Assembly (NCBI RefSeq): GCF_009258045.1
Contig: NZ_CP041166.1
Coordinates: forward strand, 1,550,001-1,614,000
DNA length: 64,000 bases
Reading direction: 5' to 3'
Origin: Sulfurimonas xiamenensis
GTDB lineage: Bacteria; Campylobacterota; Campylobacteria; Campylobacterales; Sulfurimonadaceae
Part shown: positions 1-64,000 of the stretch, piece by piece
Layout: every line of letters starts with the position of its first letter
How positions within the stretch are numbered: position 1 is the stretch's first letter
Program-made: the position numbers and the translations under genes
The notes under the pieces: model-generated
Told to the model about the DNA's origin: nothing
The model's database searches: none
What the model saw: the letters and a program-made list of their open reading frames with translations, nothing else

Positions 1-1
1 T

Positions 2-895
2 CGCGATGTAGTATTTGCAAAAAAATCGATGCTTGTAGGTGCCACATTTGGACTAATTACCTCTTTGTTTTTAGCTTTAAGCGGAGATGAATCAGCACAT
101 CAAGTAGCGCATAAACAACCCGTAAAACTCGCAGCGATGGAGGGACTATATAAAGGAAAAGAGGGAGCTGGACTTGTTGCAGTTGGTCTGCTTAATCCAA
201 ATAAAGCTCTTAACAATGACGAAAATCCATTCCTTTTTGATATAGAGATACCTTATATTCTTTCAATCTTAAGCTACCATAAAACGAATGCTTTTGTACC
301 GGGCTTAGAAGATTTAGTATATGGAAATGAAAAATATAACATAATGGGAGCGGCAGAAAAAATAGAAAAAGGCAAAATTGCTCTTGAAGCACTACAAAGC
401 TATAAAGAGGCAAAAAAAGATGCAAATGAAGAAGCTTCCAAAGCTGCACAGACAACGCTTGAAGAGTATATGCCGTACTTTGGATATGGATATTTAAAAA
501 AACCTGAAGATATAGTAGCACCGGTTGCTACAACTTTTTACGCATTTCATATCATGGTATGGCTTGGCGGTTGGTTTATTATACTTTTTGCTTTTGTACT
601 TTTTTTCCTTACAAAAAAAGAGATTCAAAAATATCCTCTTCTGCTTAAAGCGGCTTTTTGGTCAATTCCACTTGGATATATAGCCGGTGAGGCTGGATGG
701 GTTGTTGCTGAAGTTGGCCGTCAACCATGGGCAATTCAGGATTTAATGCCAGTCGGCATTGCAGCAACACATATATCTACAACAAATGTAATGATAAGTT
801 TCTTTTTATTTGCAACACTTTTCACAACACTGCTTATTGCAGAAATCAAAATTATGACCAAACAAATAAAAATTGGTCCGGATGGAGGACACTAA
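2..895 (+). CDS. cydA: Cytochrome bd quinol oxidase subunit I, 5' end outside the window
   Basis: This subunit carries the quinol site and the haems of the bd-type terminal oxidase in the inner membrane. The frame is open from base 2, and residues before the first ATG (base 29) already read as CydA, so that ATG is internal and the N-terminal part lies outside the window. Visible marks are a GxxxG-containing helix, a short Q-loop region ending in GYGYLKKPEDIVAP, a long hydrophobic helix near fragment residue 180, and the conserved GWVVAEVGRQPW segment followed by three more helices. The stop is one base before the cydB ATG, and the GGAGGA near the end serves as the cydB ribosome binding site. 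The family assignment is secure; only the N-terminus is missing. Confidence 0.96.
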   Translation, partial: RDVVFAKKSMLVGATFGLITSLFLALSGDESAHQVAHKQPVKLAAMEGLYKGKEGAGLVAVGLLNPNKALNNDENPFLFDIEIPYILSILSYHKTNAFVPGLEDLVYGNEKYNIMGAAEKIEKGKIALEALQSYKEAKKDANEEASKAAQTTLEEYMPYFGYGYLKKPEDIVAPVATTFYAFHIMVWLGGWFIILFAFVLFFLTKKEIQKYPLLLKAAFWSIPLGYIAGEAGWVVAEVGRQPWAIQDLMPVGIAATHISTTNVMISFFLFATLFTTLLIAEIKIMTKQIKIGPDGGH

Positions 896-896
896 A

Positions 897-2033
897 ATGG
901 TAGGATTCGGTGATTTAGATTTACTTACACTTCAACAATACTGGTGGTTTGTAATCTCGCTTTTAGGTGGTCTTTTTGTTTTTATGATGTTTGTTCAGGG
1001 TGGACAAACTCTAATTTACAAACTATCTACAAATGAGACAGAAAAAACAATGTTAATCAACGCTATTGGGCGTAAATGGGAATTGGGATTTACTACTCTT
1101 GTTCTTTTTGGTGGGGCACTTTTTGCAGCATTTCCTCTCTTTTACGCAACGAGTTTCGGCGGAGCTTACTGGGTGTGGCTCGCAATACTCTTTTGCTTTA
1201 TTATTCAAGCAGTAAGTTATGAGTATAGAAGCAAACCGGATAATTTCTTAGGACAAAAAACCTATGAAGTATTTTTATATATAAATGGAACTTTAGGAGT
1301 ATTTTTACTGGGTGTGGCAATTGCTACTTTTTTTAGCGGCAGTGAATTTAAAATTGATTCAAACTTCTTTTCTCATTGGCAAAATCCACTTCGTGGTTTA
1401 GAAGCACTTTTTAATCCAATGAACTATCTTTTAGGGTTTGCATTGGTATTTCTCACTAAAATTACCGGTGCAATGTATTTTATCAACATTATTAATCATA
1501 AAGAGATACGAGAAAAAGCACTTTCATCAATAAAAATCAATATGCTTTTATTTCTACTTTTCTTTTTAGTATTTATAGGATGGATTTTTACCAAAGAGGG
1601 ATTTGCAATAAATGAGAATGGTATTGTTTTTATGCAGCAATATAAATATTTTTATAATTTCTTAGATATGCCAATTCTTTTAACTCTATTTATTATAGGA
1701 ATAATTATGGTTATTATATCTGTGTTTAATACTGTTTCATTCAAAAAAACATCTTGTATCAAAACAGGTGGTATAGGCGTTGTTTTAACCGTAACAGCAC
1801 TTTTAACAAGCTTAGGTTTTAATAATACAGCTTATTATCCATCAACTTATGATTTACAAAGTTCTTTGACAATTATGAATAGTTCAGGAAGTCATTATAC
1901 ACTTATGGCAATGAGTTATGTTTCTTTAATGGTGCCATTTGTATTAGCATATATCGCTTATGCATGGTACTTAATGGACAGAGTAAAGATAACCAAAGAG
2001 GAGATTGAATCTCCAAATGCACACAACTACTAG
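897..2033 (+). CDS. cydB: Cytochrome bd quinol oxidase subunit II
   Basis: CydB is the structural partner of CydA in the bd oxidase, which reduces oxygen with quinol electrons at low oxygen tension. I chose the ATG at 897: a GGAGGA lies 7 bases upstream and it directly follows the cydA stop. An in-frame TTG at 873 would overlap cydA and is not needed. The 378-residue product is almost entirely hydrophobic, with about nine membrane segments, and opens with the typical LTLQQYWWFVIS stretch. A 36-codon membrane peptide follows 11 bases after the stop, so the three genes probably form one operon ending at the hairpin near 2150. Confidence 0.95.
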   Translation: MVGFGDLDLLTLQQYWWFVISLLGGLFVFMMFVQGGQTLIYKLSTNETEKTMLINAIGRKWELGFTTLVLFGGALFAAFPLFYATSFGGAYWVWLAILFCFIIQAVSYEYRSKPDNFLGQKTYEVFLYINGTLGVFLLGVAIATFFSGSEFKIDSNFFSHWQNPLRGLEALFNPMNYLLGFALVFLTKITGAMYFINIINHKEIREKALSSIKINMLLFLLFFLVFIGWIFTKEGFAINENGIVFMQQYKYFYNFLDMPILLTLFIIGIIMVIISVFNTVSFKKTSCIKTGGIGVVLTVTALLTSLGFNNTAYYPSTYDLQSSLTIMNSSGSHYTLMAMSYVSLMVPFVLAYIAYAWYLMDRVKITKEEIESPNAHNY

Positions 2034-2044
2034 GAGACAAGACA

Positions 2045-2155
2045 ATGGAATATACATACGGACTAACATGGTTTAGCCTTTGGCCTATAATAATCTATTT
2101 GGGATACAAATTTTCAATTAAAAATGTAATGAAATTTGAAGAAAATGAGGGGTAA
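2045..2155 (+). CDS. CydX-like 36-residue membrane peptide
   Basis: A short reading frame starts 11 bases after cydB, with GGAGACA just upstream as ribosome binding site. It encodes 36 residues: a short polar start, one hydrophobic helix of about 17 residues (LTWFSLWPIIIYLGYKF), then a charged tail ending EENEG. Length, single helix, acidic tail and position after cydAB match the CydX/CbdX small subunits that stabilise haems in bd oxidases. I see no residue-level identity to E. coli CydX, so the assignment rests on position and architecture. The stop codon lies in the loop of the following terminator. Confidence 0.55.
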   Translation: MEYTYGLTWFSLWPIIIYLGYKFSIKNVMKFEENEG

Positions 2156-2170
2156 AAACGCCCCTCTTTA
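2147..2170 (+). terminator. Terminator after the cyd operon
   Basis: GAGGGG and CCCCTC form a 6-bp GC-rich stem around an 8-base loop, followed by TTT and an AT-rich run. The left arm overlaps the last codons of the small peptide gene. Confidence 0.7.
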
Positions 2171-2391
2171 AAATTTTTATAAAATGAAATAAAAAAATGA
2201 CAAAATTATGTTATCGTTTATAAGAAGAGATAGTAAAAAAATTATATACTTTTATAATAAGCTTGATTTTATTGCATCTCTTCTATTATGCTTAAGAATT
2301 TATATATTTTAAAAGAGAGAAAAATATATAGAAGTAGTTGCGAAACAGTTTTTAAGCCTTAAAAGGCTTTAAGAAGAGGGAGTTGAATTTT
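2171..2391 (+). promoter_or_regulatory. Leader region upstream of the CorA-like gene
   Basis: About 220 bases with no long frame. It contains a 9-bp inverted repeat AGAAGAGAT (2223-2231) / ATCTCTTCT (2276-2284), a small hairpin AAGCC/GGCTT at 2354-2369, and two copies of the motif GCGAAA (about 2340 and 2394). A purine-rich GGGAG at 2378-2382 is a strong ribosome binding site pointing at the mini-ORF at 2392, not at the CorA start. It may be a regulatory leader; it matches no riboswitch class I can recognise by eye. Confidence 0.35.
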
Positions 2392-2421
2392 ATGCGAAAT
2401 CCGACTAAAAAAATACAATGA
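2392..2421 (+). CDS. Possible 9-codon leader peptide coupled to the CorA-like gene
   Basis: ATG at 2392 opens a nine-codon frame reading MRNPTKKIQ and closing with TGA at 2419-2421. The TGA shares bases with the ATG of the next gene (ATGA overlap). It has a good ribosome binding site (GGGAG, 9 bases upstream), whereas the CorA start has none of its own. This suggests that translation of the transporter depends on reading the mini-ORF first. Short leader ORFs controlling Mg2+ transporters are known in Salmonella (MgtL, CorL), but this one shows no sequence resemblance to them, so its role is inferred. Confidence 0.4.
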   Translation: MRNPTKKIQ

Positions 2422-3203
2422 GCAATATTTACAATCTAATAGACAATCTTCATTTAGAAGATTTACAAAACGAAACACATCCGTCAATATTTGACGAAAA
2501 TGAAGGATATGACATGTTAATTGTCAGACTTCCTGTTATTTATAAAGAGCTACAGGTAATTTCCACAGGATTTATAATTACAAATGAGAACAGTTATCTC
2601 TACGACAGAGATAATAGAGTCTTTAAAACATTAGAGAGTCGTTTTGAAGCTCCATATAAAATATTAGACAAGATGGTAGATGAACTCTTAGAATCATTTG
2701 AAAATTATCGTGATTTGATTGCAGATATGGAAGAGTCTCTATATTTAAACAAAACAACAACTTCTTTTATGAACAACTGGCTAAAACTTAAGCGCAATAT
2801 AGTAAGAGTTGAAAGAACATTGTTCCATGCATCTTTTACTATGAATAAAGCAATTCAGCATTATGAAAAGAGTGATGATTTTCCTATAAATCATTATATA
2901 GATTTACATGAACATATGGAGCGTACATTAAGATCTGCTACGCTGCAACTCTCTAAACTTGATTATCTTTATAGTTTTTACAGTGCACGAACAAATGAAA
3001 AAATGAACTCTCTCGTCTACAACCTAACAATGATATCGGCTATATTTTTACCCTTAAATCTGGTTGTAGGATTTTTTGGTATGAATACAAGCGGCTTACC
3101 ATTTACAGATACAACAGACGGAACAACAAATGTTATGATTCTAATACTCTTCTTATTAGCAATAACTGCAGGAGCTATAAGTTTTTTAAAAAAGAAAGTT
3201 TGA
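2418..3203 (+). CDS. CorA-family magnesium/divalent cation channel
   Basis: CorA proteins are pentameric inner-membrane channels for Mg2+, Co2+ or Ni2+. The 261-residue product has a soluble acidic N-terminal domain, a long helical region (about 80-200), and two C-terminal membrane helices (about 203-220 and 239-256). The signature YGMN appears here as FGMN, with GMN at 221-223. At 261 residues it is shorter than the roughly 316-residue E. coli protein, the shortening being in the N-terminal domain. No Shine-Dalgarno sequence precedes the ATG; translation may be coupled to the mini-ORF that overlaps it. The family is certain, the ion is not. Confidence 0.88.
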   Translation: MSNIYNLIDNLHLEDLQNETHPSIFDENEGYDMLIVRLPVIYKELQVISTGFIITNENSYLYDRDNRVFKTLESRFEAPYKILDKMVDELLESFENYRDLIADMEESLYLNKTTTSFMNNWLKLKRNIVRVERTLFHASFTMNKAIQHYEKSDDFPINHYIDLHEHMERTLRSATLQLSKLDYLYSFYSARTNEKMNSLVYNLTMISAIFLPLNLVVGFFGMNTSGLPFTDTTDGTTNVMILILFLLAITAGAISFLKKKV

Positions 3204-3221
3204 GGATAAAAAAGATTATTA

Positions 3222-3250
3222 CTAAAATAGGTTGAAAAAACCTATTTTAG
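3222..3250. terminator. Perfect 12-bp hairpin after the CorA-like gene
   Basis: CTAAAATAGGTT and AACCTATTTTAG flank a 5-base loop. No T-run follows on the plus strand, but an A-rich stretch precedes it. It is a plausible terminator for the upstream gene or an mRNA-stabilising hairpin. Confidence 0.5.
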
Positions 3251-3423
3251 AAGGAGAAATAAATCAGAGTAATTTTATCTTATTTAACTTTTATATTTCT
3301 AATTACTTTATAGTTATCTAATATTTTTAAGTCTAATCTAATTTTATATAAAAAACAGCTCAACACAAAAAAGAAGGGCAAGAGAAAGCAACTATCATTA
3401 TCCATAACATTAAGCTATTCAGA

Positions 3424-3429
3424 TATAAT
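3424..3429 (+). promoter_or_regulatory. -10 box of uvrB, very close to the start codon
   Basis: TATAAT lies only 5 bases before the ATG at 3435, and no ribosome binding site is present. Transcription would begin at or within a base or two of the start codon, predicting a leaderless uvrB mRNA. Confidence 0.55.
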
Positions 3430-3434
3430 TTCAT

Positions 3435-5408
3435 ATGTCAAAATTTAAAATTTATTCAGATTATTCGCCAGCAGGCGACCAGCCTACAGCCATTAAAACC
3501 ATAAGTGATTCCATTCTTAAGGGTAATCGTTACCAAACCTTAGAAGGTGTTACAGGAAGCGGTAAAACCTATACTATGGCAAGTGTTATAGAAAAAGTGC
3601 AGATGCCGACCATTATTATGACGCATAACAAAACTCTTGCTGCTCAGCTTTACAGTGAGTTTCGTCAATTCTTTCCAAAAAATCATGTAGAGTACTTTGT
3701 ATCATATTATGATTATTATCAGCCAGAGGCGTACATTCCTCGTCAAGATCTGTTTATAGAAAAAGATAGTGCCATTAATGATGAACTTGAGCGTCTTCGC
3801 CTCTCTTCAACCGCGAATCTTCTCTCTTACGATGATGTTATTGTCGTAGCTTCAGTTTCAGCAAATTACGGGCTGGGAGACCCCGAGGAGTATGAAAGCA
3901 TGGTGCAATCCATCGCTGTCGGTGATGAAATAGCACAAAAAAAACTTCTGCTTCGTCTTGTCGAGATGGGTTACAGCCGAAACGACACCTACTTCGACAG
4001 CGGGCATATACGCGTAAACGGAGAGAGCTTGGATGTATTTCCGCCCTACTTTGAGCAAGAAGCCATCCGCATAGAGTTTTTCGGCGACGAGATAGAAGCT
4101 ATCTACACCTTTGATGTAATAGACAACAAAAAGCTTGAAGAGCACAAAAGTTTTACCATCTATGCAACCTCACAGTTTAGCGTAAGTCAAGAGAAAATGG
4201 CTGTGGCAATAAAACGCATAGAAGAGGAGCTCGACGAGAGGCTTGCTTACTTTCAAAAAGAGGGCAAACTTGTTGAATATCAGCGTCTAAAACAGAGAGT
4301 AGAGTTTGACCTTGAGATGCTTCAAACGACTGGAATGTGCAAAGGGGTTGAGAACTACTCAAGACTGCTTACAAACAAAAAACCGGGTGAAGCTCCATAC
4401 ACTCTGCTTGATTACTTTGCTCTGCACCATAAAGAGTATCTCGTAATTGTTGATGAATCACATGTTTCACTTCCGCAATACCGCGGCATGTATGCAGGAG
4501 ACAGAGCCAGAAAAGAAGTTTTGGTAGAGTATGGATTTCGTCTGCCAAGTGCGCTTGACAACCGTCCTTTAATGCTTGATGAGTATATTAATAAAGCACC
4601 TCACTATCTTTTTGTTTCTGCAACACCTTCGGAGTATGAAATAAAGCTCTCAAGTGTTTGTGCAAAGCAGATTATCCGTCCAACCGGTCTTTTAGACCCG
4701 GTGCTAGAAATAAAACCATCTACCAATCAAGTAGAAGATATCCACGATGAGATAAAAAAAATAATCATAAAAAATGAGCGCGTTCTTATAACAGTTCTAA
4801 CGAAAAAAATGGCAGAAGCACTTACAAAATACTTAGCTGACTTAGGCATAAAAGTACAGTATATGCACTCAGATATAGATACGATTGAAAGAAATCAGAT
4901 TATTCGTTCACTTCGCCAGGGAGAGTTTGATGTACTTATCGGAATCAATCTTCTTCGTGAAGGTCTAGACCTGCCTGAAGTCAGTTTGGTAGCAATATTA
5001 GATGCAGACAAAGAGGGATTTTTAAGAAGCGAAACTGCTCTTATTCAAACAATCGGCCGTGGAGCAAGAAACTCAAACGGAAGAGTTATTTTATACGCAA
5101 ATAAAATAACCCGTTCAATGCAAAAAGCTATAGATACAACAAATGCCAGAAGAGAAATACAAAAAGCATTTAACAAAAAAAACGGTATAACTCCTACAAC
5201 GACTATGCGCAAACTTGATGAAAATCTAAAAGTAGAAGATTACGGAAATATTTACCAAAAACATAAAAAAATGGATAAAATACCGCCGTCAGAGAGAAAA
5301 GCAATGATTAAAGAGCTCTCTATTAAAATGAAAGAAGCTGCTCGTGAGTTAAATTTTGAAGAAGCAGCAAGACTTCGTGATGAAATAACAAAAATAAAAA
5401 AACTTTAG
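3435..5408 (+). CDS. uvrB: Excinuclease ABC subunit B
   Basis: UvrB verifies DNA damage in nucleotide excision repair: UvrA loads it, it melts the helix with its beta-hairpin, then recruits UvrC. The 657 residues match the usual length. Walker A GVTGSGKT is at 38-45, the beta-hairpin [10 protein letters not shown] lies near residue 95, and the DESH helicase motif and motif VI region (QTIGRGARN) are intact. The C-terminal UVR domain that binds UvrC ends the protein ([14 protein letters not shown]). It sits alone behind its own -10 box rather than next to uvrA or uvrC. The dedA-like gene begins 16 bases after the stop and may be cotranscribed. Confidence 0.98.
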
Positions 5409-5424
5409 GAAAGCAATATTTAAA

Positions 5425-5988
5425 ATGGAAGATACATTTAGCAATTTAGCAACATATGGATACATTGGACTTTTTCTTTACTCGCTAGGCGGTGGTTTTA
5501 TAGCCCTTATCGGAGCAGGAGTTTTGTCATTTATGGGTAAAATGGATTTAAGCTTATCCATTTTTATAGCATTTACAGCAAATGCGCTCGGAGATTTTTT
5601 ACTTTTTTACATGGCAAGATACCAAAAAACAATGATGATGGATGGTCTGCGCAAACATAGAAGAAAACTAGCTCTAGCACATATTATGATGAAAAAAAAC
5701 GGCTCATGGATAATCTTAATTCAAAAATTTGTCTATGGCATAAAAACACTTATACCGATTGCTATCGGTTTAACAAAATATGACTTTAAAAAATTTGCAA
5801 TTTTAAATATATTGAGCGCTGCAGCATGGGCTTTAATATTTGGTATTGGAAGTTACTATTCAGGAGGTTTTTTAGTAAAGATGGCAGAGTTAGTCGGAGA
5901 CAAACCTTGGATAGCGCCTCTTATACTCGTGGTTCTTGGTGGGTCTTTATGGTTGTACATGACACATGCCACAAAGCGTAAGAATTAG
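5425..5988 (+). CDS. DedA/SNARE-associated family membrane protein
   Basis: A 187-residue inner-membrane protein with about five hydrophobic segments. DedA-family proteins act as lipid scramblases or undecaprenyl-phosphate recycling flippases and affect envelope homeostasis. Family marks are the re-entrant region near 25-55 with small residues (GGGFIALIGAG) and a later segment, FVYGIKTLIPIAIGLTKYDF, corresponding to the conserved FxxGxRtxxPxxaG motif with K for R. It follows uvrB by 16 bases. The last codons and the stop lie inside the first copy of a 25-base tandem repeat. Confidence 0.82.
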   Translation: MEDTFSNLATYGYIGLFLYSLGGGFIALIGAGVLSFMGKMDLSLSIFIAFTANALGDFLLFYMARYQKTMMMDGLRKHRRKLALAHIMMKKNGSWIILIQKFVYGIKTLIPIAIGLTKYDFKKFAILNILSAAAWALIFGIGSYYSGGFLVKMAELVGDKPWIAPLILVVLGGSLWLYMTHATKRKN

Positions 5989-6051
5989 CTTCTTTAGAAA
6001 GCGTAAGAATTAGCTTCTTTAGAAAACGAAGGAACTGAGTTTCTTTAGAAA
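5976..6051. repeat. 25-base tandem repeat at the 3' end of the dedA-like gene
   Basis: Two exact adjacent copies (5976-6000 and 6001-6025) of a unit starting GCGTAAGAATTAG and ending CTTTAGAAA, followed by a degenerate third copy (6026-6051) that keeps the TTCTTTAGAAA end. The dedA stop codon TAG lies in copy one, so copy two has a silent duplicate stop. It looks like recent slippage. Confidence 0.85.
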
Positions 6052-6067
6052 GAAAAAAGTTAAATAA

Positions 6068-6099
6068 GATTCAAAAGTGAATCTCTTCACTTTTGAATC
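6068..6099. terminator. Bidirectional terminator between dedA-like and pckA
   Basis: Perfect 13-bp inverted repeat GATTCAAAAGTGA / TCACTTTTGAATC with a 6-base loop, placed between the ends of two converging genes. Its arms carry T-rich stretches in both directions. Confidence 0.75.
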
Positions 6100-6104
6100 A
6101 ATGA

Positions 6105-7691
6105 CTAATTTTCTATTTTAGGTCCTGCAGTAGAATAATCAAACTCGCTATCTTCAGTCTGATACTTTTTAAAATTTTCAATAAACATTTTAGCTAAAGT
6201 ATCTCTTGTTGTATCAAATTCATCTTTATTTTTCCACGCATTGCGAGGATTTAATATCTCTGGATTTATATCACCTAGAGTTGTAGGAACATGAAGTCTA
6301 AATGTTTTTGTAGTGTCAAATTCACTGTTTTTAATGCTTCCGTCTAAAATTGCATTGATACACGCGCGAGTGTCTTTGATGCTCATTCTATGTCCCACGC
6401 CATACTTTCCACCAGTCCAGCCAGTGTTTACAAGATATACATTTACACCATGCTTATCAATCTTTTCACCTAAAAGCTTCGCATAAACCGTTGGATGAAG
6501 TGGTAAAAAAGCCTCTCCAAAACAAGCACTAAATGTTGCAACAGGCTCTGTAATACCGCGCTCAGTTCCTGCAACTTTTGCAGTATATCCGCTTAAGAAG
6601 TAGTACATTGCTTGTTCACGAGTAAGTTTTGAGACCGGAGGAAGAACGCCAAAAGCGTCAGCAGTTAAAAAAATTATATTTTCCGGATGCCCGGCACATA
6701 AAGAAGATTCATGATTTGGAATATGTTCTATCGGGTAAGAGACGCGGGTATTTTCAGTTTTACTTGAATCTTCATAATCTACTTCACCCTCCTCATCCAT
6801 TACGATATTTTCAAGAAGCGCGCCAGGCTTTATAGCATTATAAATTTCAGGCTCACTTTTTCCATCAAGGTTAATAACCTTGGCGTAACATCCGCCTTCA
6901 AAATTAAACACACCGTCATTATCCCAACCATGCTCATCATCGCCGATAAGTCTTCTATGCGGATCGGTAGAGAGAGTAGTTTTCCCTGTTCCGCTAAGAC
7001 CGAAGAAAAGTGCAGTATCACCACGCTCTCCAACATTTGCAGAACAGTGCATAGAGAGTTTGCCTTCAAGCGGCAGCCAATAATTCATCATTGAAAAAAT
7101 TCCTTTTTTCAACTCACCGCCATACCATGTACCACCAATAATTGCCATATTATTTTCAATGTCAAAAAGTACAAACACTTCAGAGTTCAATCCATGCTCT
7201 TTCCATCTTTCATTAACAGCCTTGCAAGCGCTTAATACTGTAAACTGCGGTTTAAAACTCTCCAACTCAGTTTCAGTGGGACGAATAAACATATTTTTAA
7301 CAAAATGAGACTGCCATGCTATTTCAGTTATAAAACGGATTGATTTTTTAGAAGCTTCACTTGCACCGCTATACACATCGGTTACATACAAATCTTTACC
7401 TGAGAGCTGCTCTCTTGAAAGTTCCAAAAGTTCATTAAAAATCTCTTCGCTTATTTTTTGGTTAACATCGCCCCATGCTATGTATTGATTTGATGGGTAA
7501 CGATCTACAAAATATTTGTCTTTTGGGCTACGACCAGTAAAGATACCCGTATCAACGGCACTTGCACCTTTTTTTGTAAAAGTACACTCTTTATTTTCCA
7601 TCTCATGGTGAATTAATTCATCATAACTAAGGTTATGATAAACTTTACCAACATTTTTTAAACCTATCTCTTCTAACTCTTTTAAGTTCAT
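6105..7691 (-). CDS. pckA: Phosphoenolpyruvate carboxykinase (ATP)
   Basis: The enzyme converts oxaloacetate and ATP to phosphoenolpyruvate, CO2 and ADP, the entry to gluconeogenesis. In an autotrophic reverse-TCA organism it feeds sugar synthesis. The 528 residues fit the ATP-dependent class. The ATP-binding loop reads [11 protein letters not shown] near residue 232, followed by the metal-binding segment LIGDDEHGW. The substrate motif [10 protein letters not shown] is near 50 and the [11 protein letters not shown] region near 425. A -10 TATAAT lies about 35 bases upstream. It stands alone, converging on the dedA gene across a strong terminator. Confidence 0.97.
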
Positions 7692-7726
7692 AACTTACCT
7701 TATGCTACTTTTTAATTATGAATGAA

Positions 7727-7732
7727 ATTATA
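7727..7732 (-). promoter_or_regulatory. -10 box of pckA
   Basis: On the minus strand TATAAT is read about 35 bases before the pckA ATG, followed by a leader with AAGGTAAG as ribosome binding site. No convincing -35 is visible. Confidence 0.5.
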
Positions 7733-7851
7733 CACTTAATAAACATAAATTAAAAGTAAATATACTATATCAATAAAATTTTTAAATAACTTTTCGAAGA
7801 ACTTAAAATAGAAAATTTACTTTAAGTATTTTTTGGTAAAATTTCGCTCTT

Positions 7852-7927
7852 GCTCGCATAACTCAGTTGGTAGAGTGTTACCTCGACAAGGTAAAAGTCA
7901 CTGGTTCGAGTCCAGTTGTGAGCACCA
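7852..7927 (+). tRNA. tRNA-Val (GAC), with C at position 33
   Basis: A full 76-base cloverleaf with encoded CCA. The acceptor stem GCTCGCA/TGTGAGC has one G-T pair, the D-stem ACTC/GAGT starts with an A-T pair, the anticodon stem is TTACC/GGTAA, and the T-arm is ACTGG-TTCGAGT-CCAGT. The seven-base anticodon loop is TCGACAA, giving anticodon GAC (7885-7887) for valine codons GUC/GUU. Position 33 (base 7884) is C where nearly all elongator tRNAs have U, and position 10 is A instead of G with T at 25 compensating. All stems pair, so it may be functional, but these departures are unusual. A -10-like GGTAAAAT lies about 12 bases upstream. Confidence 0.93.
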
Positions 7928-8046
7928 TCACTTATTACTTCCAACCACTTATTTTAACTATTTTCAATCTTTTAGTTTTTTTTGTAATAAACACCAATTT
8001 AAAATGAAAAAATATCTAAGAATTTTTATAATATGTAAAAGAGTTT

Positions 8047-8066
8047 GATGAGCAGGTATGCTCATC
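8047..8066. terminator. Hairpin between the tRNA and the DsrE-like gene
   Basis: GATGAGCA and TGCTCATC pair perfectly (8 bp) around GGTA. It lies between converging transcripts (tRNA on plus, dsrE-like gene on minus). No strong T-run follows, so termination is plausible but not certain. Confidence 0.45.
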
Positions 8067-8079
8067 TTGTAGTTTTATT

Positions 8080-8511
8080 TTAATAGCTGAGAATTTTTGT
8101 ATCTTTTTCAAGAATTGTGTCTGCTACTTTTGCCGGTTGTGCTACAGAAACACCATCAATCAAATCTGCTTTTGTTTTACCTGCGTTTGGAAGATATGGA
8201 GGACATATTTCAACCTTTGCTCCACCTTTCATCATCTTTTTCATTAACATCTGCGCAGACACATCTTTAGGTTTGAGTAAAATCTCTTTCGAACCTTTGA
8301 CAGCTAAATCGCCTGCTTTTCCACATAGCAATATTTCTACATCTGCACCTTTTGCTTGCACTTGATTTCCTAAAACCATTGCCATAAACTGTGTAAGGCT
8401 ATCTTCTGTTGTTATTACCAAAAGAAGTTTCTCTGCACTCTGTGACGCAGCTGCACTCAGCGGACTTAACAGAATCGCTGCTAACGCGATTTTCATTAAT
8501 ACTTTTTTCAT
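8080..8511 (-). CDS. Periplasmic DsrE-family protein
   Basis: A 143-residue protein with an N-terminal signal peptide (Lys-rich start, hydrophobic core ending about residue 22 in SAAAS). The mature part is a DsrE/DsrF-like alpha/beta domain: LLLVITTEDSLTQFMAMVLGNQ, then EILLCGKAGDLAV with a central Cys, and EICPPYLPNAG with a second Cys. DsrE-type proteins relay persulfide sulfur in the cytoplasm. The exported versions are common in sulfur-oxidising Campylobacterota but their function is not established. A single gene with a TTTTTCATTGATTTTTCC-rich upstream region; no partner adjacent. Confidence 0.75.
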   Translation of the reverse strand: MKKVLMKIALAAILLSPLSAAASQSAEKLLLVITTEDSLTQFMAMVLGNQVQAKGADVEILLCGKAGDLAVKGSKEILLKPKDVSAQMLMKKMMKGGAKVEICPPYLPNAGKTKADLIDGVSVAQPAKVADTILEKDTKILSY

Positions 8512-8638
8512 TGATTTTTCCTTTAAATATAGATATTTTACGAAAATTGTATACTAAAGAACTTATAATTATATTAATAATTTCTTATAGATTAAATATT
8601 AATGTACTCTACTAATATAACTCAAATTTTACATATTT

Positions 8639-9787
8639 TTAAAAATTATTAATCCCATTTGCACACACATAACCGCTGCTAAATGCCCACTGAAAATTGT
8701 ATCCTCCAAGCTCACCCGTCACATCAACTACTTCACCTATAAAATAGAGATTTTTTACATCTAATGATTCTAAGGTATATGGATTTAGCTCATCTGTCAA
8801 AACTCCGCCTCTGCAAACTTCCGCTTTGGAAAAACCGAAGTTTCCTGCCGGGGCAAACTCATAACTGTGTATCTGTTTTAATTTCTCTTTTATATCAGCT
8901 GTAACTCTTTTACACTTTACATCTTCTATATCCAGTGCTTCTAAAAGTGCTTTTGAGAGTCTTTTTGGCAATGGGATTACAGAGCTAAGCTGTTTTTTGC
9001 TTCCTTTGATAAGCTCTAAAATATTGGACTCTGGCAAAAAATCTATCGTTATACTCCCTTTTTGCCAATAAAGAGATGCTGATAAAACAGCAGGTCCGCT
9101 TATCCCTTTATGGGCAAAAAGAAGCTCCTCTTTTATAACTTTAGAGTCAACATTTATCGCAACAGGGCAGCTAAGCCCGCTGAGTTCTTTCATCCAAAAC
9201 TGCTCTTTTTGAACAGTTAAACCCACAAGTGCAGGAGTAAACTCCTTTACTTTTATGCCAAAACTCTTTGCAATCTCAAGACCGATATCGCTGGCTCCTA
9301 GACTTTTATAGCTTTTGCCGCCGGTTGCAACAACTACCTTTTTAGCTCTTAAAAGCTCTTTGAGTGTTTGTATCTCAAAAATATCACCCTCTTTTTTCAC
9401 CCATAAAATATCACTGTTTAAAAAGATATCCGCATGATTCGTTGCTTTTTTAAAAATCTTAATAATCTCATCTGAGGAGTCTTTACAAAAATAGTAGCGT
9501 TTTTTGCGAATTACAGGTTCAACACCACTTAAATGCAGATAATTGAGCAGATCCTCTTTTGAGAAGCTCTCAAATACATTAAATATAAACTCTTTGTCCC
9601 CGTCATAATTGTCTCTGCTTAGCTGCACATTTGTGATATTGCATTTTCCGCCCCCGGATATTTTTAATTTTTGGGCTATTTTACTATTGCTATCCACAAT
9701 ACCGACACTAAGTTTTTTATCCAGATGTGAAGCGCACATAAGTCCGCTTGCACCAGCTCCAAGTATTAATACATCATATATTTTCAT
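8639..9787 (-). CDS. HI0933/YhiN-family flavoprotein (NAD(P)/FAD-dependent oxidoreductase)
   Basis: A 382-residue flavoprotein. It opens with the Rossmann dinucleotide motif GAGASG (11-16) and has the family motif KISGGGKCNITN near 44-55. A second glycine-rich ATGG segment lies near 154-157. The C-terminus GEVVDVTGELGGYNFQWAFSSGY is the FAD-contacting end typical of this family. The molecular role of HI0933/YhiN proteins is unknown, although a link to RNA or to flavin-dependent modification has been suggested for relatives. It is divergent from rimO, with only about 70 bases between them. Confidence 0.88.
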   Translation of the reverse strand: MKIYDVLILGAGASGLMCASHLDKKLSVGIVDSNSKIAQKLKISGGGKCNITNVQLSRDNYDGDKEFIFNVFESFSKEDLLNYLHLSGVEPVIRKKRYYFCKDSSDEIIKIFKKATNHADIFLNSDILWVKKEGDIFEIQTLKELLRAKKVVVATGGKSYKSLGASDIGLEIAKSFGIKVKEFTPALVGLTVQKEQFWMKELSGLSCPVAINVDSKVIKEELLFAHKGISGPAVLSASLYWQKGSITIDFLPESNILELIKGSKKQLSSVIPLPKRLSKALLEALDIEDVKCKRVTADIKEKLKQIHSYEFAPAGNFGFSKAEVCRGGVLTDELNPYTLESLDVKNLYFIGEVVDVTGELGGYNFQWAFSSGYVCANGINNF

Positions 9788-9817
9788 AATAAAATTATAC
9801 TTTATGGCACCTTTAGA

Positions 9818-9823
9818 TATAAT
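9818..9823 (+). promoter_or_regulatory. -10 box of rimO
   Basis: TATAAT sits 36 bases before the rimO ATG. The leader between is A-rich. Confidence 0.45.
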
Positions 9824-9859
9824 GCAAAAAAATAAATTTATTGAAAAAAAGTAGAATTA

Positions 9860-11173
9860 ATGGGCAATAAACTTCATATAGTATCTTTAGGATGCACAAA
9901 AAATCTTGTCGACACAGAAGTAATGATAGGGAAACTTCAAAATTTTATCCTAACAGACAAACAAGAAGAAGCGGATGTAATTATCGTCAATACATGCGGC
10001 TTTATAGATGCTGCAAAAGAGGAGTCAATAAATACTGTTTTAAATCTTCATGAAAGCAGAAAAGAGGACTCTGTTTTGGTTATGGCAGGCTGTTTGAGTG
10101 AGAGATACAAAGAGGAGCTTGCAAAAGAGATGCCTGAGGTTGATATCTTTACCGGAGTAGGCGACTATGACAAAATCGATGAACTTTTACAGGAAAAAAA
10201 GAGCCGTTTTTCAGATGAAGTATTTTTAATAGACGGTGCCGAGCGTGTGGTGACAGGTTCATCATACCACGCCTACATCAAACTCTCAGAAGGGTGCAAC
10301 CAAACATGCAGCTTCTGCGCCATTCCTTCATTCAAAGGAAAGTTACACTCAAGAAATTTAGATTCTATTGCTAAAGAGGTTGAGGGTTTAGTGGCAAAAG
10401 GTTACTGGGATTTCTCCTTTGTATCGCAAGACTCCAGTTCGTTTTTGCGGGATCAAAATGTAAAAGATGGGCTTAGTCTGCTTATCGATAGAATTGAGCT
10501 TATTGAGGGAGTAAAGAGTGCAAGAATTCTTTATCTCTACCCCTCAACAACAACGCTGACACTCTTAAAAAATATAGCCAAAAGCAAAATATTTCACAAC
10601 TATTTCGATATGCCTATCCAGCACATAAATGATGCAATGCTCAAAATTATGAAACGAGGTTTTGGAAAAAGTCAAACACTTGAACTTTTAGAGTACATGA
10701 AATCACTTCCTGATTCATTTTTACGCACAAGCTTCATTGTAGGACACCCTAAAGAGACAGAGGAGATGTTTGATGAGATGTGTGAGTTTGCCGCTAGCTT
10801 CGGCTTTGACCGCATAAATGTCTTTGCATATTCTGATGAAGAGACAACATCATCACATGAGATGAGCGAAAAAATTCCGGCAAAAATTATCAACAAAAGA
10901 GCACAAAAACTCGGTAAAATAGCCTCTGAATCTTTAGAAAAATCTCTAAAAAACGAAATTGGAAAAGAGACTCTTATCGTTATTGACACTCAAAGCGAAG
11001 AACATGAGTATCTGCTTAGTGCAAGAAAACTTATCTGGGCGCCTGAGATTGACGGTGAGATTTATGTAAACGACAAAACCGGTGATGAAGAGCTGGAATT
11101 TGGCAAAATTTACAAAGCGACAATCACTGACAAAGTGGGAAGTATCTTAACAGCGACTGTGGACAATGCTTGA
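9860..11173 (+). CDS. rimO: Ribosomal protein S12 methylthiotransferase
   Basis: RimO is a radical-SAM enzyme that methylthiolates the conserved Asp of ribosomal protein S12. The N-terminal MTTase domain binds one [4Fe-4S] cluster through C12 (LGCTKN), C46 (NTCGF) and C78 (AGCLS). The radical-SAM cluster uses C146, C150 and C153 (CNQTCSFC). A TRAM domain ends the 437 residues. The LGCTKNLVDTE opening distinguishes RimO from MiaB, which is encoded separately at 28.7-30.0 kb. The last 8 bases overlap tilS, so the two are translationally coupled. Confidence 0.97.
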   Translation: MGNKLHIVSLGCTKNLVDTEVMIGKLQNFILTDKQEEADVIIVNTCGFIDAAKEESINTVLNLHESRKEDSVLVMAGCLSERYKEELAKEMPEVDIFTGVGDYDKIDELLQEKKSRFSDEVFLIDGAERVVTGSSYHAYIKLSEGCNQTCSFCAIPSFKGKLHSRNLDSIAKEVEGLVAKGYWDFSFVSQDSSSFLRDQNVKDGLSLLIDRIELIEGVKSARILYLYPSTTTLTLLKNIAKSKIFHNYFDMPIQHINDAMLKIMKRGFGKSQTLELLEYMKSLPDSFLRTSFIVGHPKETEEMFDEMCEFAASFGFDRINVFAYSDEETTSSHEMSEKIPAKIINKRAQKLGKIASESLEKSLKNEIGKETLIVIDTQSEEHEYLLSARKLIWAPEIDGEIYVNDKTGDEELEFGKIYKATITDKVGSILTATVDNA

Positions 11174-12170
11174 AAAAAGAACACTCTCTCAACTAAAAGA
11201 GAAAAAAAATCTCCTTGCCTTTTCCGGCGGAGCAGACTCCACTGCTCTGTTTTTTCTTCTTTTAAAAGAGCATATTCCTTTTGATATTGCCATTGTTGAC
11301 TACGGCAAAAGAGAGCAGAGTAAAGATGAAGTTGCATATGCAAAAGAGTTGGCAAAAACGCATCATCTTATGTGCCATACTTTTACTGCTCCAAAAATCA
11401 AGCAGAACTTTGAAGCAAAAGCACGCGAAATACGCTACAACTTTTTTGAAGATCTTATCAAAAAACACAACTACGACAATCTTCTTACCGCGCATCACCT
11501 CGGAGACAGGTTTGAGTGGATGCTTATGCAGTTTTGCAAAGGTGCGGGATGTGCGGAGATAGCGGGAATGCAAAAAGAGCAAAGAAGAGATTTTTACACA
11601 CTTGTGCGCCCTTTACTGCATCTTGACAAAAAAGAGCTGCTGGCTTATCTTCATGCAAATAACAAAATCTATTTTGAAGATGCGAGCAACTTTGATGAAG
11701 AGATAAAAAGAAATGAGTTTAGACATAACTACTCTCTTCCTCTTTTGGAAAAATACCTCAGCGGAATCAAAAAAAGTTTTGATTATATAGATGAAGACAG
11801 AGCTGAACTGATTGAAGAGGTAGAGCTAAAAAGCGTAAATGAGTTTGCTTACTTTAAAAGTTCTAAAAACCAAAGAGCCGATATTTTTATAATCGACAAA
11901 TATCTAAAATCACAACTTTATATGTTAAGCGCAAATGAGCGAGAGCTGCTAAAAAGCCAAAAAACTTTGGTTGTAGGAAGAAAGTTTGTTGTTAACCAAG
12001 ATAAGAATTTTATATTTATCGCTCCTTATATTACAAATGAATCAGCCATGAACAGCGAATTTAAAGAGAAGTGCAGAGCTTTGAAGATAGAACCAAAACT
12101 TCGCCCATATCTCTACAAAGACAAAGAAGCTTTTCTTATAGTTACAAATCTTTTAAATTTAAATTCTTAA
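11166..12170 (+). CDS. tilS: tRNA(Ile)-lysidine synthetase
   Basis: TilS attaches lysine to the wobble C of tRNA-Ile(CAU), changing both its codon and its aminoacylation specificity. The PP-loop ATPase signature SGGADS is at 20-25. The HHLGDRFEWMLMQFCKGAG segment (near 119-137) corresponds to the conserved H-x-x-D-x-x-E-T region of the N-terminal domain. At 334 residues it is a short form, lacking most of the C-terminal domains of the E. coli enzyme, as is common in Campylobacterota. It overlaps rimO by 8 bases and ends 95 bases before the TonB-receptor gene. Confidence 0.93.
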   Translation: MLEKRTLSQLKEKKNLLAFSGGADSTALFFLLLKEHIPFDIAIVDYGKREQSKDEVAYAKELAKTHHLMCHTFTAPKIKQNFEAKAREIRYNFFEDLIKKHNYDNLLTAHHLGDRFEWMLMQFCKGAGCAEIAGMQKEQRRDFYTLVRPLLHLDKKELLAYLHANNKIYFEDASNFDEEIKRNEFRHNYSLPLLEKYLSGIKKSFDYIDEDRAELIEEVELKSVNEFAYFKSSKNQRADIFIIDKYLKSQLYMLSANERELLKSQKTLVVGRKFVVNQDKNFIFIAPYITNESAMNSEFKEKCRALKIEPKLRPYLYKDKEAFLIVTNLLNLNS

Positions 12171-12186
12171 ATCTTGTTTATAACTT

Positions 12187-12222
12187 AAAATTAACACAAA
12201 ATTAACACTTGTTTATTATACT
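12187..12222 (+). promoter_or_regulatory. Tandem 11-base repeat in the promoter of the TonB-receptor cluster
   Basis: AAAATTAACAC occurs twice head to tail (12187-12197 and 12198-12208), so TTAAC is repeated at exactly 11 bases, one helical turn. A -10-like TATACT (12217-12222) follows closely. OmpR/PhoB-type response regulators typically bind such 11-base direct repeats. No Fur-type palindrome is visible in the region. Confidence 0.5.
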
Positions 12223-12265
12223 TCCATTGCAATAAAATAAATTTTTTCTTAAATGGAGTAAATAG

Positions 12266-14446
12266 ATGAAAAAAAGGGTATATCTTTCAGCAATCTGCGC
12301 GCTTGCTATCAATGCCAGCGCTTTAGATATAGGAACGATTCAGGTTGAATCTTCTACTATTGAGGACAAGTTTGCCACAAAAAAAACTGAGGTGTCTACA
12401 ACTACTACAATTAGCGGTGAAGAAGTTGATGAAGCGCATGCAGAAAGCGTACAGCAACTTTTGCAGTCAATTCCAGGTGTAACGACAGAGTATACTTCAG
12501 GGGATTCACTAAAAATTCACCTCAGAGGTGTAGAAAACCAAATGTATATGGGTGAAAAACCGGGTGTTGCAATCGTTATTGATGGTGTTCCGGTATTTGA
12601 GAGAACAGGAAAGGTAAATATAGACCTTGACAATGTAGAGAGCATTAAAGTCATCAAAGGGGGAGCTTCTTATCTATTTGGAGATGATGCACTCTCCGGA
12701 GCTGTTATTATCACAACAAAAAAGGGTGCAAAATACAACCACAACTATGGAGCGGTTGAATTTGGAAGTTATGGTTATAGAAAATATTTGGCAAGAACCG
12801 GCTATGCAAATGATAATTTGAGTTTTCATATTCAGGCAAGTCAAAAAAAGTCTGATGGCTACTGGGAAGATTCAGACTATGAATCAAACTATTTAAACGG
12901 TAAACTGCAATACTATATCGATGATACATCTGATCTTTCTTTTGGATTTGAGTATGCAGACAGAACAAAAGACACGCATGGAACAGTAGGCGGCGAAACA
13001 GCAGCAAGAACAAACCCTGAATCTATTTATTATGAAGATGATCAGGGCAGCAGAGACTATACAAGAGATTATGATGTTGAACTTTTAAAACTGTTTTTGA
13101 CATATTCCAAAGATTTTAGCAATAATTCAAACCTGCTTGTAAATGGATATATCTATACAGACGATACAACATATATGTCTGCACCGCAAACTAGAGACAG
13201 TGATGGACTTACAGATCCTTCTTTTGATGATGAAGATTATACTTATGACAATGATTATGCACAGATACAAAGAGGTATAAAGAGTGAATACAGAAGTTCG
13301 TTTGATACATTTGCTACTCTTTTAGGTCTTGATCTGAGATTTAACGAGTATGAAAACAAATCAATTTATAGAGTAAACCAAGCATTAATAACAAGTTATA
13401 GACCATTTACTGCAATTTCTGATTATTACACAGCAGGTGATGCAAAGAGTGATGACACAACAGATGAGAATGTTTATGCTGTTTATGGTGAATACAAGCA
13501 GGAGATCACAAAAGATTTAAGTGCAACAGCAAACCTTCGATATGACCTGATTAAACTGGATTATGAAGATCATATGGACAACAAATATAAAGAGGATTTC
13601 AAAGTCTACTCCTATAGATTGGGTATGAACTATAAGATAAATGACAATCTCGATATTTACGCAAACTACTCTACAGGTTTTAGAGCACCGACAGTTACTC
13701 AGCTTTATGCAGGAAGCACCAGTGCATGGGGATATACTGAAAATAATCCAGATCTAGATCCGGAAAAATCTCATAACTATGAGATAGGTCTTAGAGCTAG
13801 AGCAAAGGGAATCGCTTATGAAGCTGCACTATTTCAAATCGATAGAAAAGATTTCATTATGAAATCTTCTGGAAATTACGGTGATTCAACTAGGACTTAT
13901 ACTGATATGTGGGATAATATTGGAGGTGCAAGACATAGAGGTTTAGAACTATCAGCAGATGGCAAAGCAACCGATAAACTATCGTTTAACCTGGCGTATA
14001 CTTATCTTGATGCATATTACACACAATATGACAACTTCGCTATTGAATTTGGAGGGACAGACCTTACTTTTTTTGATGCAACTGACAACCAAATTCCTAG
14101 AACTCCAAGACATCAATTAAATCTTATATTAGACTATATGCCGATAAATGAGTTAAAACTAACAACAGAAGTAAATGCAAAGTCTGACTATTATGCAGAT
14201 GATTTAAATCAAATCAAAATAGCTGGACACGCTACGGTAAACCTGCTTGCAAACTATACAAATAAGATAGGTGATTATCAATACAACCTTTTTGCAAGAG
14301 TAGATAATGTTTTTGATAAATTTTACTACAACACGGCAAGATCTAGCGGTGACAGAAACGAAGATGGTGTATTTGATGCGGAAGATTTATCAATCACGGT
14401 AAATCAAGGCAGAGTATATACAGCGGGATTATCTGTAAAATTTTAA
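12266..14446 (+). CDS. TonB-dependent outer-membrane receptor
   Basis: A 726-residue receptor that would import a chelate or cofactor across the outer membrane using TonB energy. The signal peptide spans about residues 1-19. The plug domain follows, with SVQQLLQSIPGVTTEY, VAIVIDGVPVF and VESIKVIKGGASYLFGDDALSGAVIITTKKG as its conserved blocks. The beta-barrel follows, with the TonB-dependent-receptor box STGFRAPTVTQLYAG near 470-484 and a terminal aromatic residue (VKF). The ligand cannot be told from sequence. It heads the ten-gene cluster with exbB 24 bases downstream. Base composition is like its neighbours. Confidence 0.93.
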   Translation: MKKRVYLSAICALAINASALDIGTIQVESSTIEDKFATKKTEVSTTTTISGEEVDEAHAESVQQLLQSIPGVTTEYTSGDSLKIHLRGVENQMYMGEKPGVAIVIDGVPVFERTGKVNIDLDNVESIKVIKGGASYLFGDDALSGAVIITTKKGAKYNHNYGAVEFGSYGYRKYLARTGYANDNLSFHIQASQKKSDGYWEDSDYESNYLNGKLQYYIDDTSDLSFGFEYADRTKDTHGTVGGETAARTNPESIYYEDDQGSRDYTRDYDVELLKLFLTYSKDFSNNSNLLVNGYIYTDDTTYMSAPQTRDSDGLTDPSFDDEDYTYDNDYAQIQRGIKSEYRSSFDTFATLLGLDLRFNEYENKSIYRVNQALITSYRPFTAISDYYTAGDAKSDDTTDENVYAVYGEYKQEITKDLSATANLRYDLIKLDYEDHMDNKYKEDFKVYSYRLGMNYKINDNLDIYANYSTGFRAPTVTQLYAGSTSAWGYTENNPDLDPEKSHNYEIGLRARAKGIAYEAALFQIDRKDFIMKSSGNYGDSTRTYTDMWDNIGGARHRGLELSADGKATDKLSFNLAYTYLDAYYTQYDNFAIEFGGTDLTFFDATDNQIPRTPRHQLNLILDYMPINELKLTTEVNAKSDYYADDLNQIKIAGHATVNLLANYTNKIGDYQYNLFARVDNVFDKFYYNTARSSGDRNEDGVFDAEDLSITVNQGRVYTAGLSVKF

Positions 14447-14470
14447 GAAAAGTAGAAAGTAGGCAGATAT

Positions 14471-14914
14471 ATGAACATAGAACTGGTTAAAGATGCTGTT
14501 GATTATGGCATTATTGGGCTTCTTGGAGTGATGAGTTTTATCGCTTTTTGGTTTTGGATTGAGAGACTTCTATTTTACAAAGGGATAGATGTAAGCCATT
14601 TTGAGACAAAAGAGGAACTTGAAATTGCTCTTACAAACAATATCAATATCATCTCAACATTTGGTTCAAATGCTCCATATATCGGTCTTTTAGGTACCGT
14701 ATTTGGCATAATTATCACTTTTTATGCTATGGGGCAAAGCAATGATTTGGATGTTAAGATAATTATGACATCCCTAGCTCTTGCTCTTAAAGCTACGGCG
14801 ATGGGTCTTTTAGTAGCTATCCCCGCTACGGTATTTTATAACCATTTAGCTAGAAGAATCGAAGTTGTTTTAGCTCTTTGGGATATTCATCAAAAGAAAA
14901 AAAATGCAAATTAA
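14471..14914 (+). CDS. exbB: ExbB-type proton channel subunit
   Basis: ExbB and ExbD form the proton channel that energises TonB. The 147 residues contain three membrane helices: about 10-30, 66-86 (SNAPYIGLLGTVFGIIITFYAMG) and 98-120 (ALALKATAMGLLVAIPATVFYNHL). The two latter segments are the MotA/TolQ/ExbB signature. This is the short Campylobacterota/Helicobacter form. It follows the receptor gene and overlaps exbD by 11 bases, so this receptor has its own energy module. Confidence 0.92.
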   Translation: MNIELVKDAVDYGIIGLLGVMSFIAFWFWIERLLFYKGIDVSHFETKEELEIALTNNINIISTFGSNAPYIGLLGTVFGIIITFYAMGQSNDLDVKIIMTSLALALKATAMGLLVAIPATVFYNHLARRIEVVLALWDIHQKKKNAN

Positions 14915-15284
14915 AAAATTTGACTCAATCAATGTAGTCCCTTTTATAGACATTATGCTTGTTCTTCTTGTAATAGTTCTTACCACTGCTACTTTTGTTG
15001 CGAAGGGAGTTATTCCTGTTGATCTTCCGGAGTCAAAAGTAGCAGCAAAACAGGATAATAAAAAAAACTTAACTATTACAATTAAACAAGACGGAAAGAT
15101 TTTGTTTGACAAAACAGTTGTTCTTATGGATGATGTTAAGCATAAGTTGTGTGATTACAAAGACGATACACCTATTCATATAAATTGTGATAAAAATGCA
15201 AAGTTCGATCATTTTGTTATTCTTTTAGACACTTTAAAACAAAACAATTTTAAAAACCTTGGAATAGTTACAGAAAAAGATTAA
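14904..15284 (+). CDS. exbD: ExbD-type proton channel subunit
   Basis: The 126-residue product has one N-terminal membrane helix containing the proton-carrying aspartate in the conserved block INVVPFIDIMLVLLVI (about 7-22). A periplasmic domain follows, with the typical VDLPESKVA and KILFDKTVVLMDDV stretches. It works with ExbB to pass proton motive force to the TonB encoded at the far end of the cluster. The start overlaps exbB by 11 bases. Confidence 0.93.
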   Translation: MQIKKFDSINVVPFIDIMLVLLVIVLTTATFVAKGVIPVDLPESKVAAKQDNKKNLTITIKQDGKILFDKTVVLMDDVKHKLCDYKDDTPIHINCDKNAKFDHFVILLDTLKQNNFKNLGIVTEKD

Positions 15285-15302
15285 CCGCAAAAGAGATTAT
15301 CC

Positions 15303-15962
15303 ATGGAATATACAGCTTTATTTTCGATCTTTATCATAGGTCTCTCTTACGGAGCAACAGCGTGCATGTTTTCATGTATGCCATTTTTAACACCTCTGCT
15401 TGTTAGTAATTCAAGTGGTACAAAACAGGCAATGGGGATTATCCTACCATTTAGTCTAGGTAGAATATTTAGCTATACGCTTATAGCTGTTGTTGCATAT
15501 CTGAGCTCTGCTTGGGTAAAGCAGCTACTGAATGACAACTCTTTATTTGGATTTATTTTAGGCTTTAGCACTATCGGGATGGGGGCATTTTTACTATACA
15601 AAAGTTTTAAACCTGCTTCTTCATGCGGACATACAACACCTCTAATAAAGAAACCTAAATTAAACAAGTTTGGTTTTTTTGCTATCGGTGCAACGATGTC
15701 AGTAAATCCATGTGCACCGATAATGGCACTTTTGGCAGTTGCGGCAAACAGCAGCAATATTTACAACACAATAGGGTTGGGACTCTTTTTCGGACTGGGA
15801 GCCGTTATGTTTTCAATCCTCTTTTATGGATTTATAGTATCAAAGGTTATTAAGGGATTTATGATTCAGTTCTCCTCGTACAGACTTTTTATAGAGCGCA
15901 CGGCGGCACTTTTACTTATGATAGTAGGAGTGCTTGTGCTAAATGGTGTTTTAATACTTTGA
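15303..15962 (+). CDS. CcdA/DsbD-like (SafE/TauE-annotated) membrane protein
   Basis: A 219-residue protein with about six membrane helices. Two cysteine motifs face each other as in thiol-disulfide transporters: ACMFSCMPFLTP (near 20-31) in the first helix and NPCAPIMAL (near 139) in the fourth. Databases often label this group sulfite exporter TauE/SafE or cytochrome c biogenesis transmembrane region. The paired Cys-Pro helices argue for electron transfer across the membrane (CcdA-like) or metal handling more than for sulfite export. A further Cys-Gly-His (CGHTTP) sits in the central loop. It lies between exbD and the Fe-S membrane proteins, which favours a redox or metal role. The exact function is inferred. 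Confidence 0.7.
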   Translation: MEYTALFSIFIIGLSYGATACMFSCMPFLTPLLVSNSSGTKQAMGIILPFSLGRIFSYTLIAVVAYLSSAWVKQLLNDNSLFGFILGFSTIGMGAFLLYKSFKPASSCGHTTPLIKKPKLNKFGFFAIGATMSVNPCAPIMALLAVAANSSNIYNTIGLGLFFGLGAVMFSILFYGFIVSKVIKGFMIQFSSYRLFIERTAALLLMIVGVLVLNGVLIL

Positions 15963-15978
15963 TAGAAAAAGGAAAAAA

Positions 15979-18345
15979 ATGGTAAATTTTATAAAACGCG
16001 ATAAAGATGATATTTATGCAAAACCTATACTTGGTTTTTTATTTAAAAATCAAAAATTTTTATTATCGTTAAAGATAGCTGTTTCGGTGCTGTTTGTATA
16101 TGCTCTTTACTTTGGATTTGCACATACAGGCAAAGATAACACATTTACTACCGCTGTTTTTTGGGGAATTTTCTGGTCTTTGTTTATGGTTCTGACTCTT
16201 CCGACATTCGGACGAATCTTTTGCGGTATCTGCCCTCACGGATTTATGGGAAAATACATCACAAAATACGGGCTTAAAAAAACCATGCCAAAATGGATGC
16301 AAAACAGATTTATAGGTGTGCTGCTGCTTGTGTTTGGCTGGTGGGGCATTTACTATATGTTTCCGGGTCTCTTTAGAACTCCTCAAGGCACTGCAATTTT
16401 ATTTACGGTGATGACGCTTATCGCTTTTGTAATCTACTTTTTATACAAAGATATGAGCTACTGTAAATATGTCTGCCCTATCGGAACACTCACAAGAGCT
16501 TATGCAAAACTCTCATTTACATGGCTTGGAACCTACAAAAGTGCATGTAATGAATGCAGAACTTTTGAGTGTGCGACGGCATGTCCCTACAACCTAAAAC
16601 CATTTACATTTGACAACAGAAACTCTATGACGGACTGTACACTCTGCATGGATTGCAGCAGTGCATGTGAGGCTGTGAGTTTTAAATTTAAAAAACCGTC
16701 ATTTTCTCTTTTTTCAAAACTCCAACCACTTAAAGCCGAAGTTTGGGCATATATACTTATCCTCGCTTCCATATCCATCAGCATGTCGTTTCATCACGGC
16801 ATAGGAAGAAGCAATGCTGCGGATATAATGATATGGTCAAAAACGGCTGAGTTTTTTAAAAATTATATAGATTTTGGTTCTATTGATACTATCGGATTAT
16901 TTGCATTTGTTTATGCTCTTATTTTTACTATTTCAGCTGCGATTATAGGCATGTTTATAGCATCAAAAATTCTTAAAAAAGATTTTAACGCTACATTTTA
17001 TGATTTGGGATACTCCTACGCGCCTCTCTTTATACTCGGCTCCATTGCCCATTCTCTTGAAGTGTTTTTTACAAAAGGATATGAACATATCACAGAAGGA
17101 TTTGCTTATGGATTTGGATTTTCGTTAGATGTTGCACCATTGGCAAGCAGAGGAGATAGCTGGCTGCATATATTTGGTCTGCTAAAATGGGTTGCTGTTA
17201 TCTGGGCATTTATAATTCTATACAAAAGAGTAAAACTTTTAAATGTACCAAAACTAAGAAAAATAGCCGCTTTTCCTTTTGCCGCCTCTTTAATCATCTT
17301 TTTTATCGGCGTCAATATGTACACGGGCTATATCTTTAAAACTTACGGCAAAGCATCAAGCGGACATGCAAATCATTCAAGTGCACAAAAACGCTTTCAG
17401 GGCACTGCTGAAAATTTAAAATCCTCAGATACTACCGCTTTAAAAAAGCCTGATATCAAAGATACTCTCTACTTTTCACAAACCAATCCCGCCATAAAGA
17501 AAAAAACTTACGGCGGGGGGCATTACAGCAGAATTCCTGTAAAAAAGGTGTGGCCTGTTTTTAAAGACGCAAAAGGCAAAGAAAACTGTTTGGGAACTAT
17601 AGATGCAGAGCTTTATCTGCTTGATGCAAATCTCAATACAACAAAAATTGCACACTCTAAAGAACCGGGATGCAAATCCATAAGCTTTAAAATGCCCGAT
17701 AATGGATACTACAATCTTTTTTATATAGACAAAAAAGTTCAGGATGATACGCTATTTGTAAAAACTGCAAAATATGAGATTATGAGATTTAACCATAGCA
17801 ACGACGCCGTTTATGACAAAGAGAAGATGGCTGCACACTCTATAAAAGAAGCTTCTTTTGATATTGTAAGGCTTAGAGATGATGATGAAACCTTTTATCA
17901 CAATCTCTACTCTGGTGAAAATATAAGAGTTCAGGTTTTGCTTGACGGTAAAGCTGTTGAAGGTGCAGATATAGCACTAAGCACAAAAACAGGGTGGCTA
18001 AAGAGTCTTAAAACAGACAAAGATGGAGTCGCATCTTTTATGCTTATAAATGATTATTTTCCCAAGTGGAGCGAATTTGACAAGAGACATAAAAATGAAT
18101 TTTTGTTAACCGCTTCTTATACAAAAAATGTAAGTGAAAATGAAGGGAGTAAAGATTACAAGAAGATAAGATATACTGCAACATATCCCTCTTTCTACTA
18201 TCCAAACAGCAGTCAGTACAGCTCTTACTCATACGGTCTGGCGGCAGCAATTATAGCCATGATAGCTTCAGGATTTGCTATTTTTTGGTATAGATCCACA
18301 AGAGAGAAACCATTTAAAGAGGTACGCTTTAATGAAGAAAATTAG
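15979..18345 (+). CDS. NosR-like 4Fe-4S membrane protein fused to a DUF4198-like periplasmic domain
   Basis: This 788-residue protein starts with four membrane helices carrying the NosR/NapH/RdxA-type motifs CGICPHG (C82, C85) and CKYVCPIG (C162, C166). A cytoplasmic pair of [4Fe-4S] sites follows: C190, C193, C198, C202 and C220, C223, C226, C230. About five more helices run from 245 to 450. Residues about 500-755 have no helix and look like a periplasmic beta-rich module. Its last part (LLDGKAVEGADIALSTKTGW, then TDKDGVASFML) resembles DUF4198/NikK-type domains found with nickel or cobalt uptake. One final helix (about 757-775) anchors the C-terminus. Such proteins carry electrons between quinol, cytoplasm and periplasm. 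The domain combination is unusual; the DUF4198 match is by eye only. Confidence 0.75.
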   Translation: MVNFIKRDKDDIYAKPILGFLFKNQKFLLSLKIAVSVLFVYALYFGFAHTGKDNTFTTAVFWGIFWSLFMVLTLPTFGRIFCGICPHGFMGKYITKYGLKKTMPKWMQNRFIGVLLLVFGWWGIYYMFPGLFRTPQGTAILFTVMTLIAFVIYFLYKDMSYCKYVCPIGTLTRAYAKLSFTWLGTYKSACNECRTFECATACPYNLKPFTFDNRNSMTDCTLCMDCSSACEAVSFKFKKPSFSLFSKLQPLKAEVWAYILILASISISMSFHHGIGRSNAADIMIWSKTAEFFKNYIDFGSIDTIGLFAFVYALIFTISAAIIGMFIASKILKKDFNATFYDLGYSYAPLFILGSIAHSLEVFFTKGYEHITEGFAYGFGFSLDVAPLASRGDSWLHIFGLLKWVAVIWAFIILYKRVKLLNVPKLRKIAAFPFAASLIIFFIGVNMYTGYIFKTYGKASSGHANHSSAQKRFQGTAENLKSSDTTALKKPDIKDTLYFSQTNPAIKKKTYGGGHYSRIPVKKVWPVFKDAKGKENCLGTIDAELYLLDANLNTTKIAHSKEPGCKSISFKMPDNGYYNLFYIDKKVQDDTLFVKTAKYEIMRFNHSNDAVYDKEKMAAHSIKEASFDIVRLRDDDETFYHNLYSGENIRVQVLLDGKAVEGADIALSTKTGWLKSLKTDKDGVASFMLINDYFPKWSEFDKRHKNEFLLTASYTKNVSENEGSKDYKKIRYTATYPSFYYPNSSQYSSYSYGLAAAIIAMIASGFAIFWYRSTREKPFKEVRFNEEN

Positions 18346-19312
18346 AGAGTTTATCAATAAGGCAGATATTAGAAAATTTCGTTTTTGGCTGCAGCTATTC
18401 TTTTTTATCATCTTTATATACGGTGGCTATTTTGCTATAAATCTTGGAAACAGCATTCCTGTATTTTCATGCGGATATGACAAAGAAGTAGGCGGAATGT
18501 GCTATTTTCTGCCGCTTCAGCATCAGCTTGCCCGTCCTTTGGATGTGCTCTTTAGTGTGGCAAGCATTTCGGTTTTGATTGGTTTTGTAACCTTTTTACT
18601 CTGGTTTATCGTCTTTAACAAGGCATGGTGCGGCTATGCATGTCCTCTTGGGACTATGCAGGACTGGATTACCGCTTTGAGAAAAAAGATGGGTATTAGA
18701 TACAGTACATATACGCAACCTCAATTTGACAAACTAAAAAAAATAAAGTATTTTATGCTCGCTTTGGTGATTTTAGCACCGATGGGTGTTGGCATGGGTC
18801 TTCTTGGGGGCGAGTGGAGAACCGCCTTTTGTGAAATTTGCCCGGGCAGAATGATTACGCCGCTTTTTGTAGGAGATTTTTCTCAATGGAGTTTAGACTT
18901 TTCAACAAAATCAGCAATGATTTTAACCTCTTTGGGTCTAATCATTACAGGTCTGTTTTTTATCGGCTCATTTTTTAAAAAAAGATTTTTCTGTTTTTTC
19001 TGTCCTATGAGTGCAATGCACTATATATTTAGCGATGCCGCGCTTTTAAAACTGAAAAAAGATGGTGAAAAATGTACAAAATGCGGTGACTGCTACAATG
19101 TCTGTGATATGCAGATAAAAGATATAGCCGATGATGTCACAAGCACAAATATACTCAGAGATGACTGCATCCTTTGCATGAAGTGTGTAGCTGCATGTCC
19201 AGAGGATGACGCCCTTCATGTTGATATTTTAAATATGAAACTATTTACATCCACAAAAGGCGGTTTTGCAAAAAGAATGGAGATGGATAAGTTGGAGAAA
19301 AAAGATGACTAA
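18332..19312 (+). CDS. NapH-like 4Fe-4S membrane electron-transfer protein
   Basis: I chose the ATG at 18332 because AGAGG lies about 10 bases upstream and the residues before it read as non-coding; it overlaps the preceding gene by 14 bases. The 326-residue product has four or five helices. Its membrane-edge cysteine motifs are CGYACPLG (C100, C104), CEICPGR (C167, C170) and CFFCPMS (C221, C224). Two ferredoxin clusters follow: C248/C251/C254/C258 and C279/C282/C285/C289. NapH-type proteins pass quinol electrons onwards. With the preceding NosR-like protein it could form a two-protein electron conduit feeding the reductase encoded next. Confidence 0.82.
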   Translation: MKKIREFINKADIRKFRFWLQLFFFIIFIYGGYFAINLGNSIPVFSCGYDKEVGGMCYFLPLQHQLARPLDVLFSVASISVLIGFVTFLLWFIVFNKAWCGYACPLGTMQDWITALRKKMGIRYSTYTQPQFDKLKKIKYFMLALVILAPMGVGMGLLGGEWRTAFCEICPGRMITPLFVGDFSQWSLDFSTKSAMILTSLGLIITGLFFIGSFFKKRFFCFFCPMSAMHYIFSDAALLKLKKDGEKCTKCGDCYNVCDMQIKDIADDVTSTNILRDDCILCMKCVAACPEDDALHVDILNMKLFTSTKGGFAKRMEMDKLEKKDD

Positions 19313-20570
19313 ACATACGATTGAAACGCCAAAAGAGAGACAAAACCGCCATAAAGCGATGGAAGCTGCAATACTGCTAGAGAAAATAAAACATGATTTT
19401 AAAGAGCCGCCAAAGGCAATGGATTATTTTTATGACCTCTATGAGAGAGTACATTGCAAACATGAGCCTCTTCACAGCGATAAAGCCAAAGTAGGAACCA
19501 TGTGTATTCAGGTTCCTTCTGAGATAATCCATGCGCTTGACGCCGTTCCGCTAAGGCTTTGCAACGGTTTTTACACGGATGATGAGATAGGAAGCGACCT
19601 GCTACCGTCTAAATCATGTCCTTTGGTAAAAGCTACAGTCGGACAGTTCGCATCAGATAACTTCTCAGACAAGCCAGATATCGTTATCTCTCCTACTACA
19701 TGTGATCAAAAAGCAAAATCAGGCGCGATTATAGAGAACATGGGATTTGAAGTTTATGATATGGAGTTTCCAAGAACTAAAGAGAGCCATGAGAGCAGAG
19801 AGTACTGGCGACGAAGTGTAAGAAAGTTTACAAAAGATCTTTCAGAAAATCTCAACACAAAACTCTCAAAACAAAAACTAAAAGATGCCATTAAAAAAGT
19901 GGGATATGCTCAACATCTATACCATAAACTAAATATACTAAGAAAAAATGCAACCTCCCCTATTTTGGGCAAAGATATGTTTTTAGTGACAAACGCTTTT
20001 TTCTTTGACAAGATAGATAACTGGATAGAAGCGGTGGAAGATCTTGCAAATGAGTGTGAGCGAAGAGTCAAAGATGAAATAGCCGTAGCTTCAAAAAGAA
20101 GTCCTCGCATAGTCTATACGGGTTCGCCTCCGATATTTCCAAACCTTAAAATCCCTCTTTTGATAGAGCTATCCGATGCTATTATAGTTGCGGATGAAAC
20201 TTGCTCGTCAAACAGAATGTTCAATGATATGGTAAGTGTGGATGAGTGGTTTATGTACGATATGGTTGACTCAATTGCAGATAAATATCTCAAAGGGTGC
20301 ACCTGCCCGATTTTTACCAAAAATGATGACAGGAAAAGAAGAATCTTAGACCTTGTGAGAGATTATAAAGCAGACGGTGTAGTTTATCAAGCATTTGCGG
20401 GATGTCAGGTATATGAGATGGAGCAGAGATCCGTTTTAGAAGCAATGGAGAAAGCCGGGGTGCCTATACTTTACCTTGAGAGCGACTACTCTCCAAGTCA
20501 ATTAGGGCAGTTAACAACTAGAATTGAAGCGTTTGTAGAATCACTTAAAAATAGAAAAAGGAGACAATAG
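19305..20570 (+). CDS. HgdB/BcrC/YjiM-family reductase (2-hydroxyacyl-CoA dehydratase or double-cubane-cluster type)
   Basis: The start at 19305 has GGAG 8 bases upstream and overlaps the NapH-like gene by 8 bases. The 421 residues belong to the superfamily of 2-hydroxyacyl-CoA dehydratase subunits, benzoyl-CoA reductase subunits and single-subunit double-cubane-cluster proteins (DCCP; E. coli YjiM). The marks are TMCIQVPSEIIHALDAVP (C67), LRLCNGF (C86), KSCPLVKA (C105), PTTCDQKA (C133), ADETCSSNRMF (C300), CTCP (C332, C334) and AGCQV (C367). Only one such subunit is encoded, whereas dehydratases need two different ones. One subunit plus one activator is the DCCP arrangement, known to reduce small molecules such as acetylene, azide or hydrazine. 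There are no CoA-pathway genes nearby. The natural substrate is unknown. Confidence 0.8.
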   Translation: MTKHTIETPKERQNRHKAMEAAILLEKIKHDFKEPPKAMDYFYDLYERVHCKHEPLHSDKAKVGTMCIQVPSEIIHALDAVPLRLCNGFYTDDEIGSDLLPSKSCPLVKATVGQFASDNFSDKPDIVISPTTCDQKAKSGAIIENMGFEVYDMEFPRTKESHESREYWRRSVRKFTKDLSENLNTKLSKQKLKDAIKKVGYAQHLYHKLNILRKNATSPILGKDMFLVTNAFFFDKIDNWIEAVEDLANECERRVKDEIAVASKRSPRIVYTGSPPIFPNLKIPLLIELSDAIIVADETCSSNRMFNDMVSVDEWFMYDMVDSIADKYLKGCTCPIFTKNDDRKRRILDLVRDYKADGVVYQAFAGCQVYEMEQRSVLEAMEKAGVPILYLESDYSPSQLGQLTTRIEAFVESLKNRKRRQ

Positions 20571-21373
20571 TGCACTATTTTGCTGGAATCGACATAGGCT
20601 CAACAGCGATTAAAATTGCGATTGTGGATGAGAATAAAAAACTTGCAGGACACAAAATAAGCGCAAGCGGAAGTATGTTTTACAAATATGCGAAACAAGC
20701 ACTTAAAGAGCTGCTAAACGAGCTTGGAATTGATGAAAAAGATCTGGTATATACCGTTGCAACCGGTTATGGAAGAAAACTCTTTAAAGAGGCTGATGAA
20801 AACATAAGCGAAATTACTGCAAATGCAATGGGTGCAATGGCAGCAGCAGAGGGAAAGTGCGATATCAAAACCATTATAAACATAGGCGGTCAGGATTCCA
20901 AAGCTATCTCTTTGGATGACCAAGGCAATGTGGTAAATTTTGCAATGAATGACAGATGTGCGGCAGGAACTGGAAAATTTCTGGATGTTGTAGCTATGAA
21001 TCTAGAGATAGAAGTTGATGAACTCGGAGAATATCATTTCAGATCAAAAGGCACGCCGCTATCAATCAACAGCACATGTGCAGTCTTTGCAGAATCAGAG
21101 ATAATAGGACTCTTGGGCAACAACAACAGCGTTGAAGATATTGTTGCAGGTGTTCACTACTCCATCGCAAAAAGAATTATAAAACTTGTTAAAAGAGTCG
21201 GCATAAAAGAGGGAATCTACTTTGACGGCGGTCCTGCACTAAATAGCGGTTTGGTAAGTGCAATTGAAAATGAGTTGGGCAAAGAGATATTTATCCCTGA
21301 ATTTCCGCAGATAACCACCTCCTTGGGTGCTGCAATACTGGCACATGAATCTTATGGATATGAAAATAAATAA
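20570..21373 (+). CDS. ASKHA-family ATPase activator of the reductase (HgdC/YjiL type)
   Basis: The gene starts with GTG at 20570, one base overlapping the TAG of the reductase gene, with AGGAG 8 bases upstream. The 267-residue product has the phosphate-1 motif GIDIGSTAIK (6-15), INIGGQDSKAI (103-113), and the two cysteines that hold one bridging [4Fe-4S] cluster in the homodimer: C130 in NDRCAAGTG and C170 in STCAVFAESE. These archerases use ATP to push an electron to very low potential into the partner reductase. All diagnostic residues are intact, so the pair is expected to be active. Confidence 0.92.
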   Translation: MHYFAGIDIGSTAIKIAIVDENKKLAGHKISASGSMFYKYAKQALKELLNELGIDEKDLVYTVATGYGRKLFKEADENISEITANAMGAMAAAEGKCDIKTIINIGGQDSKAISLDDQGNVVNFAMNDRCAAGTGKFLDVVAMNLEIEVDELGEYHFRSKGTPLSINSTCAVFAESEIIGLLGNNNSVEDIVAGVHYSIAKRIIKLVKRVGIKEGIYFDGGPALNSGLVSAIENELGKEIFIPEFPQITTSLGAAILAHESYGYENK

Positions 21374-21406
21374 AGCGTAATTAAAATAAAGGAAGAAGTG
21401 TAATAG

Positions 21407-24400
21407 ATGTTTGAAAGAATAATAAAGTTTTTTATTGAGAACTATAAAGTAAATTACATGCTCTTTTTTTTAATTTTTGCAGTGGGTATCTACTCCTATA
21501 CAAAGATACCAAAAGAGATATCACCCACAATCGAACCTGATTCCATAACAATTAGAGGCTCCTATCAAGGCGCTTCTGTTGACACCTTAAATACAATGGC
21601 CGTTCAGGAGATTGAAGATGAGGTTAAAAACATCATTGGTGTCGATGCTGTTTCATCGGTAATAACGCCGGGGAAATTCAGCATAATTCTCGAACTTGAC
21701 AAAAGAGCGGATAAAGCAACTGTTACGCGTGATGCCGAAGATGCACTCTCACTTATAAAAGAAAATCTTCCCAGTGATATGGATGAACCGGTCATAAGAG
21801 GTGTTGCACATTCAAGAAGTATAATGCATGTATCTATACTCTCTTCAAATGTTCCCAGAGATGAGCTAAAGGAGTTATCCAAAAAGTTTAAAACCAAACT
21901 GCTCTCCATTAAAGATGTATCGGATGTAACTATATTTGGAGATTCTGAGCTTTTTTACGAAGTTTTGATTGATGAAAAAAAGGTTAATGCCTACAATCTT
22001 TCAGTAAATGAAATTTTACGCCTCTTCTCAGAGGTCTCATACATATTTCCCCTTGGAAAGATAGACAATCCTAAAAAGCAATATTATATATCGACACAAA
22101 GTGATAAAAGATTCTCTAGGGAACTTGAAAATACAATACTCAATATAAACAATCAGCAAATTGTATTAAAAGATATAGCAACTATAAAGAAGAGATATGA
22201 AGATGCTTCCACGCTTGCAAGCATGGATGGAAAAAATTCAATCACACTTGCTATATCACAAAATCCAAAAGGCGATGCCATTACCATAGCAGAGGATATA
22301 AATAATCTTCTATCTAAAATGAAAGTCAAAGATGTTGAGTTTAGTGTAAGGATGGACTCTTCAACCATCATAAAAGACAGACTCAATATTGTTATATCAA
22401 ATATTTTATTCGGCGTTCTTCTTATTACACTATTAACAGCTGTTTTAATCAATATCCGCATGGCTCTTGTGATTGCGCTAGGAATTCCCACCTCTTTTGT
22501 TATGGGTGCTATCTACTTTTATCTTACAGGTCACAGCATCAATATAAATTCACTTATAGGGGTTTTAATAGCCATAGGAATTATTGTCGATGATGCCATT
22601 GTAGTAAGTGAAAATATTCAGCAATATATTGAGAAGGGATACAAGGCAAAAGAGGCAGCCTTTTTAGGAGTAAAAGAGGTTGCAAAACCGGTAGTCATAG
22701 CCTCTTTAACTACTATATTTTCTTTTATACCTCTTTTAATGATAAGCGGAAAACTTGGGGAAATAGTGCAGCTTATACCAATTGCCTTTAGCGCACTTGT
22801 AATTGCATCTTTGCTAGAATCGTTTATTTTTTTGCCCATCCATGCTACACATGTTCTAAGTCCAAACTCAAAAACACTTTCATGGAAAAAAGTCAATCTG
22901 CTTTATCAAAAAGCTTTGACTTTTCTTGTCCAATATCAAAAAAGTTTTTTATTGATTTTTCTTATCATTGTACCTCTTCTTATTTTTTACGGTGTAAAAA
23001 AATCAAAATTTCAAATGTTTCAACCTTTTGACAATTCATCCATAAATATTACATTTAAAGCAGACCCTGCAACAACGCTTGAAGATTCTTTAAATATTGT
23101 ACAAACTTTAGAAAAGGATATCTTAAAAAATGAAGATAAATTTTTTGTAAAACATGTAAGCTCTACCGCGGGATACAGAAGAAGCGCTACCGGCACTACC
23201 GAAATATATCCGTATGTCGGCTATATAAGTTTAGAGCTGCATAAAATGAAACCTGAAAATTTTGTGGATAAATACATCACACCTTATCTTAGTTTTTATT
23301 ATGATCCTAAAGAAAGAATCAGAAATATCTCTTCACAGAAAATCTCAAAAGATTTAAGAGCCTGGCTGAAAGAACAGAACTATAAAGAGAGATTTCATTT
23401 AAATAATCTTATGGTTGTAGAGAACAAGATGGGAAATACAAAAGCAGATATTCGTATCGGGGTTGTAAGTGATGATTATCAAAAAGCTATAAAAGCCGTC
23501 AGAACCATTGAAGACAGTTTTAGCAAGATTGAGGGTATAGAATATTTTGGCGACAATATCAAAGTCGGAACTGATGAAATTAAACTCAAACTAAACAGCT
23601 ACGGTGAAGAGCTCGGAATTACTGAAAAACTTCTGGGTAACTATATCTCAAAGCTCTATCTATCTCTAAAAATTGCCACAATCTATGATGGGAAAGAGCT
23701 GCTAGATGTAAAAGTAAAATCACTTAATTTTGAGGATGATTTAGAGAGTTTTAAAAGGCTTGAAATACCTCTGCCAAACAATACATTTGTAAAACTTGAA
23801 GATATCTGTGAATTTGAAAAAATAACCGCCTTGGAGATGTTAGTAAAAGATGACGGTCATACAAACTTTTATGTTTTTGCAAATGTTGATTCTTCTAAAA
23901 TAACGGCAACTGAAGTATTGGAAAAAATAGAACCAACGATACAAAAGTTAAAAAAAGAGGGATTGATGTTAAAGTTTAAAGGCGAAGCAGAACAAAAAAA
24001 GAGCATGCAGTCTGAGATGATACTGGCATCAATAGTAGCTATGGTTCTAATATTTATCTCCATTTTATACCTTTTCAACTCCATAAGAGAGACTCTCATA
24101 GTAATGTCAGTGATTCCTTTTTCGATTCTTGGAGTTTATATAGGTCACTTTATAATGGGTCTAAATATCTCCCTTCCCTCTTTAATCGGTGCGTTGGGGC
24201 TCGCAGGCGTCATTGTAAATGACGGTATCATAATGATGGCAACGATAAAAGTTGCAACACATAAAGATGATATTTTCACACTTGCAGCAAAAAGATTTAG
24301 ACCAATCATACTTACCTCTATCACTACGATTATAGGGCTTTCATCATTAATGTTTTTTGCAACAGCGCAGGCTGTAACATTTCAACCCCTAGCTATTGCT

Positions 24401-24493
24401 ATCGGTTTTGGACTTTTATGGGGAACGATACTAAATCTTTTTTATCTTCCTATACTCTACAATTTCTTATTAGGTTATAAAAAACATGCATAG
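21407..24493 (+). CDS. RND-family inner-membrane permease without adjacent adaptor
   Basis: A 1028-residue RND (AcrB/HAE1-like) transporter with the usual duplicated plan: an N-terminal helix, a large periplasmic loop (about 35-335), six helices, and the same again. The proton-relay aspartates occur in TM4 as [14 protein letters not shown] (near 392-405). The second half has [13 protein letters not shown], where only one acidic residue remains. RND pumps normally need a periplasmic adaptor and an outer-membrane channel, and neither is encoded here. The last 8 bases overlap tonB, so it is translationally coupled to TonB. It may export something to the periplasm, such as a ligand or waste product, or use a distant adaptor. 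Confidence 0.88.
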
Positions 24494-25247
24494 ATACTTC
24501 TCTTCATTTTTACTCAGCTCTGCCGTTTATATAACGGCTGCGATATTAATTATTTACTTTATCTCCGTCAATACATTTAGTGATAAAGATGTTAAAGTTA
24601 TTGATATACAAAAAGTTAGTTTATCAACAGTTGCTACAAAAAGTAGCCCTAAGGTACAAGAAGAACCAAAACCTGAACCAAAGCCTGAACCAAAACCTGA
24701 ACCAAAACCTGAACCAAAACCTGAACCAAAACCAAAACCAAAACCAAAACCTGAACCAAAACCTGAGCCAAAACCTGAGCCAAAACCTGAGCCAAAACCT
24801 GAGCCGAAACCTGAACCAAAACCTGAGCCGAAACCTGAACCGAAACCTGAGTCAGAGCCTGTTGAAAAATTTGTTCAAAAAGAGCCTGTTTCTAAAGCGC
24901 AACAAATAAAAGAGAAAAAAAATATCTCAAATGCCAATAAAGTAGTAAAAAATGATATGACTAAAGCAAAAAGAGAGATGTTTATCGCCAATTTGATAAA
25001 ACGGATTAATAGCAATAAATCATACCCTCGCTCAGCCAGAAGACGAGCTATAGAGGGAGTTGTTGCAATTGAATTTTTAATTCTAGAAGATGGAAATGTA
25101 AAAGATATAAATATTGTTTCTGGTAATACTATTTTTAAAAAGTCAGCCATTAAAGCAATAGAAAATAGTTTTCCTATTGAAATAGAAGAGTCACTATTTC
25201 ATTTTCCAAAAAAATTTAAAATTAATATCTCTTATATCTTAAAGTAA
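24486..25247 (+). CDS. tonB: TonB energy-transducing protein with long Pro-Glu-Pro-Lys rod
   Basis: The 253-residue product has one N-terminal helix (about 12-28), then a rigid proline-rich spacer of PEPK repeats (61-121), a Lys-rich linker, and a C-terminal TonB domain (about 165-250: [20 protein letters not shown] ... [15 protein letters not shown]). It links the ExbBD proton channel to the outer-membrane receptor at the head of the cluster. It overlaps the RND gene by 8 bases and ends 8 bases before a converging gene. The repeated spacer is coded by near-identical 12-base units and is likely to vary in length. Confidence 0.93.
24666..24848 (+). repeat. Hexa/dodecanucleotide repeat coding the TonB spacer
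   Basis: About 180 bases made of CCTGAACCAAAA-like 12-base units with third-position variants (GAA/GAG, CCA/CCG), coding PEPK, with one internal PKPKPK stretch. Repeat length is a multiple of 6, so slippage keeps the frame and changes only rod length. Confidence 0.9.
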
Positions 25248-25255
25248 AAAAGATA

Positions 25256-25792
25256 TTAATTACCATTTAAATCTTTGCTTTTCTTATACACTTTCATACT
25301 AAAATTTGAGTTAATCATCTCACTGTCTTTTTTAAAATCTATAGGAAAATTAACCTCTACAATCCAATCACTTTTATTAAGGGCATCTAAAAAATTATAA
25401 AAACTCTTAGGAGAACTTATTTCAGATGTTGCATTTACTTCATAAACGCTAAAACCATTTTCATTTTCAAGATTGCTTTTTTGAGTAATGTGCAGAGAAC
25501 TAAAGAAACTTCCATACTGTTGTATAAATTCATCTATATCAAACTCTTTATCTAATGCTTTTATTACACGAAGATTATCACTTTGAAGTTTTTGAACTCT
25601 TTCTTCTTTTTCAATTAAAATATTTGCTAAATGTTTTAATTCAAGATTATCTTTTTTTAATTCATCTCTTTTAACTCTGTACTCTTTACCCTTTGGAATT
25701 AAAACAGCAAAAGAAAAAAACAAAATAATTATTAACAAAAGAGTGCAAATTGCCAGCAAATACATATTTTGTTTCGAAAAATTAATTTTCAC
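25256..25792 (-). CDS. PilO/GspM-like pilus or secretion assembly protein
   Basis: A 178-residue protein with one N-terminal membrane helix (about 10-33), a coiled-coil-like charged stretch (about 35-80), and a small alpha/beta domain of ferredoxin-like size. This is the plan of PilO and GspM, which form the inner-membrane alignment platform of type IV pili or type II secretion systems with PilM and PilN. The two genes before it have the matching plans of PilN and PilM, and all three overlap by about 11 bases. Sequence similarity to characterised PilO is weak, so the call rests on architecture and order. Confidence 0.5.
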   Translation of the reverse strand: MKINFSKQNMYLLAICTLLLIIILFFSFAVLIPKGKEYRVKRDELKKDNLELKHLANILIEKEERVQKLQSDNLRVIKALDKEFDIDEFIQQYGSFFSSLHITQKSNLENENGFSVYEVNATSEISSPKSFYNFLDALNKSDWIVEVNFPIDFKKDSEMINSNFSMKVYKKSKDLNGN

Positions 25793-26306
25793 TGCCTAAC
25801 TCCTCTTCATCTATATAATTTTTGGATACAAACCTCAACCATCCGTTATCTGCAGGATAAAAAGTGCTGTGCGTTCTATGAAATATAGAACTAAGAGGCG
25901 CTTGAAGCATAAAGTTATATACATCCTTATTTGGCGTAACTCCATAAAGAATAAGCCCTTTTTCCATTATTTTTGCTTCTGATAGAGTTATTCTATCTGG
26001 AACCAAATCAAATAAATTATGGATACTCTCTTTTAAAACACTATTTTTTGTAGCTATTTTTTCTGCTAATAAATTCTGTTTTTCTACAGCTTCAATCTTT
26101 TTATCCATTTTTAAAATATATGCATGATATGCATCTTTTTCTTTTTTTATTTCAACCTTTTCTTTTTCATATCTATAATCATGAAAAAGTAAAAAAGCAT
26201 ATGTAGCAAAAAGCATAAAAAGAGTGACCCCGAAAAAAATAGAGATAATCTGTACATCTTTAGTAAAAATTGTTTTTTTTCTAGGTTTTATATAGCTATA
26301 TTTCAT
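25782..26306 (-). CDS. PilN/GspL-like membrane protein
   Basis: A 174-residue protein with a short cytoplasmic N-terminus (KPRKKTIFTKD), a membrane helix (about 20-42), a charged coiled coil (about 45-95) and a small C-terminal domain containing VPDRITLSEAKIMEKGLILYGVTPN. That block resembles the PilN segment where a Pro-containing loop precedes beta strands. PilN bridges cytoplasmic PilM and periplasmic PilO. It is the middle gene of a three-gene overlapping set. I do not recognise the sequence beyond this plan. Confidence 0.5.
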   Translation of the reverse strand: MKYSYIKPRKKTIFTKDVQIISIFFGVTLFMLFATYAFLLFHDYRYEKEKVEIKKEKDAYHAYILKMDKKIEAVEKQNLLAEKIATKNSVLKESIHNLFDLVPDRITLSEAKIMEKGLILYGVTPNKDVYNFMLQAPLSSIFHRTHSTFYPADNGWLRFVSKNYIDEEELGSEN

Positions 26307-27258
26307 TTATCTCTGCCTTTGCCATATCCAGCAGTGCTGCAGACAAATCAATTTTTGTTATAGTAGTATTTAAAAACATCTCATCTTCGAGATATCTTTT
26401 AAATTCATCACCAAGACCTACACTATCAGCTATGTATATAGTTTCAATAAATTGACTTTTATATTTTGGATCTTTATAAAAAGTATTAAGTGAATTCTGT
26501 ATCAATAAAAATCTTTGGTACTCTTCGCTGGATCTATTAACAATAGTGTCATTTTCCAACACTTTGGAAACTTCATTTATAAAATCAATCTCATCTAAAT
26601 CATCAGATATTGTAGAACTATTTTCTTTATTTATCTTTTGCATATTAATTTCATTTATACCCAGCAGACTGTTTAGTAATCTATCCTCATCTGATGAATT
26701 TATGAAATTTTCTTTTTGTGGCATCTTCAAATATTCTGCATAAAGAAGTTTTGAATTATTAAAAATACTAAAAGATATAAAATTCTCTTCAATTAAAACA
26801 AACATTGCCGATGAAGTGTCTATTTTATCTTTAAAAAAATTAGCTATGATTGCAAAAGATGAAAAAATAAAATCAACACCAATATTTTTATATCTTTGCT
26901 TAATAGCTTCTATCTCTTGCTTTGATGTATAAAATGCCCAATCTTTTGAGAAACATCTATATTCAATTAAATTAACATCATAATATTTATCTATTTCACT
27001 GCTTTTGCATGCAGGTACTGCACCCTGCAGAGAAGATTTATCTAAAACTGAGATATAACAAAACGGAGATTTTTTTGCATACTCTGTTATAAATTCATAC
27101 ATTTGGGCATTTATTGTTGTTGTATCAAAAGTTTTATGAGTATTGTGAAGAATATCTTTTTTAGAAAAAACCGCGATAGACACAACTGTTTGCGAATCTT
27201 TAACAATAATATTTATAATGATTTTTTTGTATAAACCTTCTAAAAATCTAGTTATCAT
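26296..27258 (-). CDS. PilM-like protein of a pilus/secretion platform (tentative)
   Basis: A 320-residue soluble protein without signal peptide or membrane helix. The fold suggested by alternating strands (IIINIIVKDSQTVVSIAVFSK, FVLIEENFISFSIFNNSKLLYAEYLKM) is that of an actin-like PilM/GspL cytoplasmic domain. The C-terminal part has the strand-helix pattern IETIYIADSVGLGDEFKRYLED. It starts in an ATGA overlap with the Xer gene and overlaps the PilN-like gene by 11 bases. The order M-N-O supports a type IV pilus or type II secretion-like platform. No secretin or ATPase gene is in the window. Confidence 0.45.
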   Translation of the reverse strand: MITRFLEGLYKKIIINIIVKDSQTVVSIAVFSKKDILHNTHKTFDTTTINAQMYEFITEYAKKSPFCYISVLDKSSLQGAVPACKSSEIDKYYDVNLIEYRCFSKDWAFYTSKQEIEAIKQRYKNIGVDFIFSSFAIIANFFKDKIDTSSAMFVLIEENFISFSIFNNSKLLYAEYLKMPQKENFINSSDEDRLLNSLLGINEINMQKINKENSSTISDDLDEIDFINEVSKVLENDTIVNRSSEEYQRFLLIQNSLNTFYKDPKYKSQFIETIYIADSVGLGDEFKRYLEDEMFLNTTITKIDLSAALLDMAKAEINEI

Positions 27259-28094
27259 AACTTCTCTGTTTTACAAAGAGGATGAGCAGTTTTGTAATTT
27301 TGTTGTTTCAATGCACTCCCCAATTTTGTATAAATTTGTGTAGTAGCCATAGAAGAGTGCCCCAACAACTCACTTACATCAGCAATCGGTGCCATACCGT
27401 TTAACAATTCAGATGCATAAGAGTGACGGAGTTGATGAGGATTGACTTTCAATCCAACTCTTTTAAAAACTTTTATAACAGTATATCTTAGGGTGTTTTC
27501 GCTTAATTTTTCACCATTTTTTTCAAAAACAAATTTTTTTTGCCGTGATCTGCTTAGGTACTCATCCAATAATTTTTTTGTACTTGCCAAAAGTGGAATA
27601 TCTCTCTGTTTATTACCTTTTCCTATAACTCTTACCCACTCCTCTGAGATATTGTTTATCTCCAGTGAAGCTAGTTCCGATATTCTAAGACCAAGAGTAT
27701 AAAGAAGAGTCACAACAAGCTTCTCTTTCGTTTCGCTATACAATAAAGCTTCCATTATATGCTCATGAGAAATTGGTTTTGGCAATGTTTTGGCAACCTT
27801 AACACTATCATCCGCCTTTAAAATAACTGTCGTATTACGGCTATTGAGATACTCCACAAAAGAGCGTATTGCACTGAGTTTTTTACTAATTGTTTTTGGA
27901 TTAAGCGAAGATATCTTTATGCGGTAAGGCATAAGATTAAAAAGCAGATGTTTTTTTTCTTGAATAATCTCTATATACAAAAAAGCTTCTCTTAAAGTTT
28001 CATCATAGCTCTTAATCGTTAAATCAGAGTAACCTCTTACATCTTCAAGATAAGCCAAAAATTCTCTACTTTTAAATTTTATTAACTTTTCCAA
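27255..28094 (-). CDS. Xer-type tyrosine recombinase
   Basis: A 279-residue site-specific recombinase. The N-terminal SAM-like DNA-binding domain (about 1-90) is followed by the catalytic domain with R137 (LGLRISELAS), a lysine in the beta-hairpin near 159-162, H220 and R223 (HQLRHSYAS), H246 (LGHSSMATT) and nucleophile Y255 (IYTKL). All catalytic residues are present. The size fits XerC/XerD; Helicobacter/Campylobacter XerH is longer. It lies in a housekeeping operon (miaB, acyltransferase), with no attachment site or phage gene nearby. That argues for chromosome dimer resolution rather than an integrase. I see no dif-like site in the window. Confidence 0.85.
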   Translation of the reverse strand: MEKLIKFKSREFLAYLEDVRGYSDLTIKSYDETLREAFLYIEIIQEKKHLLFNLMPYRIKISSLNPKTISKKLSAIRSFVEYLNSRNTTVILKADDSVKVAKTLPKPISHEHIMEALLYSETKEKLVVTLLYTLGLRISELASLEINNISEEWVRVIGKGNKQRDIPLLASTKKLLDEYLSRSRQKKFVFEKNGEKLSENTLRYTVIKVFKRVGLKVNPHQLRHSYASELLNGMAPIADVSELLGHSSMATTQIYTKLGSALKQQNYKTAHPLCKTEKL

Positions 28095-28099
28095 AAGAC

Positions 28100-28726
28100 T
28101 TAACTTTCATGTTTTAGCAAATTCTCTTTGATTAAATTTCTCGCATCTTCTATTTCTAAAGAACTGATATTAATGGGAGATGTCGAGTAGTAATTCAAAG
28201 TACCGAATGGTTTTGGGATAATGAATCTATCCCAACTTTTAAGCTGCCAAAATTTTGTAGGTTTCATTTCAACCAAAACTATCTCGGCATCTGTTTTTTT
28301 AGCCATTGCTATTATACCATCTGCAACTTCATGCCGCGGACCTTTTGGTCCATCTGGTGTAATCCCTATATCATACCCATCTTTTAAAGCCTTAATTCCT
28401 TGCATTAAAACTCTTGTGGCATTTCTGTTTGTTGATCCCGAAATTGTTTCTAGTCCAAAATATTTTATGGTTTTAGAGATTAACATTCCATCAAAATGAC
28501 TTGAAATTAAAACTTTTGCATGTGGAATTTTTCTATATTTTAAGTAGAGATAAGGAAGCATTAAAAGTTCACCGTGCCAACATGCAAATATAATGGGTTT
28601 ATTGCCTACACTATCTGGAGAGTGAAATTTCTTTTTGTTTGTTGCATATAGCAGTCTAATAAAAATTGATGCTATAAAAGGCACGATCATTAGTGCTGCT
28701 GCACGAAAAAACTTTTTAGCCAACAA
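28100..28726 (-). CDS. Lysophospholipid acyltransferase family protein (DUF374)
   Basis: A 208-residue protein with an N-terminal membrane segment (about 8-28). Residues of the DUF374 branch of LPLAT enzymes follow: [16 protein letters not shown] (the H near 50), [29 protein letters not shown], and [18 protein letters not shown] (near 120). The HxxxxD-like catalytic motif reads HFDGML here. Members are thought to acylate lipid A precursors or lysophospholipids at the inner membrane. It overlaps miaB by 11 bases and precedes the Xer gene by 5 bases, so it belongs to the same transcript. Confidence 0.85.
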
Positions 28727-30017
28727 CTTCTCCGGTTAAAATAGTTCTTCCGATCTCCGTAATTTTAACATCTTTAAACTCGCCTAAAAGTTCATCTGAA
28801 CCTTTAACTTTTATAACTATATTGTTATCACTTCTTCCGCTTACGAAATAATCTTGATTTAAATCTTCAAAATATACACTGTAAATTTTACCTAAATGTA
28901 TTTTATTTTTTTCATCTAAAATTTCTGTATGAAGATTTTGAAGGGTAGTAAGTCTGTTGGATGCAACATCATCATCAACAACATTTGTAAAATGTTCAGC
29001 TTCTGTTTGTGGTCTAGGAGAGTACTTAAATGAAAATATTTGATCAAATTTTACTCTTCTCATAACATCTAAAGTATCTTCAAAATCTTCATCACTTTCA
29101 CCTGGAAATGCAACAATAATATCCGTAGATATACTTGCTTCGGGACACATTTTTCTAAGTTTTTCAACTCTATTTAAAAACCACTCTTTTGTGTAACCGC
29201 GCTTCATATCTTTTAAAACTTTTGTTGAGCCGCTTTGAAGCGGCATATGCATAGATTTACAGATTTTAGGATTTTTTGCAAACTCTTCAATAAATTCATC
29301 ATCCATATGAAATGGGTGAGGTGAAGTAAAACGAATTCTCTTTAAATCTTCTATTTTGCTAAGACGGCGAAGCAGTTCTGTAAAATTTACTTTTTCATGT
29401 TCACCTGAAAAACGGCGTCCATAATTATTTACATTCTGCCCTAAAAGAAAAATCTCTTTTGCTCCATTATCCACCGCTCTTTTGGCTTCACGCAGAATAA
29501 GATTCGTTGGAATAGATATCTCATCTCCACGAGTTTTAGGAACGATACAGTAAGTACAAGATTTATCACAACCAATAGATATATTTACATATGCTTTATA
29601 TGGAGATGTTCTAAAATCATCAAAGGCAAATTCGCTCTCATCGTAGTTTATATCTACTTCTACTGCTTTGTCTTTGTGCAGTACCTCTGTAATTTTAGAT
29701 ACATTTCTAGCGCCTAAAACAAAATTGACATAAGGAGCTCTTTTAATTATCTCCTCACCAAGATGAGAAGCGGTACAACCGCAAACTCCTATCTTAGCTC
29801 CATCTTTTTTCTTTTTGTTAAAAACACCGAGTTCTGAAAATAGTTTAGCTACAGGCTTTTCCCTCACTGAACATGTATTTATTAAAATAAGGTCGGCACT
29901 CTTTAAATCATCAGTAGTCTCATACTCCTCTTTTTCTCTAAGTGCAGCAATTATATGCTCACTGTCACGAGAATTCATAGCACAGCCTAATGTTTCAATA
30001 AATAATTTTTTTGCCAT
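28716..30017 (-). CDS. miaB: tRNA-2-methylthio-N6-dimethylallyladenosine synthase
   Basis: MiaB is a radical-SAM methylthiotransferase that finishes ms2i6A37 in tRNAs reading codons beginning with U. The 433 residues show the MTTase cysteines in LGCAMN (C12), NTCSV (near 48) and CGCTAS (near 80). The radical-SAM motif is [11 protein letters not shown] (near 150) and a C-terminal TRAM domain follows. The GCAMNxxDSE opening separates it from RimO. It lies 9 bases after the HP0268-like gene and overlaps the acyltransferase gene by 11 bases. Confidence 0.97.
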
Positions 30018-30026
30018 TATTTAATC

Positions 30027-30272
30027 TTAGTTTATGATGTGAACTTGATACATATACTCATTGTCTGAGAGTCCGTACTTCACTTCATTCATATAAAAAC
30101 TTTTGCCTTTTCCTTCAAAATAGTCTTGAAGTTCAAGCAAATCTTTATGTGAATTTTCTCTATCGAAATAAAAAATCACGCTCTCTTCTTTTTCAACAGC
30201 AGCTTCGATTTTTTCAAGTTCGGCTTTTTTTGGTTTTGTATTTATATCTGTTCTTGCAAATTTTAAATCCAT
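30027..30272 (-). CDS. HP0268-family small nuclease
   Basis: I place the start at the ATG ending at 30272, preceded by GAGGAAGAG; an upstream in-frame ATG would add 13 residues with no ribosome binding site. The 81-residue product matches the H. pylori HP0268 plan closely: a strand at the start (MDLKFARTD), the SVIFYFDRENSHKDLL block and the YMYQVHII end. HP0268 was described as a nicking DNase and purine-specific RNase. The family is essentially confined to Campylobacterota, so it helps place the organism. It is the first gene of a seven-gene minus-strand operon. Confidence 0.85.
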   Translation of the reverse strand: MDLKFARTDINTKPKKAELEKIEAAVEKEESVIFYFDRENSHKDLLELQDYFEGKGKSFYMNEVKYGLSDNEYMYQVHIIN

Positions 30273-30364
30273 AATCTCTTCCTCTTTTTTACATCTTATA
30301 TTTTTTTGCATTATATTAAAACTCTACTAAAAATCGTATTAAAGATGTTTTTATACATTTTTGG

Positions 30365-30370
30365 TATAAT
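30365..30370 (+). promoter_or_regulatory. -10 box of nusA
   Basis: TATAAT preceded by GG lies 79 bases upstream of the nusA start codon. No clear -35, as usual in this group. Confidence 0.55.
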
Positions 30371-30448
30371 GTCGTAACTTCATAAGAAATCCCTAAAATA
30401 CTTTTAACACTGTTTTTTTATGAGACAACCTTGTACCAGGATATAATA

Positions 30449-31582
30449 ATGGAAAAAATACTAAATATAGTTGAAGCAATTGCGCATGAAAAAGGCCTTA
30501 AACCTGAAAAAGTAAAAGAAGCTCTAAAAACAGCATTTGTAAAAACTGCTCAAAAAATAATTAATCCAAAATTTGCTTTTGAAGCAGTTATAAATAATCA
30601 AACAAAAACTATCGATGTTATTCAAACAATTACAGTTGTAGCTGATGATGATGAAAGACTCAAAGATGAAGATATTGCTCCGGCGTATATATCTATAGCA
30701 GAGGCAAGAGAGTATGATGATCAAGTAGATATAGACGATCAGCTTCAGATTCCTCACAACCTAGAAGAGTATGGCAGAACAGCTGCTTCAACGCTTCATC
30801 GAGAAATAGAATACCATATTCAAAGACTGGTAGAGGATGAAATTTTTAACAAATACAAAGCTAAAATCGGAACACTGGTTACAGGTAGAGTAACAAGAGT
30901 TGACAACAATAATGCAACCTATATAGATGTTGATGAAGTTCGCGCTGTACTTCCTATGAAAAGCCGTATTAAAGGTGAAGTTTTTAAAGTTGGAGATCAT
31001 TTAAAAGCTGTAGTGCGCCGCGTAAATATGGATAAAGAAAATGGTATTCAAATCGAACTCTCACGCACTTCTCCAAAATTTTTAGAAGAACTTTTAGCAC
31101 TTGAAGTTCCAGAAATTTCAGATGGAACTGTAATTGTAGAAAAATGTGCTCGAATTCCGGGCGAAAGAGCAAAAGTAGCACTAATAAGCACACACCCACA
31201 AGTTGATGCCGTCGGTGCTACTGTTGGTGTAAAAGGTGTTCGTATTAATGCAGTAAGTCAAGAGCTTATTGGAGAAAATATAGACTGTATCGAATATACA
31301 TCTATTCCTGAGCTTTTTTTATCAAGAATTATGAGTCCCGCTATTATATCTAGCGTTGAAATTATTAAAAATGAAAACGCAGAAGCCGAAAAAGCGATTG
31401 TTACTCTTTCATCTGATCAAAAATCAAAAGCTATCGGTAAAAACGGTATAAATATTCGTTTAGCCTCAATGTTAAGCGGACTAAATATTGAACTGGTTGA
31501 AATTGACGGCAGCACGGCTGAAAAAAGTGAAACAAAAGAGGAAAAAGAAGGTGTTGACGCTCTAGAGGCTCTTTTTAATTAA
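30449..31582 (+). CDS. nusA: Transcription termination/antitermination factor NusA
   Basis: NusA binds RNA polymerase and modulates pausing, termination and antitermination. I chose the ATG at 30449, with AGGAT about 8 bases upstream, instead of the in-frame TTG at 30431. The 377 residues contain the N-terminal RNAP-binding domain (1-130), an S1 domain (about 132-200, GTLVTGRVTRVDNNNATYIDV) and two KH domains (about 200-350), including VGVKGVRINAVSQEL and KAIGKNGINIRLASML. The C-terminal acidic repeats of E. coli NusA are absent, as in other Campylobacterota. It is transcribed alone here. Confidence 0.97.
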   Translation: MEKILNIVEAIAHEKGLKPEKVKEALKTAFVKTAQKIINPKFAFEAVINNQTKTIDVIQTITVVADDDERLKDEDIAPAYISIAEAREYDDQVDIDDQLQIPHNLEEYGRTAASTLHREIEYHIQRLVEDEIFNKYKAKIGTLVTGRVTRVDNNNATYIDVDEVRAVLPMKSRIKGEVFKVGDHLKAVVRRVNMDKENGIQIELSRTSPKFLEELLALEVPEISDGTVIVEKCARIPGERAKVALISTHPQVDAVGATVGVKGVRINAVSQELIGENIDCIEYTSIPELFLSRIMSPAIISSVEIIKNENAEAEKAIVTLSSDQKSKAIGKNGINIRLASMLSGLNIELVEIDGSTAEKSETKEEKEGVDALEALFN

Positions 31583-31676
31583 TTAGTCCGTAAAAGGAAC
31601 AAAGTCCCTTTTACTTCGCTAAAGCCGCTGAGGCTACTAAAGCTTTAGCTTTAAAAAGCTAAGAAAAATTAGTCCG
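31581..31676. repeat. Direct 10-base repeats bracketing a short palindrome-rich segment
   Basis: AATTAGTCCG occurs at 31581-31590, directly after the nusA stop, and again at 31667-31676. Between them are the terminator-like hairpin at 31590-31614 and a run of AAAGCTTTAGCTTT-type short palindromes. No coding capacity. Confidence 0.6.
31590..31614. terminator. Terminator after nusA
   Basis: GTAAAAGG and CCTTTTAC pair over 8 bases around a 9-base loop, between converging genes. The stem is T-rich at its 3' side but no long T-run follows. Confidence 0.5.
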
Positions 31677-31687
31677 ATTACTCAAAT

Positions 31688-32647
31688 TCACTCTCTTCTC
31701 ATATATGGATTTAATCTTAAGAGAATTAAATCCGCTGTCATATTTCCAAGCAGTGTTAAAAATGCTGTTATCATCAAAATACCCATAATTACCGGATAAT
31801 CCCGACTTAAAGCACTCATAAAAAAGAGCTGCCCCATTCCTTCTATTGCAAAAATAGATTCTAAAATCACACTGCCGCCGATTAAACCTGGTAAAGAGAG
31901 GCCTAAAAGCGTAATAATCGGAGGAAATAAATTTGGCAATATATAATAACGAAACAACTCTCTTCTCTTTAAACCACGAGAGAGTGCAAAATAGTAGTAA
32001 TCACTCTTTAGAATTTCAAGTGTTAAAGAACGAATATAAATTATCATGCTTCCAAGACCAACAAAGATCATCACTCCGATTGGCAAAACTAAGTGCCATG
32101 CCATATCAATATAGTATAAAAAACCATTTTTAGGCTCTACCGAATGAAGTCCTGCTATTGGAAATAGATTTAAGGTTAAAGAGAAAAAAATTATAAAAAG
32201 CAAAGCAAGATAAAAAGATGGCATAGAGAAAGAGACTAAAGAGATTTGACGAATAATATAATCAGTTTTTTTTCGATAGTTAAGTGCAGATTTTATCCCT
32301 AAATATAGTGATATAACAAAAACTGCAATAAGTGAAATTAAATTCATAGTTAAAGTTATAGGCAGCCGTTTTAGTATCTCTGAGCTAACATCCTGACCTG
32401 TTACAAAAGAGATGCCAAAGTTAAGGCTAAAAATATTAATCACCCAGTCAATATATTGCTCAAAAAGCGGCTTATCAAGTCCATAAACCGCTTTTAAAGC
32501 AGCCATTGCCTCTTCTGTCATATTTGGATTTAACTCTCCTGCTGCAAAAAAACTATTCGGTGCTGCATGAATTGCCAAAAATGAAATTATTGAGATTAAA
32601 AAAAGCATAAAAAATATGTAGGAAATTTTTTTAAATAATTTTATCAT
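31688..32647 (-). CDS. DppB/OppB-type ABC transporter permease, without partners
   Basis: A 319-residue permease with six membrane helices, of the peptide/nickel class. The first helix is followed by the typical periplasmic region ELNPNMTEEAMAALKAVYGLDKPLFEQYIDW and then GISFVTGQDVSSEILKRLPITLTMNL. The cytoplasmic EAA-like loop reads YYYFALSRGLKRRELFRYYILPN, and SGSVILESIFAIEGMG is in the last part (with GGSVILESIF as written in the protein). A working importer needs a second permease, ATPases and a binding protein, and none is adjacent. The partners may be elsewhere, as occurs for the yejB-like genes. Confidence 0.88.
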   Translation of the reverse strand: MIKLFKKISYIFFMLFLISIISFLAIHAAPNSFFAAGELNPNMTEEAMAALKAVYGLDKPLFEQYIDWVINIFSLNFGISFVTGQDVSSEILKRLPITLTMNLISLIAVFVISLYLGIKSALNYRKKTDYIIRQISLVSFSMPSFYLALLFIIFFSLTLNLFPIAGLHSVEPKNGFLYYIDMAWHLVLPIGVMIFVGLGSMIIYIRSLTLEILKSDYYYFALSRGLKRRELFRYYILPNLFPPIITLLGLSLPGLIGGSVILESIFAIEGMGQLFFMSALSRDYPVIMGILMITAFLTLLGNMTADLILLRLNPYMRRE

Positions 32648-32679
32648 AGAAAAATTATATCAAAAACTTTATTGAACTT

Positions 32680-32710
32680 CTCACTTTCCCAAAACGAAAT
32701 GGAAAATGAG
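32680..32710 (-). terminator. Terminator after the TorF-like porin gene
   Basis: CTCACTTTCC and GGAAAATGAG pair with one mismatch around an 11-base loop, just downstream of the porin gene stop on the minus strand. Confidence 0.45.
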
Positions 32711-32731
32711 AATATTAAATGATAAATATGG

Positions 32732-33394
32732 TTAAAAACTAGCGCTTATAACAGCAACTACATTATCTTCATCAGAACTATCTGCATCAGCTTCAATTCC
32801 GGTATAAACAAGACCTATTTCAAACTTATCCATCGCCTTAGTTATTCCAAATGAGTAATAATTTCCAACATTATCATAATCCCCATAGAGAGCACTAAAA
32901 GTAATGCTCATCGGAAGAGGAACTGATACATCAGCTTCCCATGCATCAGTAGGATCAAAATCATTTGTTTCAATTCCTCGATAATATTTTGCACCAATCT
33001 CAAAAGTTTCAAAATTTTTACTTAAGCCAAAATAGATTTCCGCAAAATTAAGCTCTTTGGATTCATTTGGATATATATAGCTAATTGCTCCTATATCGTA
33101 ATCTAATCCATAAAATTTGTCAGCATAACCTGCATATATGTCCAGCTCCATTGATGCTTCGCTGCTGTTCCCATACTCAACATTGGAACCCCATACTCCG
33201 GCATAAAAATTTTTATAACCTAAATCTATACCGCCTTGAATTGCAGGAGAGTCATCACTTTGCGTCATTCCTCTCCATATATAGTTACTTGCGATTGCCA
33301 TATTAGCATTCACATCTATATCTGAATTTTTCTCTGCACCAAGTACTATGCTAATAAGCAAAGATGTTACTAAACTAACTTTAATCAATTTCAT
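32732..33394 (-). CDS. TorF-family putative outer-membrane porin
   Basis: A 220-residue outer-membrane protein with a signal peptide (1-19, ending SIVLGA). The start of the mature part reads NANMAIASNYIWRGMTQSDDSPAIQGGIDLGY, the hallmark of the Gcw_chp/TorF family. Alternating amphipathic strands fill the rest and the protein ends with an aromatic residue (ASF), as expected for barrel insertion. The function is unclear; relatives are found near TMAO reductase or amino-acid transport genes. It is monocistronic between fabI and the permease. Confidence 0.82.
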   Translation of the reverse strand: MKLIKVSLVTSLLISIVLGAEKNSDIDVNANMAIASNYIWRGMTQSDDSPAIQGGIDLGYKNFYAGVWGSNVEYGNSSEASMELDIYAGYADKFYGLDYDIGAISYIYPNESKELNFAEIYFGLSKNFETFEIGAKYYRGIETNDFDPTDAWEADVSVPLPMSITFSALYGDYDNVGNYYSFGITKAMDKFEIGLVYTGIEADADSSDEDNVVAVISASF

Positions 33395-33481
33395 TTTTGT
33401 ATCCTAGTTTTAAAGTTAGAGAAATTTTAACACATTCATACACTAACTTATACAATTAATTGATTAATTATTAATCACTTT

Positions 33482-35036
<1,555 letters not shown>

Positions 35037-35039
35037 ATA

Positions 35040-36239
35040 TTAATCCTCTTGAGTAAATAAAGATTTTACACCCGGTAAAACTTTGCCTTCTAACAACTCC
35101 AATGATGCGCCGCCGCCTGTAGATATAAAAGTCATCTCATCATCTACGCCGATTCTTTGAACCAAATCAGCCGTATCGCCGCCGCCTACAACAGTTGTTG
35201 CATAACTGTCTGCTACAAAATGAGCTATCTCATTTGAGCCTCTTGAAAATTTATCCATCTCATAAACGCCCATTGGTCCATTCCATAAAACAGTTTGGAC
35301 ATCACCTAGAACCTCTTTGTAAAGCTTTACGGTTGCAGGTCCAATATCAAGCCCCATCCAACCTTTTGGAATCTCCTGAGATGATGTTATCTTGATGATC
35401 GAGTCCTCAGCAAATTTTTCTGCTGCAACAACATCAACAGGAATATAAAATTTAACACCGAGTTTTTTCGCCTCTTCCATGATGTGTCCAGCATCTTCAA
35501 GCAGATCATCCTCAACAAGCGAAGCCCCTATATCATATCCCAGTTTTTTTAAAAATGTAAAAGCCATACCGCCGCCGATAAGCATCTTGTCTACTCTTGG
35601 CAGAAGATTTACTAATGCTTCAAGTTTACCTGAAACCTTTGAACCTCCTACAATAGCAGCAAAAGGACGAACAGGATTTTGAATAAGCTTGCCAAAGAAC
35701 TCTATCTCTTTTTGAAGTAAAAATCCTGCTGCTTTATGTTTAGAATCAAAAAAGTGTGTAATTCCCTCGACTGAAGCATGCGCACGATGACTTACTCCAA
35801 AAGCATCATTAACATAAAAATCTGCCATTGAAGCCAATTTTTTAGAAAATTCTATATCATTTTTTGTTTCACCCGCTTCATAACGAAGGTTCTCTAAAAG
35901 CAAAACTTCTCCCGATTGCAGCTTAGATGCCTTTGAAAGCGCATCTTCACCAACCACATCTTTTGCTAAAAGAACTTCTCTCTTTAAAAGATGATGCACT
36001 CTTCTAGCAACAGGAACAAGCGAATATTTTGCAACTACCTGACCATCAGGACGCCCAAGATGAGAGCCGAGCACAACTGCACACTTTTGGTCAAGACAGT
36101 AGTTTATAGTAGCAAGAGCAGAACGGATGCGGCGGTCGTCTGATATATTTCCAAACTCATCCATCGGTACATTAAAATCACATCTGATAAAAACTTTTTT
36201 TCCGGCTAAATCTAAATTTTTAATATTTAAAAGTTCCAA
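35040..36239 (-). CDS. pgk: Phosphoglycerate kinase
   Basis: Pgk transfers phosphate between 1,3-bisphosphoglycerate and ADP. The 399 residues show the signature [11 protein letters not shown] (near 18-28), the hinge region, [12 protein letters not shown], and the nucleotide-binding [16 protein letters not shown] at the end. The start codon is TTG (36239), with AGGAT 7 bases upstream; no ATG fits. The gene starts 8 bases after the gapA stop and ends 3 bases before tpiA. Confidence 0.97.
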
Positions 36240-36247
36240 ATTCTATC

Positions 36248-37249
36248 CTATTTGCTTATATGAAGAGCCATATCTAAAAGTCTTGTCGAATATCCCCATT
36301 CGTTATCATACCATGCCATGATTTTAACCATATCATCATCAATAACCTGTGTTAAATCCTCTGCAACGATTGAGCTGTACTCACACCCTACAAAATCCTG
36401 AGAGACGCGCATCTCTTTGTCGATTAAAAGAATTCCTTTTAGGCTTGTTTGAGCAGCTTCATTAAATACGGCAGCAACTTCTTCTTTTGTAGTTTTTCTT
36501 TTTACGATTACATTTAAATCTACCATAGAAACATCAGGAGTAGGAACACGAACACTCTGTCCATGAAGTTTACCCTGAAGTTGAGGAAGAACAAGACCTA
36601 TAGCTTTTGCAGCACCCGTTGTAGTAGGAATCATATTGATAGCTCCTGCACGCGCTCGGCGTTTGTCTTTTGAGTGCTTTACATCGAGTATGTTTTGGTC
36701 ATTTGTGTATGAGTGAATTGTTGTCATAAGACCTTTCTCAATTCCAAAAGCATCATCAAGTACTTTTGCAATAGGCCCCAAACAGTTCGTCGTACATGAA
36801 GCATTAGAGACTATTTTTTGTCCCTCATAAAGATGTTCATTTACACCAAGAACAAATGTAGGCGTATCTTTATCTTTTGCCGGAGCTGAAAAAAGAACTT
36901 TTTCTACACCGTTATTTATGTGCACTTGAGCAGATTCCTGTGTTAAAAAGACACCGGTACACTCTAAAACCATATCTGCACCGCAGTCTGCAAATTTAAG
37001 ATTTTTTGGATCACGATCGCTAAATACTCTTATCTTTTTACCGTCTATCGTGATGTTTTCAGCATCAAGCTGCACTACTTCACTGCCAAATGTTCCATGT
37101 ACAGAATCATTTTTAAGAAGATAGAGCATCATATCTATACTTGCCATATCATTTATAGCCACTATCTCTACATCATCCCTTGTTGCAGCAATTCGAGCCA
37201 CACAACGACCGATTCTACCAAATCCGTTAATTGCTATCTTTAGTGCCAT
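36248..37249 (-). CDS. gapA: Glyceraldehyde-3-phosphate dehydrogenase, type I
   Basis: The 333-residue enzyme oxidises glyceraldehyde 3-phosphate, or reduces 1,3-bisphosphoglycerate in the gluconeogenic direction. The NAD-binding start is INGFGRIGR (7-15). The active site is SNASCTTNCLGP (Cys near 154) and the catalytic His lies in TTIHSYTNDQ. The NAD-specific residue after the second strand is NDMAS, with D33, indicating NAD over NADP. It is the first gene of the gapA-pgk-tpiA-fabI run and divergent from nadD, 66 bases away. Confidence 0.97.
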   Translation of the reverse strand: MALKIAINGFGRIGRCVARIAATRDDVEIVAINDMASIDMMLYLLKNDSVHGTFGSEVVQLDAENITIDGKKIRVFSDRDPKNLKFADCGADMVLECTGVFLTQESAQVHINNGVEKVLFSAPAKDKDTPTFVLGVNEHLYEGQKIVSNASCTTNCLGPIAKVLDDAFGIEKGLMTTIHSYTNDQNILDVKHSKDKRRARAGAINMIPTTTGAAKAIGLVLPQLQGKLHGQSVRVPTPDVSMVDLNVIVKRKTTKEEVAAVFNEAAQTSLKGILLIDKEMRVSQDFVGCEYSSIVAEDLTQVIDDDMVKIMAWYDNEWGYSTRLLDMALHISK

Positions 37250-37315
37250 ACTATTTCCTATTTAAAATAAAAATTGAGCAATTTTACCTAAATTTAGTTA
37301 CAATTCGCTTTAAAT

Positions 37316-37864
37316 ATGGAAACAATCGCACTTTTTGGCGGCTCTTTTGACCCGCCGCATATCGGTCATGAGGCAATAGTTAAGGCTTTGATAAACTTCA
37401 AAGATATTGACAAAGTTGTCATAATGCCTACATATCTAAATCCGTTTAAGTCAAAATTTTATGCTCCTGCTTCTCTTAGAGTGGAGTGGCTAAAAGAGAT
37501 TTTTAGCGAGTATGAAAATGTGGAAATTTCAGAGTATGAAGTTTCACAAAAGAGACCGGTATCAACAATCGAGAGTGTAAAGCATCTTTTAGAGAGTTAT
37601 AAAAAAATATACCTTGTAATCGGTGCTGACAATCTTGCTTCACTTGAAAAGTGGAATAGATATGATGAACTCAAAGAGTTAGTAACTTTCATAGTGGTTC
37701 CAAGAGACAATATTGAAATTCCAAAACAGTTTTTAATAGTGGAAGTTGATAAGAAAATATCATCAACAAATCTTAGAGAGTGTATTGAAATATCAAAACT
37801 GCCAAAAAAGTGCGCAAAAGAGATATATAATTTTTACAAGGAAAACTATTGCAAAACAGAATAG
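37316..37864 (+). CDS. nadD: Nicotinate-nucleotide adenylyltransferase
   Basis: NadD makes deamido-NAD from nicotinate mononucleotide and ATP. The 182-residue protein has the nucleotidyltransferase motifs FGGSFDPPHIGHEAIV (7-22) and the C-terminal SSTNLREC (ISSTxxR). The TACAAT -10 box lies at 37299-37304, so the leader is only a few bases long, with no Shine-Dalgarno sequence. The end overlaps the next gene by 16 bases. Confidence 0.95.
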   Translation: METIALFGGSFDPPHIGHEAIVKALINFKDIDKVVIMPTYLNPFKSKFYAPASLRVEWLKEIFSEYENVEISEYEVSQKRPVSTIESVKHLLESYKKIYLVIGADNLASLEKWNRYDELKELVTFIVVPRDNIEIPKQFLIVEVDKKISSTNLRECIEISKLPKKCAKEIYNFYKENYCKTE

Positions 37865-38184
37865 AAAAAATAACTGAAGTCTTAGATAAAAACAAAGCAG
37901 AAAATATAGAGGTTTTTGATCTTAGAGAGAAAAATTACTTTGTAGATTATGCCATTATCGCATCATCACTCGGCTCAAGACATACGATGGCTCTTTTAGA
38001 CCACCTAAAAAATGAGCTCAAACCTGCAGAAAAATTTATCAATGTAGATGAGAGCAGTGACTGGATTGTTGTTGATTTGGGAGATATTCTAATCCATATT
38101 ATGACACCTGAGTACAGAGTAAAATACGATATGGAGAGTTTTTTAAGTTCTCTTGCCGAGGGCAAAGAAGGCATGCCGCTTTAA
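37849..38184 (+). CDS. rsfS: Ribosomal silencing factor RsfS
   Basis: RsfS binds ribosomal protein L14 and blocks subunit joining in starvation. The 111-residue protein begins at TTG (37849), overlapping nadD by 16 bases with GGAAAAC upstream. It shows the family blocks EVFDLREKNYFVDYAIIASSLGSRH and WIVVDLGDILIHIMTPEYRVKYDME. The nadD-rsfS pairing is conserved across bacteria. Confidence 0.94.
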   Translation: MQNRIEKITEVLDKNKAENIEVFDLREKNYFVDYAIIASSLGSRHTMALLDHLKNELKPAEKFINVDESSDWIVVDLGDILIHIMTPEYRVKYDMESFLSSLAEGKEGMPL

Positions 38185-38215
38185 AAAACAGTTATCAATT
38201 CAAAAGAAGAGAAAC

Positions 38216-39874
38216 TTAAGACTCCAATCTTTTGCGTAAAATATCTGCTACACGAAAAGCGTTCGCATAGATAGTCCATGTATAAGGCACGCTTCCTCCC
38301 GTGGGCATAAAACTCGCATCTGTTACATAAAGGTTCTCTAGTGCATGCGCTTTGCAGCTTTTATCAAGTACGGATGTTTGAGGATTCTCTCCAAATCTGC
38401 AGCCTCCTGCCACAAGATTTGGCGGAGGCGCAGAGGAGATGGAGTAGCTTATCTCAGAGGCTCCCATTTTTTCCAACACCTGCACAGCTTTTTTTGCCAA
38501 GTCATTACCGACTTCTCTATCATGAGGATGGCTGTAGAGATGTATTGCGCCCACGGGGATGCCATACTTATCTTTTACATCTTCTTCGATGCCCACAAAA
38601 CACTCATCCGTAGGAAGCCAATCATTAAAAACTTCAAAATTCAAAACTCTTGAAGTCGTAAGCTCTTTATAAATTTTTTGTTCAAGAGCCTTACCCCAAA
38701 GAATTTTTCCCACTTCATCATAAAAAGCTCTTTTTATGCGGGTAACTAAATTTTGATGCTCAAACAAAAAGTCTATAGTTCCGCCTTTAATCTTTTTACT
38801 GCTCTTTTTATACTCATACCACTGCTGCAGGGAGCGGTTAAAGAAAAGACCGACCTCCATAAGCTCTTTTTGCTGTTCGTTCGTAAGCGTTTCAAAACGA
38901 AATCGCCCTTCCCCTGCTCCTCCGCCTGAGAAAATAAGATTTTTTCCTACTTGATGATTGTTATTTGCCAAACCGTAAGGAAAAAAGCGATTTTTTGAGT
39001 TTAAGAGCAATCGTGAGCTCTCTATTGCTTGTGCGGCTAAAACAAAGATTTTTGCACTAATTTCATGCGTCTTCATGTCGTTATCATAGTAATGTGCTTT
39101 TGTAACCTTTGTTGCATCACTCTCAAGCTTATAGACAAACGCTTCGGCAATAACTCTCGCATTACACTTTTGAAGAAGTGCGGCTCTGGCACTCCCTTTC
39201 GCGCCCGTAGCACATCCGTAACTCCCGCAAAAGTTTGAGTAAGAGCATCCGTTTCGCTTTAGTGCCGCATGTGGAATTATTGCCCGCGGAGTCGGAATGC
39301 TCTCAAAGTTAAGAGATTTACATGCAGCATCAAACCACTTTGCAACTCCGTTTTCTTCAAGTTTTGTATAAGGAAAACAAGAGGTGCTTCTTGGCTCTAA
39401 AAAAGAGTGCAAAATCACCTCCCCGCTAACACCGACTATGCGCTCAACTTTTTCATAGTATGGTTCCAGCTCTTCATAAGAGAGAGGCCAATCCACTATA
39501 TTTGCGCCATCTATCTCTCCATAAGCCGAGAGAAGCTTAAAGTCATTTGGCTTCATACGGTGGAAATAACCGCTCATAAGATTTGAGGAACCTCCCACCA
39601 TAGAGCCGTTCCAAAAACTCCATTGGTACTCACTTCCTAAATATTTTCTGCGCTCTTTACTTTCATCTAGTTCATAGATAACATGTTGCTCATCTTTAAG
39701 GTCGGGCGTAAAAAACTCACGCCGCGAAACTGCCAGCTCATCTTTGTTAAAATCTTCTTCTTTGTACTCTTTTCCTTTTTCAAGCACAACTACACTAAAG
39801 CCTGCACGACTCAGCTCATAAGCGACAGGCGAGCCACCAGCGCCACTTCCGATGATACAAATATCGTACATCAT
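38216..39874 (-). CDS. GMC-family FAD oxidoreductase
   Basis: I place the start at 39874: the ATG overlaps the stop of the preceding gene as ATGA, and longer versions would run deep into that gene. The 552-residue protein has the FAD motif IGSGAGGSPVAYELS (near 8-22), the GMC signature region around GSEYQWSFWNGSMVGGSSNLMSG and the C-terminal block NLYVTDASFMPTGGSVPYTWTIYANAFRVAD with its active-site His/Asn-type region. It resembles the large subunit of membrane-bound gluconate, sorbitol or fructose dehydrogenases. The preceding gene is the matching small subunit, but the usual cytochrome c subunit is absent. The substrate is unknown. Confidence 0.85.
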   Translation of the reverse strand: MMYDICIIGSGAGGSPVAYELSRAGFSVVVLEKGKEYKEEDFNKDELAVSRREFFTPDLKDEQHVIYELDESKERRKYLGSEYQWSFWNGSMVGGSSNLMSGYFHRMKPNDFKLLSAYGEIDGANIVDWPLSYEELEPYYEKVERIVGVSGEVILHSFLEPRSTSCFPYTKLEENGVAKWFDAACKSLNFESIPTPRAIIPHAALKRNGCSYSNFCGSYGCATGAKGSARAALLQKCNARVIAEAFVYKLESDATKVTKAHYYDNDMKTHEISAKIFVLAAQAIESSRLLLNSKNRFFPYGLANNNHQVGKNLIFSGGGAGEGRFRFETLTNEQQKELMEVGLFFNRSLQQWYEYKKSSKKIKGGTIDFLFEHQNLVTRIKRAFYDEVGKILWGKALEQKIYKELTTSRVLNFEVFNDWLPTDECFVGIEEDVKDKYGIPVGAIHLYSHPHDREVGNDLAKKAVQVLEKMGASEISYSISSAPPPNLVAGGCRFGENPQTSVLDKSCKAHALENLYVTDASFMPTGGSVPYTWTIYANAFRVADILRKRLES

Positions 39875-40362
39875 AGATACGCTCTTTTTGGACGCGGTAA
39901 ACCCGCGCGAAACCCAAGCCATCTTTGCGCCGCATCTCTTTTGTTTACACCGTAAACTGCGTCACTCCGAAGTGCTTCCATAGTGTAAGTCAAAAGAGCA
40001 TCTACCCATGACTCGCCCCATCCGTACTCTGAAATCTCTTGTAAAACCTCTTGCCGCTCCTGTTCTAAAAGATTATAGTAAAGTTTGCCGTGAAGTTTTA
40101 GAGACTCTTCATGAAGCCATTGTACACCGTTGCGAAGAAACTCTTTGTGTGAAGCAGTGATTCTTGAATGGTCTAAAATAAGCAGCAAATAAGAAGCTGT
40201 ATCGACATAGAGCTCCTTTGCTTTTGGAAAAAGATCTTCTTGAACAAGTGTGAGAGTTTTTAAAGGCTCTGCCGCTCCATATAAAGAGGAGTTGCAAAAA
40301 AGCAAAACAGCTCCACCTAAAAAGCTTTGTTTGAAAAAATTTCTTCGCGTATTTAAAATCAT
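39871..40362 (-). CDS. Gluconate 2-dehydrogenase subunit 3-like Tat-exported protein
   Basis: A 163-residue protein with a twin-arginine signal (NTRRNFFKQSFLGGAVLLF, cleavage near residue 30). The mature part is helical and matches the small subunit of gluconate/fructose dehydrogenase complexes, including the C-terminal WLGFRAGLPRPKRAYL. The Tat signal of the small subunit can carry the folded FAD subunit into the periplasm. The stop overlaps the GMC start (ATGA), so the two proteins are made together. Upstream lies the DoxX remnant at 40395-40520. Confidence 0.8.
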   Translation of the reverse strand: MILNTRRNFFKQSFLGGAVLLFCNSSLYGAAEPLKTLTLVQEDLFPKAKELYVDTASYLLLILDHSRITASHKEFLRNGVQWLHEESLKLHGKLYYNLLEQERQEVLQEISEYGWGESWVDALLTYTMEALRSDAVYGVNKRDAAQRWLGFRAGLPRPKRAYL

Positions 40363-40394
40363 ATTTTATTGTACCTATATTCTTTCAAAACACT

Positions 40395-40520
40395 TTACAA
40401 GTTTGGAAATTTATCTATTCTTTCATTAAAAAGAAATCTATCAAGACTAAACTTACCTGCTCCATAAGATACAAAAATAAGCAAAAAAGCATGAGAGATG
40501 AAAGATATTTTAAATCTTTT
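40395..40520 (-). pseudogene. Remnant of a DoxX-family C-terminus
   Basis: A minus-strand frame ends at 40395 and reads ISHAFLLIFVSYGAGKFSLD then RFLFNERIDKFPNL. This is the hydrophobic last helix and the GAGKFSLD motif of DoxX-family membrane proteins; compare the intact DoxX at 47.5-47.8 kb, which ends LGSGKYAL. No start codon or N-terminal three helices precede it. The frame runs back into a hairpin and a stop near 40585. It looks like the end of a gene whose front has been deleted. It follows the Cys-rich gene on the same strand. Confidence 0.55.
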
Positions 40521-40544
40521 TGAAAAGGAGAAAGACAAATATTT

Positions 40545-40567
40545 TTAAGCAGAATAACTCTGCTTAA
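40545..40567 (-). terminator. Hairpin after the Cys-rich protein gene
   Basis: TTAAGCAGA and TCTGCTTAA pair over 9 bases around a 5-base loop, 22 bases past the stop of the minus-strand gene. The downstream sequence is A/T-rich. Confidence 0.5.
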
Positions 40568-40588
40568 AAGGCGGTATTAATCAGAGCC

Positions 40589-40870
40589 TTATTTTCCTTT
40601 ACCGCACTTGCCGTTTTGATTCATCTCTTTTTTTGCATTACCACACTTGCCGCTGCCACACTTCATCTCTTTTTTTGAATCACCGCACTTGCCATTTTGG
40701 TTCATCTCTTTTTTTGAATCACCGCATTTGCCATTTTGATTCATCTCATTTTTTGCATTACCGCACTTGCCGCTGCCGCACTTCATTCCTTCGGCATTAA
40801 CCGTCGTAGTACTAATGCTTAAAACCATTGCAACCGCTGCAACTAATGATAAAAAATTCAACTTTCTCAT
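40589..40870 (-). CDS. Secreted Cys-rich GKCG-repeat protein, HvfA/bufferin-precursor-like
   Basis: A 93-residue protein with a signal peptide (about 1-26, ending TVNA). The mature part is low in complexity: seven GKCG or MKCG-type cysteine motifs spaced by Lys/Asn/Glu-rich linkers (GSGKCGNAKNEM, NQNGKCGDSKKEM twice). HvfA-type precursors of copper-binding RiPP metallophores have EGKCG motifs that a DUF692 enzyme modifies, and their operons end in a DoxX gene. Here the cysteine motifs and a neighbouring DoxX fragment are present, but no DUF692 or DUF2063 gene is in the window. It may be a precursor served from elsewhere, or a metal-binding periplasmic protein. Promoter at 40903-40939. Confidence 0.6.
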   Translation of the reverse strand: MRKLNFLSLVAAVAMVLSISTTTVNAEGMKCGSGKCGNAKNEMNQNGKCGDSKKEMNQNGKCGDSKKEMKCGSGKCGNAKKEMNQNGKCGKGK

Positions 40871-40902
40871 ATATTATCCTTTTTGTATTGTAAAATCAAA
40901 AA

Positions 40903-40939
40903 CTATTGTATCACAACTATAATAATTTATTATGTGATA
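40903..40939 (-). promoter_or_regulatory. Promoter and inverted repeat upstream of the Cys-rich gene
   Basis: Read on the minus strand, TATCACA (40939-40933) and TGTGATA (40915-40909) form a 7-bp inverted repeat 17 bases apart. AT-rich ATAAATTAT lies between them, and the right arm runs into a -10-like GATACAAT (40903-40910). This is the layout of an operator over a promoter; the regulator is unknown. Confidence 0.4.
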
Positions 40940-41085
40940 ACGATTAGATACAGTCACATATTATAAAATCTGTATCTTTTTTCTTGAGAATTTAATGATT
41001 TGATTTTTTTCAAATGTTTTCATAATAATACAAAAAATGTTTATTTTAAAACATCTATGCATTGCATTATTTTACGCTTTAAAAT

Positions 41086-42363
41086 TTATGCAAAAATAAA
41101 ACGATTTATACCATTTTCATATTCATGCGCAAGCACCTGATTATGAACTTTTAAAATAGAATCGACCAGATACAAACCGAGCCCAAAACTATTTTTCGCC
41201 GGATTGTCTTTAGTAAAAGGTTCTATATAGTATTGTAAAGGGTGTGCGATACACTCTCCTTTGCTCTCAAAACAGAGCTCACCGTTTTTTATCAAAATCT
41301 TTACATGGTTGTCTGTTGAGTATTTTATCCCATTGTCAATCATATTTTTAATAGCTGTAGTGTATAGTCTATAATTTGCACTGATTTTATGGGTTGCTTC
41401 AACATTATTTACAGTAACATTTTTTTCATCAACCATAGCCATATCAATAGCACCATCAATTATATCTATCAAACGATACTCTGCAAAATCTGTTTTATCT
41501 CCGAGACTTGTTACCTCTTCTATAAGAGCAAATTCATTTACCAAAGACTCTAAACGACCAAAAATAGAACTAAATCTATCTCTTTGTTTTTGAGATTCAA
41601 GCATTTGTGTTGCAATTGTGCCTTTTGCAATAGGTGTTTTTAACTCATGCATTATATTTCGCAAGAAGAGTGTTCTTGATTCTAAAATAATATTTATTTT
41701 TTCTCTTGCTGCTTCTAGTTCATTTGAAATTAATGAAATTTCATCATGTCCTCTTGTTTTAAAAGATATATTCATATCTCCATTTCCATAAAGCGCAATT
41801 TTTTTTCTAAGTCTAATAAGCGGACGCAATCTTTGAAGTATCAAAACAAATGATGATGTGATTATTAAAATAATTATCATATAAGAATATGCAACGGGCC
41901 AATATTTGTAGGGTTTTAACTCTTCATCAAGAATTAGTATTGAAGATGACGGATTTTGGATATAAAAATATATTTTTTTATTAAACTCCAACATACTAGT
42001 TGTTAAGTCAGTTATAACTTTTTTAGTATAAAAACCTTGTTGTGAAAACATTAAAGAAGCATCGACACTTTGAAAATTTTTTTTCTTTAAAATTTTTGCA
42101 TTTTTTAAAATAATTTCTACTATCTCTTTGTCTTTTTTCAAAACAAAGCCGTATATTGCCAAATTTGCTTCAAGCATAATCTGCGGATTTTGTTTTTGTT
42201 GATGTTCTTGATATATCTGAATGATAGCTGTATGTTTTGTAAAAATATTGTTTATATAACGCTGTTTATTTTGTTGAAAAAATTCCCAAAAAACCACACT
42301 TACACTCACTAATGTAACTGTAAATGTAAATAAAATAGTTATTAAAACAGCATGTTGACGCAT
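41086..42363 (-). CDS. ArsS-like sensor histidine kinase
   Basis: A 425-residue sensor with two membrane helices (about 5-25 and 160-182) enclosing a periplasmic sensor domain of about 130 residues. A HAMP-like segment, the phosphoacceptor motif NIMHELKTPIAKG (His near 240), and ATPase boxes KNMIDNGIKYS (N) and FGLGLYLVDSIL (G2) follow. The variant HELKTPIAKG, with K/G after the P, is typical of the Campylobacterota ArsS/CprS branch. Helicobacter ArsS senses acid; the stimulus here is unknown. It follows its response regulator by 19 bases. Confidence 0.88.
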   Translation of the reverse strand: MRQHAVLITILFTFTVTLVSVSVVFWEFFQQNKQRYINNIFTKHTAIIQIYQEHQQKQNPQIMLEANLAIYGFVLKKDKEIVEIILKNAKILKKKNFQSVDASLMFSQQGFYTKKVITDLTTSMLEFNKKIYFYIQNPSSSILILDEELKPYKYWPVAYSYMIIILIITSSFVLILQRLRPLIRLRKKIALYGNGDMNISFKTRGHDEISLISNELEAAREKINIILESRTLFLRNIMHELKTPIAKGTIATQMLESQKQRDRFSSIFGRLESLVNEFALIEEVTSLGDKTDFAEYRLIDIIDGAIDMAMVDEKNVTVNNVEATHKISANYRLYTTAIKNMIDNGIKYSTDNHVKILIKNGELCFESKGECIAHPLQYYIEPFTKDNPAKNSFGLGLYLVDSILKVHNQVLAHEYENGINRFIFA

Positions 42364-42382
42364 AGCCCTCAGCTCCTAAAAA

Positions 42383-43045
42383 TTACTTAAGAAGCTTATA
42401 ACCAACGCCTCTTACCGATTCTATAAGAGATTTGTCCCCAAGTTTATTTCTAATTCTTCCAACCATTACATCAATGCTTTTATTGGATGAATCCTCATTT
42501 ATAGCATTTACATTATGTATCAAATCTTCTCTTGAAACAACCAAACCCTGCTTTGAAATCATATAAGACAAAATGCCAAATTCTGCTTTAGTAAGGTCAA
42601 TATTTCTACCTTTATATGAGATCATCATTGATGATGGATCACACTTAAAGTCACTTTTTGATTCCTCTTTTTGCTGTGATTTTGCTTCATAGCGTCTTAG
42701 AACCGAATATATTCTAGCCTCAAGTTCTCTCGGATCATACGGTTTTGGAAGATAGTCATCTGCCCCAAGCTCAAGCGCTTTTACCTTGTCTGTAACATCA
42801 CTTCTGGCAGATGAGATAATAATAGGAATATCCTGTCTTTCACGAATCGCTTCGCAAACCTCTAAGCCGTCCATACCCGGAAGAGTTAAATCTAAAATAA
42901 CCAAATCAAAAGGTTCTAACTTAAGTATACTTACTGCTTTAAAAGGATCGTCTTCAGTGACGACTTCAAACTTAAACTGCTGCAGATACTCAGTAAGTAT
43001 CTCCGCTAATTCTAAATCATCTTCAATCATTAATATTTTTTTCAT
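42383..43045 (-). CDS. ArsR-like OmpR-family response regulator
   Basis: A 220-residue two-domain regulator. The receiver has the acidic pair E7/D8/D9 (MIEDDLELAE), phosphoacceptor D52 (VILDLTLPGMDG), the S/T switch and K104 in LPKPYDPRELEAR. The C-terminal winged-helix DNA-binding domain (about 125-220) has the OmpR-type KSIDVMVGRIRNKLG recognition helix and VRGVGYKL wing. Its partner kinase follows. OmpR-family regulators bind 11-base direct repeats, and such a repeat occurs in front of the TonB-receptor cluster at 12187; a link is speculative. Confidence 0.93.
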   Translation of the reverse strand: MKKILMIEDDLELAEILTEYLQQFKFEVVTEDDPFKAVSILKLEPFDLVILDLTLPGMDGLEVCEAIRERQDIPIIISSARSDVTDKVKALELGADDYLPKPYDPRELEARIYSVLRRYEAKSQQKEESKSDFKCDPSSMMISYKGRNIDLTKAEFGILSYMISKQGLVVSREDLIHNVNAINEDSSNKSIDVMVGRIRNKLGDKSLIESVRGVGYKLLK

Positions 43046-43109
43046 AAATTAAATTTTAACAGATATGAACTAATAAGTAGTTAATATTTATGAAATATTT
43101 TTTATTCTT

Positions 43110-45248
43110 TTATCCTTGTATCATGGAAGTGACATTAAATGCGATAAAAGCGAGTGAATAAGCTACTAAAGATGTAAAAGCCAAAAGGTAAAAAAAGTAT
43201 TTTATTCCTCCAGCTTCACGAGTAAATACAACTGAAGCTGCTAAACACGGCAAATATATCATAACCACAACAATAAATGCGACCGCAGATGGAAAAGAGA
43301 TATTTTTAGAAATGATATCTTTTAACGATCTGCTCTCTTCATCCACATCAGCGCCTAAAGCATACAAAACTCCAAGAGTTGAAACAACAACCTCTTTTGC
43401 AGCAAGCCCTGTTTGAAGCGCTACACTCAACTTCCAATCAAATCCAAGTGGAGCAAAAACAGGCTCTGAAAATTTACCGATTTGTCCTAAATAACTCTGT
43501 TCTAAATTTTCTTCTAAAAATTTATTACTAAAATGCTGTTTTTCTTCTTTATTGATAGCATTTTCAATTTTTAAAGCATATGTCTCTTCAAGCTCTGCAT
43601 TGTGAGGATAATTACTTAAAAACCATATAAGGATAGAAGCTGCAGCAATAAAAGTACCTGCTTTTTTCAAGTACATCAATGTTTTTGTGACAACTGTATG
43701 CCAAATCAGCTTAAGCGAAGGCAATCTGTATTTTGGCATCTCCATAACAAAAGGTTCATCTACACCTTTAAATGCTGTCATTTTTAATATTTTTGCAGCA
43801 AAAAGCCCTAGCATAGCTCCAGTAATATAAATTCCAAAAAGAACATTTCCAGCCATTGATTCGGAAAAAAATGCACCTGCAAAAAGCACATACACAGGAA
43901 GTCTGGCACCGCAGCTCATAAATCCAATGATAAAGAGCGTTAAAAGTCTGTCTCGGTCATTTTTTAAAATTCTTGCACTCATATAAGCAGGTATGGAACA
44001 GCCAAAACCAGTTACAAGCGGTATAAATGACTGCCCGTGAAGGCCGAATTTATGGAAAAATCCATCAAGCAAAAACGCAACTCTTGACATATAACCTGTA
44101 CTCTCTAAAAGTGCAATTCCCATAAAAAGAATAGCAATATTTGGAACAAACAGCACAACGGCACCTACACCCGCAATAATACCATCAACGACAAGAGATC
44201 GAACAGCATCATTGGCTATTGTAGCACCTACTGCATCTCCAAACCATCCAAAAAAGCCGTCAATCCACTCCATAGGAATAGAGCCGATTTCAAATGTAAG
44301 CTGAAAAAGAGCCCACATAAAAAATAAAAATATTGGAATTCCAAAAAATTGATGTATTAACAAAGAGTCGATTTTATCAGTAACAGTTTTTTTATAAGGC
44401 TCTTTTTCTTGTTTTAAAACCTCAGCAACTACCCCTTTGTTAAACGAAGCATACTCCTCGGCAAAAGCTTCTCTTATATCATCGCTGTTATGATGCAGCT
44501 CTATATGCTTGGATGCTTCTATCAAAATAGGCTGAAGTTCTGTCCAAATTGGGTTGTCATGAATTTTTATATATGTTTTTTTATTGTTTTTTAAAAGATT
44601 AATTGCAACATTTCTATAAGAATTCGCGGCATCGTACTTATGTTTTTTTAAATACTCAACTATAGCAGATATCTCCTCCTCAACTGCTTCGCTAAAAACA
44701 AGTTTTGTATCATGTTTTGGTGCTTCATGCTGTACAATAAGAGCTTCGAGAAGATCAGCGATTCCCTCTTTTGTTACAGCTGAAACTTTTACACATGGTA
44801 TGCCTAAAAGCTGAGACATAAATTCATTATCTATTTCAATCCCCTCTTTTAGAGCTTCATCACTCATATTAAGCGCAATAACTATATTTTTATTCATGCT
44901 CATAAGTTCAGAAGTCAGTTGAAGATTTTTTTCCAAATTTGTAGAATCTACTACATTTATTATTAAATCATAACTCTCTGCACAAAGATAGTCATGAGTA
45001 ACACGCTCTTCTATTGTATAATCTGTAAATGCATATGTTCCTGGAAGGTCTACAATAGTAAAGTGATAATCCTTATAATCAAAAAGAACTTCTGATTTTT
45101 CAACTGTCACACCGGTAAAATTCCCCACATGCAGCTTTGCATTTGATATAGAATTGATAAGCATACTTTTACCGACATTTGGCTGACCGACCAATGCAAC
45201 CCTTATATGTTTTGCCGTTAAAGGACAAACCTTCATATCTTTACTCAT
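43110..45248 (-). CDS. feoB: Ferrous iron transporter FeoB
   Basis: FeoB is the inner-membrane Fe2+ transporter with an N-terminal G domain. The 712-residue product has the G1 loop GQPNVGKS (21-28), DLPG (G3) and NMSD (G4, where NxxD is usual). A helical GDI-like region follows, then about eight membrane helices with the Gate motifs GFGCSIPAYMSAR and SCGARLPVYVLFAGAFF. It overlaps feoA by 8 bases. A Fur-type box stands in front of feoA, so the pair should be iron repressed. The locus has no FeoC, as usual in this group. Confidence 0.97.
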   Translation of the reverse strand: MSKDMKVCPLTAKHIRVALVGQPNVGKSMLINSISNAKLHVGNFTGVTVEKSEVLFDYKDYHFTIVDLPGTYAFTDYTIEERVTHDYLCAESYDLIINVVDSTNLEKNLQLTSELMSMNKNIVIALNMSDEALKEGIEIDNEFMSQLLGIPCVKVSAVTKEGIADLLEALIVQHEAPKHDTKLVFSEAVEEEISAIVEYLKKHKYDAANSYRNVAINLLKNNKKTYIKIHDNPIWTELQPILIEASKHIELHHNSDDIREAFAEEYASFNKGVVAEVLKQEKEPYKKTVTDKIDSLLIHQFFGIPIFLFFMWALFQLTFEIGSIPMEWIDGFFGWFGDAVGATIANDAVRSLVVDGIIAGVGAVVLFVPNIAILFMGIALLESTGYMSRVAFLLDGFFHKFGLHGQSFIPLVTGFGCSIPAYMSARILKNDRDRLLTLFIIGFMSCGARLPVYVLFAGAFFSESMAGNVLFGIYITGAMLGLFAAKILKMTAFKGVDEPFVMEMPKYRLPSLKLIWHTVVTKTLMYLKKAGTFIAAASILIWFLSNYPHNAELEETYALKIENAINKEEKQHFSNKFLEENLEQSYLGQIGKFSEPVFAPLGFDWKLSVALQTGLAAKEVVVSTLGVLYALGADVDEESRSLKDIISKNISFPSAVAFIVVVMIYLPCLAASVVFTREAGGIKYFFYLLAFTSLVAYSLAFIAFNVTSMIQG

Positions 45249-45483
45249 ATTTTTGCACCTCTATTAAATCTGCTTCTTTGGAACGAAGAGCTATGCTCAT
45301 TTTGCCTACTTTTATCTCCATAGTACTTTTTGCCGGAGCATAGCCTAAAACTTCAATAACAGCATTTTTCATGATTCCAAAAGATATCAGCCTCTGTTTC
45401 AACTCTGAAACACCATTAAGCTTAACAACTTTAACAATACAAGCTTTTTTGCAATCACTTAATTTTTTTGTTTTATTAGACAT
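45241..45483 (-). CDS. feoA: FeoA-family protein
   Basis: An 80-residue cytoplasmic SH3-like protein needed for FeoB function. The family pattern is visible: KLNGVSELKQRLISFGIMKNAVIEVLGYAP ending MSIALRSKEADLIEV. An N-terminal stretch holds two Cys (DCKKACIVKV). It overlaps feoB by 8 bases, and a Fur-type box lies 25-39 bases upstream. Confidence 0.92.
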   Translation of the reverse strand: MSNKTKKLSDCKKACIVKVVKLNGVSELKQRLISFGIMKNAVIEVLGYAPAKSTMEIKVGKMSIALRSKEADLIEVQKYE

Positions 45484-45507
45484 ATTTTCTTCTTATCTTT
45501 TTATTAA

Positions 45508-45522
45508 TGATAATAAATATCA
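45508..45522. promoter_or_regulatory. Fur-type box before feoAB
   Basis: TGATAATAAATATCA fits the 7-1-7 core TGATAAT-N-ATTATCA with one mismatch. It lies 25 bases upstream of the feoA start. Confidence 0.65.
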
Positions 45523-45540
45523 TGTTAAATATCGGTTAAA

Positions 45541-46746
45541 TTAAAAACGATATGCAGCCATCAACTCAAACCTATCCCAATCATTTTCTGTTTTTAGCAC
45601 ATTTTCTTTATCTTTTTGATTTACAAAAATTGCGCGGAGTGAGCAGCTGTCTTCAATCAAGCTATATTCAATACCTATATTTTGTTCTACGATATGAGCC
45701 TTATTGCTGTCAAAATCGCCATAAGCATACATAAACATCAAATTATTTATCTCATAACCGATACTTCCCACTAATGCTTCTGCTTTATCATTATATGTTA
45801 TTTCATCCAAAATCATCGTATCCATATTTGTGAAAAGTGTTCCGCCTCCAAATCCGCTAAAACTCTCTTTATTCGCTTTTTTTTCAGATTTATTATAAGC
45901 TGCCCCTAAAATCAACCCATGTGCCGAAAATTCTGCAGATGCACCATAAATATCAGCTTTTGTGCCACTGCTGCTTATCTCTTTTTCATTTAGATATTGA
46001 AAAGCTCCTGAAATAGATATGTCACTATCTATTTCATAATTTAAAGCTATATCAAAATAAGCGGCATTTGTAAGTTTTGTTATATTATAATACCATGCAT
46101 TCGCTTCTATAATCCCATCACTGTACATTATACCGCCAAACCATGTTCCATCTTCTCCTGTTTTTATCCATTCATCATCTAGACCTGTGTCAACACCCTG
46201 CCATTTTTGAAGATTTCCTGCTATAAAATTAAAATTGGAAAACTGATAGGTTGCAATATAAGCCTCAAAAGTATTTGCTATCATTCTAATATCATCACTG
46301 TCAGCTAAAGGAGTGTCAATCAATTGACGACCTGCACGAAAATTAAAACTATCATAACTATAATTGAGATACGCTTCACTAAGAACTGTATATTTGCCTT
46401 CTGATGAGGAGAGTTCAGGATTTTGTTTTACACTCTCCTCCCCTGTTGCAAAATTTATATCATGAGATATTGAAAAAGCTGCAGCAGCACTCAAACCTTT
46501 TAAAGTTGCTAATTCATATTTTAAATAACCGCCAAGCGCAGTAGCATATATATCATTTTCACCTGCTTGTTTTTTATTGTATCCTGCGTACATAGATCTT
46601 ATTTCACCCGACATTCTGCCATTTTCAAACATTTCACCTATATTTGAAATCTCGTTTTGTGCAATATTTACATTTTCATTAGCTACAGCTATAGCACATG
46701 ATGTCAAAGCACAAGCCGTAAAAATATTTTTTCTTAAATTATTCAT
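45541..46746 (-). CDS. OprD-type outer-membrane porin
   Basis: A 401-residue outer-membrane protein with a signal peptide (about 1-22, ending AVANA). It has the Campylobacterota Opr/OprD-family pattern: MFENGRMSGEIRSMYAGYN near the start of the mature part, then LGGYLKYELATLKGLSAAAAFSI, FRAGRQLIDTPLADSDDIRMI and an aromatic C-terminus (AAYRF). The arginine ladder expected of OprD substrates is suggested by RAGRQ but cannot be placed exactly. It has its own Fur-type box (46782), suggesting a role in entry of iron or other nutrients under iron limitation. Confidence 0.8.
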   Translation of the reverse strand: MNNLRKNIFTACALTSCAIAVANENVNIAQNEISNIGEMFENGRMSGEIRSMYAGYNKKQAGENDIYATALGGYLKYELATLKGLSAAAAFSISHDINFATGEESVKQNPELSSSEGKYTVLSEAYLNYSYDSFNFRAGRQLIDTPLADSDDIRMIANTFEAYIATYQFSNFNFIAGNLQKWQGVDTGLDDEWIKTGEDGTWFGGIMYSDGIIEANAWYYNITKLTNAAYFDIALNYEIDSDISISGAFQYLNEKEISSSGTKADIYGASAEFSAHGLILGAAYNKSEKKANKESFSGFGGGTLFTNMDTMILDEITYNDKAEALVGSIGYEINNLMFMYAYGDFDSNKAHIVEQNIGIEYSLIEDSCSLRAIFVNQKDKENVLKTENDWDRFELMAAYRF

Positions 46747-46781
46747 AAAGACTCTTTTCTAATTTATATTTAACTTAGAAA

Positions 46782-46796
46782 TGATAATCAATATCA
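46782..46796. promoter_or_regulatory. Fur-type box before the porin gene
   Basis: TGATAATCAATATCA, the same half-sites as the feoA box with one mismatch to the 7-1-7 core, 35 bases upstream of the porin start. Confidence 0.65.
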
Positions 46797-46864
46797 ACTT
46801 ATAGAATTATTAATATTTTTATTTTTCTTAAATTTTATAAATAGTGCGCTTTCGTAAATTTTGG

Positions 46865-46870
46865 TATAAT
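46865..46870 (+). promoter_or_regulatory. -10 box of pssA
   Basis: TATAAT preceded by GG, 26 bases before the pssA start. Confidence 0.5.
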
Positions 46871-46896
46871 TTTATATATTTTAATTAGGCTATATT

Positions 46897-47454
46897 ATGA
46901 AATTTTTATTTACCGACACATCTCATTTTAACCTGGCAAATTTGTTTACTTTTGTAAATATTACAGCAGGACTTTTAGCTACTTATTTTATTACTCAAAA
47001 CAATTTTTTTGCAGCTGTTATTTTGGCATGGGTGGGTGGAGCTTTTGATATATTTGACGGCAAAATTGCCAGAAAGTATCATCTCTCAAATGAATTTGGA
47101 GTACAGCTAGATAGTTTTGCAGATTTTTTAAGTTTTGTTCTTGTTCCGGTATTTTTAATTTTTCAAGCTGTTTATAACAGCAGTTTTTCTGGTTTATTGG
47201 TTGCCATTGCCGGAGCAGTAAGCATATACTATGTAATATCAGGACTTAGAAGACTTATACAATTTAACATAAATGCAGATGCAGGGGAAGTTGAGAAATT
47301 TTTTACAGGCGTTCCTACTCCCCTTGGTGCAATTTTACTTTGGTTTGTCTATTTAGGCGCAGCGTATGGATTTATATCGCCTTACATTGTACTTATAGCT
47401 ATGGTACTTATCGGATGGAGTCTTAATTCCAAAATCAAAGTACCGCACCCCTAA
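46897..47454 (+). CDS. pssA: CDP-diacylglycerol-serine O-phosphatidyltransferase
   Basis: PssA makes phosphatidylserine, the precursor of phosphatidylethanolamine, at the inner membrane. The 185-residue protein has about six helices. The CDP-alcohol phosphotransferase signature DG(x)2AR(x)8G(x)3D(x)3D is seen as FDGKIARKYHLSNEFGVQLDSFAD (about residues 54-75). It is a short form, compared with about 230 residues in many relatives. It converges on the DoxX gene, with 3 bases between. Confidence 0.92.
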   Translation: MKFLFTDTSHFNLANLFTFVNITAGLLATYFITQNNFFAAVILAWVGGAFDIFDGKIARKYHLSNEFGVQLDSFADFLSFVLVPVFLIFQAVYNSSFSGLLVAIAGAVSIYYVISGLRRLIQFNINADAGEVEKFFTGVPTPLGAILLWFVYLGAAYGFISPYIVLIAMVLIGWSLNSKIKVPHP

Positions 47455-47457
47455 TGG

Positions 47458-47841
47458 CTATTTACTATTTAACGCATACTTTCCGCTTCCAAGCATAAAT
47501 ATCAAAATCGACATAATAAGATATAAAAAAGGAAGCTCAAAAACCGGTGCGCCATGCTTGCCTAATGAAAATAGTGAATTTCCATATGCTAAAAAGATAG
47601 CAAACATCATATTCAGCGCCAAAACCAAAGATGCTGCTCGAGCATAGGCTCCAAGCAGTATAAAAATAGGTACTATTATCTCACCTACATATACACCGTA
47701 AGCAAAAAATTCTGGAAATCCCGCGCTTGTTGTTAAATGTTTTACCCCACCTATGCCGTTAATAATCTTCTCAAGCCCGTGAAAAAGCATCATAATACTA
47801 ACAGTGAGCCTTAAAATTAATTTTGCAATATCATTTGTCAT
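47458..47841 (-). CDS. DoxX-family membrane protein
   Basis: A 127-residue protein with four membrane helices. The family marks are ILRLTVSIMMLFHGLEKIINGIGGV, with the conserved H-G-x-x-K, and the terminal helix plus GSGKYAL. DoxX proteins are linked to quinone or thiol redox roles but the function here is unknown. The start overlaps the stop of the preceding 63-codon gene by 4 bases, so the two form a unit. It is intact, unlike the DoxX fragment at 40.4 kb. Confidence 0.82.
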   Translation of the reverse strand: MTNDIAKLILRLTVSIMMLFHGLEKIINGIGGVKHLTTSAGFPEFFAYGVYVGEIIVPIFILLGAYARAASLVLALNMMFAIFLAYGNSLFSLGKHGAPVFELPFLYLIMSILIFMLGSGKYALNSK

Positions 47842-48029
47842 TTTTTTTCCTCTCTAAATTTACAGTTGCCAACCATTATGGTTTTGCCTTTTTTTATAAC
47901 TTCTTTTACATAATCAAGAGTACCTTTTGGATCAGCATTTCCAACCTCCTCTTCTATTATCTTTAAAAGATCATCTTCATTTGTTGTTCTCCATGTTTTT
48001 TCATAATTGTATTGAGTTTGTATTTGCAT
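47838..48029 (-). CDS. Small conserved-looking protein of unknown function, coupled to DoxX
   Basis: A 63-residue acidic cytoplasmic protein without membrane helix, reading QTQYNYEKTWRTTNEDDLLK at the front and a Lys-rich end with one Cys (GNCKFREEKK). GGAGATAA precedes the start as ribosome binding site. It overlaps the DoxX gene by 4 bases, so it is probably real. I do not recognise the family. Confidence 0.55.
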   Translation of the reverse strand: MQIQTQYNYEKTWRTTNEDDLLKIIEEEVGNADPKGTLDYVKEVIKKGKTIMVGNCKFREEKK

Positions 48030-48224
48030 TTATAAATTATCTCCTTTGTTTGTCATATTTATATTTTTATAATAATATCTAAAAATTAAAAACTATGTAA
48101 CTTCTCCTTAATTACTTAAAATAATGATTAAATATAAATTTATTTTATTGTATTTTTCTACACAATATAAACTTAACTAATTTCAAATATAATTTATTTA
48201 AATTAAAAACAAAATATATTTGGG

Positions 48225-48304
48225 TATAATTCGCTAAATATTTTAGGGGAAGGTGCCTTGTCATTAATGACATGCTTGTATCAGCTCCTATCTAAAGGAA
48301 AACG
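48225..48304 (+). promoter_or_regulatory. Promoter and leader of the DEAD-box helicase gene
   Basis: TATAAT (48225-48230, preceded by GGG) is followed by a leader of about 65 bases. It contains a perfect 14-base palindrome TGTCATTAATGACA at 48259-48272 and complementary AGG/CCT flanks (AGGGGA at 48246, GCTCCT at 48284). The leader may fold and regulate translation, as cold-shock helicase leaders do. The ribosome binding site is AAAGGAAAA. Confidence 0.45.
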
Positions 48305-49873
48305 ATGCAAGAAAATGCACAAACAAAAACAGAAGAAAAAGCGATCACATTTGATGATCTAGGATTAAAAAAAGAGATACTTCGCAGTATCAAGGATGCT
48401 GGATTTACGATTCCAAGTCCTATTCAAGCAGCTGCAATACCGTTCGTACTAGCAGGTCGTGATATTGTAGGTCAAGCACATACTGGAACAGGTAAAACAG
48501 CGGCTTTCGGTCTTCCTGCACTAAACAACATAGACACAAAAGACGGCGTAGGCATACTTGTTATCACTCCGACTCGTGAACTTGCAACCCAAGTCAGTGA
48601 CGAGCTCTTTAAATACGGAAGAAATATAGGTGCCAGAACAGTAACAGTTTACGGCGGCAGCTCATACAACAGACAAATCGACCTTATCCAAAGAGGTGCG
48701 AGCGTTGTTGTTGCTACTCCGGGAAGACTTCTTGACATTCTTAAGAAGAACCTGTTAAAAGATTTTGCTCCTAGCATCGTCGTTCTTGATGAAGCAGATG
48801 AGATGCTTGATATGGGATTTTTAGATGATATTAACGAAATATTCTCTTATCTTCCTTCAAATCGTCAAACACTTCTCTTCTCAGCTACTATGCCAAAACC
48901 TATCAAACTTCTTGCTGAGAGAATCTTGGATAATCCTGAGTTTATTAGTATTACACAGGGTGAGACAACAAACACAGACATCAACCAAGAGTACTATGTG
49001 ATTGATGAGCATGAGAGAGATGATGCAATTATTCGCCTTATGGATTCTGAAGATTGTAAAAAAGCGGTTGTTTTTTGTAGAACAAAAAGCGAAGTTGACA
49101 GACTCTCAAATGTTCTCTCAAATGCGGGATATTTGGCAAACGGCTTACATGGAGATATGGAGCAGCGTCAGCGTGAAACTGTAATAAAAGGTTTTAAAAA
49201 CAATAATGTCAATGTTTTGGTTGCTACTGATGTTGCCGCTCGCGGTATCCATGTAGATAACATCTCGCATGTATTTAACTACCATATTCCATTTGACCCT
49301 GAATCTTATGTTCATAGAATCGGGCGAACAGGGCGTGCAGGAACAAAAGGTAAAGCGATCACACTTTTGACTCCGCTAGAATTTAAAGAGCTTCAGCGTA
49401 TTAAGACAAAAATCGGAACCACTATGACTCACGCATTTGTTCCAAGCAAAAATGATTTAAGAGCAAATAATCTAAAATCTATTGTTACAAATATAGAAGA
49501 TCAAAAAATTTATGATGAAGCACATCAGGTTCTTGATCTGTTAAAACAAGATATAGATGAAGAGACTATTATGTTTAAACTTGTATCTATGATTTTAGAC
49601 AAACAAACAATAGCCGGTCCAAACACTATCGGTATTCCAGCTGATAAATTAGCTGCAATACTAGAGAGAGCAGGCAACAGAAAAGATACAAGAGGCAAAA
49701 GCGGCAGTCGTGGAGGCTTTCGTGGAAACAGAAGTCGTTCAGGCGGCAGTAGTGAGAGAAGTCGTTCAGGAGAAAAAAGCCGTTCAGGTGGTGGATATAG
49801 AGGCAGCAACTCTAGCGCAGAGAGAAACCGTTCAGGCAGCAGCGACAGAAACCGCAATAGAAACAGAGATTAA
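48305..49873 (+). CDS. DEAD-box RNA helicase with RS/RGG-like tail
   Basis: A 522-residue RNA helicase that unwinds RNA in ribosome assembly or mRNA turnover. It has the Q motif (FDDLGLKKEILRSIKDAGFTIPSPIQ), Walker A AHTGTGKT (near 60-67), PTRELA, DEAD (near 166), SAT, the ATDVAARGIHV block and the HRIGRTGRAG motif VI. The last 70 residues form a low-complexity tail of Arg-Ser-Gly repeats (RSGGSSERSRSGEK), likely an RNA-binding region. Together with a short CsdA-like linker, the nearest type is DeaD/CsdA or RhlE; I cannot choose. It ends at a strong terminator. Confidence 0.93.
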   Translation: MQENAQTKTEEKAITFDDLGLKKEILRSIKDAGFTIPSPIQAAAIPFVLAGRDIVGQAHTGTGKTAAFGLPALNNIDTKDGVGILVITPTRELATQVSDELFKYGRNIGARTVTVYGGSSYNRQIDLIQRGASVVVATPGRLLDILKKNLLKDFAPSIVVLDEADEMLDMGFLDDINEIFSYLPSNRQTLLFSATMPKPIKLLAERILDNPEFISITQGETTNTDINQEYYVIDEHERDDAIIRLMDSEDCKKAVVFCRTKSEVDRLSNVLSNAGYLANGLHGDMEQRQRETVIKGFKNNNVNVLVATDVAARGIHVDNISHVFNYHIPFDPESYVHRIGRTGRAGTKGKAITLLTPLEFKELQRIKTKIGTTMTHAFVPSKNDLRANNLKSIVTNIEDQKIYDEAHQVLDLLKQDIDEETIMFKLVSMILDKQTIAGPNTIGIPADKLAAILERAGNRKDTRGKSGSRGGFRGNRSRSGGSSERSRSGEKSRSGGGYRGSNSSAERNRSGSSDRNRNRNRD

Positions 49874-49893
49874 GAATCTTTTTTAAAAACCTC

Positions 49894-49920
49894 AAACCCG
49901 AAACTAATTTCGGGTTTTTT
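49894..49920 (+). terminator. Rho-independent terminator of the helicase gene
   Basis: AAACCCGAAA and TTTCGGGTTT pair over 10 bases around CTAA, followed by a T-run. Textbook form. Confidence 0.9.
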
Positions 49921-49976
49921 CACCCTATACTCTTCAACTTTCACAAAAACGATATAATTACTCAAAAAGAAAAAAT

Positions 49977-50360
49977 ATGACTATTTACGAAGATAATGAT
50001 TTTTTTATTGAAACAGAAAAAAGCGAAATTCCATGGCTTAAAATCTTTACAAAGGAGCCCTATATAGAGCTAGGGGACCTTCCAAAAGATTTAAGAAGCA
50101 GACTATGGGAAGTTTATGACATAATAGAGTTTGAGATGAGAAAATATTACAATCCAACAAAAATCAATATGGCATCTTTTGCGAATATGCTTCCTCGTGT
50201 TCACATACATGTAATGGCAAGATTTGAAAATGACAGTTATTTTCCAAATCCAATGTGGGGAGAAAAACTAAGAGAAGCTGATTTAAATCTTCCTGACATA
50301 GAAGAATTTTATAAAAAAGTTATAAATGCTTTAATAAATAAACAAGAGAAGTTATCGTAA
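49977..50360 (+). CDS. HIT-family protein
   Basis: A 127-residue protein of the histidine-triad nucleotide hydrolase/transferase fold. The motif reads RVHIHVMARF (near 73-82), so the first two His of HxHxH are present and the third is Met. An N-terminal F(F)IE and a PWLKIF...GDLPKDLR block fit the family. Substrate likely a nucleotide, unknown. A -10 TATAAT (49953-49958) precedes it; there is no good ribosome binding site. It is followed 30 bases later by an outer-membrane protein gene. Confidence 0.7.
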   Translation: MTIYEDNDFFIETEKSEIPWLKIFTKEPYIELGDLPKDLRSRLWEVYDIIEFEMRKYYNPTKINMASFANMLPRVHIHVMARFENDSYFPNPMWGEKLREADLNLPDIEEFYKKVINALINKQEKLS

Positions 50361-50390
50361 AGTAATAGTAATAATTAATGGAGGAATAAA

Positions 50391-50900
50391 ATGAAAAGAG
50401 TGGCTTTTTGTTTACTGATAGTAACGGCACTTGCAAGTGCTGAAAATAAAGATTATTTCAGTTTTAATGCTGGAAATACAGAACTTAGAATGGAATCATC
50501 AACAGAAAAAACAAGGGTTGATGACACACAATACTCTTTTACACTGGGTCATTATTATGATAATTCTCGTGTATCTGCAAGATATACTTATGTTGACAGC
50601 GGTGATGACAATTTTGATTCTAATCATCAACTTTCTCTTGCTTATGATTTTATATTACCGATAATTGAGGATACATTTTCTCTTTATGCAGGACCGGTAG
50701 CTGGATATTCTCGTATTAAAGGTGATGGAATCAATCTAAGCGGTTTTCATTATGGCGGTCAAGCAGGTGCAATAGTTGGAGTAGTTGAAAACATTGAGGT
50801 AGAAGCAGGTTATCGTTTTTTAATGGAAAGAGGAAATAATCATGGCATAGACGCTGAATATAGTAAAACATGGTATGCAGGGATAAATATACTCTTCTAG
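50391..50900 (+). CDS. Small outer-membrane beta-barrel protein
   Basis: A 169-residue protein with a signal peptide (about 1-17, ending ASA) and alternating amphipathic strands typical of an eight-stranded OmpA/OmpW-like barrel. It contains FSFNAGNTELRM, SFTLGHYYDNSRVSARYTYV, LYAGPVAGYSRI and ends with phenylalanine (GINILF). GGAGGAATAAA precedes the start as ribosome binding site. Function unknown; it may share a transcript with the HIT gene 30 bases upstream. Confidence 0.75.
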   Translation: MKRVAFCLLIVTALASAENKDYFSFNAGNTELRMESSTEKTRVDDTQYSFTLGHYYDNSRVSARYTYVDSGDDNFDSNHQLSLAYDFILPIIEDTFSLYAGPVAGYSRIKGDGINLSGFHYGGQAGAIVGVVENIEVEAGYRFLMERGNNHGIDAEYSKTWYAGINILF

Positions 50901-50913
50901 CAAATCTTTCTTC

Positions 50914-50943
50914 TTTGCTTGATTTTATTTAAAATCAAGCAAA
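50914..50943. terminator. Bidirectional terminator between the barrel gene and fabH
   Basis: A 14-bp nearly loop-free palindrome (TTTGCTTGATTTTA and its complement around TT) between converging genes, ending in T-rich and A-rich flanks that suit both directions. Confidence 0.7.
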
Positions 50944-50959
50944 ATATTTAAAACAGCTT

Positions 50960-51961
50960 TTATTTTCTCAATGGCGAAAATGGTACAAGAGCTGATCCCC
51001 AAGTAAGCCCACCGCCAAAAGCATCTAAGAGCATTAACTCGCCTGCTTTAAGTGTTCCGTTTTCATAAATTTCATTTATTGCCATAGGTATGGAAGCGCC
51101 TGATGTATTTCCATACTTTTCAACTGTAATAACTATCTGTTCATCTTTTAACTTTAAAGCATCGCCGACAGCTTTTATAATTCTATAATTTGCTTGATGG
51201 GGTACAAAATGTTTAATATCAGAACCTTGGATATTATTTTCATTTAATATATCAACAACATCTTTTGTTAAAGTTTTAACGGCAACTTTGAAAGTTTCAT
51301 TTCCTTTCATTTGCATAAAGCAGCTTGATGCTTCTTGCTCTAATGAGTCATGAGCAGAACCGCTTCCGCCGTTTGGAGTCATAAGCAAATCTGCAAATCT
51401 ACCATCAGCTCCGGTATGAATATCTATAATTGCCTCTTCTTTATTGTCTGTTGCACTTATTATTGCTGCACCTGCACCATCACCAAAAAGGATACATGTA
51501 CCTCTATCGCTGTAGTCAGTTATTGCAGAGAGTTTTTCAGCACCAACTATAAGAATATTTTTTTTCATACCCGACTCTATAAAAGCTTTTGCTATTGACA
51601 AAATATATACAAACCCTGTACATGCCGCAGAAATATCAAATGCAGTAACATTTTCAAGACCCAATTTTGTGGAAATTATTGTAGCAGTAGAAGGCATACA
51701 AAAATAGTCAGGTGAAATTGTTGCACATACAATCATATCAATTTCACTCTTATCTATGCCGCTTCTCTCAATTGCTTTTTGTGCAGCTTTAACACCCATA
51801 TCACTTGTAAATTCATCATTTGCAGCGATACGCCTCTCTTTTATGCCTGTTCTTTTTGTTATCCACTCATCTGATGTATCGACCATCTTCGACAAATCTT
51901 CATTTGAGAGTATCTTACTAGGAGCGTAACCTCCTATAGAACGAAATGCAGCATATGCCAT
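50960..51961 (-). CDS. fabH: Beta-ketoacyl-ACP synthase III
   Basis: FabH condenses acetyl-CoA with malonyl-ACP to start fatty-acid chains. The 333 residues contain the catalytic Cys in [12 protein letters not shown] (near 112), His in [10 protein letters not shown] (near 255) and Asn in KYGNTSGAS (near 285). The C-terminal [11 protein letters not shown] is conserved. Its ATG overlaps the plsX TAA by one base. The order ndk, yceD, rpmF, plsX, fabH is a standard bacterial arrangement that ties lipid synthesis to ribosome genes. Confidence 0.97.
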
Positions 51962-52962
51962 TAAATTTCCTTGTTTTTTAGTGCTTCTAAGCGTTGAACA
52001 ATATGTTCATTTACACCTGTATCAACATAATTAATTGCTTGAAAAATTGCATTTTTAATAGCTTTTGGATTACTCTTGCCATGTCCCACAATTACACAGC
52101 CCTGGATTCCTATAAGCGGAGCGCCGCCTACCTCTGCATAATCCATCTGTTTTTTAAGCAATTTAAAGACTTTTCTCATTAAAAGTGCTCCTGTAATAGC
52201 TATTGGAGATTTTCTAATATACTCTTTGATTAAACCGCTTATAGTTGAAGCCACACCTTCTGATGCTTTTAAAACCAAATTCCCCACAAAACCGTCACAT
52301 ACTATAACATCACAGCTTGCATTGAAAATATCATTTCCTTCTACATTGCCTTTAAAGCCTTTATAACCTTCAAGCAGTTTAAATGCTGCTTTTGTAACAT
52401 CATTTCCTTTGCTCTTCTCTTCTCCATTTGCCAAAAGCCCAATTGATGGAACTTCAATACCAAACATATCCTCAGCATAACAGCCGCCCATTACGGCAAA
52501 TTGCAACAGATGTTCAGCTTTTGAATCTACATTAGCTCCAACATCCAGTAAAACTGATGATTTACGAGAATTTTTTGTCGGCATAAATGTTACTAATGCA
52601 GGTCTTAAAACACCTTTTAATCGTCCCAGTCTAAGAGTTGCCAAAGTCATTGTAGCCCCACTGTGTCCGGCAGAGACGACTCCCTGAGCTTCACCATTTT
52701 TTACTAATTCAATAGCTTTATAAATTGTGCTCTCTTTTCTTTTTACTGCATCAGTTGCAGCATCGTCCATAGATATGACATCATCAGCTTCTACTATAGA
52801 AATCTTATCTCTATAACGCTTTGGTAACAGAGGTAAAATTTCTGATTTTTTACCTACAAAAATAGGAACAAATTGTTTCTTTTTAAGAGCTTGTAAACAA
52901 CCTTCTACAATTGGCTTAGGACCGAAGTCCCCGCCCATTGCATCAACAGCAATCTTTATCAT
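51961..52962 (-). CDS. plsX: Phosphate acyltransferase PlsX
   Basis: PlsX turns acyl-ACP into acyl-phosphate for PlsY in phospholipid synthesis. The 333 residues open with [18 protein letters not shown], the family signature, and include [26 protein letters not shown], and the tail [21 protein letters not shown]. The start lies 3 bases after the rpmF stop, and the stop overlaps fabH by one base. Confidence 0.96.
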
Positions 52963-52965
52963 TTG

Positions 52966-53115
52966 CTATTTATACTCACCAGTCGTTGGGTTAATGTGGT
53001 GTGGAAGCTTGTATGTTCCATCTTTATCCTTAATCGGACGAGCTAAAGATATTTTATAGTGAGTTCTTCTTTTCGCTGAGCGTGAATGAGAAACTCTTCT
53101 TTTTGGTACTGCCAT
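52966..53115 (-). CDS. rpmF: 50S ribosomal protein L32
   Basis: A 49-residue basic ribosomal protein, too short for typical ORF cut-offs. It begins [20 protein letters not shown] and ends [11 protein letters not shown]. The Cys zinc site found in some L32 is absent, so this is the C-minus form. GAAAGGAAAAT precedes the start as ribosome binding site. It lies 3 bases before plsX and about 50 bases after the 20-codon frame at 53168. Confidence 0.96.
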
Positions 53116-53167
53116 ATTATTTTCCTTTCATTTTTTGTTTATTTAAAAAGCAATATAAGCAAAAAGC

Positions 53168-53230
53168 TCATTTTACTACTTTTGCCTCTGTGGCACTAAT
53201 GTTTACTCTTTTAGCAGAGAAAACACGCAT
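53168..53230 (-). CDS. Possible 20-residue reading frame between yceD and rpmF
   Basis: ATG at 53230, three bases after the yceD stop, opens a frame reading MRVFSAKRVNISATEAKVVK and then TGA. No ribosome binding site of its own; it could be translated by re-initiation, or it could be only spacer. Basic N-terminal half. Weakly supported. Confidence 0.2.
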   Translation of the reverse strand: MRVFSAKRVNISATEAKVVK

Positions 53231-53233
53231 TGT

Positions 53234-53614
53234 CTAAAATATTTCTTGTTCAGAAATAATATTTTCACACTTTTCACATCTATGATAATCACTTTTGATA
53301 AGCTCAATTTCTGAGTTCATAAGCTCTTCTAAATCTATAATAGAATTTAATGATTCTACAATATCTAATAAAAGGGTATCTTCACTGTTTTTATAAATGC
53401 CGTCTGAAATAAAAAATTCTATATCTTCATCCACATTTAAATTAAACTTATCAGCACAAACATCACAATCTGTGTCAATATTACCACTTAATTTTGCTTT
53501 TAACAAAATTAATTTATTGGCATGATACTGTAAATAACCTTTAAAAGTTATTTTATCAGATTTAACTTCAAAGTGCAGCGGTGTATTGCTTACTTTTCGT
53601 AATACTATTTTCAT
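53234..53614 (-). CDS. yceD: DUF177/YceD-family protein
   Basis: A 126-residue protein of the family needed for 23S rRNA accumulation and usually encoded before rpmF, as here. Zinc-site cysteines are in DCDVCADKF (near 66-71) and HRCEKCENI (near 112-118), which is the DUF177 pattern, and the middle has LDIVESLNSIIDLEELM. It lies between ndk (42 bases) and rpmF. Confidence 0.88.
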   Translation of the reverse strand: MKIVLRKVSNTPLHFEVKSDKITFKGYLQYHANKLILLKAKLSGNIDTDCDVCADKFNLNVDEDIEFFISDGIYKNSEDTLLLDIVESLNSIIDLEELMNSEIELIKSDYHRCEKCENIISEQEIF

Positions 53615-53656
53615 AAAGGGAATTTAACTCTCTTTATTTAAATGTTTTTTTATCAA

Positions 53657-54070
53657 TTAAGAAATTTCTCTCTCAGAGAAAAAGAAAGCTATTTCAATAG
53701 CTGCATTTTCAGCAGAGTCACTTCCATGAACAGCATTAGCATCTATATTTTCAGCAAAATCTGCGCGAATTGTTCCAGCTTCAGCCTCTTTAGGGTTTGT
53801 TGCACCCATAAGATTACGGTTTTTTATTACTGCATTTTCACCCTCAAGAACTGAAACAACTACTGGACCGCTAATCATAAAATCAACTAGATCACCAAAA
53901 AAAGGTCTCTCAGAGTGAACTGCGTAAAAAGCTTCCGCATCTGCACGAGAAAGTTGTATTTTTCTTGTTGCTGCTATTTTTAGACCATTGCTCTCAAAAC
54001 GATCTAAAATCTTACCGATAACACCTTTAGCAACGGCATCTGGTTTTATTATTGATAGTGTGCGTTCCAT
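53657..54070 (-). CDS. ndk: Nucleoside diphosphate kinase
   Basis: Ndk balances the nucleoside triphosphate pools. I start at the ATG ending at 54070, with AGGAGAT about 5 bases upstream; an in-frame TTG just before it is not used. The 137-residue protein has the active-site block [16 protein letters not shown]; the catalytic His lies in [12 protein letters not shown] (near 115), together with [12 protein letters not shown] and [11 protein letters not shown]. It heads the yceD-rpmF-plsX-fabH transcript. Confidence 0.96.
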
Positions 54071-54176
54071 CAAATCTCCTGTTAAATATATAAAATTAAG
54101 ATGGAATTATACCTAAAAAGTATCTATTTTTAATTAAAATAAAAAATTTATTGAAAAGTTTGGATAAAAGAAAAGA

Positions 54177-54212
54177 AAATAGCGCAAAGTGTTATAACAC
54201 TTTGCGCTATTT
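54177..54212. terminator. Perfect 36-base palindrome, terminator between fdx and ndk
   Basis: Two 18-base arms (AAATAGCGCAAAGTGTTA and its complement) meet without a gap. It lies 10 bases past the ferredoxin gene stop on the minus strand. Confidence 0.8.
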
Positions 54213-54221
54213 AGAAAAAGA

Positions 54222-54506
54222 TTATTCTACTACAGCTTTGCCGATTCCACGCATATCATCTGTAATATCTTCACGGTGTGCTGGACTCTCACCAACAGCA
54301 TCCCAAGTAATACATCCTTCAGTTGGACACGCAGTAGCACATGCCGGTTCGTCATGATAACCAACACACTCTACACATTTATTTCCGTATACATAGTATG
54401 TTTCTTCACCCGTTGGATTATCATCTTCATCTACAATTGCTTCTACCGGGCACTCATCTATACAAGCACCACAGTTAATACATGTATCACCAATAATTAC
54501 TGCCAT
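54222..54506 (-). CDS. 2[4Fe-4S] ferredoxin
   Basis: A 94-residue cytoplasmic ferredoxin with two cluster sites: CINCGACIDECPVEA (C9, C12, C15, C19) and CVECVGYHDEPACATACP (C44, C47, C56, C60 by count along the chain). The second has the seven-residue insert seen in Alvin-type ferredoxins. These donors serve reverse-TCA carboxylases such as POR and OGOR in Campylobacterota. Monocistronic, with a strong terminator behind and the palindrome at 54643 upstream. Confidence 0.93.
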   Translation of the reverse strand: MAVIIGDTCINCGACIDECPVEAIVDEDDNPTGEETYYVYGNKCVECVGYHDEPACATACPTEGCITWDAVGESPAHREDITDDMRGIGKAVVE

Positions 54507-54642
54507 TAGGATTCTCCTAGTTTTAATTTCGAAGTAAGTTTAACAGAAGATTTTTAAAGATAGCTAAAAAATCTTCTTTAAAGGTGTAATAATTCGTTTT
54601 TGTTACACTTTTTGCATTAAAATATTTTTATAAAATTATATT

Positions 54643-54664
54643 TTTGATAATAATTATTATCAAA
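54643..54664. promoter_or_regulatory. Perfect 22-base palindrome, Fur-type, at the metK end
   Basis: The core TGATAATAATTATTATCA is symmetrical and contains the Fur half-sites; the flanks extend the symmetry to 22 bases. It covers the metK stop codon and lies about 140 bases before the ferredoxin start. It could be a Fur site or an AT-rich hairpin at the metK end. Confidence 0.45.
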
Positions 54665-55835
54665 TTTTTAAATAATTTTTTATATCTTCAACTCTATCTG
54701 TTTTTTCCCAAGTAAAATCTTCATCTTCTCTTCCAAAATGACCATATGTAGCTGTTTTTCTAAAAATCGGTCGTAAAAGATTTAGTGATTTTATAATTCC
54801 TTTAGGAGAGAGATCAAAAAGTTCTTTAACGCATGCTTCAATTTTTTTCTCTTGAACCTTTGCTGTATTATGAGTATCTACCATAATAGAAACCGGTTGA
54901 ACAACACCTATTGCATAAGCAATTTGCAGAGTCACTTTATCACAGGCACCCGCTGCAACCAGGTTTTTAGCTACATGGCGGCACGCATAAGCAGCACTCC
55001 TATCTACTTTGGTCGGATCTTTTCCGCTAAATGCGCCTCCGCCATGAGGGCAGCTTCCACCGTATGTGTCAACTATGATTTTTCTGCCGGTTAGCCCTGC
55101 ATCGCCTTGAGGACCGCCAATAACAAATTTTCCGGTTGGATTAATATGAAATATAGTTTTATCACTCATAAGCTTTGCAGGAATGACATATTTTATTACT
55201 TCATTTATCACATCTTCATGTATCTTCTCTTGAGAGATATCAGGAGCATGTTGAGTGGAAACTACTACCGTATCAACAAAAACAGGTTTATCTCCTATAT
55301 ATTTAATACTGATTTGTGCTTTACCGTCAGGACGAAGATATGGGATAATTCCCTCTTTGCGAACCTCAGCCAATCTTTGAGTCAATCGGTGCGCTAAATA
55401 TATAGGAAGAGGCATAAGCACATCGGTTTCACGGCAAGCATATCCAAACATAAGCCCTTGATCACCTGCTCCTATCTCACCACCTTCTTGATCAACACCT
55501 TGACTAATATCAGGCGACTGCTCTCCGACAGCATTTAAAACAGCTGCGGAGCGATAATCAAAACCATATGTTGCATCAGTATAACCAATCTCTTGGACAA
55601 CCTTACGGGCAATATCTTGCATCGGTGCATATGTCGTTGTCTTCAGTTCGCCTGCTATTATACAAAATCCATTTGATACCAATGTCTCACACGCAACATG
55701 TGCGGAAGTATCTCTCTCAATAATATAATCCAGAATTGCATCGCTGATTTGATCTGCCATCTTATCAGGGTGCCCTTCTGTTACAGACTCTGAAGTGAAA
55801 ATATACTCTTTAAGAGCATTTGCTTCTTTTGTCAT
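54660..55835 (-). CDS. metK: S-adenosylmethionine synthase
   Basis: MetK makes SAM from methionine and ATP, feeding the methylthiotransferases RimO and MiaB encoded in this window. The 391 residues show [23 protein letters not shown], the conserved [12 protein letters not shown] loop and [22 protein letters not shown]. The residues of the two Mg2+ and K+ sites are in these blocks. No SAM riboswitch is seen upstream, only a 6-bp hairpin near 55850. The stop codon lies in the palindrome at 54643-54664. Confidence 0.97.
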
Positions 55836-55997
55836 CGATTTTCCTTATTGAAATATAGAGTCAAGCTCTATAAATCATCGAAAGTATATCGAAATTTGAT
55901 TCAATCTTAAGTTATATGACAATTTAAAATTATTGAATTTTTATTAACAAACTTTCTGTTACAATATTGTCAAATTAATAAAAATTAAGGATTTAAT

Positions 55998-56594
55998 ATG
56001 TTAGTAACAAACCCGGCTCCAGACTTTACAGCAACAGCAGTTTTGGCTGATGGCTCAATAGTTGAAAATTTCAAATTATCTGAAAATTTTGGTGAAAAAG
56101 GTACAGTACTTTTCTTTTACCCGTTAGATTTTACTTTTGTCTGTCCATCTGAAATTATTGCATTTTCACACAGAATTGATGAATTTAAAAGTCGTGGCGT
56201 AAATGTTATCGGCGTTTCCGTAGACAGCCAATTTTCACACTTTGCATGGAGAGAGACTCCTGTTGAAAAAGGTGGCATAGGCAGAATCAAGTACCCGCTT
56301 GTTGCAGACTTGACAAAGCAAATTTCTAAAGATTATGATGTACTTTTTGGCGATTCTGTAGCACTTCGCGGATCATTTTTGATTGACGGCAAAGGTATAG
56401 TTCGTCATGCTGTAATCAATGATCTCCCTCTTGGAAGAAACATAGATGAGATGATTCGTATGGTTGATACTATGCAGTTTACTGACGAGCATGGCGAAGT
56501 TTGTCCAGCAGGATGGCAAAAAGGCGATGAAGGTATGAAAGCTTCAACTGAAGGCGTTGCAGAGTATTTAGCGAAAAACAGCGAAAAATTATAA
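55998..56594 (+). CDS. 2-Cys peroxiredoxin (AhpC/TSA type)
   Basis: A 198-residue thiol peroxidase. The peroxidatic Cys is in DFTFVCPSEI (near 50), with the conserved Thr and Pro before it, and the resolving Cys is in GEVCPAGW (near 170). The active-site Arg lies in LRGSFLID. It matches the main alkyl hydroperoxide reductase of Helicobacter/Campylobacter, which gets electrons from thioredoxin. It lies divergent from metK. A near-palindromic TTACAATATTGTCAA in the promoter overlaps the -10, and a regulator such as PerR may act there. Confidence 0.95.
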   Translation: MLVTNPAPDFTATAVLADGSIVENFKLSENFGEKGTVLFFYPLDFTFVCPSEIIAFSHRIDEFKSRGVNVIGVSVDSQFSHFAWRETPVEKGGIGRIKYPLVADLTKQISKDYDVLFGDSVALRGSFLIDGKGIVRHAVINDLPLGRNIDEMIRMVDTMQFTDEHGEVCPAGWQKGDEGMKASTEGVAEYLAKNSEKL

Positions 56595-56604
56595 GTTTTT
56601 TTAG

Positions 56605-56637
56605 ACAGTATGTAAAAAATATACATACTGTTTTTTT
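56605..56637 (+). terminator. Rho-independent terminator of the peroxiredoxin gene
   Basis: ACAGTATGTA and TACATACTGT pair over 10 bases, loop of 7, then a T-run. Confidence 0.9.
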
Positions 56638-56653
56638 ATTGTAAAATAGTTTT

Positions 56654-58567
56654 ATGAAACTATTTTTTACAATACTGTTTTTTCTTACGACAATCATAGC
56701 CAGTGAGACGAAAGAGTTTCGAGTCGGTATCTATAACAACCCTCCAAAAATATTTTTAGATGTAAACAATAAACCTTCGGGATTTTTTGTTGATATTTTA
56801 GATGAGATTGCAAGCAAAGAGAAGTGGCATCTTAAATATGTAAAGTGTGAATGGCGGGAGTGCCTTTTGATGCTTGAAGAGGGTAAGATCGATATAATGC
56901 CCGATGTCGCCTACACAAAAGAGAGAGAAAAACACTTTAAATTTAACAAAGAGATTATTCTCTCTAACTGGTCAGTTGTTTTCACAAATAAAAAAAATGA
57001 AATCTCCTCCATACTTGATCTTAATAGCAAAAAAACAGCCCTGCTTGAACACAGTATTCAACAAGAACAGATTCAAGAAACATTTAAACTTTTTGGAGTA
57101 AAACCGACATTTATTTTAACTAAAAATTATGATGAGGCTTTCTCTTTAGTTCAAAAAGGTATGGCTGATGCTGTCGTTGTCAATAGATATTTTGGAGAAC
57201 TTCAAAAAGAGAGATATAACCTCAAAGAGACACCCATACTCTTAAACCCTGCGGCTATAAAATTTGCTTTTGCAAATGCAATTGATACTCGCCAAATTGC
57301 AGACAAAATAGATTTACACATTAAAGAACTTAAGCAAAACAAAGAGTCTCTCTATTACAAATCCATTCAAAAGTGGTTAAGCACAAAAGAGGTTTTCAAT
57401 ATTCCGACTTGGTTAAAAGTTGTTTTTGTAATAGCAATAGCGTTCCTAATAATTTTGACTGGGGCAGTTGCTTTTTTTAGATATATGCTAAATTTAAAAA
57501 CTAAAGAAGTTATTGAAAAATCTGAAAAATTGCATAAACAAGAAGAACAAAAAATAAAAGATTATGAAAATTTTGTTTATGCACTGGTTTCTATGATTGA
57601 ACAGAGGGACTCATATACGGCAGGGCACTCCCAAAGAGTTGCAAAATATTCACTTCTTATAGCAAAAGAGATGGGATATAGCATGCAAGAGTGCGAACTT
57701 CTTTTTAAAGCGGCAACTCTGCATGACATCGGGAAAATTGCGACACCGGATTCTATTTTGCTAAAGCCGGATAAACTATCCAAACTGGAATATAACCTTA
57801 TTAAAGAGCATGTCAATGTCGGCGTAAAAATGCTTAAAAATATTCCGATGTTTGAAGATATCTCGCGTATTATTAAATACCACCATGAGAAGTATGACGG
57901 AAGCGGCTATCCTGATGGTCTTTCAGGCAACGATATACCCGAACTCTCAAGAATCATGATGGTTGCCGATGCATTTGATGCCATGACAACAAACAGAATA
58001 TACAAACATAAAAAGAGTGTAAACGACGCTCTAGCAGAACTTAAATCTCTAAGTAAAATTCATTATCACCCCGAAGTTGTAGATGCCGCCATCAAGGCTC
58101 TCTCAAATATAGAAATAACTAATGATTTCAACCAAACTCCTATAACAGAAATTGAGCAGCAGAGGTTTGTCTACTTCTACAAAGATGCCGTTACGGAGTT
58201 ATATAATATAAAATATTTAGAAACAACCCTGATAAATAACAATGATACTTTAAAATATAAAAAATCAATAGTTATATCCTTACATAAATTTGATATATAT
58301 AACAAAAAGCATGGCTGGGACAAAGGAGATGAAACACTTAAAAATTTTGCAAAACTTCTTTGCACTCTTTTTGCAGAGAGTCTAATATTTAGGATAAGAG
58401 CAAATGATTTTATTATTCTGCTTCAAAATGAGGTTAACAAAAGCTCTCTAATTCAAGAAGAAATTAAAAATTTCACAGAAAAAGCAGAGATTGAGTTTGA
58501 TTTCAATATTTACGATTTAAAAGCCGATAAAATTCATTCATTTAATGATTTAAAAAAATTTATATAG
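56654..58567 (+). CDS. Periplasmic-binding sensor with HD-GYP and degenerate GGDEF domains
   Basis: A 637-residue membrane signalling protein. Residues 1-18 form a signal peptide, 20-240 an SBP_bac_3-type solute-binding domain (FRVGIYNNPPKIFLDV; EGKIDIMPDVAYT), then one helix (about 254-278) and a short coiled coil. The HD-GYP phosphodiesterase domain follows (about 305-470) with HDIGK and HHEKYDGSGYP, and all metal ligands are seen. The C-terminal part (about 495-637) has the fold pattern of GGDEF, but the catalytic motif reads RANDF, so it cannot make c-di-GMP. The protein probably breaks down c-di-GMP in response to a small periplasmic ligand. Converging overlap of 8 bases with the next gene. 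Confidence 0.88.
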   Translation: MKLFFTILFFLTTIIASETKEFRVGIYNNPPKIFLDVNNKPSGFFVDILDEIASKEKWHLKYVKCEWRECLLMLEEGKIDIMPDVAYTKEREKHFKFNKEIILSNWSVVFTNKKNEISSILDLNSKKTALLEHSIQQEQIQETFKLFGVKPTFILTKNYDEAFSLVQKGMADAVVVNRYFGELQKERYNLKETPILLNPAAIKFAFANAIDTRQIADKIDLHIKELKQNKESLYYKSIQKWLSTKEVFNIPTWLKVVFVIAIAFLIILTGAVAFFRYMLNLKTKEVIEKSEKLHKQEEQKIKDYENFVYALVSMIEQRDSYTAGHSQRVAKYSLLIAKEMGYSMQECELLFKAATLHDIGKIATPDSILLKPDKLSKLEYNLIKEHVNVGVKMLKNIPMFEDISRIIKYHHEKYDGSGYPDGLSGNDIPELSRIMMVADAFDAMTTNRIYKHKKSVNDALAELKSLSKIHYHPEVVDAAIKALSNIEITNDFNQTPITEIEQQRFVYFYKDAVTELYNIKYLETTLINNNDTLKYKKSIVISLHKFDIYNKKHGWDKGDETLKNFAKLLCTLFAESLIFRIRANDFIILLQNEVNKSSLIQEEIKNFTEKAEIEFDFNIYDLKADKIHSFNDLKKFI

Positions 58568-59819
58568 TTTTACTAAACTCTAAAGCCTTTTTATTTACAA
58601 AAATTATATCTCTCCACTGCCTTTTTGGAGCGATAAGATTTAATCTTTTTGGGTTTGAACTTCTTGAAATTGCTACATAAAACTGTGAAGGTGCAAAGAT
58701 CTCATTTGTCTCTATAATCAAATCTTCTATGCTCATTCCCTGTGATTTGTGTATAGTAATAGCGTAAGCTAGTTTTATGGGATATTGGTAAATACTAAAG
58801 ATACTCTCTTCAACTATCTCTTTTTTTCCTTCAATATTTTTTTCCTTCCATACACTTTTACTTTGAGAAATTGCTTCAAGTTTTACAACAACTGCATTAC
58901 TTTTTTGAACATATACAAAATCACTCTCTATCTTTATCACAATTGCGCGTTCACCGTTAAAATAGTTCCAGGCATTCCTTGTAAAAAGCACAGGAACGCC
59001 TACCTTTAACTCCAACTCTTTTTCTATTCTAGCATCATTTATAAAACGCTCTATCTCTGCATCTTTTGTACTTTTTACATGCTTAATTATTTGAGCATCT
59101 TTTTTATACAACTCACCATCTACAAATTCTAACTGGTTTCTATTATGAATCGATGCAGAAATATTTTTACCAAATAAAAAGGTAAACTCACTCAAATCTT
59201 CAGGCAAAGGTTTTATAAACTCATTAAGTGAATTATGCACTCTCTCATCTATAAAACCACTCCTCACTTTTGCCAAAAGCTCTATAAAATCTTTATCATC
59301 TGTTCTATAAATATGTCTCAATTCAACTGTTTTAAACTTAAATGTTTCCCACAAGAGAGATTCAAATGCAAATTTAACCTCTTCAAAACCTCTTACAACG
59401 GGAGGAAGTTGCAAAAAATCACCGACAACCAAAAGTGAACCTTTAAAGTCACTTTGTTGCAGTCTAAGGTGTGTCATATCTAAAAGAGCATCACTCACCA
59501 TAGAGATCTCATCTATTACTATCAAATCCATACTGGAGATTAGCTTCTTAACTTTTTTACTAAGCTCCAGCTTACCGTTTCGCTCTAACTCTTTTAAATT
59601 GCCAGCTATTGCCAGATCGAAAAAACTATGCAGTGTTTGTCCGTTTATAAGCGTTGCAGCCATTCCGGTCGAAGCAAGTTTTGCAACTTTTTTTGCCTCA
59701 TTTTCATAATAGTTTATAATATTTTTTGTAATAGTAGTCTTTCCGACTCCTGCCCCACCTGTTAAAAAAACATTCTGTTTTGATTCTAATTTTTCAATAA
59801 TATCTTTTAAATAATTCAT
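58560..59819 (-). CDS. Pif1/RecD-like superfamily 1 DNA helicase
   Basis: A 419-residue helicase. Walker A is TGGAGVGKTT (20-29), Walker B is LIVIDEISMVS (near 92-102), and LLVVGDFLQLPPV and the C-terminal YAITIHKSQGMSIEDLII plus FYVAISRS give motifs III, V and VI of the Pif1/RecD2 group. It lacks the N-terminal domains of RecD2. Such proteins resolve G4 DNA or act in recombination. It is monocistronic here, its 3' end overlapping the sensor gene by 8 bases. Confidence 0.85.
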   Translation of the reverse strand: MNYLKDIIEKLESKQNVFLTGGAGVGKTTITKNIINYYENEAKKVAKLASTGMAATLINGQTLHSFFDLAIAGNLKELERNGKLELSKKVKKLISSMDLIVIDEISMVSDALLDMTHLRLQQSDFKGSLLVVGDFLQLPPVVRGFEEVKFAFESLLWETFKFKTVELRHIYRTDDKDFIELLAKVRSGFIDERVHNSLNEFIKPLPEDLSEFTFLFGKNISASIHNRNQLEFVDGELYKKDAQIIKHVKSTKDAEIERFINDARIEKELELKVGVPVLFTRNAWNYFNGERAIVIKIESDFVYVQKSNAVVVKLEAISQSKSVWKEKNIEGKKEIVEESIFSIYQYPIKLAYAITIHKSQGMSIEDLIIETNEIFAPSQFYVAISRSSNPKRLNLIAPKRQWRDIIFVNKKALEFSKTI

Positions 59820-59847
59820 AAAAAATTATACAATAATATAAAAAAGT

Positions 59848-62547
59848 TTATAATGACTTTGAAAATACTCTTAATCTTATCTGTTTTTCACTCTCTAAAA
59901 GCACAAAAACAAAAATACATATTACAAATATAAGAATTAAATCAAAGAGCTCTAAAGAGTTAGTTGCAAAAACTTTTTGTAAAAATCCAACATATGTTAT
60001 AGCTATTTGTGCAACAACTATTATAGATATTGCGCTCCAAACAACTCTGTTTGCCAATATATCTTTTAATTTTAAATCAATGATATTTAAATTTCTAATA
60101 TATAAAAGATGAAAAATCTCTAAAAAAACCAAAACATTTAACGCCAAAGTTCTTGCATACTCTATAGTTGCTCCGCTCTGCACTGCATAATAGTAAGCAC
60201 CAAAGACACCTATTAAAAACAAAAATGTAACATAAATAATATGCCAGATAAGATCTCTGCTAAGAAGTGGTTCATCAATAGCTCTTGGACTTCTTTTCAT
60301 GATATTTTTATCTTCATCTTCAAACGCCAGTGCTATTCCTAAAGTAATCGCTGTTATCATATTTGCCCAAAGTATTTGGATGGGAGTGATTGGCATAACC
60401 ATTCCAAAAAATATAGCAACTATGATAACCGAAGCTTCAGCAGCGTTTGTAGGCAGTGTCCAGCTTATAACCTTTTTTATATTGTCATAAACTTTTCTTC
60501 CTTCTTTGATTGCACTTACAATTGAAGCAAAATTATCATCCGTCAAAACAAATTCACTTGATTCTTTTGCAGCCTCCGTACCGCTTTTACCCATAGCTAT
60601 ACCAACATTTGCTCTCTTTAGCGCGGGAGCATCATTTACACCATCACCCGTCATGGCTACAATCTTTGAGTGTGCCTGAAAAGCTTTGACAAGTCGTAAC
60701 TTATGCTCAGGCGTAGTTCTGGCAAATATATCAGTTTGTAAAACTGCGCTCTGTAACTCCTTGTCACTCATCTTTTCTATATCTGCCCCGCTTAAAACAT
60801 TTTCACAATTTTTAAGTCCTATAGTTCTTCCTATTGCAGTTGCAGTTAAAAGATGATCTCCCGTTATCATTTTTACATCTATATCTGCACTGTAACACTC
60901 TTTTAGTGCCTCTATTGCTTCTGGACGCGGAGGATCTATAAGTCCAAAAAGTGAAACTAAAATTAGCTCGTCTTTTAAATCAGCAAAATCAAGCGCTGAT
61001 TTATCATGTGGCACTTTTTTATAAGCAAGCGCTAAAACTCTCTGCCCCTCAGAAGCCAACTCCTTTGCTTTATCTTCCCAGTAAGCGGTGTTTATCTCTT
61101 TTTTGCTGTTTTTATCTATATACTCATACTGACACATTTTTATAATGATTTCAGCCGCCCCTTTGATAACAATTAGCGACTCGCCCTCATGGCTATGATT
61201 TAGCGTTGCCATAAATTTATGTTTTGAATCAAAAGGGATCATATCATCTCGTTTAAAAGCCCTTCTAACTTCATCTGCATCAAAACCTATTTTATGGGCA
61301 AATGTGATCAAGGCTCCCTCTGTCGGACTTCCCTCTATCTTCCAAGACTCTTCCTCTTTTTTTAACAAAGTATCGCTGCACAAAAGCGATGCTTTTGCTA
61401 AAAAATTTAATATTTCATGTTTATTTATATCAACCTTGTCATTTTTTATATAAAAATTTCCAATCGGCTCATATCCTGCACCGTCTACTTTAAAATCCTC
61501 CTTATATGTAACAACGCTGCTTACCATCATCTCATTTTGAGTAAGTGTCCCTGTTTTATCTGAACATATAATCGAAACAGATCCTATGGTCTCTATAGCG
61601 GGCAGCTGTCTTACAATTGCATTTCGCTTCGCCATAGCCTGTATGCCTACTGCAAGCGTTATAGTTAAAACAGCAGGCAGCCCCTCCGGAATTGCGGCAA
61701 CAAAAAGACCAATAACTGCCATAAAAGCTTCATTAAAAGGCAACCCTTTTACAAAATGTCCTATTAAAAAAATAAGCAGAGAAAATGACAATATAAAAAA
61801 AGTCAAATATTTGGCAAATTTATCCATCTGTTCGACTAAAGGGGTAGTTAAAACTTCAACACTGCTAAGCATTTTGCTTATACGACCGAGTTCCGTGTTG
61901 TTTGCCGTAGATATAACAACACCTTTAGCCTGTCCGCCGGCTATCGTAGTTCCGGCAAATACCATCGAAGATCTGTCTGCTATTATTGCATCAGAAGCAA
62001 CTTTTTTTGAACTCTTCTCAACTGCGACAGACTCTCCAGTCAAAGGCGCTTCTTGTGCACTAAATCCGTGTGCTTCAAGCAATCTTATATCTGCTAAAAC
62101 TCTATCGCCTGGCTTCATAAATACTATATCGCCAATAACTAAAGATTGACTGTCTATCTTTTGTTTACTCCCATCTCGAAGAACTGTTGCTTGAAATGCC
62201 AACATCTTTTTTATAGCATCCATCGCATTTTGGGCTCTGTTTTCTTGAATAAAGCCGATAATGGCATTGATGACAACTACACCCAAAATAACAACTGTAT
62301 CTATTGTGTGATCAAGCAGAGCCGTAACAACTGCAGCAGCGAGCAGTACATAGATCAAAAGATTGTTAAACTGCATTAAAAAACGAACGATAAGACTCTT
62401 TTTTTTCTCTTCTTGAAGCTTATTGGGTCCATATTTTTTGAGTCTTGCCTCAGCCTCTTCACTGCTCAAGCCATCTTCTGAACTGTTAAGTTTATTTAAG
62501 ACATCATTTTGATCTAAACTATGCCAGTTATTGATATTTTGCATCAT
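59848..62547 (-). CDS. Cation-translocating P-type ATPase, Ca2+-ATPase-like (P2A)
   Basis: I choose the ATG at 62547, just after GGAG and 21 bases past the stop of the VWA gene. The 899-residue pump has ten membrane helices, the actuator TGES, the phosphorylation site DKTGTLT, KGAAE in the nucleotide domain, and TGDGVNDAPAL. TM4 contains AAIPEGLPAVLTI (P-E-G-L), as in Ca2+- and Mn2+-exporting P2A pumps and PMR1-like enzymes. The absence of heavy-metal domains rules out P1B. The N-terminal WHSL...G-L-S/E region is the usual cation ATPase N domain. The likely substrate is Ca2+ or Mn2+. Confidence 0.9.
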   Translation of the reverse strand: MMQNINNWHSLDQNDVLNKLNSSEDGLSSEEAEARLKKYGPNKLQEEKKKSLIVRFLMQFNNLLIYVLLAAAVVTALLDHTIDTVVILGVVVINAIIGFIQENRAQNAMDAIKKMLAFQATVLRDGSKQKIDSQSLVIGDIVFMKPGDRVLADIRLLEAHGFSAQEAPLTGESVAVEKSSKKVASDAIIADRSSMVFAGTTIAGGQAKGVVISTANNTELGRISKMLSSVEVLTTPLVEQMDKFAKYLTFFILSFSLLIFLIGHFVKGLPFNEAFMAVIGLFVAAIPEGLPAVLTITLAVGIQAMAKRNAIVRQLPAIETIGSVSIICSDKTGTLTQNEMMVSSVVTYKEDFKVDGAGYEPIGNFYIKNDKVDINKHEILNFLAKASLLCSDTLLKKEEESWKIEGSPTEGALITFAHKIGFDADEVRRAFKRDDMIPFDSKHKFMATLNHSHEGESLIVIKGAAEIIIKMCQYEYIDKNSKKEINTAYWEDKAKELASEGQRVLALAYKKVPHDKSALDFADLKDELILVSLFGLIDPPRPEAIEALKECYSADIDVKMITGDHLLTATAIGRTIGLKNCENVLSGADIEKMSDKELQSAVLQTDIFARTTPEHKLRLVKAFQAHSKIVAMTGDGVNDAPALKRANVGIAMGKSGTEAAKESSEFVLTDDNFASIVSAIKEGRKVYDNIKKVISWTLPTNAAEASVIIVAIFFGMVMPITPIQILWANMITAITLGIALAFEDEDKNIMKRSPRAIDEPLLSRDLIWHIIYVTFLFLIGVFGAYYYAVQSGATIEYARTLALNVLVFLEIFHLLYIRNLNIIDLKLKDILANRVVWSAISIIVVAQIAITYVGFLQKVFATNSLELFDLILIFVICIFVFVLLESEKQIRLRVFSKSL

Positions 62548-62567
62548 AAACTCCAAATTTTTATAAG

Positions 62568-63677
62568 CTATTCTAATATAATCACTGCACCAAAAGGAGT
62601 ATACACCTCTTTTGGCACTATCCACTTTACTTCATAGTTTGGTTCATTATTTGGAAAAATTCCGTCTAAATCCGTAAAATACAAAAGCAGTTTTACATCT
62701 TCTAGTTCATTCTCTATAAATTCAAAAACAGGCCTAAAATCTGTGCCGCCTCCGCCTTTTAAATTCAATTCCAAATTATCGCCACTGTAAAAAGTAGTAT
62801 GTGAGTGAATCTTATTATCACAAACCAACAAATCTATCTGATAATTTGGAATTATATTCATCAAAAAGTTTAACTCATTTAAAAACTCATTTAAAAGCTT
62901 CTCATCAACCGATCCTGAACTGTCAACCGCTACAACGAGCTTAAATCTCTGACTAATGCATGAGGGCAAGTAGATACCAAGATGAAGAAATTTTTTGCTT
63001 GGAGGCAGAAGAGTATAGTCATCTTTATGAAATCTCTCAAGAGCAACTCTTAATTCATTACGCCAATCTATTTTACCCTCAGAGGCAATGGTAAAAAATC
63101 TTCTTATTCCAACAGGTATCTCCCCGCTTTTTGCCTCATCTTCAAGTTTTGCTTTTGCAAACTCTTCGAAGAGCTGTTCACTCAAAGTATCCGTCTTTTG
63201 CGGAGTGTTTTGTTCCCTCTGATTATTTTTCTTCTCATCTGTATCATCTGCTTCATACTCTAACTCATCTCGGAGGATATCCTCTTTTAGTTCTGCATAA
63301 ATCTCCTCGGCATACATACCGCTAAATCTCTTTGAGTAGTGAGCTTCATCGGGACGCTCTAAGCCGTTTTCGACCAACATATCATTAATAGCATAATCTG
63401 TTGCCAACTGCCATAACCAACCACTTCTACGATTTTTTCTGGATTCATAGGCAAGTGAAGCATGCATTGCTCCATTTGCAAAAACAAATTCCATCTGGCT
63501 GCTTTCTAACCTTTCTAAAAAATCGCTGTTATACTCAAGCTTTATGCCATTGCTTTTAAAGCTTTGTATGTCATCGTTTTGAATTAACTCGAGTTTTGCG
63601 GCAAGTGAACCGAAAAAAGGATAATTTACTAAAAGTTTAGATTTTGCTTGAGAAATTTTGTCTTGAATGTTTGACAT
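62568..63677 (-). CDS. DUF2201 metallopeptidase-like/VWA protein
   Basis: A 369-residue protein. The N-terminal half (about 1-150) fits the DUF2201 metallopeptidase-like domain: FANGAMHASLAYESRKNRRSGWLWQLATDYAINDMLVENG, where the usual zinc motif HExxH is not preserved. The C-terminal half is a von Willebrand A domain with the MIDAS residues DSSGSVDE (near 248), GGGTDF (near 303) and FTDLDG. These proteins usually sit behind a MoxR AAA+ ATPase and act as chaperone partners in metal insertion. No MoxR gene is in the window; one may lie beyond its end. It lies 21 bases before the P-type ATPase. Confidence 0.75.
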   Translation of the reverse strand: MSNIQDKISQAKSKLLVNYPFFGSLAAKLELIQNDDIQSFKSNGIKLEYNSDFLERLESSQMEFVFANGAMHASLAYESRKNRRSGWLWQLATDYAINDMLVENGLERPDEAHYSKRFSGMYAEEIYAELKEDILRDELEYEADDTDEKKNNQREQNTPQKTDTLSEQLFEEFAKAKLEDEAKSGEIPVGIRRFFTIASEGKIDWRNELRVALERFHKDDYTLLPPSKKFLHLGIYLPSCISQRFKLVVAVDSSGSVDEKLLNEFLNELNFLMNIIPNYQIDLLVCDNKIHSHTTFYSGDNLELNLKGGGGTDFRPVFEFIENELEDVKLLLYFTDLDGIFPNNEPNYEVKWIVPKEVYTPFGAVIILE

Positions 63678-63737
63678 AATAGGGAGGTCTCTTTTTCTAT
63701 TTTTTACATCAAAGAGAGAATCCCTTTGATATAAAGA

Positions 63738-64000
63738 TTACTTTTTAAGGCTCTTTTTAAGATCCCCTACAAATTCTGTAATATCATCATGAAGTGCTTG
63801 AAGATCCTCTTCATGTTCAACCTCATCAGCTAAGATTTGAGAAACAATATCATAAGTTACAATATCCTTATCTCTTGTTAAATCAACAATGCTCGAATAT
63901 GTGTTAATTGCACACTGCTCACCTTTAATAGCATCTTGTAAAATAGCCACAACATCAAAATCTTTTGGTTCTTCATAACCGCAGTTTGTCTTTTTCATCC
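63738..64000 (-). CDS. Ferritin-like diiron protein, C-terminal part, cut by the window end
   Basis: The frame is open to the window edge, and the residues (KKTNCGYEEPKDFDVVAILQD, then IKGEQCAINTY and DEVEHEEDLQALHDDI) match the second half of ferritin-like/bacterioferritin-type proteins of about 160 residues. The upstream half is outside. Diiron ligands E (KGEQCA) and E-x-x-H (DEVEHE) are seen. It stores or oxidises iron; whether it is secreted or cytoplasmic cannot be told. The ATG at 63998 is probably internal. Confidence 0.75.
   Translation of the reverse strand, partial: MKKTNCGYEEPKDFDVVAILQDAIKGEQCAINTYSSIVDLTRDKDIVTYDIVSQILADEVEHEEDLQALHDDITEFVGDLKKSLKK

Follow-up and report, generated by a model that had tools for sequence, protein, structure and literature searches.

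Within the 64,000-nt stretch of the Sulfurimonas xiamenensis genome analysed here (the window), a TonB-dependent receptor, membrane Fe-S proteins and a double-cubane-type reductase with its activator are encoded in a single gene cluster, the order of which is conserved far beyond chance in other genomes. The ligand of this unit is probably copper, since the promoter box in front of it also precedes copper-trafficking genes, and we place even confidence in the reading that the cluster is a copper-acquisition unit, in which electrons driven outward by ATP would reduce chelated copper in the periplasm.

The ten genes all lie on the + strand (12266–25247), separated by gaps of 16–33 bases or overlapping by 1–14 bases, and all ten ORFs were found as the preliminary description had given them, co-oriented and either overlapping or no more than 33 bases apart. 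The first encodes a TonB-dependent receptor of 726 aa (12266–14446), recognised by profile match and by its nearest solved sequences, and is followed by exbB (14471–14914; exbB2 equivalog, 178.7 bits with a cut-off of 135), exbD (14904–15284; family match ExbD) and a gene for a CcdA/DsbD_2-type membrane protein (15303–15962; PF13386, 66.6 bits) with the motifs C-x3-C-M-P and N-P-C-A-P. The gene labelled 'NosR-like' is a fusion of a membrane polyferredoxin (Fer4_5, 15979–17307) and a periplasmic C-terminal part (17308–18345, the boundary between the two being approximate), the latter made up of a DUF4198/Zcp-fold domain, a C-terminal TM helix and a conserved cytosolic tail. Downstream are the genes for the NapH-like membrane protein (Fer4_5, 18332–19312), the single-subunit, double-cubane-type reductase of the HgdB family (19305–20570; HGD-D, E 3e-94), its ATP-dependent activator of the HgdC/BadF family (20570–21373; CoA_E_activ, 233 bits with a cut-off of 125), an AcrB-type RND permease without an adaptor or outer-membrane channel of its own (21407–24493), and tonB (24486–25247). 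The likely starts of the napH-like gene (18332) and the reductase gene (19305) are slightly off those of the longest ORFs. Family profiles detected no PepSY protein, flavinylated protein or ApbE among the ten genes of the window.

Nine cysteines had been singled out in the reductase (C51, C67, C86, C105, C133, C300, C332, C334 and C367), and all nine are invariant in 20 aligned orthologues. Seven of them (C67, C86, C105, C133, C300, C334 and C367) match cysteines of 7yyl in the alignment, each being present in at least 89 of the 90 clade members of a wider set, with C67 and C367 each found in 89/90. The other two, C51 (82/90) and C332 (90/90), are absent from all nine distant DCCP-like proteins and from the solved DCCP, and are private to this reductase clade. 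The score of the reductase against NF040772, the double-cubane equivalog, was 340.4 bits, under the cut-off of 350, and in the tree the protein stood apart from BzdN/MbdN/HadC (support 0.997) and grouped with the double-cubane proteins; its sequence thus places it in a sister clade of these proteins, not among the two-subunit CoA dehydratases. The genome contains one full-length PF06050 gene, the sole other match being a stretch of 43 positions with a stop, and the window locus has a single HgdB-type gene with the activator adjacent, in agreement with the earlier proposal of one subunit plus one activator, the arrangement of double-cubane proteins. Identification as a two-subunit 2-hydroxyacyl-CoA dehydratase or class I benzoyl-CoA reductase was rejected because there is no second homologous subunit and the tree position lies elsewhere.

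Conservation of the unit was assessed in 64 non-redundant loci with enough flanking sequence, with accessory genes tallied up to 4.5 kb past the reductase gene, and a second accessory-gene tally extended to 9 kb in 56 loci with long flanks. The NapH-like protein immediately precedes the reductase in 64/64 loci and the DUF4198-like domain is likewise found in all 64, while the activator immediately follows the reductase in 60 loci, a TonB receptor is present in 60 and a CcdA-like protein in 55. By comparison, exbB was found in 22/64 loci within 4.5 kb and 24/56 out to 9 kb, exbD in 22/64 and 20/56, the RND permease in 14/64 and 14/56, and tonB in 18/56 loci counted to 9 kb; these four are accessory genes outside the conserved core, and the sequence comparisons show that the core is one inherited block. 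The reductase and the NapH-like protein co-occur in the identical 27 of 397 Campylobacterota genomes, and no NapH-like match above 371 bits was obtained in the remaining 370 genomes (five candidates scored per genome); the NapH-HgdB pair is obligate in the genomes searched. The unit was also seen in beta/gammaproteobacterial and Bacteroidota MAGs, in two genomes a second operon carries part of the gene set, namely the polyferredoxin and RND permease genes, and a variant of the unit without HgdBC exists. BLAST matches to the NapH-like protein, the receptor and the NosR-like/DUF4198 protein were found in none of nine neighbourhoods of distant DCCP-like reductases. The suggestion of the preliminary description that the genes form one pathway is upheld by a gene order kept across phyla and by the shared genome distribution of reductase and NapH-like protein, and neither the gene order in relatives nor the reductase tree refuted it. 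From the ten-gene system envisaged there the core is retained, and the RND permease and the TonB motor, missing from most loci, are not. No description of this gene set was found among the matches listed in a search of the open-access literature.

The invariant partner of the reductase, the NapH-like protein, has 16 invariant cysteines, which are predicted to make up two cytosolic ferredoxin sites plus two sets of four, one towards the cytosol and the other towards the periplasm. The four predicted periplasm-side cysteines are accompanied by one invariant histidine (QH motif), and from these cysteines we infer an Fe-S cluster at that face. Its score against TIGR02163 (NapH) was 80.8 bits, under the cut-off of 213, a Foldseek search with the model gave no solved structure at E ≤ 0.001 among 30 matches, and in a profile search of the PDB the best 60 of 72 matches all ran through the ferredoxin region. 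The composition of the neighbouring fusion varies between loci: in some relatives the polyferredoxin is a separate gene, other loci keep only the periplasmic C-terminal part, and the DUF4198-like domain forms a protein of its own in subtype B loci and in those of beta/gammaproteobacteria and Bacteroidota. The fold of this domain matches Zcp (9mhj, Z 18.1) and DUF4198-Ni (9gcb, Z 15.8), with the next unrelated fold at 7.3; the window protein scores 29.0 bits against PF10670 (DUF4198), below the cut-off of 34, and two stand-alone versions lack a PF10670 match. None of its histidines is invariant or nearly so in 67 sequences.

The end of a direct-repeat promoter box, TTAACAC-AAAA-TTAACACT (12191–12209, + strand), with an 11-base phase and OmpR/PhoB-type spacing, lies 56 bases before the first gene. 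The sequence TTAACAYNNNNTTAACA has two exact copies in the whole 1.92-Mb genome, each in front of a TonB receptor, and the receptor behind the second copy is of the OprC type, with TonB-copper (TIGR01778, 193 bits, cut-off 472) as best curated family and OprC as best solved match (3e-27, CPNRM aligned). A stricter version of the box was found at 57 places in 121 genomes of the family, compared to five for a reversed control; seven of the 57 are at cluster loci, and the other 50 were read, with 40 assigned. These 40 comprised nine OprC-type receptors, nine DsbD_2 proteins with GHC[IV]GMCGG (in one case on the divergent side), five cluster-type receptors, four periplasmic heavy-metal-binding (HMA) proteins, four oxidase-like genes starting 280–295 bases from the box, three NosR-like genes, two NosL, two exbB, one EF-hand gene and one response regulator, and the ten without assignment included genes judged by eye to be TrpRS-like and ankyrin-like. 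At the unit itself the exact box is present in 31/56 Campylobacterota loci, with 0/56 for the reversed control; it is missing from 25/56, the relaxed box is missing from 14/56, and no box was found in the 12 loci from other phyla. Rfam searches at the gathering threshold of the window and seven loci returned tRNAs only, and a conserved leader hairpin was without family match there. An OmpR-type regulator is encoded next to the unit in loci such as L187 and L103 and is a candidate for binding the box, which has the pattern TTAACA-N5-TTAACA. The box gives a handle on what may be a copper regulon in Campylobacterota.

Genes with a possible copper connection also flank the unit elsewhere, with SCO1/SenC on the 3′ side in Rhodocyclaceae (6.9e-42) and ActD of alternative complex III preceding it in Bacteroidota (7.5e-51). 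The NosZ propeller model matches twice in the window genome, and nosZ is present in 14/27 genomes with the unit and 113/370 without it (uncorrected for relatedness), which is too weak an association for an accessory of NosZ, and this role was rejected. Uptake of lanthanides, considered from EF-hand genes near loci L120 and L036, and of corrinoids or nickel was dropped, as the assigned box places gave no pointer to such a regulon.

The cluster receptor itself has YncD/PqqU as nearest solved sequences, which is not a copper receptor, with a weaker match to CrtA (9rvq; residues 409–689, E 1.6e-11, rank 8 of 11). TIGR01778, the OprC/NosA copper receptor family, was not among the 21 families listed for it and its sequence lacks the CPNRM motif, and membership of the OprC family was rejected on both grounds. 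It has no conserved cysteine; candidate metal contacts in type A receptors are H85 (43/49), M95 (47/49) and H616 (46/49). Its best NCBIfam match is the TonB-siderophor subfamily (217.6 bits, cut-off 223.5), which would suit reductive iron uptake, in which a ferric siderophore of very negative potential would be reduced in the periplasm by an ATP-driven Fe-S chain and Fe(II) would enter via FeoB. A FeoB-like gene (assigned by eye) is located in the window at 43110–45248, a PepSY_TM gene adjoins the unit in loci L097 and L142, and DUF4198 proteins are reported to be strongly iron-regulated in Caulobacter (PMC3751524) and, in Alteromonas, to have iron-responsive receptors as neighbours (PMC7190382). 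However, when scored for the 19-base Fur consensus, 3/83 upstream regions, some of them redundant, reached p ≤ 0.05 against shuffles, the window upstream region, with a score of 11 of 19, stayed under the mean of its shuffles (11.8), and the box is common to copper genes with no known iron-uptake gene among its 40 assigned places, all of which makes iron an unlikely cargo.

With membrane topology and Fe-S sites predicted, we infer a copper cargo, outward electron flow, reduction in the periplasm and each of the chemical and transport steps as follows. Copper would reach the periplasm as a complex, through the receptor powered by TonB/ExbBD. On the cytosolic side, the HgdC-type activator would hydrolyse ATP and drive electrons onto the single-subunit HgdB-type reductase, which would not need to bind the ligand and would hand electrons of very low potential to the NapH-like protein. 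The four predicted Fe-S sites of the latter, together with the polyferredoxin in the window's version, would conduct these through the inner membrane to its periplasmic face, where tightly chelated Cu(II), kept close to the anchored DUF4198/Zcp-fold domain, would be reduced. Chaperones of the periplasm and the CcdA-like protein would then take over the released Cu(I), and in loci with an RND permease this may export the spent ligand.

In a model built on the preliminary description, a ligand (chelate, cofactor or small molecule) would instead enter the cytosol and be reduced there by the double-cubane protein, to which the membrane Fe-S proteins would pass electrons from quinol, which is however too oxidising to reduce an HgdC-type activator. 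The reductase and activator do look cytosolic, the solved DCCP is described as reducing small molecules (PMC11971306), and NapH-like proteins are considered to be reduced by a donor that is probably quinol in some cases (PMC8238504). Yet the RND permease is present in only 14/64 loci, and the four cysteines and QH predicted on the periplasmic side belong to motifs conserved in the membrane protein; we regard this model as still less probable than iron uptake. The absence of an inner-membrane importer from the ten genes, as judged by family profiles, and the nature of the invariant partner, a membrane Fe-S protein that has cysteines at both faces, favour reduction on the periplasmic side over that of an imported molecule in the cytosol. 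Outward reduction may also be argued by analogy with the pairing of receptors and PepSY_TM copper/iron reductases, as these are presented in PMC12914433, PMC13038864 and PMC8238504.

More tentatively, and with clearly less confidence than in the copper unit as such, we propose that the system could be an ATP-powered electron pump of the inner membrane, in which the double-cubane protein and its ATPase activator would supply a dedicated transmembrane Fe-S wire, and electrons of potentials well beneath those common in biology (down to about −1 V) would arrive in the periplasm and strip copper from chelates beyond the reach of quinol- or NADH-driven reductases. For simple reduction of Cu(II) a potential near −1 V is not required, and unless the chelate is very stable, there would be no explanation for the use of ATP. 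That the reductase and activator handle no cargo, and repair or mature copper-attacked Fe-S clusters of the NapH-like protein and polyferredoxin, is very improbable, since NapH proteins of other systems are not known to need an HgdB-family protein for maturation and we know of none that matures clusters. The invariant NapH-like/HgdB pairing, the variant without HgdBC and the inactivation of Fe-S enzymes by excess Cu(I) (PMC12914433) would fit such a role.

Copper acquisition by bacteria is poorly known, with few copper receptors and one putative periplasmic reductase (CrpH) described according to PMC12914433 and PMC13038864. Since the supply of copper is limiting for N2O reductase and heme-copper oxidases, a copper unit in Sulfurimonas-type denitrifiers would bear on N2O turnover. 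According to PMC11971306, it is unclear how the reactions of double-cubane cluster proteins matter physiologically, and the link of one double-cubane clade, across several phyla, to one membrane Fe-S partner and a TonB receptor makes this open question testable. The pump, if real, would add a novel form of electron transport across membranes and would give a double-cubane protein clade its first physiological role.

Among known systems, the OprC/NosA copper receptors have the promoter box in common with the cluster, in the window genome and its relatives, but differ from the cluster receptor in CPNRM and the TIGR01778 match. The Fer4_5 motifs, membrane helices and C-terminal ferredoxin domain of the NapH-like protein are shared with the NapH, NosR and PceC membrane ferredoxins and are part of the NapH family layout, whereas its additional invariant motifs C-x(9-10)-C-x5-QH and C-x2-C-P-x-R are predicted to lie on the periplasmic side, and to our knowledge canonical NapH lacks the C-x(9-10)-C-x5-QH motif. 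DCCP and its reductase from Carboxydothermus (6eno, 7yyl) likewise consist of a single HgdB-type subunit and one ATP-dependent activator and share the seven cysteines, but the window reductase is in a separate sister clade, with two extra cysteines and a NapH-like neighbour in every locus of the census. The PepSY-DUF2271-DUF4198-ApbE reductase clusters resemble the unit in extracytosolic metal reduction, a DUF4198-type partner and a nearby receptor (PMC8238504), with the difference that the DUF4198-like domain is here membrane-anchored or fused to a polyferredoxin, in a cluster of ten genes without PepSY, flavinylated or ApbE proteins. In the CrtA-CrpH copper uptake system of Bordetella pertussis a TBDT likewise shares its operon with a metal reductase of the inner membrane, and the accounts in PMC12914433 and PMC13038864 give as further likenesses the occasional presence of ExbBD/TonB and copper chaperones, the absence of a Fur site and a link to heme-copper respiration; CrpH is a heme-type PepSY_TM protein in these accounts, and its place is taken here by Fe-S membrane proteins, an ATP-driven activator and a double-cubane protein.

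All ten genes of the cluster were found at window 12266-25247; they share the + strand, and neighbours are separated by 16-33 bases or overlap by 1-14. Pfam and NCBIfam searches concurred with the families named in the preliminary description, whose claim that the genes form one unit is now strong. The window (G000:C1:1550001-1614000) belongs to a single-contig genome of 1.92 Mb, and, among the relatives listed from a genome collection, the closest named ones are Sulfurimonas MAGs, such as that of locus L070 (reductase 95% identity). Among 397 Campylobacterota genomes, tight reductase orthologues (57-100% identity) were present at 29 loci in 27 genomes, next to a second, distant group at 30-34% identity. 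We read the neighbourhoods of the window, 28 tight and 9 distant loci, and 80 named genome-collection loci (the best 80 of 89 relatives), and a tblastn census gave 108 reductase loci (96 unique), 64 of which had at least 6.5 kb before and at least 2.5 kb after the reductase. Among these 64 loci with sufficient flank, the NapH-like gene was immediately upstream of the reductase in 64/64, a DUF4198-like domain was present in 64/64, the activator was directly 3′ in 60/64, and a receptor was found in 60/64 (a 61st, at L033, is just beyond the distance limit, and that of L135 is on the opposite strand) and a CcdA-like gene in 55/64. Accessory genes within 9 kb were exbB (24/56 long-flank loci), exbD (20/56), tonB (18/56) and the RND gene (14/56); NapH-like, receptor and NosR-like/DUF4198 matches were found in 0/9 distant-group neighbourhoods. 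With five candidates scored per genome, NapH-like profile matches >500 bits occurred in exactly the 27 reductase-bearing genomes of the 397; seven more matches (315-382 bits) were in seven genomes, two of which belong to the 27. The unit was also detected in MAGs labelled Gallionella, Sideroxydans, Nitrosomonadales, Rhodocyclaceae, Dechloromonas, Rhodoferax, Comamonadaceae, Methylococcaceae and Bacteroidota, some of these contigs carrying only a portion of it. Judged from these comparisons, the reductase-NapH-DUF4198 core with the activator, receptor and CcdA-like gene is one inherited unit.

The four loci lacking an activator (L035, L060, L097 and L102) are all second copies in genomes holding another copy, two of them by genome assignment and two by shared isolate name, L097 pairing with L070 (BM502) and L102 with L147 (STCSWMC_194); an activator may act on them in trans. 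Genomes G287 and G304 place the polyferredoxin and the RND permease in a separate, second operon with the promoter box ahead; in G304 a cluster-type receptor comes next and has a box to itself. These two genes are thus detachable from the core yet kept. A variant without the reductase-activator pair combines a receptor with a His-rich DUF4198 protein of 272 aa, a distant NapH-like protein, a CcdA-like protein and TonB. It adjoins the unit in Sulfuricurvum-type loci and was seen at L062:17246-19055, at L089:2853-3671 and neighbours, and at L063; its existence suggests a booster role for the double-cubane pair when the cargo is difficult. Further candidate variant units, judged from matches alone, were in G337, G044, G234, G217 and G300. 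PepSY_TM genes, of the siderophore/copper reductase family, are located beside the unit at L097:2888-4048 and L142:10239-11465.

A PF06050 search of G000 identified one full-length HgdB-family gene, the sole other match covering 43 positions and containing a stop, and the nine cysteines listed earlier for this reductase were invariant across 20 orthologues. Among solved proteins it matches DCCP best (E 5e-64), two-subunit enzymes trailing far at 9e-17 or weaker. A tree of 104 sequences placed 91 reductase-clade members together (support 0.88) and nine distant proteins with DCCP (0.78), and separated BzdN, MbdN and HadC from both (0.997). Since the window reductase is 10 bits short of the curated DCCP cut-off, we refer to it as DCCP-like. 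C332 (90/90 clade members versus 0/9 distant proteins) and C51 (82/90 versus 0/9) are, in the proteins compared, private to the clade.

Across 62 sequences of the NapH-like protein, 16 cysteines are invariant. The topology of this protein, derived from model helix positions (pLDDT 81.6) and positive residues in loops, places C47, C57, H64, C167 and C170 on the predicted periplasmic side, and C100, C104, C221, C224 and two ferredoxin motifs on the predicted cytosolic side, suggesting four Fe-S sites that could form a wire. The motifs C-x(9-10)-C-x5-QH and C-x2-C-P-x-R were present in 61/61 non-redundant sequences, chosen by similarity to the window protein. The 'NosR-like' gene is a fusion of a membrane polyferredoxin with a second part made of a periplasmic domain, one transmembrane helix and a cytosolic tail; this second part stands alone with its own signal-like start in subtype B, beta/gamma and Bacteroidota loci. 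The model of this part (mean pLDDT 85.8) has the predicted fold of Zcp (Z 18.1) and a nickel-binding DUF4198 protein (Z 15.8), the next fold scoring 7.3, and no histidine is invariant among 67 sequences of the domain. The TonB protein has in translation a long Pro-Lys/Glu repeat tract (PKPEPKPEP..., window 24660-24860), a stiff periplasmic spacer.

Upstream regions shared the consensus TTAACA-y-n4-TTAACACT just ahead of a -10 region assigned by eye, with TTAACACT in 26/47 non-redundant regions versus 1.4 expected from shuffles; Fur boxes did not stand out in the upstream regions. Throughout G000, TTAACAYNNNNTTAACA occurs twice, before the window operon and before a 658-aa OprC/NosA-type receptor with CPNRMDPP (L182:10120-12096, equal to G000:C1:276119-278095, minus strand), the sole other gene with the exact box. 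The best family of this receptor is TonB-copper, under the cut-off, and its best solved match is OprC, the CPNRM motifs of both aligning. A stricter box was found at 57 places in 45 of 121 family genomes (reversed pattern: 5). We read 50 of the 57, some at cluster loci; the remaining seven are at cluster loci (G000, G200, G186, G116, G367 and two in G288). Of the 50, 40 were assigned and 10 left without assignment, with categories made by motif and BLAST, and by Pfam for a single representative of each of six groups (OprC-type, DsbD_2, HMA, NosL, regulator and oxidase-like). Behind the box were nine OprC-type receptors (CPNRMD in seven, CVNRMD in L193, L196 cut off), nine DsbD_2 proteins (one on the divergent side), four periplasmic HMA proteins, two NosL, five cluster-type receptors, three NosR-like, two exbB, four oxidase-like, one EF-hand protein and one response regulator. 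As unit-less genomes such as G027 and G037 have the box ahead of OprC-type receptors, the regulon is independent of the unit. A response regulator at L187 sits behind its own box, and regulators 36-55% identical to it flank the unit at 14 loci (11 distinct). In other phyla the box was found at 0/12 loci; SCO1/SenC follows the unit in Rhodocyclaceae, and in Bacteroidota the unit is preceded by alternative complex III ActD. The preliminary description did not propose copper as the ligand; from the genes behind the box and around the unit, copper is now the probable cargo.

Membrane proteins of ~440 aa that look cytochrome-oxidase-like are encoded at L169, L170, L173-L175, L189 and L201, there 214-295 bases behind the copper-linked box, and at L062:964-2286 and L089:15487-16827; one of them ends in a cytochrome c domain (PF13442, 27.4 bits). 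They are possibly an alternative oxidase for copper shortage. In G000, a NosZ propeller model gave two matches (C1:1176447-1176662 and 1207198-1207413), with NosL matches near C1:1215549-1221669, and window 41086-45248 has a FeoB-like gene, recognised by eye, beside a two-component pair whose response regulator shares just 30% identity with the copper-linked one. A conserved leader hairpin precedes receptor genes that belong to the unit's locus or adjoin it (L034:3180-3330; L060:2775-2925 and 5292-5442; L067:3720-3870; L069:16975-17125; L095:3990-4140; L097:515-665 and 4204-4354; L102:5896-6046; L035:4990-5140), with a stem of ~10 pairs (CCTTGCC/GGCAAGG type), the invariant loop AGTTTGGCGAC and often a second stem, GCACC...GGTGC. 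Double changes affected 3/14 pairs, no Rfam match was obtained at the gathering threshold (five hairpin loci besides L034 and L120), and a riboswitch or attenuator is possible.

From the anatomy of the unit, the most economical reading is an ATP-driven outward electron pump, in which the double-cubane pair would pass electrons to the Fe-S membrane proteins and outward across the inner membrane. The ten window genes include no inner-membrane importer, and use of the cargo in the periplasm therefore fits. Certain Cu(II) peptide complexes resist reduction, and we infer that some Cu(II) chelates would need a potential towards -1 V. Spending one ATP on each electron could take the potential down by ~500 mV, towards -1 V (PMC11971306).

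The closest working analogue is the TonB receptor with a PepSY_TM reductase: chelated copper enters through CrtA, the putative periplasmic copper reductase is CrpH, and their promoter is described as having no Fur site (PMC12914433, PMC13038864). Other work describes DUF4198 proteins as frequent in PepSY clusters (PMC8238504) and one such protein as binding nickel (PMC12537917). Compared with CrtA/CrpH-type systems, the unit has Fe-S membrane proteins and an ATP-driven low-potential pair instead of a heme-type reductase.
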